A stretch of 64,000 nt of DNA from contig AP026127.1 in the NCBI GenBank assembly GCA_030295235.1, positions 994,501 to 1,058,500 of the forward strand. Direction: 5' to 3'. Of the stretch, positions 1 through 64,000 are shown one piece after another (the stretch's first letter is position 1; every line of letters starts with the position of its first letter). A model generated the notes under the pieces. The model ran no database searches. It was not told the origin of the DNA and saw nothing but the letters and a program-made list of their open reading frames with translations. The position numbers and the translations under genes were made by a program. The stretch comes from Fistulifera solaris. Its lineage: Eukaryota > Bacillariophyta > Bacillariophyceae > Naviculales > Stauroneidaceae.

Positions 1-1322
1 TCGACGAGGCTACGCGACTGTGGATTGAAGATCTCAAAGTGTTTGCGACCAGTCAACCCAAGCAATCTCCCGGGGACTACATTCGCTTCAAGTGCGAAAT
101 CGATGTAGATCATCAAATGCGTCCGACGCAGGTTCTTCTGTTTTACGGCAAGAAAGTCAAGTCGCTGGCTTTAGCAGTCGAACGCGTCTTGTCCCTCCCG
201 GATGTTTGTCAAGATCGCAGTGTCGAGTTCTTGGGTTTGGCCGGTGGTACGAGCAAGAACCTGATTTTCTTGCCAGCGCAGCTTGAAAAGCTACTCACGT
301 TACATGCTACCCGCTCGTACATGTTCACTTGCTTTGATCTTTCCCCCCAGCAAGCCATTTTGCTCGCGCGACACAATCTGGAGGGTGTACGATTTTGTTC
401 GATCAGCGACAAAGGGGAAGCGTTGGTGAAGTATCTGGAACACAACAATGACAAACGCACTTTCGGAGCTTATATGCATCAGTTCAACAACGCGTGGAAC
501 AACATTGTCACGTTTCTGACTCGCGCTCCCTGTCCGATATTCGAGGAACTATTATTCGATCCATGTCACAATACAAATGCTGGTTGCAACGCTTTCATCG
601 TCCAGGCAAATGTCAAGTCGATTGCGATAACTCTCAGTCCCATTATTACTCGAACTCGAAAGGCGTCGTTCGAGCCGCTTCTTCATGCTCTGTACGACGG
701 CACGCTCGTGGCTCCCAAACTTCGAGTATGCTTTGACACACACGACCGCAACCAAGGTATATTCCTGGACTTTTACACGATTGCTGTGCAAGCGTTGTTC
801 GTTGCAATGTCTTCGAGAAAGTGTCAGCTGAAAGAGCTCCATTTGCAGCTGTCCGATGTGGCTGACGAACATACGTTGGATTTCATCGTCGAGAAATGCC
901 TAATGCCAATGCTTCAGCAAAACAAAAGCCTCGAAACGTTGGGTATCGATGTCCTTGATCAGCTCCTACTGAATACTATTGCCAATCATCCCCGTCTTCG
1001 AAACATTGTTCACGCTCCCTTTGAGGAGCCGACACTCCGCGAGTACGGATTCCTTCGAGAATGGTATCCACAGAATCCGTCCCATCACATTTGGTTCGAG
1101 CACATGACAACCATCTTACCCCATGAAGGACGCCGCGTCGTCACGGAATGTCCGGTGAAAGAATGGCGGAAGTTTGTGTTCTTTTGTCAATTCAAGCGTC
1201 TTCGACACGTCAACAACGAACGGGCCCGCTCCCATTTGCTGGTCACGGCTTTGGCAAATCATTCTGATGCTCCGCAACAGATCTATTTCCTGTTGCGTGG
1301 TAATCAAGACCTCTTGGCGTGA
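1..1322 (+). CDS. Tandem paralogue family member 1 (5' partial), LRR-like unknown
   Basis: The reading frame is open from base 3, and its first residues (DEATRLWIEDLKVF) align with residues about 40-55 of the complete paralogue at 3086, so the true start lies left of the window. The frame has no ATG near here; base 39 is GTG inside the gene. About 439 residues are visible, ending at TGA 1320-1322. The family shares blocks such as RTLG..., AWxNI, PxFEEL and, towards the C-terminus, leucine-spaced repeats (SLETLGID, HPRLRxI) that resemble degenerate leucine-rich repeats. No signal peptide or membrane span is visible in the part present. I do not recognise the family; a recognition or scaffold role would only be a guess from the repeat-like C-terminal half. 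Confidence 0.85.
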   Translation, partial: DEATRLWIEDLKVFATSQPKQSPGDYIRFKCEIDVDHQMRPTQVLLFYGKKVKSLALAVERVLSLPDVCQDRSVEFLGLAGGTSKNLIFLPAQLEKLLTLHATRSYMFTCFDLSPQQAILLARHNLEGVRFCSISDKGEALVKYLEHNNDKRTFGAYMHQFNNAWNNIVTFLTRAPCPIFEELLFDPCHNTNAGCNAFIVQANVKSIAITLSPIITRTRKASFEPLLHALYDGTLVAPKLRVCFDTHDRNQGIFLDFYTIAVQALFVAMSSRKCQLKELHLQLSDVADEHTLDFIVEKCLMPMLQQNKSLETLGIDVLDQLLLNTIANHPRLRNIVHAPFEEPTLREYGFLREWYPQNPSHHIWFEHMTTILPHEGRRVVTECPVKEWRKFVFFCQFKRLRHVNNERARSHLLVTALANHSDAPQQIYFLLRGNQDLLA

Positions 1323-3085
1323 TCCTGGAATATTCTGCGTGTGACTTGTTCGCCTGTAACTTCGACCTAGCAACTCATTCATAGTACACTCTCCCGACAT
1401 TCCGAAATCCCGAAATAATACTTTAGATGTAGCTGATGCTGGGCTTCGAAAAATCACGCGAGTTGCCTACATGTCGCCACATTCCCACTTGTCAAACGTC
1501 ATATGCCCAAAGAGCATGGCATGGGTCCTGTTTAATGTTATGTCGAGAAAATGCTAGACACACGCCACGCAGATGCAGTCAATAGAGTCTTCATTTCCGA
1601 CTTCAAACTCGTATGAGTTGACTATCGACACTCTTCTTGCACCGGACTAATGCATGCCGATCTACCGCGTGTCGAACCAATAGGCAGTCGAATAAAGTAG
1701 ATTGTGAGCGGACTTGGTGTCTCCGGTGTTTTCGCTGTGAAATGACAGGCTCCACTTAGATTTGCTGTGTTGCCGGCCATTGAGCTTGGCTGTTGTCGCG
1801 AACAATTGTTTGTCATCCGCATTTGCTCCTTTCTTCACTTGCTGACAAGAGTCATAATCATTCAGTCAGTCCACCGCGAAAATGTCGCAATTTTCTGTTT
1901 TAACCGGCAAGGTTTATTTGTATAAGATCCACATTTTCGTCGCATGTCGTTCCTATTTCGTCGGTTGATTTTTGCAGATGCACCAATCGGGCACCTTTCT
2001 GCTTCGACTTTAAAGATTGCTTTTTCAGTAAAACTGTGTTTCGAAGTCACCTATACTAGTTCAGTTAGCATTCTGTCTTTCATCGATTGTTGTACTTGAC
2101 TGGTGACAAGTATATTCCGATCGGAGCCGAATGACAAAATAACCGACAAGCGACATCAGCACATCAGTGAAATGCTGCAACTCGTCTATACAGTCAACTA
2201 GTTTAAAGCGATTACAATGGTTTCCGTCGTTTCGAAACAAAAACACTTCCTTTTGTCACTATCACCGACAATTAGGAGGTAAAAACGACAGAAACTGCGC
2301 AATACACTCGTAATCCTTCGCACGGCCTATGATTTCTTAAACAGAACCGGGAGGATTTCAATATTAATTGTCGAGCCATTGTAGCTCGAGCAGCTCGATC
2401 AAGACGATTAACTTTAGAGGAAATGGCTTATATTATGCAAAACTCATGATCTCCGTTGTTATTTTTTTTGTCGTCGGCATCGGCATCGGCACCGCATCGC
2501 TCATCGCTCATCGCATTTTTTTCTTTCTCGCTCGGTGACGACCTGATGCCTCGTGACAGAGGACCGAAAAGTAGTCTTGGTGACGTCCTACTTTCACTGT
2601 AAATGATAGTTCGATTGCCGCGAACGATAGACTATATCATAAAGTGTAGATGACCTTTTCTCGGACTAAACTCTACTGCAGTTAGTCACGAGACATGTTT
2701 GCTGCATTAACTACTGACTAATCGTTCGCCTAGTCTAGGTCTATGCTTTAAAAAACCATTTTCAAAAAATAATTTTAACTTTATTTCTACCTTTGGAAGG
2801 ATTCTCAGAACCCGATTTTTGGTTCTAATGAGTTTGAGAGCCTTACTAGGTCGAGCTAGAGACTAAACTCAATCCTTGCCGTTCAAGCATTTAATCCATA
2901 TCGCTATTGCGCTTTCGCCCACCAAAAACAAGGTCATTCGTTTTGCGACAAAACCCTTTGCGGTCATCACGATGCGGTTGCATGCATCGACGCATCGGTG
3001 ATCGTTCTCTTCCCGTGAAGCAATAATACGCAAGGTGCTTCCTCGATACACTCATAATCGCGTTTCGCGGAGCACAATACAAAGA
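1323..3085. other. Intergenic spacer, no gene seen
   Basis: About 1.76 kb between two tandem paralogues. Only short, non-conserved ORFs occur. A small run of GCATCG/CTCATCG-type direct repeats lies at about 2474-2515. I see no RNA gene. Confidence 0.6.
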
Positions 3086-4549
3086 ATGCCCTATTCAATC
3101 AAGCGCCTTCGCATCAAAGGTGATTTCTGTCTGTTTAATCTGCAGAATGTCGATAGTTTCGATGTCTTTGTGAGCGAAGTCAACAAGGCTTCGCGACTGT
3201 GGATCGATGACCTAAAAGTTTTTGTGAGAAGTGAGGATATACCCGCTCCTGATGGCTACATTAGAGTGAAATGCGAAATAGATCCTTACTATAGATTTGA
3301 TGAATCATCGCAGCTTGTGACATTCTACGGAAAAGATTTGGCTGCTTTGAGAACCACGATCATGACTGTTTTTAGTCTTCCGGATTCGCGAGAAGATCGA
3401 GTCATTAGGTTGCTGGGAATAACAGAAGAAGGCAGTTGTACGGACCTCATTCTTTCCCCGGAACAGCTGCAGACCCTTCTTTGCTCGCACGAGTCCCGCT
3501 CGTATAAGTTTCAACAATTCAACCTCTCAGCAGAGCAATCTGTTGTGCTAGCGAAGGAGACTGACCTGAATGGCCTCTGGTATTGCCCATTGCAGGATGA
3601 AGGTCTGGCGCTATTGAATTATGTGCAGCATCACAATGAAAGAAGAACCCTGGGTGAGTTTTGTAGTCAATTTGGTTCTGAAAAAACTTGGGAGAACATT
3701 ATCACATTCTTGGGCCAATCTCCATACCCAGTTTTCGAGGAACTTGTAATTGATCAGCACAATATTTATCACCGTGATTCGCATGTGAACGCTCGTCATG
3801 TTCGGGCGAACGTCAAGTCGTTGACGATTATGGTTGATCCTTATCTATTTCGTCATAGTGACGAATGTGAGCCGATTGTCGAGGCCCTGCGCGATGGAAG
3901 TTTTGTACCGCCCAAACTATGTTTGTGTTTTGATACACACGATCCTGTTCTGGATGAAGTTATCGAAGTGTATGAGACTGTACTAGAGGAACTGTTTGGT
4001 GCCATGTCGTCGAGTGGATGCCAATTGAAAGAGCTGCACATGCAGATAGAATTGGCCAAGCTTACTAGTACCGTTAGCGTCTTTGAACAGCACTTAATCG
4101 ATATGCTGGAAGAGAATACGAGCCTAGAGACGCTTACCATCGATAGCACCGCTGGTCCTTTACAATTTTCAGCAATGAGGGTCTTGGAAAGTGCGGAAAA
4201 GCATCCGCGTCTTCGAAAAATAGTTTTCTTGCCTCCTTATGGTCGTGAACCGCCGCCGATTGGTCAGTCCGGACAATTTCAGATGTGGCATCGCACGAAT
4301 CTTTCGCATTCTATTCAATTTGCTGATTCGTGCAAGATAAGACGCCAAGAAGGTTGCCGTGTCGTCACCAAGTTTGAGGTTGAGAAATGGCAGGATTTCG
4401 TCTTTTGTGATCGATTTGAGCTTTTACGCCAAGTGGAGGACGAAAATGTTCGCTGCCATTTGCTTGTAGAAGCTTTGGCGGATCATTCTAGTAACCCCCA
4501 GCGTGTCTATTCTCTATTGTCAAGAAATCAGGACACATTTGTAAAGTGA
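3086..4549 (+). CDS. Tandem paralogue family member 2, LRR-like unknown
   Basis: Complete 487-aa member of the tandem family. The frame is open further upstream to a GTG at 3035, but the ATG at 3086 gives an N-terminus (MPYSIKRLRIKGD) that lines up with that of the paralogue at 4895 (MSHSSKRRKTKDS), so 3086 is chosen. After a basic start come conserved blocks RLWIDDLKVFV, DGYIRVKCEID, FYGKDLAAL, LSPEQLQ and YPVFEELV, then leucine-spaced LRR-like segments (SLETLTIDS, HPRLRKIVFLPP), and a conserved C-terminus ending in a SHLLVxALADHS-like block. The product is likely soluble and its function is unknown. It sits in a same-strand tandem array with members at 1, 4895 and 6701, spaced about 0.35-1.8 kb apart. 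Confidence 0.85.
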   Translation: MPYSIKRLRIKGDFCLFNLQNVDSFDVFVSEVNKASRLWIDDLKVFVRSEDIPAPDGYIRVKCEIDPYYRFDESSQLVTFYGKDLAALRTTIMTVFSLPDSREDRVIRLLGITEEGSCTDLILSPEQLQTLLCSHESRSYKFQQFNLSAEQSVVLAKETDLNGLWYCPLQDEGLALLNYVQHHNERRTLGEFCSQFGSEKTWENIITFLGQSPYPVFEELVIDQHNIYHRDSHVNARHVRANVKSLTIMVDPYLFRHSDECEPIVEALRDGSFVPPKLCLCFDTHDPVLDEVIEVYETVLEELFGAMSSSGCQLKELHMQIELAKLTSTVSVFEQHLIDMLEENTSLETLTIDSTAGPLQFSAMRVLESAEKHPRLRKIVFLPPYGREPPPIGQSGQFQMWHRTNLSHSIQFADSCKIRRQEGCRVVTKFEVEKWQDFVFCDRFELLRQVEDENVRCHLLVEALADHSSNPQRVYSLLSRNQDTFVK

Positions 4550-4894
4550 ATAAATAAAGCAGGACCCGCAATGAATTCATGCAACTTATTCAACCTGGCA
4601 AAATGGGACGATTGAACTAGAGAACTATCCGCGGCTTTTACTCGCAAGGTTGATTTCTTCAACGACTCAAGTCGGAACCATCACGACAGGTTTTCTTCTG
4701 CACTCCGGATATGTTTCGAGAACTCCAATTCTGTACGTTTTCGATTACGGTCAATAAACCTGATATTCTTAATTATCGGTTCTCATGACGCGTTCATCTT
4801 CGTAGTCTTCGTAATTGAAAAGCAATGTAGCCGCTTGATAAAATCATAAGCATTTTGCTGATTCGAAACGGAAGCGAACTAACGTTACAATACC

Positions 4895-6309
4895 ATGTCC
4901 CATTCAAGTAAGCGTCGCAAAACGAAAGACAGCTCTTCGTTGATCGATCTGGAGCGTGTCGAGAGTCTCGATATGCTTCTGGGCGAGATAAAGCAAGACG
5001 AACAGATCTGGATTGAAAATTTTGATGTTTTCGTAACGACCGACAACACAGCATCACATGAGGATTACATCCACTTGAACTGCGATGTTGATTCCAACAC
5101 AGACTCATCAGTACTGCTAACGTTTTACAGCAAAACTCTATTGTCGTTGACGTCGACGGTAGAGGAGGTCTTATCTCTCCCTGATTTACGCCAGCAGCGA
5201 AACATCGGATTTTTGGGATCAATGGGCGAAACGTATGAGGACTTGATTTTCACGCCAGAACAACTAGAAAAAATCTTTTCGGCTCGAGAGACACGCACAT
5301 ACTCGTTCTGGTACCTCAATCTGTCTCCTGAGCAATCTGTCGTGCTTGCCGCAAAAACCAAGCTGGAGGCCATCTGGTTTTGTTCTATAAGAGACAAGGG
5401 TCTAGCACTGATAGATTGGTTAGAACACCATAATGAAGGAAGAACGCTAGGATCGTTCTCATGTCAATTTTACAATGCATGGGAGAACATCCTCGAGTTC
5501 TTGTGCCGTTCGATGTACCCTGTCTTTGATCAGATTGTCTTGGACCAGTTTCACCGGTATAGCAATATGTCTTTGACGTATGAACTCCTTGTCAGCGCAA
5601 ATGTCGGGTCGATTCTTGAGCTAATAAACCCCTATAGTTTTGTGGGCGACGACTGCAAAATATTGATTCAAAGCCTTGAAAATGGTACGCTTCGCTGTCC
5701 CAAGCTCGAATTGTGTTTCGATGCGGAAAGCTCTGAATTAGATCAGAAGCTCGACTTTTTGAAGTTGGGTTTAAGCGGTACGCTCATGCCATGTCTTCGC
5801 CCAAATGCACGTTGAAGGAACTTCATTTACAGATGGAAACGGTACGGCTCAGTGATTCGGCGGTTGTGTTCGAAAGTTACTTAGTAGCGATGCTACATGA
5901 AAACCAGAGTCTTAGCACTTTGGGAATCGACAGCCTCGTAGAACCATTGGGCTTCCCTGCAATGGGGATACTGAATGCAGCAACAGAGCATCCCAAACTC
6001 CGAACGCTGAAATTCATCTCCCCTGCCACCCTCGACCCACCAAACCCTGAAAGTTCAGAACCGTTTCAAGTGTGGGTTCGAGAAAATCTTTACCATTCTG
6101 TTCGCTTCCACAACTCGCACTTCGACACAAAGTACAACAAAGACCAATGGCAGGACTGCATCTTTTTCAGTCGATGTAGTCTTCTTCACAACGTACCGGA
6201 CGAACGGATACGTTCATACCTGCTTGTCGCTTTACTTGCAAATCAGCAACACTCTGTGCATCGAGTTCGTTTCCTTCTGTCATGGAATCGCGACGTGTTT
6301 ACGAAGTAA
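4895..6309 (+). CDS. Tandem paralogue family member 3, one apparent frameshift
   Basis: The ATG at 4895 opens a frame matching members 2 and 4 for about 300 residues. It then loses register at about 5765-5790, and the match resumes in the next frame at MSSPKCTLKELHLQ and runs to TAA at 6309. Compared with members 1, 2 and 4, one base is missing in this interval; the span (1415 nt) plus one is exactly 472 codons. Either the copy is a very recent pseudogene or the base was lost in assembly, which I favour because similar single-base losses recur in unrelated genes of this window. The rest of the sequence is as well conserved as its intact neighbours. Confidence 0.75.
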
Positions 6310-6700
6310 ATGCAAAGGATGAAAACTTAACGAAGTGTTACGCGTCGTCCCGTACTCCAGGTACATCATAGAAATTGACCGTGCAGTGCACTCTTTAAAT
6401 GTTGCAACGTTGTATGGTGAAAACCATGAGGTTACATTCCAATCGCCTAGTGTGGAAAACGCATGCCATTCCGAGCGTATGTTGCACTTCAAGATTCTTC
6501 CGTTCGGAAGGATGATTTTCAAGTGTTCGCAAAAGGCGTTGAATCTTTCTGAAGGAATCATTCCGGAAACAAAGAACTCTGTTGTGGTGACGGTTCTCAT
6601 CTTTGTTTACTTTCCAAAAACATGGTTGAGGCTTTGAAAATGTTCTTTTGAGCCATCCTTCAACGCTAATTATTCTAAAAGAGAAAAGAACACAATTTTC

Positions 6701-8125
6701 ATGATGCTGCAATTCGGGACGAGTTTTATGTTGCCGTGCGATGATTGTTTAGTTGACTTGGAATCAGTTCAAACTTTTGACGCGTTCATTAGTGCGGTCA
6801 ACAAAACAAATCGATTGTGGATCAGAGACGTCAACGTGTTTATCACAACTCACAATTGCTCATCTTATGATGGATACATCCAATTTAAATGCAATATAGA
6901 TTCTGACAAGCATTTGACACCATCGCATACCATAAGGTTTTGCGGCAAGGACGTGACATCGCTAACTTCCATCATCGAAAGTATCTTGTGTCTTCCTGAC
7001 ATGAAGTTAGAACGTTCCATTGCATTTTCAGGTGCCAGTGAGGACTACGAGGACTTGATCCTTACACCGGAGCAGTTGCACCGCATTTTCGATGCACATG
7101 AATCCCGTTCATACTCATTCTGGTATCTCAATCTTTCTCCTGAGCAATCAGTCGTCCTTGCAGCCAAAACGAATATGGAGGGTATTTGGTTTTGTTCACT
7201 AAGCGACAAGGGTCAGGCTTTGGTGCACTGGCTTGAAAATCATAATGAACAAAGAACGCTAGGGTCGTTCTCGTGTCAGTATTATGGTGCCTGGGAGAAT
7301 ATTCTCGAATTTACATGCCGCTCGTCGTACCCAGTCTTCAACCAGATCGTGTACGACCAGTTCTATGTAATCAACAGCGATCCGTACCGATATTCACTTC
7401 TTGTCAACGCAAATGTCAATTCGATATCGGTCTTAGTGAACCCCTATAGTTTTGCGAACGGAGAATGCGACGTACTTCTTCATGCTCTTGGCAACGGAAC
7501 TATGGTATCCCCCAAAATAGAGTTTGACTTTGATGCGGACAGCTCCGAACTCGACGAGAGACTCGAGCTGTTCGAGATTGGCCTTCACGCCCTGTTTGCA
7601 GCAATTTCTTTGCCTGGATGCACCTTGAAAGAACTCGATTTGAAAATGGAAACGGTTCGGCTCAGCAGGTCTGCAATTGTTTTTGAAGAGCACATTATCG
7701 ACATGTTGCAACAGAACAAACACCTGGAGACGTTGGGTCTCAACTGCACCGTAGCACCGTTGCAATTTCCCGCAATGGGAATCATGAATGCCGCGGCGCA
7801 GCATCCGTGTCTTAGGAAACTGATATTCATTCCTCCACCCCATTTGGAGCCGCCCGCAGTGGAATCCTTTTCACCCTTTCCAGTGTGGATTCAGAGCCAC
7901 CTGGACCATTGTATTCAATTCCATGATTGGGGACGCAACAGCGTCAAACAGCAAACGGAAAAGTGGCAGAATTATGTCTTTCTCAGTCGCTTCGCGCTCT
8001 TGCAACAGGTCAACGACGAACGGATCAGGTCTCATTTACTGGTCATGGCCTTGTCAAATCATTCATCTGCGCCGCAGAATGTCTATTTTCTCTTGTCTTG
8101 GAATGTAGATGCTTTTGCAAAGTAA
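6701..8125 (+). CDS. Tandem paralogue family member 4, LRR-like unknown
   Basis: Complete 474-aa member starting at the first ATG (6701; a second ATG follows directly) and ending at TAA 8123-8125. The N-terminal 20 residues differ from members 2 and 3 and lack their basic stretch, so the exact start is less certain. The body is closest to member 3: both share the block SFWYLNLSPEQSVVLAAKT and RTLGSFSCQ. That closeness suggests members 3 and 4 are the youngest duplicates of the array. The gene is convergent with the minus-strand gene ending at 8149, with a gap of only 23 bp. The function is not recognised. Confidence 0.85.
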   Translation: MMLQFGTSFMLPCDDCLVDLESVQTFDAFISAVNKTNRLWIRDVNVFITTHNCSSYDGYIQFKCNIDSDKHLTPSHTIRFCGKDVTSLTSIIESILCLPDMKLERSIAFSGASEDYEDLILTPEQLHRIFDAHESRSYSFWYLNLSPEQSVVLAAKTNMEGIWFCSLSDKGQALVHWLENHNEQRTLGSFSCQYYGAWENILEFTCRSSYPVFNQIVYDQFYVINSDPYRYSLLVNANVNSISVLVNPYSFANGECDVLLHALGNGTMVSPKIEFDFDADSSELDERLELFEIGLHALFAAISLPGCTLKELDLKMETVRLSRSAIVFEEHIIDMLQQNKHLETLGLNCTVAPLQFPAMGIMNAAAQHPCLRKLIFIPPPHLEPPAVESFSPFPVWIQSHLDHCIQFHDWGRNSVKQQTEKWQNYVFLSRFALLQQVNDERIRSHLLVMALSNHSSAPQNVYFLLSWNVDAFAK

Positions 8126-8148
8126 ACTAAAACACTGCCGTGTCTCAA

Positions 8149-8742
8149 CTACTGCTTTCGTGATATCGACGTTGTTGATGTCGAAGAGCTCATATAAAGT
8201 AAATGCTGTCGAGCGCCCGATAATAGCAATCGTTTTGAATACCACATGTGAGCCGGATAAAGGAACCGAATGATGGCATCGGGCTCTTTCGTCAAAGTCC
8301 CGAACTGATAGGTGATATCTTGATCGTTCGGTGAAATTGCCAACCAAGTCAAAAACGGACCGCTGTCCAGAATAAGTTCGTTTCTAGTGACAAGCGAGTC
8401 TTCGCTTTGCTTTTCTTCCACGACGCGGAAAAATCCCGAGCCGAATGACGCTGGCTTGGCATCGGGAGGAGGAGCACCGGACCGCTGATCTTTGAAATTC
8501 ATGCACCAACGAATTGAACGTAACAGCAATGACTCCAATCGGAAAGCTTTGCTCTGAAAGAAACACGTAGCCCAGCGTTGTGCCGAGAAAATGTCGTTGG
8601 AACTCATCTGCTGCGTTGTAGAAGAAGGGGCAGTGACACGCAACGCCAGGCAATCATGGATTGATCGAGGGTGACGCTGCGAATGAAGCGCCAAAAGTGA
8701 ATCCTTCGGCGCTGTGCATGCTACTATCTTGGATAATTTCAT
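8149..8742 (-). CDS. Unknown 197-aa protein
   Basis: Read from ATG at 8742 to TAG at 8149 (197 aa). The frame stays open upstream to a GTG at 8910, but that stretch would run into the 34-bp tandem repeat, so the ATG (MKLSKIVACT) is preferred. The middle and C-terminal parts look like a real folded protein (GSGFFRVVEE, LILDSGPFLTWLAIS, TYQFGTLTKEPDA, PAHMWYSKRLL). The last block faintly recalls the DUF1990/SRPBCC-type tail, but I cannot assign it. It has no membrane span and no clear targeting signal. The repeat array at 8901-9119 lies about 160 bp upstream and may be part of its promoter. Confidence 0.6.
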   Translation of the reverse strand: MKLSKIVACTAPKDSLLALHSQRHPRSIHDCLALRVTAPSSTTQQMSSNDIFSAQRWATCFFQSKAFRLESLLLRSIRWCMNFKDQRSGAPPPDAKPASFGSGFFRVVEEKQSEDSLVTRNELILDSGPFLTWLAISPNDQDITYQFGTLTKEPDAIIRFLYPAHMWYSKRLLLSGARQHLLYMSSSTSTTSISRKQ

Positions 8743-8900
8743 TTTAATAGATGAATGATGTGTAGTATGAATGAGGAGGTGAGTGGAAGAGGGGAAAGAA
8801 TGTACTCGGTAACAAATATCAGTCGATGCAACCGTTCGAATGAAAACACGAGACGCATTCGATCTTTTTTGTCGAGAGGACGGCGAAAGTTGGGCGTGTG

Positions 8901-9119
8901 GTATTTTCACGTATCCAGAAAATGTGGGGGTTTGGTATTTTCACGTGTCCAGAAAATGTGGGGACGTTGTATTTTCACTCATCCAGAAAATGTGGGGGAG
9001 CGGTATTTTCAAGTGTCCAGAAAATGTGGGCGTGTGAGGTTTTCACGTACCCAGAAAATGCGAAGGGGTGGTATTTCCAAGTGTCCAGAAAATGTGGGGA
9101 CGTGGTGTTTTCGGGGAGG
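8901..9119. repeat. 34-bp tandem repeat, six copies plus a partial
   Basis: Units start at 8901, 8935, 8969, 9003, 9037 and 9071 with an exact 34-bp period, and a partial copy follows from 9105. The consensus contains GTATTTTCACGTGTCCAG followed by AAAATGTGGGG. Within each unit ATTTTC and GAAAAT form a short inverted repeat around an ACGT-type core (a full CACGTG in copy 2). As 34 is not a multiple of 3, all three forward frames look open here, but this is not coding. It lies upstream of the minus-strand gene at 8149-8742. Confidence 0.9.
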
Positions 9120-9865
9120 TGGGGTTTACACGAACAATTATTCTTCTTCCGCCTCTCACAACAGGCGCCTGCCACAATCAGGCATCGTAAATCGCAAACG
9201 TACTTAATCGCTCGAATGAAAACATGCGGAATAGCATAGTCGATTTTTTGTTTACTTCGTCTCGTGTTATTTCCTCGCTTCGAATACGGAGTACTCCACG
9301 CCGTATTTTTTCTAGGTTAAGTTATAACGGAGTATGTTGGATCTCATCTGTTGTCTTCCGTAGTTTTCTACTATATTTTTCGAATGTAGACGGCCTTTTT
9401 CCTAACCCTTACACGACTGCAAAAATTTTGTGTCATGAGTACCATGTATTTTTGTAAAACTTTATCGGCTGCTAGTTTCCCAAGATGAAATTCAAGCACG
9501 TTGAGCTACAGCTGCTTCATCAATACAAGTGTTTCTTCATTGGCACTCTCATTTCCCACTGGTTTGTCTGCAACGACAAGCGGTGCGGATTTGTAGATCC
9601 ACAGTTACCATAGCTCCAATTTGCTGTCCGTTTTTCGCCACGACTGCATTTCGGTCATGAATGATGATGATGATGCATCTTGCATCTCGTATCTCGTCAT
9701 TTTTTCGCATTTTTTTGCATATCTTCGACCTTCGATAAATACCATAAAAGCTTTATCTTCCTTGCGGAAACCCTCACGAGACAAACTTAAAAAGGACGAA
9801 CCTGTATTAGCCGCCACTGCATGGTTGTACGCTGCCAGGCAAAACGAATAAATCATCGAAAGCTG
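9120..9865. other. Intergenic spacer
   Basis: About 750 bp between the tandem repeat and the UPF0126 gene. It holds short overlapping ORFs only and a GATGATGATGATGCATCTTG-type low-complexity stretch near 9660. No convincing gene. Confidence 0.5.
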
Positions 9866-10762
9866 ATGAAACATCTTTCATGGACGACAATACTGTCTTG
9901 TGCTCTCATTGAGGCACGATCCTTGCACACAATCCAATCTCTGTCATCGAGATCTGCTCGGCTCAAATTGATCGATAAACAAAATAGTCTACTCGCAAAA
10001 ACGACATCACTCAGTGATCGACCGGCATTGTCACAACTCCGTGGTGGTGATAGTACAACAGGCTACAGTCAAAACACACAACTTGTGCTCAATGCACTGG
10101 AAGTATTCGGAACGAGTGTCTTTGCTTTCTCCGGTGCCGTGACGGCGGGGAAAGCGGGAATGGACTTGTTGGGGATGATGATTGTGTCGATGCTGACCGC
10201 GACCGGAGGTGGTACCGTCCGTGACTTGTTGTTGGGGGCGACACCCGTGTTTTGGATGCAACAACCAATCTTTTCTTTCCCTTTGTTTGTTCACTACGCT
10301 ACTCACCTATGTTGTATGGCCGAGACTGGAACAAAACTGGGGATGGAAGGATTGCGACAAGGCGATATGTGTAGCGGATGCGATTGGCTTAGCCGCCTTT
10401 GTCGTCATTACAACGGAAAAGGGAAACGTCTATAATCTACCACCCTTTACTGGATCGTGATTGGTTTTATTTCATGTACGTTCGGTGGTATCCTTCGGGA
10501 TATTTTGTGTGCTCGACCCGCACGTGTCTTGTACCCGAATCGAACACTTTATGCGACGCCGGTCTTGCTGGGGAGCGCTGTTTATACCCTTTGCAAAACT
10601 AGTAGGCTCGCTCATCTCTTAAGTAATGATCAGACAGCAGCTCTGACGTTCTGTACAACCTTAGTGTCACGACTGTGGGCATTTGACAACCCAATCCGAT
10701 TGCCTCATTGGAAGTCCTACAAAAGGAAATGGAAACGCAACATGCAAAAGAACACTAGTTGA
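9866..10762 (+). CDS. UPF0126 (YadS/TRIC-like) membrane protein, two apparent indels
   Basis: The product matches the UPF0126 family: two copies of a three-helix module, each with a GGGxxRD motif. The first (GTSVFAFSGAVTAGKAGMD then GGGTVRDLLLGATPVFW) and the second (ADAIGLAAFVV then GGILRDILC and LYATPVLLGSAVY) are both visible. Bacterial members are small-solute or cation channels; the diatom substrate is unknown. ATG 9866 is preferred over 9821 because it begins a signal-peptide-like segment (MKHLSWTTILSCALIEA). The match changes frame at the T-run 10271-10274 (one T too many) and changes back at the T-run 10446-10448 (one T too few). The two cancel, giving 298 aa overall, and no other lesion is seen, so assembly error is the simplest reading. 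Confidence 0.75.
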
Positions 10763-10817
10763 TCGTTGCATCATAAACGACTTTGACAATCTTTTATAAG
10801 TTGAGTAATTTAGCATT

Positions 10818-12835
10818 TTACGCGAACTTTTCTTTGACGTCTTTCGCAACATCCCACATGTTCACCACCGAATCCGCACCGACCGAAACAAATTTATAGC
10901 CGTCATTCACGAACGACAGTCCGGTCAGGCCACCACGGTGGGCAAATGGGTAATGGATGCGCTTCATCTTCTTTCCATACTCCACAAATAAATGGAATCA
11001 TCAGCGCCGCCACTCGCAATGACTTGATCGTCCGGCGACCAAGATAGGCATGTCACTCGTTGCACGTGGAAGCACCAGCGCCCTTTGGCGACCAACGCGG
11101 TGTAATTCGACAAATCCCAAACGCACACGTCCCGCTGATCACCGGCGGCCAGCTTGGTACCGTCATTGGACAAGGCCAGGGCCGTTAGAGGTTTCAAATG
11201 ACCGTTTTCGATGACATGATTCTCTACCGGTTGATCTCCGGAAATGTCGTAGATGTGGATTTTGCAGTCATTGCCACCTACATACAGAGTCTTGTCGTCT
11301 TTCGAAACACAAATGGCGGTAGCTTCGTAGTTGGTCGCCATGATGGTTTGCAAGGCACCACCGGGCCCACAGAGCGCCGAAAGCCCGCAACGGTCGCAAC
11401 CGCTCCCTTATTGGTGCCAACTGCGATGGCCGAGGGTTGTGCGCCAATGATCTCCGGTTCCATGTTGACCTGAAGACTACCGCTAGGTGTGACAAAGAGT
11501 TTGTCATCCCATCCGACACTCAACAAAGCACCGTTCATCACGGCCAAACCGGAGACAGCCCCGTGTGCACGACGTACATGAGATCCGCATTTCCTTCTGA
11601 TGGCAACAATCGTCCCTTGGCAGTACAAGTTTTCAAATCCCACTGACACAACACGCCATCCGAATCACCCGTGTAAAAGACTCCGCTTGCTACATCCAAC
11701 GCCATCGCACCGACTGCCGCCGAGTGACCTGTAATCACTTGAATCGGATCACTGCTACCGAGTGGCGGTAGCAACGAAATTTGCCCATTCAAACTCACCG
11801 AGACGGGTCGCTTTCCACCCGAAAAGGCACACGCGACTTGATTGCCACCGACGGGTACTTTCTCGTACGCTCCACCGTTCTGGTGCTCGGCCGGCTTCCA
11901 GGTATGTTGTTCCGACAAGGTTCCGTTGTCATCGACCGCAAACAATTTGCAGGTACCATCCCCCGACGCGGTCATGACGTATTTATCATCTCCGGACCAA
12001 TCCACACAGTAAATCGTAGCCGAGTGGACTTGTTCCAGTTTGTGTTTCAATTCCAGTGTTTTACCATCATAGGTACAAATCGCTCGATCTGACGACACGG
12101 AGACCACCAGCGTTCCAGCTTGATTGTATCGAACACACGTGACCGCTCCTTTCGAATGTCCCGAATCTTGTGGGATACCATCCACGGGAGGAATTTTCGC
12201 AAAGGGTGGACCTTGATGAAAGTACGTTTTCGTATCATCTTTCCCGGCCGTGACAATCCGGAAGGGTCGATTCGGTTTGTACGCGACGGACGCCACCCGC
12301 CCTTTGAAATGCATCGCCAAAGCTCCGACAGTGACACCGGTATCGTACTGCAAGACGCGGGCACAATCACTCCGCGCATCCAATCGTTCTCCTCCCATGG
12401 CGACTTTTTTGGATTCCCCATCCCACGCCAGATCGCGAATGACACTGGTCAAACCCGGATTCTCGTATTTGCACAAATGATCTTCGTGATCAAAGGCCCA
12501 AATACGGAGCATCCCGCGTTCATCTCCCGATGCCATGTACGCCCCGGACGGACTCAATTTGAGGGCCGTGGCCGTGTAATGATGTCCCCGATAACACAAG
12601 ACGGGGAGAGGACTGATGCTCGGTAAGAGTGCACTGTCGTCGAGTGTGCGCGTGACAATGAGTTTTCCGGAACAATAACTCAACATGGGCTTGTCAGTGC
12701 CGTGCAAACGACCGGAAGTTCCATCCAACGAGCAGCGTTCGCCGCGTTCGGTGTGAGGGATCGGCGGTGTGCTGATAATGACGGGCGATGTGGGGGCAAG
12801 CAACTGTTGGAAGCGTCGGGTCCTTTCGGTGCCAT
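10818..12835 (-). CDS. AIP1: Actin-interacting protein 1 (AIP1/WDR1-type WD40), four apparent indels
   Basis: WD40-repeat protein of the AIP1 family, which works with cofilin to disassemble actin filaments in the cytoplasm. Family marks are the N-terminal TERGERCSLDG-like start, FHQGPPFAKIP (AIP1-typical GPPFKF block), GHSKGAVTCVRY, YTGDSDGVLCQWD, WDDKLF, and a late blade CLSWSPDDQVIASGGADDSI. The start ATG at 12835 (MAPKG) and the stop TAA at 10818-10820 are each in a different frame from the middle. The frame steps back by one base near 12818, 11560-11575, 11350-11385 and 10972, each consistent with one missing base. Adding four bases gives exactly 674 codons. The length (673 aa) slightly exceeds the usual ~610. 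Four losses in an otherwise perfect conserved gene suggest assembly error. Confidence 0.85.
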
Positions 12836-13245
12836 GTTAATTGTTACGAGTGAAAAGTTTCGCTGTTAAAAAGATATTAAGTTGATGTTACTTCGCTTTG
12901 AAAGCTAACAAAGAGGGCGGCTTCGCTTGAGGTGCAAGATGTGCAATAACGAAAAATGACCGTTTGGAAATGAAGAATGACCGTTGCGATTATTTTCTTA
13001 CCGCACGTGACTCGATTGTTCGTGATTCAAAAGATGACACCCACAGGTTCGCTTTTTGCGTCCGATCCATCACACAAGGGGAGCATCGTCGTCGGCGATC
13101 TCTTTAGTTATCGTTCTTCATTGTGAAAGCATTCTCGTTCTATACCTGGTAAACTCCCTGTCAAGCGGCTTTTCATAAACACGATTCATCACTTTGCTTT
13201 TACATCTCGATTCATTCCAACCCGTGCTCGCTTCTTTAACTCACG
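12836..13245. other. Divergent intergenic region (AIP1 / PsbU promoters)
   Basis: About 410 bp between the divergent starts of AIP1 (minus) and PsbU (plus), so it should hold both promoters. I see no TATA box or motif that I can assign with confidence. Confidence 0.5.
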
Positions 13246-13795
13246 ATGAAGATTGTTCTTTCGGTTGTCGCTCTCTCCTTCGTCATGCATGCCGTCCAGG
13301 CTTTCACGGCACGTTTGACGCATCGTCCAGCAGACACATCCCTCGCCATGGAACGACGTGAGTTTCATGAGGCCCTTCTCACCATCGTGGGAGGTGTTTG
13401 GGCGGTTCCGACCGTCGCGTCCGCCAAACCGGCATCCACCTTTTTCTTTGACGATGAATCGGTCCAAGAACCGGCTCAGCAAAGTACTGGAGGAAAAGTG
13501 GATGTCAATGCGGCCTTTGTGGTAAGTACAAACAAGGATCTTGTTACTTTTCCTTGTCATCCTCTAACTCACATTTTGTATACAGGGCGACTATATGCAA
13601 TTCCCGGGCATGTTCCCTCACGCCGCTGGAAAGATTGCCAGCAACGGACCCTACAAAACTGTAAAAGACATTTACAAGATTGAAGGACTCACCGATCATG
13701 ACATTGCCATGTTCAAGAAGTATCAGTCCGAGTTGACGGCCAATCCACCCGGCCGTGTGTTTAATGAACGCATCAATGCGCGTGTTTCGACTTAG
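13246..13795 (+). CDS. psbU: Photosystem II extrinsic protein PsbU, plastid lumen
   Basis: Two exons, 13246-13521 and 13586-13795, with a 64-nt GTAAGT...ACAG intron in phase 0; 161 aa in total. The mature part has the PsbU helix-hairpin-helix signature: KVDVNAAF, QFPGMFPHAAGKIASNGPY, TVKDIYKIEGLT. PsbU is one of the extrinsic subunits stabilising the oxygen-evolving complex on the lumenal side of PSII in red-lineage algae and cyanobacteria. The N-terminus is tripartite: an ER signal (MKIVLSVVALSFVMHAVQA), cleavage before Phe (AVQA-FTAR), a transit segment, then a hydrophobic lumen signal (LTIVGGVWAVPTVASA). Intact, with no indels. Confidence 0.92.
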
Positions 13796-13938
13796 AAGCA
13801 TCAAGAGGACGAACGAAGCCAGCGTTCCTGCATGCTACATTTATACTTTAATTTCAATGATTAAGACCACTTATACTAGAGTTGCATTTACATTTATCTA
13901 AGTCATCACCGTTTCGTTCGGTAGCCACACATTCTCCA

Positions 13939-14711
13939 TTACATTGTTTGCGTCGCAATCGAATACATTTTCAACGAGAATTGTGCCAAGATACTAATCA
14001 TGAGCATGACGCACAAGACGGTGGGACCCACCGTGTCTTCGTAAGGACCCGGGTGTCGATTGCGAATCATGTTGGCGCGTCGCTGGTATTGATACATGCT
14101 GTAGACGATAAAGGCAATTGCGACGGGTAACAACACAATACCATACAACTGACCAATTTGACCTTCCGAATCGTCCGCGACGGCCAAAATGGCAATCGAG
14201 GCACCCGCCAAGATGACGGAAAGGTGCATCCACGCCAGGAATGTACGCTCGTTGGCAAAAAAGACTTTGGGTTCGATTTTGATCGGTGCCTTGCGCAATT
14301 TCATCAAAGTACCAATCTGGCCGTACGCGGGTTCTTTCGCCTTTCCTCCACTAAACAGCCCTCCCAAAAAGACTCCGACAGAATTACTGCTGCTACCGTT
14401 CGCAGGGGTAGCGGCAGTAAGCCTAGGGGCTGTTTTGCGTCCCTTGATATACGGCGATGGACTAGCCTTTATGACGCAAATCAATCATAAGAGAACGGCA
14501 CAAGTATAGACTGCGAACACTCACAAAAGAAACTTACTTGCGGTGGAAGCACACGCGGCGCAAATTCATCCTCGGAAGTGCCCGCAGGAACGGACTCGAT
14601 TTCCGAAAACTGGCGCTCATTGCCGCCTTCGGTGGTTGATTTTTGAACAAAGTAAAAATTGCTAGACTTGTCGCCGCTGGCGTTCGAAGGCGATTTTCCG
14701 AGACCGAACAT
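13939..14711 (-). CDS. VTC1: VTC1-like vacuolar transporter chaperone (DUF202)
   Basis: Exon 1 14711-14538 and exon 2 14466-13939, separated by a 71-nt GTAAGT...AAAG intron in phase 0; 233 aa. The C-terminal half (from about residue 123) is a VTC1/DUF202 domain: KVFFANERTFLAWMH, then three membrane spans ending in PYEDTVGPTVLCVMLM. In yeast VTC1 is the small membrane subunit of the VTC complex, which makes polyphosphate and moves it into the vacuole. There is no SPX or polymerase domain, as expected for VTC1, but the ~120-residue soluble N-terminal extension is longer than in yeast. It is convergent with PsbU. An SPX-domain gene at 57846 is the other phosphate-related gene here. Confidence 0.9.
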
Positions 14712-15025
14712 GGGTAAATAAAAGGTATGGATAAGAACAAGAAAGATTGAAAGAGAAGTAGAGCAATGATAAAGGATATTCTCTGTTGTATAGTGCGCTG
14801 CGTGTTATGCGACGCGAGCTTGCAATTGCGTCCGAGCTGCGCGTTTTGCGTTTTGCGTTTCGCATTCCGAATTCCGTGTGTCAAGTGCGCAAATTACTCT
14901 ACCGTAGATAGTAGTCTTGTTATGAAGTCTTCCTATGAAATTTAAAGCGTTGCGACAGTGAATCTTGCAAGAATCTTAACATGACTCGTGACCGGACGAA
15001 TTGCAGTCATGAGTTGTTCACCTAA
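14712..15025. other. Intergenic spacer upstream of VTC1
   Basis: About 310 bp; contains a GCGTTTTGCGTTTTGCGTTT-type short repeat near 14840. No gene seen. Confidence 0.5.
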
Positions 15026-16330
15026 TCAATCGTCCATTTCTGCGACGTTTCTACGTATTACGGAGTACTCAGTATAACGTTTCCCGTTTTTCATTCCTCT
15101 CTGATAGGCCAATGCCAGTGGTGGAAGACTCAATGCTTCAGTAGATGCCATCTCACTTCGAAGTGAAACACCCATCAGGGACGCAATTTCTTTGTGATCC
15201 CGGTCACCGCGACAGAACAGATACTCTATCTTACACGTAATGCTTGCACTGACCGCCCCCAGCAGAATCTAGTGCTTTACCGACGGCATAGTGTCTAAGA
15301 TGTACGGATCCCGTATAGCACTTTGTCGAAGGCATGTCGAGTACCCCTTGATCTGATGCATCCGCGAGCAACTGAATCAGTGATTGTTTGACACTTGGTA
15401 TATTACCAGTTCCGTAAAGCTGTAGGATCAGAGCACGTAGTTTCCTCTCTTCTTCGCTGCCTTCAATAAGCTGCCGGCGTCATTGAATCCAGGCACCAAG
15501 CGAACGGTTAAGATGCGAGTGGCCATCCTTGTATGCAGTCGCAACGCCCTTTTGGCTGGCGATAAAACTAAATACTCATTCTCGTCAATGGATATTCCAA
15601 TGGTAACGAAAAGATCAATATTTGGTGAATCGAATGCCATAAGTCGATGTGTATTGTATTGAATTTGGTGGCTCGATTCGCTCGCAACAATCGATCGTGA
15701 AAAAATATTGTTACTTCGTTGATTGTATCGCGACTAGCAAAGATAAGTACCATGATCAAATTGCGTTTGGCTCGCAGAGAGAAATTTGACTTCCCCTGAA
15801 AACAACGGGATTCCGAGATTCTCTAACATGAAAGATAAAGCAGTAGCGGCGTACGCCATGGTATCCGTCCCCATGACAATCACGAAGCAATGATTAATAA
15901 ACAAAGCCATCAAAATGTAGGTAGTTCACGCGAATGTCTTGTGCTATTCCTGCCCACTCCGCTAGAGTCACGAATCAGATGAATCAAGAAAAGGAGAGTT
16001 CTCATTGAAACGACTTCGGGCATTTGAGGCGCCTGCAACTCATGCATTTCCTTCATGTATATGGACAACGCACCTCCACTGGTCCCAATGCTCCATCTTC
16101 GTCCCGATCCATTGTGAGAGTACCTCCAGTGCACAACACAACATTAGAAGTTGTTTTCGGGATCGACCATCACCCTTTCTCAGAAATATGCTGATGATAT
16201 TCCGACAAGGCGTCGACCGTATTGACTTTGAAATCATCATGACGGCACAAGGCGCCTGCTGGTGGCTGTAGCGAAACACCTTGAAGATTGAGTATGATCT
16301 CATCGTCTGGATTCGTAACATTTGGCTGTT
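15026..16330 (-). pseudogene. Decayed L-asparaginase (type I/cytosolic, ASPG-like)
   Basis: Fragments in all three minus frames follow the order of an L-asparaginase: TGGTLTMDRDEDGAL near 16110; AEWAGIAQDIRVNY near 15930; GTDTMAYAATALSFMLEN near 15850; LLRANRATKFNTI near 15680; MAFDSPNIDLFVTIG near 15630; LILQLYGTGNIPSV near 15400; HLRHYAVGKALDSAG near 15270; and a C-terminal helical part ending at TGA 15026-15028. Asparaginases hydrolyse asparagine to aspartate and ammonia. The catalytic HGTDT block reads MGTDT. At least six frame changes and a short insertion just before that block are visible. The insertion argues for true decay, although some frame changes may be assembly errors. The 5' boundary is approximate. 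Confidence 0.8.
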
Positions 16331-16834
16331 CCGAAGTTATCTTTCTGCCGGACTAATGTCGGAACAACGATGGTAGCAGAGGGGACGAGCAACATCCCGC
16401 CTCAGCAACTGAATGACAAGAGTAGCATTGTTCCCAGAAAAAGCAATCAGAAAAGTCTCTCGATTGATGAGGTTCTATGCGATCGATTGGTCAAAGCAGA
16501 ACAACCGGAAAACAGTGCCGTGCACTCGTCACATCCGTAGAAGACTACAGATCCTTAAAATTAATCAACAGATTCCTATTATTGTAAAAGATTCGGTTAA
16601 CTTTGAGAGAATAAATTATTAAAACAAAGTACTGGTAAAGTTTGAAAGGTGAAAGCGACATTTTCATCGTCAACAGCGAGCAAAATGACACGGAAAACTT
16701 TCCAGGACTGCGAAAATCATTCGAGTCGGACACGCGGCCCAGATTTTCTGGAAACGTGAAAACATCGATCGAGGAGGAGTCCGAAGCACACTGGGGAGTC
16801 CGGAGTAGACCGGGGAGTCCGGAGTAGACCGAGG
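16331..16834. repeat. Spacer with degenerate 19-bp repeats next to the old copia
   Basis: No gene is supported. At about 16770-16834 a GGAGTCCGGAGTAGACC unit recurs (clear copies at 16795 and 16814, a weaker one before). The same motif appears on the far side of the old copia (from about 31894), so the element seems to have landed inside or beside a small host repeat cluster. Confidence 0.6.
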
Positions 16835-16923
16835 CGAAATAAGGCAGTGGTGTAAAAATTATGACTACAAGTGTTACATCTACCACGGAGGCTTCCCCGT
16901 CTGTACTACACTCGGTTATTTCG
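16835..16923. repeat. 89-bp terminal direct repeat of the old copia, left copy
   Basis: Identical over 89 bp to 31805-31893, same orientation. Both ends form a short inverted repeat (CGAAATAA ... TTATTTCG). It could be a very short LTR of the old element or a MITE-like unit. Flanks show GAGG on the outer side of both copies, a possible 4-5 bp target duplication. Confidence 0.7.
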
Positions 16924-17353
16924 GTCCCCTCACGATGAGACCCGAGCTAGGGCTTCAACGTGTCCTTCATAACCGATAAACCCTTATTTCATGGAAAAAC
17001 AACATAAAAAAACCATGACGATTCATTCATCGAATCCATCCTTGATCATGTGGAAAATACATCAAAACCACACATCGACTTGTCCGTGGAAAATACGTCA
17101 AAACCACGTATCAAACTTGAAACTTCAATCACTGTACCTGGACGAAAAACTTATCCCCAGGAGGCTCATCCCATCGGAATAGTAAACATAACTACCCAAC
17201 CAGTGCATCGGGACCTATCGCCTGCATCACTGATGTAAAATACGCTTCACCAGTGGATCTCGTACATTCCCAGCTTGAATCTTCGTCAGAATATCTGCCA
17301 AATTCGTCTTCAGAGGCTCGTAGGATACATCAACAATACCCATCGCAACTCGC
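16924..17353. other. Old copia 3' untranslated part with a two-copy tandem repeat
   Basis: Lies between the left 89-bp repeat and the RNase H end of the old element. It contains two copies of a ~38-bp unit beginning GTGGAAAATAC (about 17050 and 17088), differing at a few bases. No host gene. Confidence 0.6.
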
Positions 17354-18621
17354 TCACGCATAGTGATATGCCACCGAATTGGACTTCTTCTTCAGAACTG
17401 ATTCAGGAATACTCGAGTTCTTGATCACCGACATATTGTCACCTTCGACAACGCCGAGATCATCCGCCGTTTTCATAGCACTAAACTCAGCACCAAATGT
17501 CGACGTCTCAATCGAAGTTTGCTTCTTGCTGTACCATACTGTCAATGACCTGTTCAAATAGACCAAGACACCTGTACGGGAACGACGAGTAACATGGTCA
17601 CCCGCCAAGTCAGCATCAACGAAACACGTTATTTGCACAGGCTTACCCAATGGCTTTGGACAATCCGTTGGAATCATAGGCTTAGCATCTCGGTAAAAGT
17701 CATTCCAATCAGGTCTAGGTTGTCTGGCGTGCTCGACATACCGAAGGATCGAACACAATCTTAGACCTTTCATGTGACCTCAAATATGCAAAGACATGCA
17801 CAACCGCAGCTAGATGGCCTTTCCTTGGCATCGCACTGTGAGACGCAAGCATCGAAACTTCACCACAAATATCAACTCTTCCAAGCTCGACCATCCAGCG
17901 TAAAACCCCTATCTGCGAGTGATAAAACTGGATTTCGTCGTCATCGCACTCCGGCGATATGTCAAGCTCCGGACGGTACTTCGGTGGTAAAACACTTGAC
18001 GCCTTCTTCGGGTAAAGCCTCATCTCGCTTTTCCAACCAAAGACAAACGTTTCGTATTGCTTCCTTCACATATTCATTCGAACTCATCGACCAACAAGGC
18101 TTTTCATCACCCGGGAATTGATGCTGACCAATCGTTGAACCCAAGTAGCGAGTTGGCTTGCCTATCGAACCTTCTTTCAGAAGAAAGTGTTGATCAAGCT
18201 TGTATAGAATAGCTTCCGGCGCCACAGAAACACACAGGATGTCATCCGTATAGACCAATACCAACTCGTAGTAACTAGTCCCATCCGCTTTCTGTGCCGG
18301 CCGTATCCATACATCGTTATCCGCTTCGACAAGGTGTAAAACTCAACGACTCATGCAAACACTCACTCAGATATGACCTCCACGCAGCTCCAGAACTCTT
18401 CAGTCCGTAAAGAGCTTTCACGATTTTCGCCTTTCGACCTTTGAACTGTGGACCAAATTCGGCACCGCAAATAATAAAGATTCGTTCTCGAACTGGTGCA
18501 TTCAAGTACGCATTTCCAATATCTGCCGCCATAATGTCCAAATCGTTCAATGCCGCAAGTAGGAAGGCAATCCGCACGCTTTCTCTCGATACAACACTAG
18601 CATAGGTAATCGAGCTCGGCG
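17354..18621 (-). mobile_element. Old copia: reverse transcriptase (C-terminal part) and RNase H
   Basis: Minus-strand copia protein blocks are recognisable: DIGNAYLNAPV and KALYGLKSSGAAWR (reverse transcriptase), VYTDDILC, then GVLRWMVELGRVDI, FVDADLAGD and WYSKKQTSIETSTFGAEF (RNase H). The part is broken. It is cut off at 18621 by the younger copia, whose TSD copy is 18617-18621. Confidence 0.85.
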
Positions 18622-19364
18622 TGACAATTTTCTTAGCAAGTTTGAGTCATGTTAGTGACTGATTTTCCATAGTATTTGTGTAGTCTACTACTTATACTAC
18701 ACAGAGACGGCGCATCGGTATTGCTATTTAGACTTCGACTGTCTATTTGAAGATAGAGTCACTTGGATACCATTGGGAGTTATTTGAAGTTGCAGTTACA
18801 AGGTTTGGATACCGTTGAGAGTGCAACGTCGACAATTTTGCAGACGTGGACATGTTTCTTCTCTTGCCACGACTGACTGTCACGTAGACCTTCAGTACAT
18901 TTCTTACGTGTCGTAGCCAACCTACGGAAGCCTACGGAGCTATGTTCATTTTCTACAGGAATCCAGTACTTGTTTTCTTTGCCACCTCAGCACAAGTTCC
19001 TGAAGATTGGAGAAAGGTGTGCAATCATTTTCCATTAGAATAGGTCTCATAAAATAAGAAATCAATCAATCTATACCGAGTTTACTGAGTCTTCTTTTTG
19101 TGGTGAAATTCTCAAGGTCACAAACCTTGCAGTCGATCTACATCCTTTGAGTCCAGGCAGGCAGACAGTGAGTAAGTAACAACAAGCGCACTGTGTGGTT
19201 GTCTTTGCTGATCATTGCAATCAAAGAGTGTTTGCGATATCAGTGCTTTCGTTTGACAGTTGATCATCTCATCAAAGAGTGTTGAGTTGGTTGATTGTTG
19301 TTTTGCGTGAGATCATTCCGCATTCGAATTCCGTGAGCTATCTGTGCGCTCGGAATTTCTGTCA
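18622..19364 (+). repeat. 5' LTR of the younger copia
   Basis: 743 bp, TG...CA ends, near-identical to 26169-26911. It should carry the element's promoter; I cannot place a TATA box with confidence. Confidence 0.93.
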
Positions 19365-19378
19365 GATTAACAGTCGCA
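19365..19378 (+). promoter_or_regulatory. Primer-binding site, fits an internal (half) tRNA-Asn
   Basis: Directly after the LTR comes GATTAACAGTCGCA, whose reverse complement TGCGACTGTTAATC matches the anticodon arm of eukaryotic tRNA-Asn(GUU) as I recall it from yeast (stem TGCGA/TCGCA, loop CTGTTAA). No site for a tRNA 3' CCA end is seen. Priming from a half tRNA is known for Drosophila copia, which uses initiator Met. Confidence 0.65.
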
Positions 19379-20357
19379 AGCCTCTGGATTGTGTTTGGCT
19401 CGTTGGCTGTTTCACGTGGGCTGTTGTGAAGCTCTCGTGAGGTTGTTTGACTTGTGAGTCTTGTTTCACTCGCGAGTCGCCAGTGTCTGCTTGACGTCCG
19501 TCGTTGTTCGACTTGTGAGTCTTGTCTCGCTCGTGAGTCGCTCGCTGTCTGTCTGCCGTCTGCCTACCGACCTGTCTGTCAGCCTACCGTCTGCCCGGCT
19601 GTCCGCTCGTCTGTTTGTCTGTCTGTCAGCCGACTACCTGTCCGTTCAGCTAGGAATCCTTGAGGTTCCAGTCCAAGCAGTGACCCGCTTTACAGGAGTG
19701 GTGCGTCCGACAAGTCCTATCAATCTTCTGTTGTTCACCAAAGCACTGTACCCGCTCAACGAGTAGCCAAGCTACTGCTCGGGGAGTACCTGTATACCGG
19801 CTCAGCGAAGCGCTTGCGCGATCGTTCCAATTGGCCCGCTGTGTAGGGCGTCTATGGGCGGCTTGGGGCTTAGTAATTCGGATTTTCCGTTCTGTGAGGT
19901 CGCAGTACTGGGTACACATAGTGCTAAGAATTAACAGTGGGCTTGAAGACAGGGAGTAAGGTTCCTATTGCAGGTTCTCTTATCTTTCTGTTGTTCGGAT
20001 TCTGGTTGGGCGGTATCTAATCTACTGGGGCCTTTGTTCCTTGGTACATCCGCATTCCAACACTCTGCTGTAAGGCGTATCGGGACACGTGCTTGGCAGG
20101 CGATCACCTACCTTGCCTGAACCAACCCGCGAAGGTATAAGGGGGCTGTTGAGGAGTACACCGAGTGCAAAGGGAAGGGTACTTGGTCCTCACTGTCGCT
20201 GATTACGGCTCAAGTTCGGGAGGTCTTCCTCGACGCCAGGGTCGCTACTCCTGGATAGGAGATTGGATTTTCCGGTGTCATACAGTTCACCGCCATCTCT
20301 GAGCCCTTTTAAGTAGTAGTACACTCAAGGTTCAAGGTCAAGCTTTCAAGTTCCAAG
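19379..20357 (+). other. Leader of the younger copia
   Basis: Untranslated leader before gag. It contains a ~61-bp imperfect tandem duplication beginning GACTTGTGAGTCTTGT (19449 and 19510) and a CTGT/CCGT-rich pyrimidine stretch (about 19540-19640). Confidence 0.7.
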
Positions 20358-21953
20358 ATGGTTCTCCTACGATCCCAAGGACGTATTGCCTTCGATCACG
20401 TCCTCGATGTACTTTTGGACTGTGCCAATTCTCCGGGCCTTAAACTGTCCCTTGTTTCTCGTGGCTACACTACGCTTCCCAAACTGCTCTGTATCGACTA
20501 TGCTGTTATCGACTCCCTTACCTACGACGAAAAACCCGACGGTGCCGATGATAGTACTCCAGTCACGGTTCCAGTACCGCAAGCTGATAGGGACATGCTC
20601 AAGATGTTTTTCAAGTACATTGCCGACCGTTATCATCAGGGTAACCCTATCAATGATGATTGGACGTCGATTACTGCTGAAGAGTTCGATTCCTTCTGTG
20701 TACGGGGAGACATTATTGGTTCACGCAGCGGATACTCTCCTGCCCATACACCACGTCCTCCTGTGTATACCGGCAGTACGAAAACCCCTATGTCCCCTGC
20801 AGATGCCTTCCGCCGTGGCATCAAGCGCGATCCTTCACTCTTTCCTACACTCAAGAATGAAAGTTACAATGACTCTTGGCATCGGTCATTCGTGACTCAA
20901 GCTCGCGCCCAAAGTGTCAGTGACGTACTTGATGATCAGTACGTGCCTACTACTGACGATGAGAAGGAACTCTTCGACGAAAAGCAGAAGTACATGTACG
21001 CAGTCCTTGAAGCTACTGTCCTTACTGACCAAGGCAAGGCCATTGTTCGCAAGTACGAGTCTACCTACGATGCACAACGCGTTTATGCTGAGTTGAAGCG
21101 CCATCACCTACAATCTACTAACGCGCAAATGGAATCTTCCAGCATACTCTCGTACATCACTTCGGCCAAACTTGGTGACGGTACATGGAACGGTACTACC
21201 AATGCGTTCATCCTGAACTGGCAAGATCAAGTACGACGCTATGAACAGATTTCCGGCGAAGTCATTTCCGATAAACAGAAACGTGCATTACTTGAAAACG
21301 CGGTTAACGGCATTTCTGATCTACGACAAGTCAAGAGTACCATTGACATTGACACTGCGAAAACGGGAAAAGACGCTACCTTCGAGCAGTACTGTACTCT
21401 TCTCCTCGCCCAAAGTTCCCGTTACGATGCACAGTTTTCTGCGAGACCACGCCGTAAGGTTCTGTACCATGACGTTGTTCAGGATGACCCGTATGACGAT
21501 GACGACGCTGGTTACGAGTACGACATCGATTCTTCTGTGTCTGAGCTGTACATCAACGCTGCTGCCCGTCGTCCTGCACGCAATCGTCCACCCGGTATTT
21601 CTTCGACTCCACGCACTACTGGACCGCGTATGGCTCGTGAACGCTGGATGCAACTGAGCGACAACGCACGTACGATTTGGGACACTATCTCAGATAAGGA
21701 TAAAGCCATTATTTTGGGCCTGTCGTCTAACCCCAACTATACTGGTTCTGGCAGTCATCATGGTCCCCATTCGTCGAGTCGCAGTGTGCACTTCCATGAG
21801 TCTCTTCCTCCCGAGCCCGATCCTGATCCTGACCCTACGGTCCCTAGTGATGAGTTCCACGATGCACCACAAGACATTGATCCTTCCCAAGAAGCCGATT
21901 CGACACTTTTGGTCAATGCTGCACGTTCTGATTCGGCGACTCGATCCCCGTGA
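20358..21953 (+). CDS. Younger copia gag-like ORF
   Basis: 531-aa open frame from ATG 20358. It is a Ty1/copia-type gag-region protein, rich in acidic residues near the end (PPEPDPDPDP) and without a clear CCHC zinc knuckle. It would form the particle shell in this family. It overlaps the start of the pol frame, which is read in another frame; LTR elements commonly use recoding for this. Confidence 0.8.
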   Translation: MVLLRSQGRIAFDHVLDVLLDCANSPGLKLSLVSRGYTTLPKLLCIDYAVIDSLTYDEKPDGADDSTPVTVPVPQADRDMLKMFFKYIADRYHQGNPINDDWTSITAEEFDSFCVRGDIIGSRSGYSPAHTPRPPVYTGSTKTPMSPADAFRRGIKRDPSLFPTLKNESYNDSWHRSFVTQARAQSVSDVLDDQYVPTTDDEKELFDEKQKYMYAVLEATVLTDQGKAIVRKYESTYDAQRVYAELKRHHLQSTNAQMESSSILSYITSAKLGDGTWNGTTNAFILNWQDQVRRYEQISGEVISDKQKRALLENAVNGISDLRQVKSTIDIDTAKTGKDATFEQYCTLLLAQSSRYDAQFSARPRRKVLYHDVVQDDPYDDDDAGYEYDIDSSVSELYINAAARRPARNRPPGISSTPRTTGPRMARERWMQLSDNARTIWDTISDKDKAIILGLSSNPNYTGSGSHHGPHSSSRSVHFHESLPPEPDPDPDPTVPSDEFHDAPQDIDPSQEADSTLLVNAARSDSATRSP

Positions 21954-24900
21954 CATTCGCCGTATCTTGTCACAACCTTCTTCGAATCGTGCCAATCGTA
22001 CACGTAGTGCAAATGTGCACATCATGTACCGTGTCTCGAATGGACATACGGCATCGTCTCTTGCTTCTTTGGTCGACCGTGGTGCTAACGGTGGGGTTGC
22101 TGGTTGTGACGTCAGGGTCATTGACAAGGCTTTTCCGCATCGTCGCGTAGATATCCAAGGCATTGATAACCACCAAATGACTGACCTCGAAATTGGTACT
22201 GTCGGTGGTGTCGTTCATACCCACAAAGGACCGGTCATTGCCATCTTCCATCAGTACGCTCTCTATGGAAAAGGCCCTACGATACACGCTGCTGGACAAA
22301 TCGAACACTACAAGAATTTTGTGGACGATAAGTCTTCAGTCGTGGGTGGTACTCAATGCATTACTACGCTTGATGGTTATGTTATTCCGCTCAACATTCA
22401 GCAAGGTCTGGCACGTCTTCCTATTCGTCCATTTACCGATACTGAATGGGACAGTTTGCCGCATGTCTTTATGACTTGTGACGTTGAGTGGGACCCGACA
22501 GTACTAGATCAAACCATTGACGAGGATGATACAGCCTGGTATGATGCAGTCAGTACAGAAGCCGAGCTCTCGCCGCAACCATCTTTCGATGCCTTTGGTG
22601 ACTATCGTTTCCGCGTCAATGTCCAACATGCGTTTGTCCATGTCCCTTTTGACGATGACATCGACAACGTGATTGACACGTGCATTTACACTGTCCATGA
22701 AGTCGATAGTACTACGGCACGTGCAGGTGACCTAGTTCCTCCTGAGTTACCTCCTGGCGAGCCTCCCCCCATTCTTCCGGTCACTCCACGTACCTTGTCC
22801 AAACGTTCTCCCGACTTCGCGCGTCTACGTCCTTATTTTGGCTGGATTTCCGCCGACTTGGTCCAGTTGACCCTCGAACACACCACGCAATACGCACGTC
22901 TTCCTACGGGTACTCTTTTGAAACGTGCTTTCAAGTCTGCCAATCCGGCACTCAACGTTCGTCGCCGTTCTGAGGCAGTTGCGTGTGACATTGTGTACTC
23001 CGACACTCCTGCTATTGATAATGGTGCAACTTCCGCTGTACTCTTTTGCGGTCGTGATACTTACGTCACCGATATCTACGGTATCAAAACCGATAAGCAA
23101 TTTATCAATACACTCGAGGACAATATACGCGAACGGGGAGCCCCTACACGTTTGATCAGTGACCGCGCCCAAGTCGAAATCAGCAAAGCCGTTGTCAACC
23201 TTCTTCGTACCTTTTGTATTGATTCTTGGCAGCGTGAACCCAAGAACCAGCAACAGAACTTTGCTGAGCGACGTTTCCAGACTGTCAAGACCACTACGAA
23301 CCGCATTCTTGATCGTACTGGCGCTCCGGCTTCGACTTGGCTCCTTTGTCTACAATACGTATGCTTCCTACTCAACCATACGTATAACGAGACACTCAAG
23401 ACCGTTCCGATTCAGGCGCTTACAGGGTCTACTCCTGATGTCAGTGTCCTTCTCCGCTTCTACTTCTGGCAGAAGGTACTCTATATGCGTGACGATTATG
23501 ACTTCCCTTCTGAGTCTCCTGAGGCGATGGGCCATATTGTCGGCATCTCCGAGCACGTTGGACCTGCCCTCTGCTGGAAAATACTTACTTCGGATACTCA
23601 GAAAGTTATTTTCCGTTCTCAGGTCCGTCCGTACACTGACGACGATCCTAATTTGCGCGCCGCTCCGACTGACGGGGAGAGTTCGCATCCGCCCACACCA
23701 GTTGTACAATCGCGTACACCTGTTTTCGAAGTGGATCCTGATGCTACAGACGATATCAGTCCTCCCGACGCTGCAGTCCGTCCGAATGTACCCATTATTG
23801 ACGTTGAAGATCTTATCGGACGTACATTCTTAATGGATGAGGAATCGGATGGTCAGAGGTTCCGCGCACGCATCTCCCATCTTGTTGAAGATCACGAAGC
23901 CGCTGTACGCAATGATCCTACACGAGTCAAATTTGTCTGTGACATTACTGAGAAGGATACGGAAGCCATTTTCACATACAACGAGATCATGGAATATTTG
24001 AACCGTGACTCAGAAGCTCCACTGTGGAAATTCAAACGTATTATTTCTCACCAAGGTCCACTAGGCACTACTGACCGTGAGTACAAAGGATGCAGCTACA
24101 ATGTGCTGGTAGAGTGGGAGAACGGGGAGATTACCGCAGAACCGTTGAATGTTATTGCGGCGGATGACCCAGTAACGTGCGCCATTTATGCCAAGGACAA
24201 CAATTTGTTAGATATGCCTGGATGGAAACGCTTCAAGTCAATTGCAAAGAGGCATAAGAAGTTCGTCCGTATGATCAACCAGTCAAAGCTGCGCTCCTAC
24301 AATTCAGCGCCACGCTATAAGTACGGATTCGAAATTCCTCGCAATTATGCCCATGCAATGCGTCTCGATGAACAGAACAAGAACACTAAGTGGAATGACG
24401 CAGTGGCACTCGAGTTACTTCAGATCGAAGAGTACCACACTTTTAAGGACTTGGGGCATAAGTCGACAGTTAAGCCTCCCCCAGGATACAAGCGAATTCG
24501 CGTTCACTTGGTATTCGATGTCAAGCACGATGGACGGCACAAGGCAAGATTGGTTGCGGATGGTCACCTTACTGAAGTGCCTACCGAGTCCGTATACTCC
24601 GGTGTAGTGAGTCTTCGTGGATTCCGATTGGTCACCTTCCTGGCAGAACTTAACGATTTGAAGTTCTGGGCTACTGATATAGGTAATGCCTACTTAGAAG
24701 CCTATACTTCAGAGCGTGTTTACATTGAAGCCGGGCCGGAATTCGGTAAGCTCGAAGGCCATATACTGTTGATCAGTAAGGCACTTTACGGGCTACGCAC
24801 CAGTAGCTGCAGATGGCATGATAGGATCTCCGATGTACTACGAGAATTGGGTTTCCAGTCCTGCAAGGCTGAACCGGACATATGGTTACGCCCGAGTGGT

Positions 24901-26016
24901 GATGTGTACGAGTATGTCGCTGTGTACGTCGACGATCTTGCACTAGCGATGAAGGACCCTGACGCTTTCGTCAAAATTTTGACGGATAAGTACAATTTCA
25001 AGCTTAAGGGTACTGGTCCTATCACCTTCCATCTGGGAATGGATTTCTCCAGAGATCCTGATGGTACTTTGTGCATGTCCCCAAGAAAGTACATCGAGAA
25101 GATCATAGCCAACTACGAACGGCTATTCGGAGAGTCACCCAAGCAAGTAGTATCTTCTCCGCTTGAGAAGGGTGATCACCCGGAAATGGACACTTCTCCT
25201 TTCCTCGACGAAAAGGGCATAAGAGATTATCAGTCGCTGATTGGAGCTTTACAATGGCTCATCAGTATCGGTCGATTCGACATTATGACCGCTGTCATGT
25301 CTCTCTCTTCTTTTCGCGCAGCACCGAGAAAGGGGCATATGGATCGTGTTAAACGGATCTATGGGTATGTGTCTAAAATGCGTCATGCCTCCATACGCTT
25401 TCGAGTTGAAGAACCAGACTTCTCCGATCTCCCGAATTTTGAGTACGAATGGTCGCGCTCTGTGTACGGTGATGTCAAGGAAGCGGAACCCAAAGATGCG
25501 CCCAAACCTCTTGGGAACTTCGTCACATCAGTACACTTTGTAGATGCGAATCTTATGCACTGCATGGCTACGGGGAGATCTGTGACTGGAATTCTTCACC
25601 TTCTTAACAAGACCCCTATCGAGTGGTACTCCAAGAAGCAGGCAACTGTTGAGACTGCTACTTATGGTTCCGAATTTATTGCAGCGAGAACGTGCGTTGA
25701 GCAGATCATCGATCTCCGCAATACACTGCGATATTTAGGGGTACCGATTCGCGAGAAGGCCTACATGTTTGGGGATAATGAGTCTGTCGTCAACAGTGCT
25801 ACCATGGTACACGCAAAGCTACACAAGAGACATACTATGCTCTCTTTTCACCGTGTACGCGAGGCTATTCGCGTCAGGAATGGTTGCATTCTTGCATATT
25901 CCCGGGAGATGAACCCAGCTGATATTCTCAGCAAACATTGGGGTTATTCGCAGATATGGGATCGTTTGAAGGCGATACTTTTCTGGACTGAAGACACCGC
26001 AGAACTGAAGAACTGA
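21760..26016 (+). CDS. Younger copia pol polyprotein
   Basis: Long open frame (1418 codons from the first in-frame ATG; the start is not certain because pol is probably made by recoding from gag). Order: protease-like segment (near 22075), integrase core (about 22960-23520), a chromo-like segment (YNVLVEWENGEITAEPLNVI, near 24100), reverse transcriptase (about 24480-25150, with YVDD near 24924), and RNase H (about 25530-25950, with EWYSKKQATVETATYGSEF). The order integrase before reverse transcriptase defines Ty1/copia. The element looks whole. Confidence 0.92.
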   Translation: MVPIRRVAVCTSMSLFLPSPILILTLRSLVMSSTMHHKTLILPKKPIRHFWSMLHVLIRRLDPRDIRRILSQPSSNRANRTRSANVHIMYRVSNGHTASSLASLVDRGANGGVAGCDVRVIDKAFPHRRVDIQGIDNHQMTDLEIGTVGGVVHTHKGPVIAIFHQYALYGKGPTIHAAGQIEHYKNFVDDKSSVVGGTQCITTLDGYVIPLNIQQGLARLPIRPFTDTEWDSLPHVFMTCDVEWDPTVLDQTIDEDDTAWYDAVSTEAELSPQPSFDAFGDYRFRVNVQHAFVHVPFDDDIDNVIDTCIYTVHEVDSTTARAGDLVPPELPPGEPPPILPVTPRTLSKRSPDFARLRPYFGWISADLVQLTLEHTTQYARLPTGTLLKRAFKSANPALNVRRRSEAVACDIVYSDTPAIDNGATSAVLFCGRDTYVTDIYGIKTDKQFINTLEDNIRERGAPTRLISDRAQVEISKAVVNLLRTFCIDSWQREPKNQQQNFAERRFQTVKTTTNRILDRTGAPASTWLLCLQYVCFLLNHTYNETLKTVPIQALTGSTPDVSVLLRFYFWQKVLYMRDDYDFPSESPEAMGHIVGISEHVGPALCWKILTSDTQKVIFRSQVRPYTDDDPNLRAAPTDGESSHPPTPVVQSRTPVFEVDPDATDDISPPDAAVRPNVPIIDVEDLIGRTFLMDEESDGQRFRARISHLVEDHEAAVRNDPTRVKFVCDITEKDTEAIFTYNEIMEYLNRDSEAPLWKFKRIISHQGPLGTTDREYKGCSYNVLVEWENGEITAEPLNVIAADDPVTCAIYAKDNNLLDMPGWKRFKSIAKRHKKFVRMINQSKLRSYNSAPRYKYGFEIPRNYAHAMRLDEQNKNTKWNDAVALELLQIEEYHTFKDLGHKSTVKPPPGYKRIRVHLVFDVKHDGRHKARLVADGHLTEVPTESVYSGVVSLRGFRLVTFLAELNDLKFWATDIGNAYLEAYTSERVYIEAGPEFGKLEGHILLISKALYGLRTSSCRWHDRISDVLRELGFQSCKAEPDIWLRPSGDVYEYVAVYVDDLALAMKDPDAFVKILTDKYNFKLKGTGPITFHLGMDFSRDPDGTLCMSPRKYIEKIIANYERLFGESPKQVVSSPLEKGDHPEMDTSPFLDEKGIRDYQSLIGALQWLISIGRFDIMTAVMSLSSFRAAPRKGHMDRVKRIYGYVSKMRHASIRFRVEEPDFSDLPNFEYEWSRSVYGDVKEAEPKDAPKPLGNFVTSVHFVDANLMHCMATGRSVTGILHLLNKTPIEWYSKKQATVETATYGSEFIAARTCVEQIIDLRNTLRYLGVPIREKAYMFGDNESVVNSATMVHAKLHKRHTMLSFHRVREAIRVRNGCILAYSREMNPADILSKHWGYSQIWDRLKAILFWTEDTAELKN

Positions 26017-26168
26017 AGAGTACCAAGTACTACTTTGGGTTAGAGAGATATTTGTTTAGAGAGAAATGCATGTGTTAGTGATTAGGATTTAGGAAGAAAA
26101 TGGAAGACCTTGAGGCGAGAATGCGAGTCAGTTATTGCAGCCGCCCGTGCCTTCGAGAAGACGGGGAG

Positions 26169-26911
26169 TGACAATTTTCTTAGCAAGTTTGAGTCATGTT
26201 AGTGACTGATTTTCCATAGTATTTGTGTAGTCTACTACTTATACTACACAGAGACGGCGCATCGGTATTGCTATTTAGACTTCGACTGTCTATTTGAAGA
26301 TAGAGTCACTTGGATACCATTGGGAGTTATTTGAAGTTGCAGTTACAAGGTTTGGATACCGTTGAGAGTGCAACGTCGACAATTTTGCAGACGTGGACAT
26401 GTTTCTTCTCTTGCCACGACTGACTGTCACGTAGACCTTCAGTACATTTCTTACGTGTCGTAGCCAACCTACGGAAGCCTACGGAGCTATGTTCATTTTC
26501 TACAGGAATCCAGTACTTGTTTTCTTTGCCACCTCAGCACAAGTTCCTGAAGATTGGAGAAAGGTGTGCAATCATTTTCCATTAGAATAGGTCTCATAAA
26601 ATAAGAAATCAATCAATCTATACCGAGTTTACTGAGTCTTCTTTTTGTGGTGAAATTCTCAAGGTCACAAACCTTGCAGTCGATCTACATCCTTTGAGTC
26701 CAGGCAGGCAGACAGTGAGTAAGTAACAACAAGCGCACTGTGTGGTTGTCTTTGCTGATCATTGCAATCAAAGAGTGTTTGCGATATCAGTGCTTTCGTT
26801 TGACAGTTGATCATCTCATCAAAGAGTGTTGAGTTGGTTGATTGTTGTTTTTGCGTGAGATCATTCCGCATTCAATTCCGTGAGCTATCTGTGCGCTCGG
26901 AATTTCTGTCA
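26169..26911 (+). repeat. 3' LTR of the younger copia
   Basis: 743 bp, near-identical to the 5' LTR, preceded by a purine-rich tract and followed by the CGGCG target duplication (26912-26916). Confidence 0.93.
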
Positions 26912-29900
26912 CGGCGGATCCGTCATGTGCCCCCCCTGCTACGAGGGCGGGCCTTCCGTGTGAAATCTGGTTTTATATCAAAAACCATGTGAACCCCAAT
27001 CTTGGTAAAACCAGCAGGATCGGAGCGTCTTCGTCAAGGATCTGAAACGCCTTAGCTACCGCACGCATCTCTTCGCAATCGCCTTCAAAAGTCAGTTCCC
27101 GTAGCGATCAATCGCCAATGCTTCTTCGACTGTCTTTGGCAATGCGATCCCATATTTCTGAGTAACACGAAAGTAGCGCTTAGCCATCGCTTTGATGATC
27201 CTGGTCCTTCTCTTGAGCTTGTAGGGAACCCACCATGAGAAAGCAGGCTCCTCAGCAATCTGTCTCGCAACAGCAAATTCCGCTAACTGTAAAGGGTGAG
27301 ACTGCTTTAGGTCTTTCAGTTTCTCCCAAGTAGTAGTGCCATCATTCCATAGACAACACAGTTTCCATCCCTTGGTAGTCCGCTTAGGATACTTTCGGTT
27401 GTTGTGGATCACGAATGCCTCTTCATGCGGAACCGCGTCGACTCTTTCTTGTAGTCCACTATTTCCTTTAGGACATAACTCGCACGCCCATGGTCATCGA
27501 CTTCGGCATAGATGGCTTCAGCGATCTGATTCGCATGATAAGCCTCCACTTCACCCGTATCAAATTCAATCTCATACAGAGCGGTATCGAGCAAAGGGTT
27601 AGGATGGTACCGGCCAATAGGATTCCCGTCTTGATCGTGCTTCCGACCTTTAACCGTACCGTCACGACATCGAGTCCCCTTGCGGAAGCATTACCCTTGC
27701 TGAGATATATTGATTGTATGAATCGTAATCAAACTCATCAGCTTCCTTAATCTCGGGAACTTCGGGATCTTGCGACTCGGTCGGAACATAGTATTCCAAC
27801 TCTGGGGTGCTCGTCTTCCGGTATCTCGGTTGGATCCAAGGGCATGGCTCGGTCCTTCAGCTTTTGCTCCAACGTCTGCGTGAACTTTGCCTTCAACTCA
27901 GCAACGGCTTGGCTATTCTGTTCCTCAACTGACAAAGGGAAAACACTTGTACGGGAAATCGGTCGACCAGAAGCGGGTAGGATCCTAGTACATAGGACAT
28001 CACCGACATCGAAACTGGGACCAAGGTATCTTCCAAGATGCTTCCTTTCCATATTTTCGTCTTGAGGCGAGATAAACCAAACCCAATCATACCAACCGAA
28101 CTCACAAATGTGTGAAATATCAGCGGTGTCCCCTGTCAAAAGCGTCTGCGGCACTTCACCATCTAACTGTCTTATGGAAAGACAAGAGTGGCTCCGAACA
28201 TACAGCGTGGTAGACCAAACATAGGTCCCATAGACAACGTGGGGAATTCGTGCGAATCATAGCACGCCTATACATCCTTTTCAATTCACGAATGCCGTCT
28301 TCAGCGAGGTTGGCGTTGGGCGTGTGCTTCGATCGGCCTAATGGTCGCTTGCACTTTCGTTAAGCCTTTCGCTTAAACTCTCCTGCTGTCAACTCTCCGG
28401 CATTGTCTGGAATTAAAGTGTGAGGGACTCCGACGCGACGAAACAAGTTGTCAAGCGTGTAATGGGCATCGCTTTTCTTTTCAATCGGGTCCACACATAT
28501 CCAGTGAAAGGGGGTGCAATACACAGCCGCATATTTGTTACCCAGCAGTGAGACACATGTACCGACCAGAATGTCGCAGTACATCTCCGTATTAAGCCGA
28601 GGATAACGCAGCTGGTACGCCAAATGGTTTGAGACGGCGTTCCAGAGACTGTCGAGAAGTCCCGAATTGCCCGTTGCGTCGTTCGCTGGAGGCGTTCGCC
28701 TAGCCGTCGATCCCTATACTCCATCGTTTTGCCAAATCTTCGGGTGTGACATATGCTTTCCGGTTCTTCGTTGAGATTGCGGCACTTGTAAGCAGCATAC
28801 GAATCGATGTCAAAAGCTGCCGAACCGCGCTCAGCTGAAATCACAGCAATCGAACGAGCTGGCGGGACAAACGTGCGCTCACTCGTAACCGAACCAAGCA
28901 TCCTCTGCCCCCCTAAAGCGAAGCTCAGAGTCAAGGGAAACACGCAATGAGTCCTCATCATGCGCGTGGTTAGAATCCATAGGATCCCAGAACGACTCGG
29001 AGGTGACGTTTACATGGATGCAGTCAACGTCCGAGCTCAGTTCTTTGTCGGTCGGTCGGCGAGTGGGGAAATATGAAATAGTCCCCATCAGTTTCAAAGG
29101 AATCTGGAGAGCTGGCTCAGAAAACAAAATAGAATGGCTCTCCGGGCGACGTTGTTCCGGGAGGTAGGTGTAGGAGAGGAGTTTCATTCACAACGACTTG
29201 GTTGTGCCGGTTGAGCGGGGCTGATCAAGTGTCGATGCATGTTTGAAAAGTAGAGTGACTGGTGAAAGAACAAAACGTGGGTTTGCAGCGTCGTGGGGCA
29301 ATCGTATGCAACCGCAACTGTACCAATGGGAACTTTGGTCACTTTCCCAAGAGAACTAATGAATGGTTCCACCGAAACTGTTTCGGCCGGGTATCATACA
29401 CGAGAACCGCGTCTTTACCGAACGAGCAAGTATCACAGTGCGAGTCCAATTCAGCTCTACCAGGAGTCTGTTGTCGCATTGCCGCCGCGAACTCGCTGCA
29501 CCGCCAGTCAAGGTCGTCGACTCATGCGGTTACCTGTCGACTCAACCACATCGTCACTATCGGAGTCAGCCGTCTCAACAGCTGAAGCATTTCAGCGTCT
29601 CGGACTTAGCCCTTTCACGAGCATTGCGAACTTCTTCCTGTTTCTCTTTCGGTAACTTGATCCACTCCTTCCATTTGTAGTACGGGACACCATCTTTGCC
29701 TCTCTTTGCTGTTCCGCCCTTTCCTTTACCAGATTTGCCGCTACCTTTCTTGTTGTTACCGCCGCCAGAATTTCTGGTAACCGAAGAAATGTTGCGAGTG
29801 GAACCACGGGTCTTTGCTGCATCTTGCTTCTTTCTATCAACCTGCTCAGCCAAGTAGTTCATCGCGTTTTCGAAGGTACTTTCCAACACAGCATCAGCCC

Positions 29901-30925
29901 GGACGCTCGGCGCTCATCTTTAGTTCATCTGCCCAGATGTTGTCTAGAAAGATTCGCACCTTCCTATCTTCAGTCATCACCTCACCCGCCTCTTCCAAGT
30001 CCAAGAAAGCCAAGTTAAGCTTCTGACAGTAGTCTTCAAAGGTAAAGTTACGCGCCTTTCCATCATAGAAGACTGTCGAAGGACTCGGTCAGCATGAGCA
30101 ATGTTGCGCTTCTGATAAGAACGCCCCATATAGTGAGTCTTCAAGGCAAAATAAGCGGCGCGTCCATCTTTGCTGTAAGCAAAGGCTTAACCCAATTCCA
30201 AGCTGGTCCACCGTGTGAAACCTGACGAATAACGGCTCCACAGCATCATATTGTCTTCTTCATACTGGTCTCCATCATGGCGAATGCGACGAACAAGTTC
30301 CGACATAGCATCAGGGACACCGAAACCTGGATCATCAACCCCTTCGATTCCATCGGGATCGACATGCTCCCGCACAAGGTGCGACAAAGGCGCACCATAA
30401 GCTCCAAGGTGATTGCTAAGTACCTCGTCAATGTCTTCAATCGTCTTCCGAGCGTTTTCCACCTTCAACAACACATCGATCTTAGGAAGATCTTTGTTGG
30501 TCTCAGCATGCGATGAATGCGCTCGCAAAGTCCAAGCGCGTTCCAATCGAGCAAGGGTTGCAAAGCCAGGAACAAACTTCGCGCTGCAAGCGGTGCAAGT
30601 GGAAAAGGAAGTAGCGAAGCTGACGAACACGGAGCTCAAGATTGACTCCGATCGCAATACCACGGTTCGGAATCATCGCAGGTACCATCGGTGCAGCCTC
30701 CGCTCCAACCGCAGGAGGGACAAAGGCTGGGTTTGGAATCAAACCCCCAGGGTTTCGAATCTTCGTAAAGATCTCCTGAACGTACTTATCACTCCGGTGC
30801 GTCCAAGTCGTCAAAGCGGTAATGCCTTGGCCATTGATGGCCTGACGAGCTGCCGCATCCTCAATAAAGAGGACATCACGGAGGTAGTTGTTGAATGCAG
30901 CAAGATTGGCTGCCATCGTAAACAA
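26912..30925 (-). mobile_element. Old copia: gag, protease, integrase and start of reverse transcriptase
   Basis: Minus-strand copia fragments: gag-like segment starting about 30925 (AAFNNYLRDVLFIEDAAARQ), a basic Gly/Lys-rich region near 29.7 kb, PLKLMGTISYFPTRRPTD (protease neighbourhood, near 29.1 kb), LIPDNAGELTAGEFKR (integrase core, near 28.4 kb), GRYLGPSFDVGD (integrase C-terminal, near 28.05 kb) and a chromo-like segment GWKLCCLWNDGTTTWEKL (near 27.35 kb). Broken. Confidence 0.82.
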
Positions 30926-31804
30926 GGAGAAAGGAGAGAAAGTTCACAAATCGGAATGCGAGGGAGATAAAAGCGAAGCGGCGTTTCTTTTCTTTTTTTT
31001 TTTGTGTGCGAAACTGCATCGTTGCTAAAACGTTTGCACGAAATTCCGACCCCTTTACTCTCCCTTCGAGAGTGTTGTTTACTGTAGGGAACTCCAGTGT
31101 AAAGCGCCAAAAGTGCCCTTATGTACGTAAGGCCATTGTACACACTAGGCCCTACAGAACAATCGTCCACACCCTCATTTAGCTCTGAATCCGTTCATAG
31201 TCAAAAAGACAGATCGGCCTAAACAGTATAGAACACGACCTCGGACAGGCCAAAATACACGCACAACACGATTTCACTTGCGCAACTTCTCGCGAAATCC
31301 GACGATGTTGTGCTTTGACCGCCTCTGGAGGAAAAAACATCCCTCCACCATGAGGACTTCGCAACAATCGGGTGAATAATTCACTCATTTATGTATTCTA
31401 GCATTAAAGGTGTATTAGCATGTATACGAGGCGTCCCCCATATTTTACCGACAAGTGACATAATCACTGTGGTCCGATGCATCCATCGACAGCGCCAGAA
31501 CTGTCAATAAAGGAAAGCAACGGTGCTTCATAAGCGCTAATTACCTCACAAACCCAGCCATCTAATCAAGACATATGATTAACATGATGACTCCATGGGG
31601 TCGACCTATACATAAGGTCATGATCTCACATTTTCATGTGGACAATTGTCGACTTCCGACAACGCCGAGATCATCTCCTTGACCACTCAAGCCCAACAGT
31701 TAGTAACACATACATAAGGAACATTACTCTTACGATATTACCATTGTTTTCCTGTGTATTTCATCGTTTCAGAGGGATTCATCGCGAAACCCCGGTTTTT
31801 AACC
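30926..31804. other. Old copia 5' leader region
   Basis: About 880 bp between the gag start and the right 89-bp repeat. Near 31643-31680 a ~30-bp stretch, including the 18-bp GACAACGCCGAGATCATC, matches part of the RNase H region of the same element (17445-17470), same orientation. No host gene. Confidence 0.6.
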
Positions 31805-31893
31805 CGAAATAAGGCAGTGGTGTAAAAATTATGACTACAAGTGTTACATCTACCACGGAGGCTTCCCCGTCTGTACTACACTCGGTTATTTCG
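31805..31893. repeat. 89-bp terminal direct repeat of the old copia, right copy
   Basis: Identical to 16835-16923, with CGAAATAA ... TTATTTCG ends. See the left copy for the two possible readings. Confidence 0.7.
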
Positions 31894-32423
31894 GAGGAGT
31901 CCGGAGTAGATCGAGGAGTCCAGAGCAGACTGGGGAGGAGTCGTCATCCGGAATAGACTGGAGCGTAGTCCGGAGAGTACCGGTTTCCAGATGCATGATA
32001 GGTTCCTGAGGTTTACCTACAACATTCTGCAGTTTCGCATTCATGTATTTGGTCACTTTTCCGCCTTAGCTTTCGTAAACCAAAAGCATAAGCATTTCAA
32101 TGATGGTCATATTATTTCAGCAAAGCGCAAAGATTGCGGAAACTTTCATGAATCCTTTTTCTAACCTTTTCTCACAAGTAGTCCCCCTTCGTTTTTGATT
32201 TTGTTGCAGGATGCGCATCAACACTTCCATTCAAGAGAGAATGCTGCTTGCTAGTTGAGCTATATAGTGTGACCTTATTTAAAATAAATTATTGTGGGGC
32301 ACATGCGTTTAAGTAGCAAACTGACATCATCCCCTTATATTTGTTCAGCGCAAATCGCTAGCAATATACTCTTTTGAATCCATTCGATAATGTATCCTTT
32401 CCGAAAATATTCCGGAGCGTAGA
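31894..32423. repeat. Spacer with GGAGTCCGGAGTAGAC-type repeats, then AT-rich sequence
   Basis: The first ~100 bp contain several degenerate copies of the motif also found at 16770-16834 on the other side of the old copia. The remainder is AT-rich and holds no gene that I can support. Confidence 0.6.
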
Positions 32424-32750
32424 TTATTCTTTGGGTGTCCCAAGCATCAGTTGCGCTTTTGTCTTAGCACACTTTTGCTTGCACTCCGGTAAACATTCCT
32501 GTCGCGATTTTTGTTCCGATCCTTTGGGTTTCGTGCAATCGTACATACAAACACTGAGGCATTTTTCGTAATTGGGATCCTTTTTCGTTCCCTTAACGGA
32601 AGGATCGACTTCTTTGGCGTACGCGGGGAGTGCGACCGTAGCGGTGGCCGCGGCAATGTGTTGCAAGAATTGGGCGCGTGTCGATGACGACGACCAGGCT
32701 TGCACGGACAAAGATAGGGCAGCGATGATAAATAATCGAAGAACGAGCAT
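32424..32750 (-). CDS. Small Cys-rich thylakoid lumen protein
   Basis: 108 aa from ATG 32750; the longer open frame upstream adds only a hydrophobic run from non-coding sequence. N-terminus is layered: ER signal MLVLRLFIIAALSLSVQA, cleavage before WSSSS (a variant of the Ala-Phe site), then a second signal with an Arg and a hydrophobic run ending in ALPAYA, the type that sends proteins to the thylakoid lumen. The mature ~60 residues carry seven cysteines: YEKCLSVCMYDC, then QECLPECKQKCAK. The paired CxxxC spacing suggests disulphides or a metal site. I do not know the family's function; the location is inferred from the presequence. Confidence 0.75.
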   Translation of the reverse strand: MLVLRLFIIAALSLSVQAWSSSSTRAQFLQHIAAATATVALPAYAKEVDPSVKGTKKDPNYEKCLSVCMYDCTKPKGSEQKSRQECLPECKQKCAKTKAQLMLGTPKE

Positions 32751-33381
32751 GCTGGTTGGAAAGAAGAGGTAGTAGATGAAGATAAAGGAGGACAAGAAAC
32801 TTTTAACGGCACTGTTGACGCATGTTGAAATAAAATAAACAAAGTTCATGGTCGAATAGTTTCGCGCGTCAGCTCGCCACCGTGTCGCATCGCATCATCG
32901 CGCATCGGCTGGTGACGAAGCGTCTGGCGGACAGACCAACAGTCGAAAAACGCAACGCGCAAACGCAATGAAAACTGCAAACGCAAACGCAACATCAATA
33001 CCTACTTGTAAGTGGTCAAAAGACGATGATGGCTTTTGAAGTTCCTTCGCGAAAGAGGATCCCCCAAGGGCATCTCTAGATCGTTAACCCTCCCTCACCT
33101 TCAAATGAAGTTAATGCGGTGAAGTGGCACAATGCCTTCGAGAAAAGTGGTCTTTTCAAGAGACCCATGTCGATGAAAACATGTTTTCCCCGTCGGCGTA
33201 AGCCTCTCATGCTTTCTTGCCGTGCGACAGTCACTTGATGCCTAGAAAATAGTTCTGTAGTGTAAACAAGACGAAAGAAGAAAGCCTGCGACACCGGCGG
33301 CGGCGGCTCCAACAATAAACTGGTCGAGTAGTAAAAGAAGAGATAGAACAGTCGGATGACCCTGTCAATTTAGCTAATATA
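32751..33381. other. Intergenic spacer
   Basis: About 630 bp; contains GCAAACGC-type short repeats near 32955-32995. A 79-codon minus ORF at 33076-33315 has no recognisable features. Confidence 0.5.
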
Positions 33382-33863
33382 ATGCTGCAGCTGCTTCATC
33401 AAAAAAGCTCTTCAACTGTGGATCCGCCTTTACAAGGAGTTTCGGAGCGATTAGATGTGATGGAACAGGGCGGCGATTATGGTTCAACAATACAGCAACA
33501 CAACTTAAGCGTTGGAAGGGATAATTTATTCGATGGGGAAGGGTCGGCAATGCCTTTAGTTGACGATGTCAGAATTGTCATCGCGTGTTGTAATCTGCAA
33601 CACAGAAGTCAAACGACGCGCTTATTGCAACACTGCCTTCTTTTGGACCCAACATACAGTACTGCGATATATTCTCGGATTTGGAGTCTCGGTTCCCCGA
33701 CGGCGTCAACGTCGCTAAAATGGTATTTTTCTTGCATTTCAAATCGATTTCGGCGCAGCTACTCCATGCGGACACAAACGGATGTCTGTGGAAAAAAGTC
33801 AAACCTTATTACTTGGCGTTCTTCATTCGTAAAATATCTGCAGTCCCATTACACACGGGATGA
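33382..33863 (+). CDS. Possible unknown gene with a frame change
   Basis: ATG 33382 opens a frame (MLQLLHQKSSSTVDPPLQ ...) whose plausible sequence seems to pass, near 33590, into the next frame: DALIATLPSFGPN, DIFSDLESRFPDG, VAKMVFFLHFKSIS, LAFFIRKISAVPL, stop TGA 33861-33863. The total plus one base is exactly 161 codons, the same pattern as the single-base losses elsewhere. Alternatively the original frame simply continues to 34038 as an unsupported ORF. No family recognised. Confidence 0.35.
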
Positions 33864-34137
33864 GAACTCTATTTTTTTATTAAATCTTACGAACAGTCGC
33901 GACTCGCGAGAGATGCGAAACGTTGTGCGTACGACTTTTCACTGGGGGTCGTATTTGATGCACTGTATCGATACGAGAAGCAAAGCATTAACAGAACTGG
34001 AAAATCTAGAAAGCGAACGGTCTTTCGTCGCAAAATAGGAACCGGATGATCGATTTTTAACGAAACGAATACACCTTCCAAATTTTCTTGCTTGCTCATA
34101 ATATTTCCAGCGATTGAAACCAAAAGCTTCATCAAAC

Positions 34138-34335
34138 ATGTGTACCTTATGCAAATGCCCTTCGTGCGGGAAGGCAACATGGTGCGGTTGCGGAATGCAC
34201 ATTGAGAGTGTGCTCCGTAATGTCAAAGAACAAGACCGGTGCCCGAATTGGAAAGGTGGATACCACAAACCCTGTGGAGAAGTTCACTATGAGGAAGTTC
34301 ACGAGCATGAAGGTCATCAACATCATCAATACTGA
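34138..34335 (+). CDS. Small Cys-rich protein (CGKATWxGCGMHIE family), copy 1
   Basis: 65 aa from ATG 34138. Motif: MCTLCKCPSCGKATWCGCGM then HIESVLRNVKEQDRCPNW and KPCGE, followed by a His-rich tail (HEHEGHQHHQ). Eight or so Cys in CxxC/CxC arrangements suggest zinc or another metal. Similar short proteins with CG(K/H)xTWxGCG and a following RCxC-type block occur widely in algae, fungi and amoebae; their role is unknown. The paralogue at 35081 is about 75% identical over the first 55 residues. Confidence 0.8.
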   Translation: MCTLCKCPSCGKATWCGCGMHIESVLRNVKEQDRCPNWKGGYHKPCGEVHYEEVHEHEGHQHHQY

Positions 34336-35080
34336 TACTGTCGCGGGAGAGAAAGTGACCTTTCACAACTAGGTATAACGAAGAGCTGTTGCCGTGGCAG
34401 CATAATCATGAGGTCTAGGGTAATGCCTCAAAACGTATTCATAACTCGTAACTCGTATCGCTATAAAACCACATGACACGACTTGTCATTTCGAACAGTG
34501 CGTCGCTTTTCCAAGTTAGTCTTGGCAAAACAGATAGCTAATTAGTGAAGCACGTAGAACCCGAACGTCGACATTGCGACGCCGTGCTGTCTTACTTTCA
34601 TGCAAGCCACTGAAAGCTCATGAATCTAGTTTGTTTAATGGTGTCGAATGCAATCCACGAGTACTGAGCTATACAGACGTATGCGAAGTCGCACAATTAG
34701 GCACGAGACTGATATTCGATCTCTAGCCATCTTTGGCTCCCATCGTCTACAACTACCAGCTACCAGGTACTAGCATTTTAAATGTCGTTCATCGACTGAT
34801 GATAAAACAGCTTAATACCAGTAGAAACGACTGTCTTTTGCCTTTGCGTTCCAGCTCAATTTTTGACGCCCTAAAATGGGACCCAAGTTTCGGGATTGCG
34901 TCGCACGGCCTTATCCATTCACAGAGCGACGGACCGTAATTTCGCCGACTGTGAATTTTCAAGTAGACTTGAAGCACAATGGCCTATTCGCTATTTGACC
35001 AACTCATTTTTTTTCTCTTGCCATCATTCGATGCTCATAAATCACAACATCAACAATTAATTACCAGCTGTTATCATCAG
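34336..35080. other. Spacer between the two small Cys-rich genes
   Basis: About 745 bp. ORFs at 34733-34939 (+) and 34789-34977 (-) overlap and look non-coding. Nothing else seen. Confidence 0.5.
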
Positions 35081-35266
35081 ATGTGTTCAAAGTGCAAGTG
35101 CCGTTCCTGTGGGAAAGCAACATGGTCGGGTTGCGGAATGCATATTGAGAGTGCTCTCAGAGGCGTCAAAGAAGAAGATCGTTGCCCGAATTGGAAAGAA
35201 GGATATTACAAGCCTTGTGGAGAGGTTAAATCAGGAGGAGGATTCATGAGCCTTTTTGGAATGTAG
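35081..35266 (+). CDS. Small Cys-rich protein (CGKATWxGCGMHIE family), copy 2
   Basis: 61 aa from ATG 35081; a longer frame from 34979 adds an unrelated leader and is not chosen because copy 1 also starts at this MCxxCKC block. Motif MCSKCKCRSCGKATWSGCGM, then HIESALRGVKEEDRCPNW and YKPCGEV; the tail is short (SGGGFMSLFGM) and lacks the His run of copy 1. Two tandem copies about 0.9 kb apart, same strand, point to a recent duplication followed by tail divergence. Confidence 0.8.
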   Translation: MCSKCKCRSCGKATWSGCGMHIESALRGVKEEDRCPNWKEGYYKPCGEVKSGGGFMSLFGM

Positions 35267-35442
35267 TCAAAGAAGTGACATCGGAACTGCTTCTCAACGT
35301 TGACTGATCATTCTCACATGCTTCGCGATGCTCGGGGTAACCTTTTACATTATATAAAATATTTCTATTCTCCGAAGTCTTCCATTTTTTTGTGCAACGA
35401 GACTTTCTTGGATTGGCTGCGATATCATTGCCGAGGAGGTTG

Positions 35443-36669
35443 CTATTCAATTTTGTGGCTTTCGAAAAGATTCGCATCGTCGGGCACTTTGGCCCACCAT
35501 GGTATTCCTTCCTCGACATGTTCTTCTGCAGAATCATCCACTTCCTCTTCTGTTGATATCAAATCGCTTTTCTTTACCTTGGTGCGATTGCGTTTATCTT
35601 CGATAAGGACAGACCCTCGTCCGAAACGATGAACCATTGCCGTCCCTCGTAATTTTTCGGGACGAATGGCATGTCCATTAACTTTACTCATAGCTGCTTC
35701 CACTCGAAATTCCATGGCTTTCTTTACTGCTTTCAGTTCCGTCACAAAGCGCTCCGATCTCATGACGTAAGCGCCCGCGCTCTGAGCTGCCACTCGGATC
35801 ATGGCATCATCACTGGCAACAATCAAGCTGCTAGTCAACTGCCCTTTGGTTATGTTCTTGGCATCCGCACACCGCTTTTCAATGTAAGAATCCGCTTCAA
35901 CGCCTACTCCAGTGTATACCACACGCACCCCGTATTTCGTCACATCTTTGCGAGTCGCTTGATCCATGGGCGTCGCTTTCGAGCCTCCGGCATTACTCCC
36001 CAAAGGCCCCGTGATACTGCGACCCGTTCCGTCAAAGACCACTTCCAGTCTCCAACCCTTCAAACTACGCAAATTTTCTAAATCATCGACCAACAGATCA
36101 CGTGCACGCTTTGTATCCCCCCTTGACCATGTGTTTTTTCAATCTCGACCATTGATGAATGATATTGTATCCATCGACGAGCACTAACGGAGCACTTGCT
36201 GTGCGATTCAAAATGACGTCCCAATCCGGATCCTGTCCTTTGCGACGGCGCTCTTCCGCTTTCTCTTCGATTTCTTCTTCATCCCACTGGCGCCGATAGC
36301 TCGTCCGTCTTACTTGTCGAAAAGACGTTTGACCACTGTTCCGCTGTGCTTGTTTATTGAGTTGCGCGTACATAATTTGTCGTCGAACTGGAACATTGAT
36401 TTGGTTGGTGACACGGAGTGGTGCGGTCGGAGGCGGGGTATAAGAACTGCTACTGGAAGTACTCGTGTTGGAGCTGCTCTTTTGCGCTTCTTTTTTCCGT
36501 CGCCCTTTCCCATAAATAGTAGAGTCAGAGGAAGGTGGGAAGTGTTGAGGTATGAAAATTCGCTTGAAAGTGCTGCACCATGTCGTCTCATGTGATTCAT
36601 AACAAAAGCATGCGCAGAAAAGAAGCCAATGAGGAGAATTCCGATACCATTCCATTGCTTCCTTTTCAT
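35443..36669 (-). CDS. YacP-like NYN-domain RNA-binding/nuclease protein, plastid-targeted, two apparent indels
   Basis: C-terminal two thirds are a YacP-like NYN (PIN-like) domain: LVLVDGYNIIHQW with the first acidic residue, LEVVFDGTG, VRVVYTGVGVEADSYIE and SLIVASDDAMIRVAA. Bacterial YacP (Rae1) cleaves mRNA on the ribosome, and plant and algal homologues are plastid proteins. The start ATG 36669 gives a signal peptide (WNGIGILLIGFFSAHA) with cleavage before Phe, so the diatom protein probably enters the plastid. A low-complexity Ser/Thr/Pro linker follows. The frame changes at the T-run 36491-36496 (one short) and at the C-run 36117-36122 (one long). These cancel and the span is 409 codons. 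Confidence 0.82.
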
Positions 36670-37456
36670 GATCAAAGTAGAGCTCTCTCTATATCGCACT
36701 GGCAGACATAAATATAATATTCTGCTCCTTTTCAAGATTCTCTTTCGCTTATTCTCTTGAGAATAAAAATAGAATGAGGACGCAATGAGACCATGGTCAA
36801 TGGACGCGTTGCGGCTTAGCAAGGTCATCGCGGAAATAATTATGAGAAGCGGGTGACGGTGACGAGCGACGGGTGACGTGTTCGCTTCTCACTCAAACTC
36901 CTACCGGTATCCAACAGACAAGCGATGTTGAACGACTTTCGATGACACTACTTTTGGAAAGAGAGTCTGCCTGACTTGTTTCTGTCAAACAATGGATTAT
37001 ACACGCCCGATAGAAAAGCTCTTTTGAATCTCTACATTCGACTAGCAGAGAAAGGAAAAACATCATACTTATTGGGAAAACTAAAGTCTTATATAGTGCG
37101 GAGTAAATTTTCATTTGCTACCCTACAATTTTCTATGAGAAAGGCATTTTTTGTATCTCGTTGGGCATCTTTTGCTTTTTCATATATATAAGAATAAGTA
37201 CAGAATCCTCCTCAGGGCCTTCCAACCTAACCGTGAACCGTGAACCGTGACCCGTGACATCTCTAATCTCTATCTCTTTTCTCTTTTGTCATAGTACTTT
37301 ACACTGTAGAGAGTACAAAGTACACATTTCATTTTTCATGTCATAGGAGGAGAAAGCCTCAATTGCATTCGACTATTTTTCGACATCATTATTTATTCGA
37401 TTGATTAAAATTTGCGATCGAAAATCATCAAAACAATCTCCATTTCATTTATAACA
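36670..37456. other. Intergenic spacer with short tandem repeats
   Basis: About 790 bp. Contains GTGACG-type repeats near 36850-36875 and an ~8-bp CGTGAACC-type tandem repeat at about 37229-37258. No gene supported. Confidence 0.5.
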
Positions 37457-37973
37457 ATGAGACTTCGAAAGTTCGTTCTTCACGGGCGTAGTTCTTCCTT
37501 CAGCAAGGATAGTGCCGACTCGGAATCTCCAAAAGCATCGTCACCCTCCTTCTTTAAGAGCCGCCCTTTTCCCTTTCAAAGGAGGTGCAGCCAAAAACAC
37601 TTGCCTCCACAATTGCAACCAAAAAGTCCGTTTCCTTTGCTCCTCTCGTCAGCGTTATCCATGTCCAAAGCTACGCAGAGACCATAAAGGATGAGTTGTG
37701 GTACAGCAAAGAAGACATTCAAACTATCAAAAGAAGAACCTTATTCTTGTCAATCAATACAAGGGCGGCTATTTCCATGAAAGCAACGTGAACACATTCC
37801 TTGGACTGGAACAATATTTGATATTCGAGGAAGCGCGGTTCCGACGAGACTGTGTGTATGATGCTGTGCTCGGACTGCAGGATCGATGGAAAGAAAAATG
37901 CTTTCCATCCGATGCAGAGCGACTTGCGAAAGTTTACCGTAGAGTGCTTCAACGCACTATTGTCTCAGAATAG
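37457..37973 (+). CDS. Diatom-type unknown protein, two apparent indels
   Basis: From ATG 37457 (MRLRKFVLHGRSSSFSK) to TAG 37973. The core resembles a large family seen in diatoms with blocks VSFAPLVSV, ELWYSKEDIQTIK, a Phe-rich FLGLEQYLI segment and a C-terminal RRDCVYDAVLGLQD then AERLAKVYRR. The family is usually annotated as hypothetical. The frame steps back near 37562-37571 (C or T run) and at the A-run 37729-37732; adding two bases gives exactly 173 codons. No signal peptide or membrane span. The function is not known; the helical C-terminus and conserved WYSKEDI may be a protein-binding module. Confidence 0.65.
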
Positions 37974-38530
37974 GTACTGAAAAACACTATTGCTATGACG
38001 GATGAAAAATTGGTTCAGTCACATCGGCTTGGTTCCCATCCCGACGTTGTCGGAAGAGGACGCCGATACTGAACGCCGCCGCTCCCAGCTTTGTGCGGGG
38101 CGCGCCACTCTTGTCATCCTTTTTGCCAAGAAGACGTTTAAAAGCAACCTCGAAACCGCTTGTTCACAAGGACGTACGACTTTGTTTATTCAGGTATGGT
38201 TTGGACCAGCTTTTCTTTATTGGTCGACTTTCTAGCGCTTGTAACATCTTAAAACGCTAAGGCACAAACGCATATCGCATATTCAAATTTTGTTCTACAG
38301 TAGGACCTAGCCTTTGTTCACCATTTAAGGTGCGTGACGGCGTTCGTAATTCGTCAGATCATACTACAACTGTTATAGTTCTATCTGATTTCAGGTCCAG
38401 ATAGGGGTTCACATACCGATGTATATGAGAGCAGATTGCAGGTTTAAGAGTTGTCGCGTAAGACAAACTCTTTACTAGAGACCAGAGAGAGGTTAGAGGG
38501 CAAGCGAGAGTGGGTGCAACGAGCGGTACC
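37974..38530. other. Spacer with one doubtful ORF
   Basis: An ORF at 38002-38235 begins without an ATG in good context. It has a plausible stretch (LVPIPTLSEEDADTERRRSQ) that might be an exon ending near GTATGG at 38196, but I cannot find a partner exon. The rest shows nothing. Confidence 0.3.
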
Positions 38531-38644
38531 GTAGTTGGTTCACGGTTTTACCATTCACGGATCAGGTAACAGGGACGACGCGACAAGACGCAGGCAAAAA
38601 AGAAGGTTTTTCAGGCTTCGAAGGTTCGTGTTTCGTGTCCCATC

Positions 38645-39092
38645 CGTCAAGGGGGAAATCACTGGGGGACTCGCTTTTGCAGTCACGAGAAAAAGGTACA
38701 CTTTTCGATATAGTCCATCCTTGAAGCAAATCGACCGCTTATTGCCCCCAAACGCCTGAGTGCCGCCAAAATCGAACTGTGATTTGTTTGTGTACCACGC
38801 TCGCTGCCACGAGCTCCGATGAAATTTTGAAAAAATTCATTACGACGCATCACGGCATGAATGACAACCTTTGCCATTGAATTTCATTGTATTTCAGGTT
38901 CGTTCATGGGTGACGGAAAACGGATTTCGACTAAAGTTATTATCAAGAGTCATATTCCGAATCGCGTCTACCATGAACGACCCCGCAATAAATTCCTTAT
39001 TGTGAGTGAAAATAACAGGAGTTTTCATGGGATGGGGGCAATAAGCGGTACACGTGACTGGATGAAGCGAGTCCCCCAGTGATTTCCCCTTG
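38645..39092. repeat. Inverted-repeat (foldback/MITE-like) unit
   Basis: AAGGGGGAAATCACTGGGGG at about 38649, continuing ACTCGCTT, is repeated inverted at 39065-39092 (AAGCGAGTCCCCCAGTGATT then TCCCCTT). A second inner pair, ACCGCTTATTGCCCCCA (about 38740) and TGGGGGCAATAAGCGGT (about 39033), lies between. The arms share further short blocks (GCAGTCACG / ACGTGACTG). The ~270-bp loop has no ORF of note. It could be a non-autonomous DNA transposon remnant. Confidence 0.6.
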
Positions 39093-39594
39093 CATCCGTG
39101 ATCCCTCATTCAATTCATTACTTACAGTACTCAGTAAGATTTATCAGTTAAGCCCACAAATTACTAGATACTGCCATTCTGCAAAAATCTTAATGTGCAT
39201 TGAAGTATTCGCTTTACGCTTTACCTTTACCCTTTTTTCCTTCCTTTATCGGCTACTGTAATCTGTGATCTGTGCAGTTTCGAACTGTGAACAAAGTACA
39301 GTTCACATTACTCTAATCTCAATCCTTTCTCAGAAACGAGTTAGTTAGTGTACGGAGAAATTAAAGGCCTAACCCGACCCCCCTAAACAACAGTAGACGT
39401 TCTACGTGATGCTGCCTATGTCTTGTACCTTGAACATCCACTGGTATCTTTTTCTCGCTTCAGAGCAATGAGGTTGATCATAAAGATAGCGCCTTTTTCA
39501 TCATTATTTCATTGCCTTTCTCGGGGATACCTTTTACATTCTTTTTGTTTATTTAATTTTATCATTGAAAAGGAAAAAGTCAACTTCTTTGATC

Positions 39595-42450
39595 ATGACA
39601 GCCGGAGACCTTGAGAGCGGCGCAAAAGGCAAGATATTCGATCCAACGGACGCTGACACCGTCCTTGGTAGCCATGGCGTCGTGTACATCGAAACGGAAG
39701 ATACGGCGAATGTTGAGAGTCAGGTCGATGCCTGGATTGAAAACAATACAGTTGTTGTTTTTGGCAAGTCGTGGTGCCCGTTCTGCAAGGACGTCATTGA
39801 GTTTTTGTCGCAGCGTCTCAATGTTGTCACGCACGTCGTCAACATGGATTCGATGGACGGCGGTGCGAAGATTGCTACGTACGTTCAAGAGAAGACGCAG
39901 CACAAGACCGTCCCTGTCGTTTTTATTAATGGAAAATTCAGAGGTGGCTGTGAAGATGTCAAGTCGAAGCAAGAACAGCTCGAAAAGGAATTGCTGATGC
40001 ATCGCAACATGACGCATGAAGAAATCAAGAATTTGGATGCTGCCAAGTTGCCCCTCGAGTACCGATCGACGGCTCGTAATCCTCTCTTTTGGTTTCCCAA
40101 TACGGTCAACAATCGCGTTGTTCGACTCACGGGCTTTCAAGTCTTTGTTTGTGCGGTCCTTTCGGCAGTCTTTCACACGGAGCTGTGGGGTCGCTATCTC
40201 GCCGTCTTTTTGTTGGTGGATTTCGGTCTCCGTATGACCGTCGGAAGCTTTCTTTCACCGCTCGGAATGATTGCTACGGTCGTAGCGAGTCCGTTTGCTC
40301 CCACCTTCCGACCGGGTGCCCCCAAGCAGTTCGCTTCCTTCTGTGGTCTCTTCTTTTCGCTCTTGGCCACCATCTTTTACTTTGCGGAATTCGAGTATCA
40401 CGAAGTCGTCGGTGCTATTTGGATTGCCATGCTCGCGGGTGCGTCCGGTTTGGAAGCCTTCTGTGACTTTTGTCTCGGTTGTGTCTTTTTCGGACTTGGT
40501 ATTCAGTTCAGGCTCCTTCCCGACGACTGTTACCGCATTCATACGCAAACGATTCGGGAAACGCAAGAGTCGTATGACTACAAGATGACCAATCAAGATG
40601 TTCCTGCTCCGGTTGCGATCGATACCAATCCCTCTGATCCGACTGCGCTCAAGTACAAGGTCAAGACCGACGAGTGGACGAAGAACGACTTTGATCCGAT
40701 CAAGCACATGCAAGTCGGCTACTTCGCCATGCCTCTGTCGCTCTCGGGTCTCGCCGTGGCATTCAAGATGGCCTCGATGAAAGGAATGCAAGATTTGGTT
40801 GTACAAGAAGAATACTACTACGTTATCAGCTCGCTCGCCGCTGGTACTATTGCAGTTTTCGTTGGCTTGTACGGTCTGCGCTTGGCCATGTATCCACACA
40901 AGTGTTGGACGGAATGGGTGAGTCCTCTGCATTCCAACAGCTTTGGAGCTATCACGATCACATTGCTGCTCTTTGCTTTCTTGGTACATGATGACTTGGA
41001 TGCAGAAAATAATACAACCGGTCGCGTCTTGTTCTGGTGTGGTGCTATCGGACATACTTTCATCACAGTCGCCAAGACGGGAGAGTGGATTGGTCGACGC
41101 CTAGAGACCGAACACATTCATGCGCATTGGATGATTGTTCCAGTTGGTTTGGCTGTGGCTTCGTTGGTGGCTTCCACTATCGAACCGTTTGCGACGGAGG
41201 AAAATTCCAACTCGAAAGGGAACCTGATGCTGGCTCGGTTTTTCCAGTCGTTTGCCTCGCTCATGTGGATTGCTCTGTTCGCCGTCACCTTCTTCAAAAC
41301 GGTAATTGATCACAATAGCGACAACCGTGTTCGCCATGGCGTTTGGATCTGGTTGGCTGCCCCGTGTATGCTCGGCCTCTCGCAGTACAACATTTGCATT
41401 CAAGAGAATATCGTGAACTCGACATGCGAGGGTGACTTTGCGACGTATTACTTTATCGGCTTATTCTTTCTCATGGGACTTTGCTATGCTGGTCTCTCCG
41501 AGTACGCTTTCTTTGGTCAGGACACCTTTAACTTTGGCTACTGGATCGAGTGCTTTGCCTTGGATGCTTTGGCTGCTTGTGCTTGTTTGTTCTACGCACA
41601 AAATGGCTGGCGTATTAGTCAAAATTTGCAGTGGCTTGCTCTGTGTGCGGCTGCAATCTGTAACTTTTGTGCCCTCTGCCACACCATTGTTGGAATCATC
41701 AACCAGCGCGGTGTATTCACTCCAGAGGTGAAATGGGGACCTCTTTCGTTTATGAAATTGACACATGAAGCTTTTCGGGGAAATATCGAAACGCTGAAGG
41801 ACTATCTCAGGTCTTCCAACCTGGTAACAGAAGAAGGTCGCCACTGCGTCGATATGTTTGCTGTTCATTTCCAGCGATTCCGAATCTTGCATGAAGAACA
41901 CGCCAAGCACGAAGACGAGATTATTTTCAAAACTTTTAATGATTTCTTCCCCGAGCACGCCAAAAAGTGGAACGACGATCACAGCGAAGACCACGCCCAT
42001 TTGGATCGCTGGGTGAACCTAGCTAATAAGCTGCTCGACACCTCGCTCACACTTGCCGAACGTGAAAGTGCGCTTACTCAGTTGCAGCAGCAGATCACTC
42101 CATGGTTTGCTCACTTCGAAGGGCATTTGCGCGGCGAGGAAGATCATTTGAACCCAGTCGGACGCAAATATCTTCCCTTGGCTGTTATGAAAGAAATGTC
42201 GCGCAAGACATGGGAAATCACCCCGGCCGATCGCTGGGAGGTCATCATTCCTTTCATCGTGAACAATTTGCCCCGCCACGAGCAACGCGTTCGCTATTTG
42301 AAGGTTCTGACCTGGAGCTTGCAAGAGCGCGCGCAGCAAATTGGTGCCATTGTGTACCGTCACACTGATGCTGTGATGTGGGAACGTTTGACCCGTGAAG
42401 TCCCGGAGATTATCCCCCGGGGTGTAGCAGGATGGCGCCGTTATTACTAA
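39595..42450 (+). CDS. Glutaredoxin - DUF4395 - SLAC1/TehA-like channel - hemerythrin fusion
   Basis: Intact 951-aa protein; ATG 39595 is chosen because the upstream extension starts with TTG. Four modules: (1) glutaredoxin, residues about 50-135, with active site C61-P-F-C64, TVPVVFINGK (cis-Pro loop) and GGCED; (2) DUF4395, about 160-310, four membrane spans, starting FWFPNTVNNRVVRLTGFQV and ending LEAFCDFCLGC (C290, C293, C296); (3) a TDT/SLAC1-like transporter, about 368-705, roughly ten spans, with VGYFAMPLSLSGLA, YPHKCWTEWVSPL and AHWMIVPVGLAVA; (4) a hemerythrin-like HHE domain, about 716-870, with H724, H758, HEEH near 766-769, H772, H800, H840/H843 and H851. TDT proteins carry C4-dicarboxylates, sulphite, nitrate or chloride; HHE domains bind a di-iron centre that senses O2, NO or redox state. 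The membrane location and a redox-gated anion channel role are inferences. Confidence 0.9.
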   Translation: MTAGDLESGAKGKIFDPTDADTVLGSHGVVYIETEDTANVESQVDAWIENNTVVVFGKSWCPFCKDVIEFLSQRLNVVTHVVNMDSMDGGAKIATYVQEKTQHKTVPVVFINGKFRGGCEDVKSKQEQLEKELLMHRNMTHEEIKNLDAAKLPLEYRSTARNPLFWFPNTVNNRVVRLTGFQVFVCAVLSAVFHTELWGRYLAVFLLVDFGLRMTVGSFLSPLGMIATVVASPFAPTFRPGAPKQFASFCGLFFSLLATIFYFAEFEYHEVVGAIWIAMLAGASGLEAFCDFCLGCVFFGLGIQFRLLPDDCYRIHTQTIRETQESYDYKMTNQDVPAPVAIDTNPSDPTALKYKVKTDEWTKNDFDPIKHMQVGYFAMPLSLSGLAVAFKMASMKGMQDLVVQEEYYYVISSLAAGTIAVFVGLYGLRLAMYPHKCWTEWVSPLHSNSFGAITITLLLFAFLVHDDLDAENNTTGRVLFWCGAIGHTFITVAKTGEWIGRRLETEHIHAHWMIVPVGLAVASLVASTIEPFATEENSNSKGNLMLARFFQSFASLMWIALFAVTFFKTVIDHNSDNRVRHGVWIWLAAPCMLGLSQYNICIQENIVNSTCEGDFATYYFIGLFFLMGLCYAGLSEYAFFGQDTFNFGYWIECFALDALAACACLFYAQNGWRISQNLQWLALCAAAICNFCALCHTIVGIINQRGVFTPEVKWGPLSFMKLTHEAFRGNIETLKDYLRSSNLVTEEGRHCVDMFAVHFQRFRILHEEHAKHEDEIIFKTFNDFFPEHAKKWNDDHSEDHAHLDRWVNLANKLLDTSLTLAERESALTQLQQQITPWFAHFEGHLRGEEDHLNPVGRKYLPLAVMKEMSRKTWEITPADRWEVIIPFIVNNLPRHEQRVRYLKVLTWSLQERAQQIGAIVYRHTDAVMWERLTREVPEIIPRGVAGWRRYY

Positions 42451-43085
42451 GGCGACATACTTCTAAGTTTTCTTACATAATTGCACATTCAATCTTCCAG
42501 CTGGCGACATCGTACATCATAATTAAATTCTTGTTTGTTTGCTCGCCGACAGCCTTGATTATTTCAAAACGGAAAAACTCGTGTTTGATAGCGACGCCAC
42601 TTAACCACCGCTCATCAACAAGGCCGCATCGACCGCACTCTATGTTTCGTCCATCATCGCCTTGCCCAACATCCATTCTCCATTCGCCAATCCGCCCATC
42701 GTGCCTCGCTTCGTTCCTTCTCCTTCTCCTTCTCCTTCGTCCCTCTCCATTCTCCACCGTTCCAGATTTCTGATTTCTGATGTAAAAAAGTCACTGGGTT
42801 GGATCTGGCACTGAGTTTGTTAAGACCTGCTGGATCGAGACATTTCCAGTGCCTACTAAATGTATGGGAAAAGACACGTAGCGTCTAAAATCCCGGCACG
42901 TCTGCGGAGTAATAATTTTATTGCTCTAGTAAGAATTACTCCGTTAGCCAAGGAAGCCACAACCCAAACGCCGCAGCGGTGAGGCTGGTTAGCATCTCCC
43001 CTCTCATTATTTATTTCCAAAGCTTCGTCCTGAAACAGCGTCGTATGTTCACATCATATTTGCCGGAATAACTTCGTTGCAAGCC
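42451..43085. other. Intergenic spacer
   Basis: About 635 bp. A CTTCTCCTTCTCCTTCTCC pyrimidine run lies near 42715-42735. The 113-codon ORF at 42432 overlaps the end of the fusion gene and is not supported. Confidence 0.5.
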
Positions 43086-43766
43086 ATGAAACCTCGAACA
43101 TCAAGTGACTTCAATAATCTTGCTATTGTGCTTTTGCAGAGCAACTGCTTTCGCCCTGCCTTAACAGCTTTCCAAGATGGAGTATTGTTGCAGCAAACGA
43201 AATGTTTGCCTTCGCAACGACGTTATTCTGCGGAAGCCGTGCCTCCACCGATGGCGCGGGCAGTATCCTCTGAAGCCATTGACCTGAATGATATTTGTAG
43301 AATGCCTTGTGCACGATCGTTGCTTGAATTTCTGAAAGTCAAGACGTCCCGGAAAATATTACTTCTTGTTCGACTACCAAAGAAGTCACCATTTGCTAAA
43401 GCAGTCCTATATTACAATCAGGCAATGGCACATCTTGCCGCATCGTGGGCGAATAACAAGGATGATGTTGAACAGTGCAACGCCGAAGCAAAACATTTCC
43501 TTGAACTTTCATCCGTTACTTTACAAAAATGGCACGCAAATCTCACTAAGGTGAATGGTGGGCATTCGAGTCTGATGAGGGCAACTTTGATGCTACTTAT
43601 GTTAGTGACATACACACTTTACCGATCGACGGGCGTCCCGTCACTCAATCGCCGAATTCATGCCATACAAGCTCTTATATCCTCCAACGATTCACAGACC
43701 AGCACTCTGGGTGCTGGAGTAGCGCCGCTCAGTGCCAGTCAATCAAACACAGCCGTAACCGTCTAA
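43086..43766 (+). CDS. TPR-like diatom family, member 1
   Basis: 226 aa from ATG 43086 (MKPRTSSDFNNLAIVLLQSN). Family blocks: DFNNLAIVLLQ then ALTAFQDGV near the start (a TPR-like helix pair), a Ser/Ala-rich linker (RYSAEAVPPP), LLLVRLPKKSPFAKAVLYYN followed by QAMAHLAASW (second TPR-like pair), a helical ELSSVTLQKWHANL, and a hydrophobic LMLLMLVTYTLYR helix. The paralogues at 44388 (same strand, next gene) and 52745 (minus) share the same order. The protein is probably helical and may bind other proteins; I do not know its function. No targeting signal is seen. Confidence 0.8.
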   Translation: MKPRTSSDFNNLAIVLLQSNCFRPALTAFQDGVLLQQTKCLPSQRRYSAEAVPPPMARAVSSEAIDLNDICRMPCARSLLEFLKVKTSRKILLLVRLPKKSPFAKAVLYYNQAMAHLAASWANNKDDVEQCNAEAKHFLELSSVTLQKWHANLTKVNGGHSSLMRATLMLLMLVTYTLYRSTGVPSLNRRIHAIQALISSNDSQTSTLGAGVAPLSASQSNTAVTV

Positions 43767-44387
43767 TTGCTCACTGGTTTCAATGGAGCCATCACAGACG
43801 AACAAAAACTCGACAATTAAATAAATATTCATACAGTTTACTGCATAAAGACTTGAATTAATTCTACATGAGGTCTTTGTCATGCGTAGCGACTCTTTTT
43901 CCTTTCATTTTTCTATCGAAGGGTAACATTTCATCACTTTTCCAGCTTTCGCGAGCGCGGAAACGGAAAAAGTGAAGCGGGGTGGGTCACAACTGACGTC
44001 AGTAAGAAGTCTCGGGAGAGCAAATTCTCACTGGATTACGAGATAATACTTTTTAGTCTATAGTGGAACGTTCGTGGTACTGAAGAGTTTTCTCGTCCTA
44101 TGTTCTCTACCTATTTCTCCGCCCCCTCCGCCGACTACGACAAAAAGACCGCGCTTTGACGCTTGGCCATTGGCTATCATAGTATATGCGATGAAAGCCA
44201 TTCGAAAAGGAAGAAACTATAAAACAAAAATACTCCCACTTAATAACAATAAACATACTACGCCTTGCTTGTCAGAGCAATAGGAAAGACGGCTTCTATT
44301 TCAGAGTCGTGTTGATTTTCGACAAGAACGTACACGGCCAACGACATCTCGGACCTTGTTCGCTTGTATATTCTGACACAAAGAACC
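43767..44387. other. Spacer between two TPR-like paralogues
   Basis: About 620 bp, no gene. It contains a perfect CRE palindrome at 43994-44001 (annotated separately). Confidence 0.5.
43994..44001. promoter_or_regulatory. CRE-type palindrome TGACGTCA
   Basis: Perfect bZIP/CREB site, 387 bp upstream of the ATG at 44388. TGACGT half-sites act as CO2/cAMP-responsive elements in the P. tricornutum PtCA1 promoter. Function here is inferred. Confidence 0.4.
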
Positions 44388-45098
44388 ATGAAATCGCGAA
44401 GCGATATGAACAACCGAGGAATCGTGTTGTTACAAAGCAATTGCATTGTCGGCGCCTGTCAAGCTTTCGAGGAAGCGGCTAGGAAAACGACAGACGTTCC
44501 TCGCTCTCGAAGGACAACAACCGAGGCATTACCACACCGTTCTGTGAATTCTTCGTCTCATGTTATAGATTTCGATACCTTGGAAAATTGTGCCGACGCG
44601 AAAGCTTTGTTACTGCTGATGCACCAGGCTTCGATTGTTTTAATTCGATTGCCTCGCGAATGTCCGTTTACGGCTGCTGTCGTTCCGTATAACGCAGCCA
44701 TGTCACAATTATCTTTGGCTGCAACTTGTGTTTTGAATACGATCAAGGCGGAAGAATGCCGGGAAGAAGCGAAACGATGGCTTGATCAGTCGCAACAAAA
44801 ACTACAAAAGTGGTGTACTATATTGGCCCGTAAATGCTCCATTCCGCAATCTACTCGTGAGAAGAATATGGAATTATCTGCATTGCTGCGCACAGCCGTT
44901 CTCTTGCAATTGTGGGTTACTGTCACACTCTGTCGTCTGTGCCCGAGTAAGGAGCGACACGAAGAAATTCAACAAATACAACTATTTTTACTGAATCATG
45001 ATCAGAGGCAGCGACTTCAACAAGGCGTGCGGATAGAAGCTTCTCCCATTTCGCCTTCGTCTACAAAGGCGCAAGCGCCCAGCAAAACTACGGCGTGA
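44388..45098 (+). CDS. TPR-like diatom family, member 2
   Basis: 236 aa from ATG 44388; the frame opens upstream only with a TTG. It starts MKSRSDMNNRGIVLLQSNC, then ACQAFEEAARKTTDVPRSR, TTEALPHRS, VLIRLPRECPFTAAVVPYN and AAMSQLSLAATC, SQQKLQKWC, and a LLQLWVTVTLC helix, matching member 1 block by block. The C-terminus (EASPISPSSTKAQAPS) is disordered. It lies downstream of member 1 on the same strand, consistent with tandem duplication. The function is unknown. Confidence 0.8.
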   Translation: MKSRSDMNNRGIVLLQSNCIVGACQAFEEAARKTTDVPRSRRTTTEALPHRSVNSSSHVIDFDTLENCADAKALLLLMHQASIVLIRLPRECPFTAAVVPYNAAMSQLSLAATCVLNTIKAEECREEAKRWLDQSQQKLQKWCTILARKCSIPQSTREKNMELSALLRTAVLLQLWVTVTLCRLCPSKERHEEIQQIQLFLLNHDQRQRLQQGVRIEASPISPSSTKAQAPSKTTA

Positions 45099-45237
45099 CA
45101 CAAGTAACACGGCTACAAGAACTTAGATAATGTAATATTAGTTGTTTCAAAAGTCAGTTACACTACTCTCAGAGAGTCATTGCATCGTTTGCAAACCGCT
45201 AAATCAACCAGACTATGTTTACTCCATAATGGACGAC

Positions 45238-47141
45238 TCATGCCGACGGCGTCAAAGAAGACGTACTCGTCGCATTTTGATTCTCTACAGATGTCTTTAC
45301 GTAGATTTGCTCAAATAGCTTCTCATCTTCTGCATCATTGAATACAACCGAAGGTTGCGCCTCTTCTATTTGTTCATTCAACAGGGCTTGATTTCGATCC
45401 AATTGCTCCAAGACACTGTCGACCGTTTCTACTTTGATCTCTGTTGGGGTTTGCGTTTCGTGGAACGAGCCTTGCTTGGCGGTTTCGGGGATCTCGCCCA
45501 AAACACGCTTGCCAAGCAGTTTCGCCACACGGCCTACCGTATTTTTCAAGGCAAAAGTCACCACACGATCTACACCCAATACAAGCTTACGTCGCAAACT
45601 CTTTTTCTTCTTCTCTTCTTTGGCTTGCGAATGCTTGACGCGTTTCAGTTCTTCACGTCGAACCATGCCCTTGGTGACCGCTCCCACAACGTTGAGTGTC
45701 GGACAGGGGCTAGTGACTGCCTTCAACTCGGGCCATTCCGCACCAGTGATTTTAGTCGCATAGTGAAAAAGTAAGGTGGCTCGATCTACGTCCAAAACTT
45801 TAGCACTTTGATCGTTTTCAAAAATGGAGTCCCAACCGCCACCGGCGCCTCCTCCACCGCTAATTTGCCCATTTTGCTCGAGCGCCCGCTTTCCACGACC
45901 TTCACGGGGACCACCATTCCAGCCCCAGTAAACACCTGATTTCGCGCAGCGCGGATCATGCGCTGTTTGAAACAGTCGTTGACCGGCTTCGTGTTCTCCC
46001 ACGAATCCGCCTACAAAAGTGAGAGAAATCAAAGCGTGAGCGCTGCATGCACGTTGAGCAAAAATGAAGAACGATTCACACGTACCAGTGATAAATTTCA
46101 TAAAGACCGGAAAGTATTGTCGAAACCAAGCTCGTTTTTCGCGAAACAAGGGCGATTCGGCAATGCATCCCGGATACATGCTACTGAACGAAATACCCGT
46201 TAGTTTGTGATACTTGGTGTGCAAGTAGTTGGCCATCATCATCAAGCACAATTTCGAGTCTTTGTACGCCTTGGCTCCGATAAAATCGTACCCATCAATC
46301 ATGCTAATTGGATTGGTGAAACCTTGGGCAAATCCTTCCAATTCGTGCAGATCCGCAATGGGATACACGCCACCACCGCCAACGGTATTGTCATTTCCGG
46401 TGACACTCCCCACCATGATGACTCTGGCATTGGGTGCATCCCGCAAAGCAGGCAACAGTCGGGAAATCATAAGAAAGTGACTCAAAAGTTGATTTGCATG
46501 GTCTGTTCGTGATTGTCGACCGACCACTTGGGGTAAGGAAGACTCGGTTGGTAGACACCGGCGTTGCACAAGAGTCGATCAATGGGCTTTCCTAAACGAA
46601 ATTCATCCAGTTGATCACAAAACTTGCGAACACTGTCAAACGAGTTCATTTCGCAGTACATGGGAGTAAAGTTGTCGGTGTCAAAACCATCAACTTCCAT
46701 GACGGCTTCCATCTTGTCCATGCTATGAGTGTATTAAGAATGACAGAGTGAGTACAAAGTAGTTTCACCGGGATCGCAGGCGCAAGAACGATGCACAGGT
46801 AGACATATCCTCACTAACTTACTCTCGCACGGCTCCGACGACGTGATATTCTCCCGATAGCAACAAGGCTTGTGCTGCTTTGCGACCCAAACCCGACGAG
46901 GCACCGGTCAAGACGACCAATTCTGATGCGATTCAAAAGAGCAAGAGATAAGAGAGTGTGCACAAGCGTATTCAAAAAGGTTTGCACTATTCGTGTAAAA
47001 CTTACTCTTATCACCGAACCGCTCTTCGGCGGCTTTTGCGTTCGGATCGTACGTTGGCAACTTCCAACCTTGCATGAACTGAAAGGCGTTCGTTGTGCCG
47101 AGGATAGTGATCCATAACGACAGACCGGAAAGAGCACGCAT
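45238..47141 (-). CDS. POR: Light-dependent NADPH-protochlorophyllide oxidoreductase (POR), one apparent indel
   Basis: Four exons: 47141-47006, 46922-46823, 46722-46086 and 46010-45238, with GT-AG introns of 83, 100 and 75 nt. It reduces protochlorophyllide to chlorophyllide in the plastid, using light and NADPH. Seen: a signal peptide with an Ala-Phe site (TTNA-FQF), the Rossmann motif TGASSGLGRKAA across intron 1, LLCNAGVYQPSL, VGSVTGN, the catalytic YKDSK, and GGFVGEHEAGQRLFQ across intron 3. A Gly-rich insert (SGGGGAGGG) and a ~150-residue basic, then acidic, C-terminal extension are unusual for POR. One T is missing from the run at 46484-46487 (in QINFLSHF); with it the CDS is exactly 549 codons. 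Confidence 0.9.
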
Positions 47142-47662
47142 CGTTCACTACTTATATTACAAGATATAGACGTCAATAGGTGAAAGATCGTGAAAAGATA
47201 TCGTGTTGTTCTCTTTCGATGATGCTGTCCTGTTTGTGATGGCCGCTTGGAAACGTACGTTTTCCATTTGCCCCTTTTTGAATGGTTGAAGTTTTTCACG
47301 AAGATACCAAAACGAACCCGGTTATAGTACAGACTAGATGATAGTCGAGCTTGTGTGTCTGTTCTACGCACATTCGACGGAATGCTTCTGTCACACCGAA
47401 TCCAAGATACTTAGGGGTGTTTCTGAGAAATCGAAAGTAAAGAACGGAAAAACCGGCTGGTTGGATGGACGGTCGAAGAAAAGATCGCGCGCGAAAGAGG
47501 ATGCTATGATGGACTGGTTGAAGAAGGCAGACAACGGCGCCATCTACATCCATCCTTTTACCTTTCGTGGTCAGTTACTTGGTGTTTACTCCATCTCTTG
47601 TCCAGATTCGTCTAAAGAAGCCGCTCGCACGTCGAAATCCGCCTTCACTATTCATCAGCAAA
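47142..47662. promoter_or_regulatory. Shared divergent promoter region, POR / ferredoxin-like gene
   Basis: 520 bp between head-to-head starts of two plastid-protein genes, so possibly a bidirectional promoter. No specific element assigned. Small ORFs here are unsupported. Confidence 0.45.
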
Positions 47663-48390
47663 ATGCGTTCGCTTTCGGCATCTGAAATGCTGTGGCTTTT
47701 CTGCGTCCTCCATCCAGTCTCAAGTTTCGCTTCGCACCAATTATCCGTACCCTTCACTTCGTCGTCGACGACTCGTCTCTTGCTACCAAAGAAGCTCGAC
47801 CGGGCTATCAGCCGAAATGGAAGAAGAAGGCGACACTCGCCGAACAAATGGGCGGCACGCCCTCGGATCTCTCACAAATTGGACTCAAAGGGGACATTCC
47901 GGTCGTCTTTCAACAAGGCAACGTCACGAAAACAACCGTTGCATTTGCCGGACAGCCCCTACGGGATGTTGCTACACAAGCGGGTCAATTCATTCGGTAC
48001 GGATGTGGAAAGGGTGAATGCGGTACGTGTGAGTGCATGGTCGATGGGCAGTGGATTCGTCCGTGTGTCGTCACCGTCCCTCCACGGGCCAGCCAAGATG
48101 CTCCACCCTACACGGTGCGTCTCAAGGAACAAACCACAAAAACCGTCAGTTCCGGAAAGTTCTATACCGCCCGCAGCTTCGTATTGGGATTTTGGAACAA
48201 TCTCTTGGGCATGGTGGGTTTCGTCAAGGCGCGTCGAGACGCAAAACGGAGCTGGGAGGAACGATTGGAATATGAAGAGCTGATTCGTGTGAAAACATTG
48301 GAAAAACGACAGGCTCGGTTGGAGCGAGAACTTGCGGCCAAGTTGAAGGAAGAACAGGCGAGTGGAAGCTCTTCGAATTTGTTGCCCTAA
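47663..48390 (+). CDS. Plastid 2Fe-2S ferredoxin-like protein, one apparent indel
   Basis: About 242 aa. ATG 47663 begins a signal peptide (MLWLFCVLHPVSS) with cleavage before Phe (S-FASHQ), a diatom plastid signal. The central domain (about residues 75-150) is ferredoxin-type: FAGQPLRDVATQAGQFIRYG, then CGKGECGTCECMV and RPC, i.e. C-x4-C-x2-C ... C for a 2Fe-2S cluster. A long charged coiled-coil-like tail follows (KTLEKRQARLERELAAKLKE). One base is missing in the A-run 47789-47791, where LLPK passes to ARPGYQPKWK; with it the span is exactly 243 codons. Electron-transfer partner unknown. It is divergent from POR. Confidence 0.78.
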
Positions 48391-48451
48391 AAGCAAGTGT
48401 CAGCAAATCCAACTCAAATGTAATTCACTAAAAACGATTTCAAATCTATTT

Positions 48452-49980
48452 TTACACATTATGGTGATAAATCATGTTTTCCGTGCTGAATGGAGGCACA
48501 ACCTTGGTCACATGCGCTCCTTCACTAGCCGCCTTCGTTACCAATATCGTGCCTTTGATACCGAACTCTTCGGCCGTTTTCATCATGGCACGAGCGACAG
48601 ACGAATCACTGCGCTCTTTTTCTCGCTGTGCAAAAATATCTCCCGAAGCACCCGACGTAATGGCCATCACGGTAGGACCAGCGCCGCTCAAATAGGCACA
48701 ATGAGCTCCAGCGGCTTCGGCGGCTTCAATCATGGGATATAAGTATTTGTATAGCTTGCCACCTCGTTGCGGCTGATGCAATTTGTCCTGAACGCCCCAT
48801 TTCAGGTTATCCAAGTTGTTGGTACTCAACGCCAAGACCAAAAATGCCGTGCGACTAATGTTGAAGGCCGCATCGCTACGAGTAATGCCGCCCTGCAAGA
48901 CCGCACGCGCGTCACTCGTTTTGCCAATAAAGTCGGGGATGAACATGACCAACTGCAAACCGGGAGGTGCCGGAACGCGTTCTGTGGCCCATCGCGTGCC
49001 GTTATGAATGCCTACCTGGATTCCACCGTAAATCGCAGGTGCGACATTGTCGGGATGGCCCTGTGCAAAAGACGAGAAAGTAGAAGTCGAACGTTTGTGA
49101 GTGCGGGTTGCCCCAAAGTGTCTATCTTCTCCGCAGCACTTCATATCTATACTTACTTCAATACCTGCAGCAATTTGCAACAACGCTTCGGATCCCCAGC
49201 AAGGCAGCCGGTGTCCCGCCAAAATCAATCCGGCAATAATTCCCGCCACAATAGCCGCACTACTCGAACCCAGTCCGCGTGCAAAGGGAATACGACTGAC
49301 AACATGGTAAGATAAGACGGGCATTGGTTTTCGGGCGGCTTCAAATGCTGCTTTGCAGCCCAAAACCAAGTAATTTGATTCGTCCTTGGGCATTTCATTC
49401 GCTCCATCACCCTCTCCGGTAATCTGAAATTTGTCCGAACGACTCACGGTAACCTCCGACCACAAATCTACCGCCATGCCGATAGTATCGTCTGTAAAAA
49501 TAGAATAAGAAAATGAGAAGGAGGCGAAAGCAACGAGCGAAGGGTCATCCCAGCAGAACAAGGATTTGCGAATCTCGATGCGAACCAGTCAACAACCCAG
49601 CGCACACATCAATGAAGCAACTTACATCCCGGTCCCATGTTAGCAGAAGTCGCGGGAACTCGTACTGTAACGCTATCACGGGCCATGGCGTTTTCTTCTT
49701 CGACAACTTGTCGTGCGGCAATTTGACGTCGCATCCGTTCTTCGTGATTGTGCGGGAAAATGAAGGAATTTCGCGATGCGACGGGAGCCTCCTCGTTGTA
49801 AATCACCGTCGGGTGTTCCGTCCGATCCATGGAGACTCGTGGCTGGTATTCTGGCTGAGAGGCCTTCGATCGGGCAGCGTACAGCTGCGATGCGACGACA
49901 CCGGCAACGGCACCCGCGACGGCAGCACTTGCCGCAATGAGAGCGGATTGATTACTACTGTTACTGTTCGGAGGCGACAT
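48452..49980 (-). CDS. thrB: Homoserine kinase with N-terminal membrane-like extension
   Basis: Three exons: 49980-49626, 49491-49157 and 49060-48452, with GT-AG introns of 134 and 96 nt; 432 aa, no indels. GHMP kinase that phosphorylates homoserine in threonine synthesis (plastidial in plants). Seen: VRVPATSANMGPG (joining DTIGMA across intron 1), the GHMP ATP loop IPFARGLGSSSAAIVAG, GHPDNVAPAIYGG after intron 2, and AYLSGAGPTVMAI. The first ~100 residues are extra: a hydrophobic Ala/Val run (ALIAASAAVAGAVAGVVA, about residues 13-30) and a polar linker. This is unlike the usual plastid presequence of this organism and might be a membrane anchor. The start is chosen as the first ATG giving a typical length. 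Confidence 0.9.
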
Positions 49981-52073
49981 TGTGGAGTTTACAGGTTGCG
50001 GTGAACGTTCAGAGTTGTTGTATATCTCACTTTCAAGATGAAGCTTCGAGAAAGAATGCTCGTTAACAGTTTTAATAATGATGTTTGAAGAGAGATCGGT
50101 CACACTCGTCTTTATTCTCACTTTTCATTGCATGTCATTTTGGTGGATGCACTACTAGGTAGAGGACAGGAGAGGTGAAGGACAGACACTGACGCACATC
50201 ACAACAAACTTTTAATGTAGGTTCAATGTGTAGGCGACATTCGTCACGACTGCATTTCAGTCATGAATCAAAATTTGTCCGAGCCCGAACTGCTATTCTA
50301 TACCATCGATCTGTAAACCTGGTAGACTGCATTTAAATTGATCATGGTAAATGATCCTTCGGCATACACTCTGTCGAGAAATCACAGTCGCACAGCTATA
50401 ACTTGTAGGGGAACCCAAAGATTGTTCTGAAATAAAGCCAAACGAATCGTTTTCGTTGACATCCTTGTCCTCCTTCTTCTTCTGCTTTTCATTTTTAATT
50501 ATCGATTCAATGACCAATTCAGCGTAAAGTCCCGCAAAAGCTCAGGTCAGTGTCAACAAAAGTAGAACTCTATTATATATGAGTCCCGCTCCTGAAATTC
50601 ATCGTCTTTTAGTCACGAGTCTTTTAAGTGGGTCCAGTCTGTCAGTCGACCCTGAGCAAAAAAAAATCAAACACAGTGCGACGTCTGAAGACATTTGGGT
50701 ACCGCTCCAAAACAACCTCGACTATTCGATGATATACTGGAATGTTGCCTACTCTTTAGATCTACTGTAGACGGCCCTGAGTTTTTTGCTCCCAAAACGC
50801 AAGGGGATTGATCAGGATTTTTTCCATTATTTGCAGTTTCAAATGCAAATGAACGACCTTTTCAAGGCTTTCTTACCCGACCTTTGGACTTTTTGAACTA
50901 TCATCATTCACGGCATAAGAAATACTATGAAGACGGAAGATGACGTCGAGGTCGATCAATCTCCTTGTTTATACCACTATATTTGACGCTTTCTATCGAC
51001 AGTATTCGCTAATGATTCATGCCCATGACGCGCATTTCGGTCGTTACTAAGCTTTGTTGCTCCTCCCTAGCCACGTGAGGGCTACGATGCAACCGATTGC
51101 TTTCAGCAAGTATTTCTTCGAACAAAATAGCAAAGTCGCGTGTGTTCTGATGATCAACTCCATCTCCGAACAGGACAACTTTCTCCATCGGCAAGCGCTG
51201 ATTCCATGGGAGAAATAATGAGTCTCATATTAGATCGCATGTGGTCAAATACCGATGGTCTTTGGGGATTTCGCAGCCTTAAGAAAGAGGGAACAGTTAC
51301 ATGGCAGATCATGCTCGAGTCGATTTGTCAACCAAGCGCAAAGTTTTGCCAAGGCAAGATTCTTAATCAAAACGACAAAGGAAGCGCTTAGGCAACAGTT
51401 GGTGCCATGAAAACGAATAATCGGTTGCTCTCCGGTTATGTGAAAATCCCCCGCCTGGCCTCGAATGCCCTGTTGACAGTTCGCGATTTGATGGCGTTTA
51501 TGAGTTGCTACAAGAGAGTAGACGAGACCGTCACCTGAAGGATTTGTTTCGGGAGATTGCATTTCAAGCGACAAGCAGATCTGATCACTTTCAACTTTTT
51601 TCTTAAAACATCAAAGAAAGATAGACTTTATGTTTAAATCGCCAGTCTAATTAGTCGTTCTTCGTGCGGTATTCTGTGTACTCCAGTGGATGAAACATAG
51701 CAGATATAGTCATAGTCCGCGTACGATGCAATTGAATTTATCCACTTGATAATCCGAATCAATTCAAGCCTCGCTTCTCTCGTTCTTTTGAACTTTTAAA
51801 CGAAAACAGAGACGCTGAGCCGCGTCAATGAGAGGAAGGCTCTTGGATGCTTCAAGGGTATGGGCATGGTACACAGTGCTGCGCATGAGGCAACAGTCTT
51901 CATTATAGGTTGTTGCATCTCTGACTCGAAGCCGAATCATTCTCGGGCCCCTGACATTCGGCCGTGAACACTCTCTTCGGTGTATCGTGTCAGATGAACT
52001 CCTGCTCGCAAAATTTGCGTAGATGAGTCGCAAGAAAGTGCCCCGCTCATTTGCATCTGCATCCGTAGATTGT
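49981..52073. other. Intergenic region with only short ORFs
   Basis: About 2.1 kb. Minus ORFs at 51245-51574 and 51009-51194 (VVLFGDGVDHQNTRDFAI) might be pieces of one small gene, but I could not join them by splice sites or find a family. A minus ORF at 51764-52033 opens with TTG only, and the plus ORF 50579-50770 has no recognised features. No RNA gene is seen. Confidence 0.4.
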
Positions 52074-52745
52074 TCATATTTCCACTCGCTCCAACGCGTG
52101 AGTACCTGAGGACTCCAAGGATTGCAGACTATTGCTTAAGTCGTGATTCGCCAGGTAATGGTGAATGCCTAGTATTTCATTTTGAACCGGCGCGTCGAAA
52201 AACACCCGACGTTTCGAAAGAACGAGCAGTCGTAGCATTAAACAGGCTCGCAATATTTCCGGCTTCTCTTTCATTTTCGGAACCAGAGCGACGGTCCATT
52301 GCTTCAAAAGCAAATCAACTTCCTCCAGCGTCGATTTCGCGTGTTCGGCTTTGTCAACAATTATTTGTAAATTGCTGCCAGTTCTCGATTCGGCAAAATA
52401 CACCATCGCCAAATTATACAAGATGACCGCGGGCGTGAAGGGACATTTGGGCATCAACCGAATCACCACCAGCGTGCGAGGGAAGCTGAGAACACGAACG
52501 CGCTCCATAAATGTCCGCGAGCTGGTGGCCGTGGTTATTTCTGAAAACTCCATCACCGCCCACGAAAGTGCGGCTCCGTTCCGACGAGGTGGGGCTTCGG
52601 TCGAATATACTCGGCTTTTCGGCAGTTGTTTCGTTTTTACCATCGTTTCCGCGTCTTCGAGTGCTTTTCTCGCAGGGATCAGACAGTGACTCTCCAAAAG
52701 CATCAATCCGAGGTTATTAAAGTCACTGGCACGCTGCGGACCCAT
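52074..52745 (-). CDS. TPR-like diatom family, member 3
   Basis: 223 aa. The frame is open up to 52952, but ATG 52745 (MGPQRASDFNNLGLMLLESH) aligns with the starts of the paralogues at 43086 and 44388, so it is used. Blocks: NNLGLMLLESHCLIPARKAL, SRVYSTEAPPRR, LVVIRLMPKCPFTPAVILYN, AMVYFAESRTG, LLKQWTVALVP, then HHYLANHDLSNSLQSLESS. The C-terminal NHD block is shared with member 2. It is on the opposite strand and about 7 kb from the pair, so it was moved or inverted after duplication. The function is unknown. Confidence 0.8.
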   Translation of the reverse strand: MGPQRASDFNNLGLMLLESHCLIPARKALEDAETMVKTKQLPKSRVYSTEAPPRRNGAALSWAVMEFSEITTATSSRTFMERVRVLSFPRTLVVIRLMPKCPFTPAVILYNLAMVYFAESRTGSNLQIIVDKAEHAKSTLEEVDLLLKQWTVALVPKMKEKPEILRACLMLRLLVLSKRRVFFDAPVQNEILGIHHYLANHDLSNSLQSLESSGTHALERVEI

Positions 52746-54016
52746 GTTTCTGGTGAAGCCTTCTGCTGCGAACGACGGAAATAATTCGTCAGCACTGCCT
52801 CGACAGAAATGAATCAGCTTGTTGAATCGCACAAAGGCACTTGGGAGATGTAGCGTGCACCATTCAGTCATGTGGTTCAGAGAGATACAACGGCATGCTG
52901 TTGCGTTTCGCCTTTCAACACAAACAAGCAGATTGCCTTGACCACTTGTCACTTGTCACCCTCCGTTTTCGTTTTGCTCCTTGTTCGCGTTGCGCGTTTG
53001 ACGATTGAGGGGCGTAGATGTTGAGATCGAAACGGAGGGAAAGACGGGATTGTGGGATTGGATCAAATTGCAAGTGTGAGTACAGATATGCTTTACTGGA
53101 ATGTTCTTCGTGCCACAGCTTCTAATTGCAATGTTCAACCGGTTTTGACGTTGATTTACGCATAGGTAAGTTAGCAGATGACACGGGACACCGCGACACT
53201 ATGCGTTATAATGATGACTTTGAGGCATATCAAGATCCCCATAATAATTTTTCATTGGAGACATAAGCAAGAGCACAGGGCTAAAAGACCACATCCAATA
53301 TCTAAACACCTAAAAACACTAGAAAGTTCTTGCTATTAAAAACCGTTCCAAGTTCCAAGACATGAGTATTAAGCACTTCCGTTCTGGGCTTGAGGGCTTA
53401 ATAGTCTGACTATATCCCGTATTCCGTACAACGTGATTTGCAGAATGCCGCTTCCTACTTTCTGCCGTTCAGTGGTTTCAAGAGTGAACAAGATACATTT
53501 CACGACATTTCCAGTCTTGAGTCTTCATTATTTCCCGTTTGCCTAAAATGCCTCGTTATAATGAGCTAATGCGATTAATGATGGCTAAAGTGAAAGCTAC
53601 CTGGTACAGTAAAAGTGAACAAGTTACCAAGTTACAAGAAGTTGTTAGTTCGATAGTTCGATGGTTGCTGATTGCTGATGCTTCTTGAATGGCTAAAAAG
53701 TGGCCAATGGTAAAAGCAATCAATCATGGATTGGACTTTATTCCATTAACCATCACGGACTACGGAAAAATTGTTTGCATGTTCCTGCGAACTCTTGCAT
53801 GTTCACCTTTCGTTCCTAACATTCGGCAAATTCTGGAGAATTCGCTGCGTATCGATTGTGCACCGACCGTCACAACTTGCGACCGTCATGAAACAGGTAA
53901 CATACAATATTGTATCTGCAATGATTGGATGAAGCACTTTGATAATATGTATGAATAGTTTACAATTAGCTAATAAGTTTTCTATTGAAACAAACAAGGG
54001 AATCGCTGCATGTTCT
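52746..54016. other. Intergenic region, one doubtful ORF
   Basis: About 1.27 kb. An 89-codon plus ORF from ATG 53689 (MAKKWPMVKAINHGLDFI) has six Cys in its second half but no recognised family; treat as unproven. Otherwise no feature seen. Confidence 0.4.
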
Positions 54017-54619
54017 TCATCCATTTACACGGTCTGCTTCCATCTTGTTTTCCGTCGCTTCGTCCACTTTTCCGCCATCGACATTGACCGAAGTACTTGT
54101 ATTGTCATTTTGCATGTATGTAACGGGAATCTTGCGAACACTGGCTTCCAGCTTCTTCACGTCTTTCGGCGCCATAACAATCAATACCCCGTCCTTCAAA
54201 TTCGCAGTCAAAGCATCTACGTCGACGCTGGGGTCAAGCAAGAAACGTTGTGTAAACTTCGATGACATACTGTGTCCATCTTCTTTCTCTTCGTGACTAC
54301 CTTTGATCGACAAGACTTTTCCATCATCTTCCAAGCTGACTTGAACGTCGTCTTGAGTCATGCCTGGCACTTCGACCGTAATCTTGAAGGTGTCCGTCTC
54401 ATCGGTGATCTCATATCGAGGATATGCCTGGCTGAAAAATTCACGATTCATTAGATTTTGGAGCTGCTGGTGTCGCTGATGGATCAGCGCACGAGTCGAG
54501 GTCGGGTAAAAGAAAGCACTGGTAGTCGGATCGCGCAGAACCAAATCGGATCCGAACAACCACGCACTCGTCATGATGGGCGATAGAGTGAGGAGTCCAA
54601 AGGCTGAGTTGAGCTTCAT
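54017..54619 (-). CDS. Small heat-shock protein (Hsp20/alpha-crystallin) with signal peptide
   Basis: 200 aa from ATG 54619. The alpha-crystallin domain (about residues 68-165) shows YEITDETDTFKITVEVPGMT, LEDDGKVLSIKGSHEE, FTQRFLLDPSVDVDALTANL and DGVLIVMAPK. Such proteins are ATP-independent holdases that keep unfolding proteins soluble. The N-terminus (MKLNSAFGLLTLSPIMTSA) looks like a signal peptide followed by Trp, so secretion, ER or plastid location is possible. A long acidic tail replaces the usual short IxI end, though KIPV may serve. I see no clear heat-shock elements upstream. Confidence 0.88.
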   Translation of the reverse strand: MKLNSAFGLLTLSPIMTSAWLFGSDLVLRDPTTSAFFYPTSTRALIHQRHQQLQNLMNREFFSQAYPRYEITDETDTFKITVEVPGMTQDDVQVSLEDDGKVLSIKGSHEEKEDGHSMSSKFTQRFLLDPSVDVDALTANLKDGVLIVMAPKDVKKLEASVRKIPVTYMQNDNTSTSVNVDGGKVDEATENKMEADRVNG

Positions 54620-56063
54620 TTGTCAGATCTCGTGGAGAGAACAATGTATTATCGTCGTTCAATGGTGAAATGAATTTTATGAGGACAGTGGGAAAGTTCG
54701 GTTTTGATTGCCATAGACCAAAAGTCGAAAGAAACTCAAGTATAGAATTCGAAAGAACAATTCAATCGTACTGGGACTCCAATGCCACCCGTCAAAATTT
54801 GATTGGCTCGCAGTGGGATTAAAATACAAAGCACCCTAGTTTGGCAATCATTGCTAGCCTGTTGATAGCCCCCCTAGTTCATTTTAACCAAACAACGTCG
54901 AGACGTGGAAGAAAGTCGATTGTAAGTAGCTCTGGATCATAGAGAAAGCAGCTGGAAATCACGCTCGTCATGAGCACTCCCTTTGCAAAGTTTCTCGCTG
55001 AGTTTGCCGGTTCAGTTGGCAGTCTGTCCCAAGCTCATGTTTCTTCAAATTCAAACTGTTGTACATAAGCATCGATCCCGCCTGTATTGAACGCGGTTTG
55101 ACCTTTCTTCGTAAAAAATCATAAGGACAGTTAAAAGGAAAGAGCGTCCGCCGAATGGGGAGGATAACCTTCAAAGCGACTTTCCCGGCAAACCTGACAG
55201 AAATATAGATGGTAAGGTTTCCTCGACGCAAAAACAAAGCTTTGAAGGATTGTTGAATCGTAGCATGCATTTGAAAAGATATAGAGAGATGACATCAGCT
55301 ACTAGAACAGCTGTCGCATTTCCAGAGAGGTACAAGGAGCACGGAGAGCTCCTGAAAATCAACGGAAGCCGCCTTACTTGGGTGATCAGGCTTTGAAACA
55401 TATAGCGAGGGACATCACTCGGGGTTTTGAAAACGCGTCACTTGGTGCATCCAATGAAGAAAAGATTGACAGGTCAAGTGGCCTCGCCGGTTTTGTGCTT
55501 TCGCCGAAAGATGGCAGTGGAGGGTAATGCCGTTGTTTTGCTTACAAAGGGTACTTCCATCTGCGGTTGACTAAGGTTTGCGATTCTACATCCGTCGAGA
55601 ACATACTTTGGCTTTTTGTTGAGTCAGGACGGGCTGTTTCATTCGAGAGCAGTGTCTCAGCCGACGATGTGCTCGGTGAAGCGGAAGGTTTCCTTTTACC
55701 TCTTCGTATACTACATTGACCCATGTTACTAGTGAGGGGTATGATTGGTTTTGAGGAAAGTTCCCCAACAGCATGGTTCGATGTTGGGTTATGTGTCGGA
55801 ACGTCCGCTGATACCGTAAAATCTTCCCCGAAGAGGTGATGTCGTTTCTGATTCTTGAACTATTATCTTCAGCTGCTTCCTTTGATCCTATATTGTAAGT
55901 TCATCAGACATCAGGGGTCGTTGAGTCGGTCAATCGCTTCTAAGGCTGGTTGGATTGGCTGTTTTTGTCGACTTTTTGTATGTTTTTGAAGTTCAACGGT
56001 CTATTTTATTTGGCTACACGGTGGAAGACGAAAAGAGAGTAAGTAAATGTATATTAGAATGCT
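54620..56063. other. Intergenic region
   Basis: About 1.44 kb with overlapping short ORFs on the minus strand (54968-55270, 55171-55401, 55542-55774), none recognised. They may include a decayed or unspliced gene, but I cannot support one. Confidence 0.4.
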
Positions 56064-56597
56064 TCAGCACTGCATAATCTGTTGATCTACGAACCTGTCT
56101 TCCGATGAAATCTGTATCGGCTTGTCGATTTGTTCGGTATCTTTCTGGACTACTTGCGATGAAGAGCATTCAACGACTGCAAAATCAGTGATGACATAGT
56201 TCCGAGCGCCGTCGGGGGTAAATTTACTCATATCAATTTCAATCCGGGTCGGAAATCCTTGATCGGAATATGTGTTGAAACATCGAGCGGCTCCGGATGA
56301 GGGACAGTTTCGGACGCATAATGAGTCGATCATATCCAAGAAATCATCAATGGTTTTGTCACCTTCTCCGCTCAAAACGCCATTACGAACTTGTACACGT
56401 TTTGACAAAGACGTTCCTTTCTGGAAGCCAGTGAAAGTGTACGAAAAGTCGTAACATGGCGGAGCTGCCCAAATAGCCTTCGCAGCCGACAAGGCTTCTG
56501 CTGATTGCTCGTAATTTTGGCACGGTTTGTCTTCCAGTTTCATGACTTGTCCTTCAGCGGCGATCGGGAGAAGCATGATCCAAGCGACCGACTTCAT
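56064..56597 (-). CDS. Secreted DUF6174-like protein
   Basis: 177 aa from ATG 56597, which begins a signal peptide (MKSVAWIMLLPIAAEG); the open frame to 56714 upstream lacks such a signal. The core resembles DUF6174: W...PPCYDFSYTFTGFQ, KRVQVRNGVLSGE, TIDDFLDMIDSLC, then FNTYSDQGFPTRIEIDMSKF. Six cysteines suggest disulphides in the secretory route. DUF6174 proteins are small, mostly bacterial secreted or lipoproteins of unknown function. The weak match is from memory of the YxFxxxxxC ... TIDxLF pattern. Confidence 0.72.
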   Translation of the reverse strand: MKSVAWIMLLPIAAEGQVMKLEDKPCQNYEQSAEALSAAKAIWAAPPCYDFSYTFTGFQKGTSLSKRVQVRNGVLSGEGDKTIDDFLDMIDSLCVRNCPSSGAARCFNTYSDQGFPTRIEIDMSKFTPDGARNYVITDFAVVECSSSQVVQKDTEQIDKPIQISSEDRFVDQQIMQC

Positions 56598-57845
56598 CGT
56601 TCTCGAACACAATGAATAGGGACATCCATTGTTTGCATAATGTATACGGAGTATTGTGGTCGTTCTCTTGCGTTGCGATGAACGCACACATTTTCCGCGA
56701 CGACTTATTGTCATTCTTCATTTTTTGCGCGCCGACGACAAAAAATAGAGACGCACGGAAACTGTTCACCCAATTGGCGCAGCCCGGCTAACAGAATTTG
56801 GATTTTGCGGACGACAAATTCGCTCCGGGTGCCGCGCGCTTGTTTCTATGATCTATTGAGTAGGCGTGTTGGCTGTGGATGAGGTGAGCGGTGCACTTGC
56901 AACTTGAAATCGAAAAGAACCGCCAAGGCGGACGGTGGAACAAACGACGGGCCAATGACGTACAATGGGGAGTGTAGAATAAAATAGTACGAGATTTCCG
57001 TTGACAGCCAAGTCCTTCTGCCGCCAAAGTGCCCGCAACAATGAGAAAGTTACGGCCTACGTAAGAACTACGTACAAAATGTACTACAAAACCAGTGGGA
57101 ATCCATGATGTTGCTCGGATTTCATCACCTCGACGACTTTTCTTCATAAAAATTTCTCGAGGTGAGTGAGCTCCAATTCCATCGTCTTATGTCGGCTCAG
57201 AGGAGTCCGACGACCCTTCATATCTTCGTTGTTGGTGATAATGCCATGTGGCTTGTATCCGAAGAGTAACTGAAGCTGAAAAGTCGGTGGGGTGGAGGAT
57301 TACAAATCGAGAATCGTCGCCTTATGAAGTGTTGCGGGTTTTGCGAGATCTGTGGCCTCGTTTTCTGCACCCCAAGTCATCCGAGACTGTAGAGTGATGC
57401 CAATGAGCAAAGACTCTAAGGCAATGACAGCCAGCCGCTTATTAATCTGCATCAAAAGTCGATGATATGGTCAGGGTACCGGTAGTCGTCGATCCTAAAA
57501 AGTTCTTCCCGGCTTTTTTCACTTGGGCGAGCGTGCTGCCGATGTTGCCTATTGCCCCTCAATACTCCAGCGTGCCGGCTGTCGTGCGACTCTCTCGTTA
57601 CGTTTGTGATCGTATCAGTGCAGGTGTGGCAAACAGATAGTTTCCCAACGTTTGTACAAAGCGCGCCCCATGGCCCGTGGTCATCGGAAGTTTCTTTTCC
57701 TCTCTTTGGCTACCAGAGTCACTCGTTTTGTGTACTCGTACTTCATATCTGATACTATGACGTCACATTACACCTATCTCAATCTCGCGTCTCCTCATTT
57801 TTTCCTCAGAACGAAAGCCAAACAGGTTCGTCAGAGTCATACAGC
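56598..57845. other. Intergenic region upstream of the SPX gene
   Basis: About 1.25 kb. A 119-codon minus ORF from ATG 57147 (MKKSRRGDEIRATSWIPTGF) has no recognised domain and is not annotated as a gene. A perfect CRE palindrome is at 57758. Confidence 0.45.
57758..57765. promoter_or_regulatory. CRE-type palindrome TGACGTCA upstream of the SPX gene
   Basis: Perfect bZIP/CREB site 80 bp before the ATG at 57846, in a promoter-proximal position. Compare the TGACGT CO2/cAMP-responsive elements known from P. tricornutum. Confidence 0.5.
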
Positions 57846-59072
57846 ATGAAATTTGGAAAGAATCTCCGGGAGAAAACGTTGAAAGAATGGCGCTTCTATG
57901 CTGTCGATTACAAAGCGCTCAAGAAGACGATCAAGAAAGATGACAGCGAGCAATTCTTTCGTCTCCTCCATGAATCCGAAGTCAAGTTATCCAGATTCTA
58001 TCATGATAGAGAATCATGGGCATTTGATTACATGCAGACTCTCCTTGAGCGCGTACAAGCACTTCGCGAGGCTATGGATTCCCAGCAAGACGCGCCCACA
58101 GAGTCCGAGTCTTCTTCCTCCGAGTCGTCCGTGGCGTCTTCGGAAGAAGACAATGCTTCGGTGGCATCCTCCGTCGAAATGGATCGCGGCTTCACCAAGC
58201 TTTGCGTAAAAGCTCAATCGTTTGGTACGAAACAGGCCTGGTTGAAAGAGGAATACCGACGGATGGGAAGCAGCAAACAATTCAAATCATTCATTTACGC
58301 AAAGAAGTCGCTTGCTACTTTTGATCGCGAACTCGGCCTGCTGATTGAATTCCTCGAACTCAACAAAACAGCCTTCAGCAAGATTTTGAAGAAGTTTGAC
58401 AAGTGCACTGGATCAGCAATGCGCGAAGAAAAGATGAAAGGCATTTTGGAAGCAAACGCATTCTTGTCCGGAAAGACTCTATCCGAGTTGAAAGACCGCG
58501 TCGGTCTTTTGATTGACGAAGTGAATAGTTTGAAGCCTCAGCTTCCGGAAGGATGGGAGAATCGAAAAGTATACACCATTGGCTGCTTCGACTTGTTTCA
58601 TCGAGGTCACGAAAATGTATTGCTCTCGCTCCGTGAGTTCGGGTATTATGTGGTCGCTGGAATCCACGACGACGACTCCTACTTCAAACTGAAAAACAAG
58701 GACGCGATTGAGGATCTTGAAACTCGTATCAATAATGTCAAACCATTTGTTGATCAAATTTTTGTTATACCGTCCACGGATCCGCTGATTTATATCAAAG
58801 CCATGGTTAGCGAGCAAGATATTGCCACTGGCTCTTGCTGCTACGCTCGTGGAGACGATATGTTGGACTTCCCTGGTCGCGAATGGGTAGAAACCGTCAT
58901 GCCGGTCCATTTCGTTCCTCGGACGGAAGCCTGCAGCAGCACTTTGATTCGTACTATTTACCACGCCGGAGACGAGGAGTTGCGCAAGAAAGCAGCTTTT
59001 GCAAAAACGCGATACGACGGGAAGCCTATCGATGAAGACGGAAATGTCCTCAACTTGAAAGTTGCGGCGTAG
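57846..59072 (+). CDS. SPX domain - cytidylyltransferase fusion
   Basis: Intact 408-aa protein. The N-terminal ~200 residues are an SPX domain: MKFGKNLREKTLKEWRFYAV, then DYKALKKTIKK (basic inositol-pyrophosphate-binding helix), an acidic Ser-rich insert at about 80-110, and FDRELGLLIEFLELNKTAFS then KILKKFDK. The C-terminal part is a CTP-transfer nucleotidyltransferase: VYTIGCFDLFHRGHENVL with the HxGH site at 252-255, then VPRTEACSSTLI (the RTxGxST-type motif). SPX domains sense phosphate status through inositol pyrophosphates; this enzyme fold joins CMP to phosphocholine, phosphoethanolamine or glycerol-3-phosphate. Phosphate-controlled lipid head-group synthesis is an attractive inference; the substrate is not known. 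No membrane span. Confidence 0.9.
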   Translation: MKFGKNLREKTLKEWRFYAVDYKALKKTIKKDDSEQFFRLLHESEVKLSRFYHDRESWAFDYMQTLLERVQALREAMDSQQDAPTESESSSSESSVASSEEDNASVASSVEMDRGFTKLCVKAQSFGTKQAWLKEEYRRMGSSKQFKSFIYAKKSLATFDRELGLLIEFLELNKTAFSKILKKFDKCTGSAMREEKMKGILEANAFLSGKTLSELKDRVGLLIDEVNSLKPQLPEGWENRKVYTIGCFDLFHRGHENVLLSLREFGYYVVAGIHDDDSYFKLKNKDAIEDLETRINNVKPFVDQIFVIPSTDPLIYIKAMVSEQDIATGSCCYARGDDMLDFPGREWVETVMPVHFVPRTEACSSTLIRTIYHAGDEELRKKAAFAKTRYDGKPIDEDGNVLNLKVAA

Positions 59073-59197
59073 CGAGTGATTAGATCCATCGTTGTTACAT
59101 TCACGAGCTCCTAGATTGCTATTAGAGGCGACTGGATGAAATGAGCTGGCTTGTATTTGTAGCGTGGTAATTCATATTAACAAACATCATCTTAATT

Positions 59198-60239
59198 CTA
59201 TATCCACAATTTGTTTAGTTGTGCACTTAATATCATCTTGGGTCTCCTTTTCAACACATCCGTGCCCAGGATGACGTCTGGTGATTTGACTTGCTTGTCT
59301 AAAGCAGCCAGTCCAGGAACTTGACCCACATACAGAACCGACTCTCCAAACATAGATACTTCGACTGCGCTTTTTGTCGGGTAAAGCTTGGTCGGTTTGC
59401 CGTCCCCCTCCCATAATTGTCAATACTTGAGAGTCGTTCTGTGAAAACAGTGACGTGAAAGGATTTCTCGACTTGTTAGCCTTGTCGTTTCGGACATCAA
59501 TATTGGCTCTCTTGGCTGCATCTGGATGAATAATCGTAATGGGGGATCCTGTATCGAGCAAGGCTGTGAGCTCGACATTGTTGATAGTGATTTGTATCAA
59601 GGGAAGTTGTGTGATCGGTTGACGTTGTAGGGGAATCATTTGTAGCCCCTCCTTATCTGAAGCGTTTGTTTCACTGAGAAATCGGAATTGTCGATTCTCC
59701 CAATCAAATTCGACGCCACCAGGAAAGCATTGCAAAAAGGCCAAACTGAGTACACCGGCGGCGGCTGGATTTGAAACTGGCAATACCGAAGCCGTCAGAT
59801 CTATCATGAACAAATCAGGCCCCATACCATCAAGCTGTGTATCTCCCAAAAGGAAGGTTTCTCCACCGGGTATGGACCCTGTGGCCGATACACCTGGCAA
59901 GGCAAATTGTCCTGTCGATTTCAATTGCAATTCGGTGACGACTGGTCCTTGAATTGTGTTCGTATTGGCGGCAGTATCTACCACAAAATCCAAACTAACA
60001 CCGGTCTCATTTCGTGAGCGCTGTGATGTTGTACTCAAATTAGGAAACCTTAGAGCAAGGCAAGGATAAGGGCCAATGAATTTCAGAGGAGCGGAAACGG
60101 CCATAATATCATGCTCCATTGAAGGAGGGCCCGAGAAGATTGCCAAGCCTGCCCTATTCAAACGTGTGACGAAAGCAGGTCCGAAAGCGAGAACGGGCGC
60201 TATAAGATATACAATGTTTACGACGTAGAGGATACGCAT
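59198..60239 (-). CDS. Plastid-targeted pepsin/retropepsin-like aspartyl protease, one apparent indel
   Basis: About 346 aa. ATG 60239 begins a signal peptide (MRILYVVNIVYLIAPVLA) with the classic cleavage before FGPAF, so plastid import is expected. Two aspartyl-protease-like lobes: LDFVVDTAANTN with a DTA site and LTALLDTGSPITII with a DTG site. Further blocks are GVLSLAFLQCFPGGVEFDWE and, near the end, PDVILGTDVLKRRPKM. This is a host gene, not part of the copia elements, as it has introduced presequence and no pol domains. The C-run 59404-59408 is one base too long; without it the frame continues (MGGGDGKPTKLYP) to TAG 59198-59200 and the span is 347 codons. Substrate unknown. Confidence 0.78.
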
Positions 60240-60929
60240 CTTGTGTTGTCTTGCTGGTGGTGTAAGTTTCAAACAGAATGGCTTTGTTAATTGTGAGATC
60301 AATGTTATTGATGCGGCTTTTTTTATTGTGAGAAAAAATGCGAAACGCGTGTGTGACTCAGTCGTGTTGACTGGTGACTGTCGAGGGTGAGTCAAAATCC
60401 TGACCGTTAATGACGATGTGGAAGGTCCATGATTGACCCTAGACTGAGAAAATCAAGAACCTAATTATTTTTCTAAGGATTCCTATCGACTTGATGTAAG
60501 TTAGCTATAACGCGGCTGGCGGAACTGGGATGGAAGCGCGTCAACGTACTTGCTAACTCGTCAAATCGAAGTTGGAAGCTAAAAGGCGGCCTTCACGAGA
60601 GCAATGTCCCACGCGACGAAACAGCAAAATCGGCATGGTAGCGGCAGCTTAATCAAATCTATCCCTTTAAGCTTTCCTTGCGATTTTAAAAAGAGCGATT
60701 GAAAGTTGTGAGGACTGATACGAATATTGGACTTCGATATTTGTGCATGCCCCAACTCATCATCAAAGTTGCTACGTTCGTGGTCAAATTCATACGATAC
60801 GCAATAGAATCCACAGGATCTAAGCAACAGAAGCGTTTGGGTAATTCAGCCAGCGATAAGATGTCAGCATCAGATTGTTGTCAATTGATTCAAAACAGAA
60901 ATTTTTTGTCGCTCGTAGTGCACACGTCC
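60240..60929. other. Intergenic spacer
   Basis: About 690 bp. The plus ORF 60699-60980 overlaps the end of the next gene and has no recognised features. Nothing else seen. Confidence 0.5.
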
Positions 60930-62589
60930 TCAACATACAAACTCCGTCGGATCATTTCCGATCGCGTCTTCCTCTCGTAACCTCTCCAGTTCTTCGCGAC
61001 ATGCTGGCCACAATCGTCCTGCAGCTCGCTCTTCCAGTTGCTTTACAAGAACTTCCACAGCACCGCCATTTGGTGGAACACCATGATGCAGAACATTAAA
61101 TGGCAACTCATCAGATGGTTCCCAGTAGCGGAACATGCGAGCAGCGCGTTCCATTCCACGGCGAAGTGATGAAATCTGTTCGGCTGTTACTTCCTGCAGT
61201 CGTTCCTCCAATCCGTATCCATGACACGTTGCGTTGTAGTGCTCGTGTTCGTATTCAGATGCATTCCAACGTAACGAAAACTCGCTCGGATCCAACCTCC
61301 ATTCATTCTCTTTGGGCAGATTTCGGCCGAAAACGGCCAAACAAAGTCGTGGGATAAAATCACCGGAATGCATCCAGAAAAGATAGCATCAAACATGCGC
61401 TTGGCGGAAGCGGTGTCGCCACCAGGGCAAGGACAAAATGTTGCCAATCTCATGGTGATCCAATAGGGTTGCTGCAATTGTTGACGCAAAGGTAGAAACG
61501 ATGGACTGCAATGCTTGTAGTCACGGTTCATGGCTTGTCGTAAAGGAACACATGCTCCATGAATGCCGGCTTTTAGCCAGTAAGCAAAGGGTCGTCCTTC
61601 TGGAACTGATACTTCGTGCGGGAAAGCTGCTGCTTGTATATGACTCGATGCACTCGACGAGTCGTCATTATGTTGTATGTTGAGACTGTAATTGCGCATC
61701 ACTTCTATCGCAATTCGATTCATCTCCCCGTTGAACTGGTTTCCGTCCGTGACAGGATACGGCAAAGGATATTTTTCCGTGAACAAGCGGGGTACTTTTG
61801 CACGAAACTAGTCGATAGTTCCACAGACAAAACAATGGGCGGATCGAGTTGTCGCTGAGTATGGATGAAATGATAACTTCCTCTCTTCCCTTTGGGGTGT
61901 GTCAATCCTTGTAGAGGCTCTGAGAAAATCAAAATATGATCGGCCCCGCCTCGTCGTTTCCAGTAATGACTCGTCAATCCAAATTGCTTTTCCCATGCTG
62001 CATATTTCGCTGAATCAGTTTCTTGTTCCGGTGAGTCCAGTATATTTAGAATGGCTTGTGCGTAGGGCGACGTTGCGTGCGATGGCGGTTTACCACGAAC
62101 ACCGGCATGAAATTCGACGCTCGGCAAATAGGGCACCAGGAATAATTCAGCTTCTTCCGGGTCATACGTACGCAAGCAGGAGTTGCGAAGCAAGTCGTGC
62201 ACAATGAGTTCCGTGGAGAATTGTGCCGTCATGCTGTGGGGATAATACTGCTCACGTGCTTCCCTTCGAATCACTTGAAGCACTTGATCCCAGGGGTACT
62301 GGGGGAAGCTAGTATTATTGTTGCTTTCATTTGACAGAATCGACCCACGCCATTCAGGTTCTCCCGGAGAAGGATAAACATAAACTTTCCGGTACAGACT
62401 TGAGGTTCGAAAGACGCATTCGTCGTCGAGTGTGTCCTGATTTGCCGAAGAGTCATCCGTCGTCAAAGGCAACCAAGCGGAACTAATTGAAGAAGAATTC
62501 GGTAAAGCAACTGGTTCGAAGCGAAAAAATATCGAGAACCAGAGAAACAGTAACACAACCGCTGCGAGAAGTCTAAAAGTGCGTTTCAT
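60930..62589 (-). CDS. Exostosin-family (GT47) glycosyltransferase, two apparent indels
   Basis: About 553 aa. Type II membrane protein: short cytoplasmic MKRTFRLL, then a hydrophobic anchor VVLLFLWFSIFF, as for Golgi enzymes. Exostosin blocks: KVYVYPSP, YPHSMTAQFSTELIVHDLL, DPEEAELFLVPYLPS, ADHILIFSEP, then RPFAYWLKAGIHGA, FCPCPGGDTASAKRMFDAIF, SGCIPVILSHDFVWPF. Such enzymes add sugars to glycoproteins or polysaccharides; donor and acceptor are not known here. The frame steps back at the T-run 61796-61799 and the T-run 61321-61323, each one base short; with both added the span is exactly 554 codons. Confidence 0.85.
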
Positions 62590-63216
62590 CTTTGCAGCAT
62601 TTGTGAAAACGGCAGGATGAAGCGTGCAATTTTGTTTTTGAATTACCGCTGTCCTTTGTCGTCTTAATCACTTCTAGCGCATGATAGGATTAAGTACATA
62701 TCGAGTCAATGTTATATATATCGTCCACGCGCTTTCGGATGTGTGTCGAACACTGTTATTATTTTGTTGCATTCATTGCGTTTTGTTGCGTCTTGTCTTT
62801 ATTGAGCGCCAAGTCGCCGGGACTGGAAATCAGTTGAGTCGGAGATTGTTTCCGCTACTCTCTACACTATAGTAAATGTTCATCTCATCATTAGGGAGTA
62901 TTATTATTATTTCATCACAAAAGGGGATGCGATTGCAAAATTTAATTGCGAGGCAATCCATGCTAACACCATCGTCAACAACTAAACCGGAATCTTCCAT
63001 GCTGCAGATCAGTGATCGTTCACGATACACGGATCGACAAGTTTCCGTTCTTTCCCGACTTAGCGCAAAGATGATTATTTGAGGAAGACCGAAAATGGCG
63101 GTTTAATTTCGATCGTCGAGCCCTGTACAAAAAAAAATTGTCATATTTCATATACATGTATTTATATCAATTGACCATTATACAGGCCAGGAGTCTATTC
63201 GGTGATAAGCGTTGTT
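62590..63216. other. Intergenic spacer
   Basis: About 630 bp. A 68-codon plus ORF from ATG 62876 (MFISSLGSIIIISSQKGM) is unrecognised and unsupported. Confidence 0.5.
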
Positions 63217-64000
63217 TTAGAGCATGCTCTGTTCCGGGGCATTCATCGAGCCGTCTTGCATTTCCAGAACACTTGTAGGAGAACTAACGCCTGCTCCACG
63301 GGGATTCGACGGACGGTGCAAGCCTCTGGAGTAGTTGAAATAGAAAGCGGCAAGAGACGATGGCACTTCCGGTAGAACAGGAGAATGACTCTGTTGGGCA
63401 AAAGGATCAAAATTGTAGCACAGATTTTCTGGCTGCTGTTCGTCGAAAGCCGGATCAAAGTCGCTGTCGTCCTCTTGCAGAGAAACCAGTTCGAGAGCTG
63501 GTAGAAAGCTTCGACGCGGTCCAAACGCCGGAACAAAGCGATCTTTATTTCCTTCCGATCCTTCCGAAAAGAGAAGTTTCGGCATGAGAGGACACTTCTT
63601 CGAGAGGCGACTGCTTTCCGCGTCTCCCTGAGTTAAATAGCCGTCTGCGATGCAAATGTTTGCATCATGATTCACTTCACTAGCATATGCGGAAGTATTG
63701 ATAGCTTCAGATGACACGATTGGAAAGTCAATTGCACTTGGTTGTTTAGGATAAAATATCATAGAATCATGATCTCTGTGATCCTCGGGAATCTTAGCTA
63801 GCGTCTCGACGATTCCTTGAAGAACTTTCGTTTTCGTATTCGCAGTGTTTCTTGGGAAGTCTACTAACTTGTCCTTCCTCGGATTGCTGGAGTTCACGGT
63901 GTACGAAGTTTCGATGGTGAGCTTCAGATCGCCTCGATCTTTGCTTACATCGAGCATCGCTGGGCCCTCGAAAGGGACGGACGTCTGGATCACTTTGTTA
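63217..64000 (-). CDS. Unknown protein, 5' end beyond the window
   Basis: The frame is open from TAA at 63217 to the right edge of the window, so the start may lie outside; the first internal ATG is at 63957 (MLDVSKDRGDLKLTI). About 260 residues visible, mostly polar and Ser/Pro/Asp-rich, hence probably disordered. Possible short linear motif regions: KLLFSEGSEGNKDRFVPAFG and RRSFLPALELVSLQEDDSDF. No known domain. It could be a regulatory or scaffold protein, but nothing in the sequence proves that. Confidence 0.55.
   Translation of the reverse strand, partial: NKVIQTSVPFEGPAMLDVSKDRGDLKLTIETSYTVNSSNPRKDKLVDFPRNTANTKTKVLQGIVETLAKIPEDHRDHDSMIFYPKQPSAIDFPIVSSEAINTSAYASEVNHDANICIADGYLTQGDAESSRLSKKCPLMPKLLFSEGSEGNKDRFVPAFGPRRSFLPALELVSLQEDDSDFDPAFDEQQPENLCYNFDPFAQQSHSPVLPEVPSSLAAFYFNYSRGLHRPSNPRGAGVSSPTSVLEMQDGSMNAPEQSML

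Follow-up and report, generated by a model that had tools for sequence, protein, structure and literature searches.

The locus examined here raises the question of what a single polypeptide might do if it joined a glutaredoxin, a DUF4395 membrane domain, a SLAC1/TDT anion channel and a hemerythrin-like C-terminus, and of whether such a chain exists at all. It lies in a window of 64,000 nucleotides (the whole stretch of DNA analysed) from the diatom Fistulifera solaris. The first-pass annotation, made from the letters alone, had described an intact ORF of 951 aa, and this description was upheld: the frame opens with ATG and contains no internal stop, and when the bases of the window were shuffled 20 times, no ATG-started ORF exceeded 194 aa. 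No paralogue of the ORF was found within the window (best other match E 0.92), and neither Rfam nor a tRNA scan gave a match anywhere in the window. The features discussed below are collected in Table 1.

Table 1. Features of the four-module ORF, with positions numbered from the first letter of the window.
Feature	Position	Strand	Basis
Glutaredoxin - DUF4395 - SLAC1 - hemerythrin-like single ORF	39595..42450	+	ORF reading; frame 0 preferred in 9/9 segments
Glutaredoxin domain, aa 53-115	39751..39939	+	PF00462 E 1.5e-12; best PDB glutaredoxin E 5.9e-12
DUF4395 membrane domain, aa 171-301	40105..40497	+	PF14340 E 4.7e-20
CDFCLGC motif, aa 290-296; conserved part C293-L-G-C296	40462..40482	+	Aligned to bacterial DUF4395 proteins from plasmids
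SLAC1/TDT anion-channel domain, aa 371-692	40705..41670	+	PF03595 E 7.4e-24; TehA structures
F654 codon; F654 aligns to TehA F262, the Phe that closes the pore in this family	41554..41556	+	Alignment to TehA
Hemerythrin-like domain, aa 717-854; presumed ligands H724, H769, E773, H796, H844, E848	41743..42156	+	PF01814 24.1 bits; alignments; Foldseek
C-terminal helical extension, aa 871-951	42205..42447	+	Alignment; helices in low-confidence model

Elsewhere in the window, an ORF at 57846-59072 (+) carries an SPX domain (E 1.8e-20) and, C-terminal to it, a cytidylyltransferase-like domain (E 6.6e-11), a pairing that could possibly link phosphate sensing to phospholipid synthesis. Three further ORFs, at 43077-43766 (+), 44364-45098 (+) and 52074-52952 (-), appear related by eye through an early D-(F/M)-N-N ... 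LL-(Q/E)-S-x-C stretch; the first two matched no Pfam family at E<=0.001. Four consecutive ORFs at 39-8125 (+) also look alike, and two overlapping long ORFs at 20358-26016 (+) resemble a copia-type retroelement, both by eye; such an element, together with the gene content, would suit a diatom-like host.

The identity of the N-terminal module is the most straightforward. The CPFC glutaredoxin noted at first reading is confirmed by a PF00462 score of 47.9 bits against a cut-off of 22.9 for the whole protein, and by intact CPFC (aa 61-64, with C61 and C64), TVP (105-107) and, just past the domain, GGC (117-119); we take a dithiol site, TVP and GG to be the motifs of a glutaredoxin. The equivalog cut-off of the NCBIfam eukaryotic glutaredoxin TIGR02180 was not reached (72.6 vs 87.25 bits). 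When the whole protein was searched against plasmids, the two matches were both glutaredoxins and nothing else was returned, and against phages the glutaredoxin part drew three weak matches, of which two were grxC.

The DUF4395 domain with its CDFCLGC motif also proved correct, with a Pfam score of 72.7 bits against a cut-off of 24.5 for the whole protein. Plasmid searches yielded six records that carry DUF4395 (Microbacterium, Thiothrix, Sulfurovum, Methylobacterium, Tsukamurella and Spirosoma), two of which were matched, weakly (E 0.03 and 3), by the ORF's own domain. The Microbacterium protein was excluded from the alignment and profile, as its listed frame exits the family before the cysteine motif. 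A profile of the other five scored 54.1 bits on the ORF, compared with a best of 9.5 among 2000 shuffles of aa 151-320. The part of the motif kept in the relatives is C-x-G-C (C293, G295 and C296 here), common to all five intact-frame proteins, with which the ORF also shares R, (S/A)P and K-x-F-A positions and an E-(A/S) upstream of the cysteines. Two differences set the ORF apart. None of the six plasmid relatives is fused to a glutaredoxin, SLAC1 or HHE domain, and the C-terminal C-x4-C that is in frame in three of the six (Methylobacterium, Thiothrix and Sulfurovum) is absent from the ORF; at this position Tsukamurella has C-x2-C and Spirosoma no pair. The fused glutaredoxin dithiol may perhaps substitute for the bacterial C-terminal pair. 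Among 14 control genomes, DUF4395 was present in four and hemerythrin in seven.

The channel module covers positions 1-322 of the 331-position SLAC1 profile and scores 84.9 bits against a cut-off of 27.9. Structures of Haemophilus influenzae TehA were matched among PDB sequences both by aa 360-951 (E 8.4e-5 to 1.8e-3) and by the whole protein (E 1.5e-4 to 2.7e-3); the SLAC1 part alone (aa 369-711) matched nothing in the PDB at E<=0.1, and the longer query restored TehA. Against plasmids, the same part returned six records, none significant (best E 0.3). F654 aligns with the TehA pore phenylalanine, whose number, 262, was counted back from a printed chain end at 278 (the TehA residue is 276 in the numbering of PMC6765260), and also with an F of a Morganella SLAC1 protein. 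PMC6765260 describes this phenylalanine as conserved in all SLAC1 transporters examined there, as shutting the pore, and as essential in Schizosaccharomyces pombe Mae1. Relative to known SLAC1/TDT channels (TehA, plant SLAC1, Mae1 and Ssu1), the ORF has a near-full-length SLAC1 domain, aligns with TehA and keeps the pore-closing Phe, but it adds an N-terminal glutaredoxin-DUF4395 portion and a C-terminal hemerythrin-like one, and falls far short of the NCBIfam tdt subfamily (TIGR00816; 75.1 vs a cut-off of 237.25 bits).

The C-terminus required a closer look. Hemerythrins bind their metal through the set H ... HxxxE ... H ... HxxxE, and the His-rich HHE domain of the first-pass annotation is supported by presumed ligands, by a profile of relatives and by a fold search, while its Pfam score is just under the cut-off. 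Scanned with the whole protein, hemerythrin gave no Pfam match at E<=1; scanned as a separate piece in three cuts, the C-terminus scored 22.7, 23.9 and 24.1 bits (E 1.5e-4 to 5.5e-5), below the 25.3-bit gathering cut-off of PF01814. Of the four families proposed for the domain search, then, PF00462, PF14340 and PF03595 were found above their cut-offs, which makes these three modules certain, and PF01814 just under. The piece at 42175-42447 gave no Pfam match, the only NCBIfam match to the C-terminus was the di-iron repair protein RIC (E 0.035), and hemerythrin was not found in the PDB sequence search. The HHE part had one plasmid match, at E 5 and under an unrelated gene, which was discarded.

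Alignment is more informative. In a single BLASTP comparison (E 0.001), a Spirosoma hemerythrin-domain protein is identical to the ORF at H724, H769, E773, H796, H800, H844 and E848. The six presumed ligands are kept in all five aligned bacterial relatives (Spirosoma, Sinorhizobium, Rhizobium, Tistrella and one Endohaliclona, drawn from nine records; the Vibrio record, H28, and the other three from Endohaliclona, H30-H32, were omitted), with H800 in Spirosoma only, and these relatives likewise extend beyond the HHE core. A profile of the five scored 16.9 bits on the C-terminus and 13.6 on the whole ORF, compared with a best of 9.8 among 2000 shuffles. Structure prediction, as suggested at first reading, gave a core of four long helices at low confidence (pLDDT 64.6). 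FBXL5, an iron- and O2-sensing hemerythrin, supplied the chains ranked 1-7 in a Foldseek search with this model (E 0.16-1.3, none significant), with RIC, ScdA and YtfE lower; a longer single-sequence model of the C-terminus, also of low confidence (pLDDT 53.9), had no hemerythrin among the best 50 of its 289 matches. Compared with FBXL5, bacterial HHE proteins and RIC/YtfE, the ORF's version shares the ligand positions and the leading fold match but is sub-threshold in Pfam and joined to a channel. Overall, the case for a hemerythrin-like domain is good but formally sub-threshold.

Members of the SLAC1 family are expected to have ten transmembrane helices, and TehA has ten with both ends in the cytosol. 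The claim of a ten-span TDT/SLAC1 channel was right about the domain, but ten spans did not emerge from a simple hydropathy scan, which showed eight peaks over 1.2 in aa 371-700. The same scan found five peaks in DUF4395, two of them adjoining, and these counts of eight and five do not prove ten plus four helices. No hydrophobic segment precedes aa 175, and there is therefore no evident signal peptide. If SLAC1 does have ten helices with cytosolic ends and DUF4395 four, all soluble parts would face the cytosol.

Our leading reading, offered tentatively and somewhat short of probable, is that the protein may be a cytosol-facing anion channel responsive to redox state and to iron or O2. The soluble modules flank the anion-channel domain, which is the arrangement that such a channel would need. 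We propose that the glutaredoxin, via glutathione and its CPFC pair, would determine the state of the thiols in the membrane CxxC of DUF4395; that the C-terminal bundle would bind a di-iron centre and change with O2, iron or oxidant; and that both control parts, on the cytosolic side, would alter the opening of a pore shut at rest by F654. The cargo would be a small anion. Sulfite is the best single guess for it, credible if unproven, since one bacterial DUF4395 gene has a sulfite exporter next to it in a row of sulfane-sulfur type (described below) and the SLAC1 family counts Ssu1, a sulfite pump of yeast, among its members. The redox- or gas-gated channel envisaged by the first-pass annotation is partly supported, by the modules, active residues and flanking layout found, but its presumed gas-sensing part is the one that stays sub-threshold in Pfam. 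A stronger version, in which the attached pore takes its control directly from two sources, a glutathione-fed thiol relay that runs from glutaredoxin to the membrane CxxC and a di-iron O2 site, so as to form a self-contained sulfur or redox unit, is a long shot.

Glutaredoxins and HHE proteins often serve in repair or iron handling. The protein could correspondingly be an ordinary anion channel whose added domains protect or stabilise it, the glutaredoxin by thiol repair and the HHE domain by scavenging iron or peroxide or by iron-dependent turnover, with no gating. This reading is unlikely but the best placed of the alternatives, and a diatom precedent points the same way: a hemerythrin-like/CHY gene of Phaeodactylum tricornutum is described as one of those most induced by low iron (PMC5156380). 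Against it, protection would hardly seem to need modules that are permanently fused to the channel on either side.

A second alternative, which we regard as rather improbable, dispenses with a gate in favour of a production line: the glutaredoxin and DUF4395 would handle persulfide or disulfide sulfur, and sulfite would leave through the SLAC1 pore as part of a sulfur-anion exporter. It draws on the gene neighbourhoods of the plasmid DUF4395 loci, all six of which were viewed, on incompletely annotated plasmids. On the Microbacterium plasmid (L009, 1998-5844), DUF4395 is flanked by TauE and rhodanese in a row that reads thioredoxin, metallo-beta-lactamase/rhodanese, TauE sulfite exporter, DUF4395, rhodanese. 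We suggest that this row may represent a system of the sulfane-sulfur oxidation and sulfite export type. A Streptomyces protein combining PDO and rhodanese is described as oxidising sulfane sulfur to sulfite, with a co-transcribed tauE as probable exporter (PMC7533328). The Thiothrix DUF4395 gene adjoins a thioredoxin-type DsbH/DsbD_N protein. The other four loci had no clear sulfur or thiol neighbour: the Methylobacterium locus includes a class-V aminotransferase as well as a gene of the cytochrome b561 type, the Tsukamurella locus a flavodoxin-domain gene, and the Spirosoma locus nirBD some 5 kb off. Thiothrix and Sulfurovum, whose plasmids carry DUF4395, are sulfur oxidisers. The association of DUF4395 with sulfur is nevertheless thin, because the sulfur row occurs at one of six loci and a thiol-redox neighbour at one more; furthermore, Pfam detects nothing in the ORF that is known as a sulfur-oxidising domain, and the cargo of a SLAC1 protein is not assignable from sequence alone. 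In favour of the exporter, PMC6765260 places the SLAC1 Pfam motif in Ssu1, which pumps sulfite in yeast.

The remaining concern is the integrity of the fusion. By codon usage, frame 0 beat frames 1 and 2 in every segment, the linkers at aa 129-170, 302-370 and 693-720 included, under a score learned from the remainder of this ORF; because the linkers favour the ORF's own coding frame, a chimaera or an unspliced join is unlikely. An assembly or gene-model artefact that joined neighbouring genes is accordingly rejected as highly improbable, for although the whole architecture lacks any relative in the genome contigs, viral contigs and plasmids searched, 951 codons run without a stop and the linkers at aa 302-370 and 693-720 prefer the frame of the remaining ORF.

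That search for a relative, which would have been a sign of selection keeping the parts together, covered the same three collections; neither the whole protein nor its parts had a confirmed relative in genome contigs or viral contigs, the latter searched also with bacterial DUF4395 queries. A hemerythrin gene was found in one of nine plasmid records examined (Spirosoma), distant from the DUF4395 gene. The earlier view that the architecture had not been described agrees with the literature searched, in which titles and abstract openings, mostly of open literature, gave no published description of the four-domain arrangement. A further comparison is an algal TlpA selenoprotein in which a thioredoxin-type protein is joined to a hemerythrin domain (PMC7539508); it differs in that neither a channel nor DUF4395 is mentioned in the available part of that report. 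As read from its sequence, the gene joins known domains into one chain in a combination that is new.

Plant SLAC1 channels are controlled by phosphorylation of their tails; in a natural fusion with glutaredoxin and hemerythrin-like domains, anion flux would instead answer directly to glutathione, iron or oxygen. The fusion also offers a tangible way into DUF4395, whose family name occurs in just two papers of the literature searched, once in each. If the self-contained sulfur or redox unit were true, one polypeptide would both make or sense a sulfur anion and export it, which would give DUF4395 its first function and add a new way of controlling a channel.
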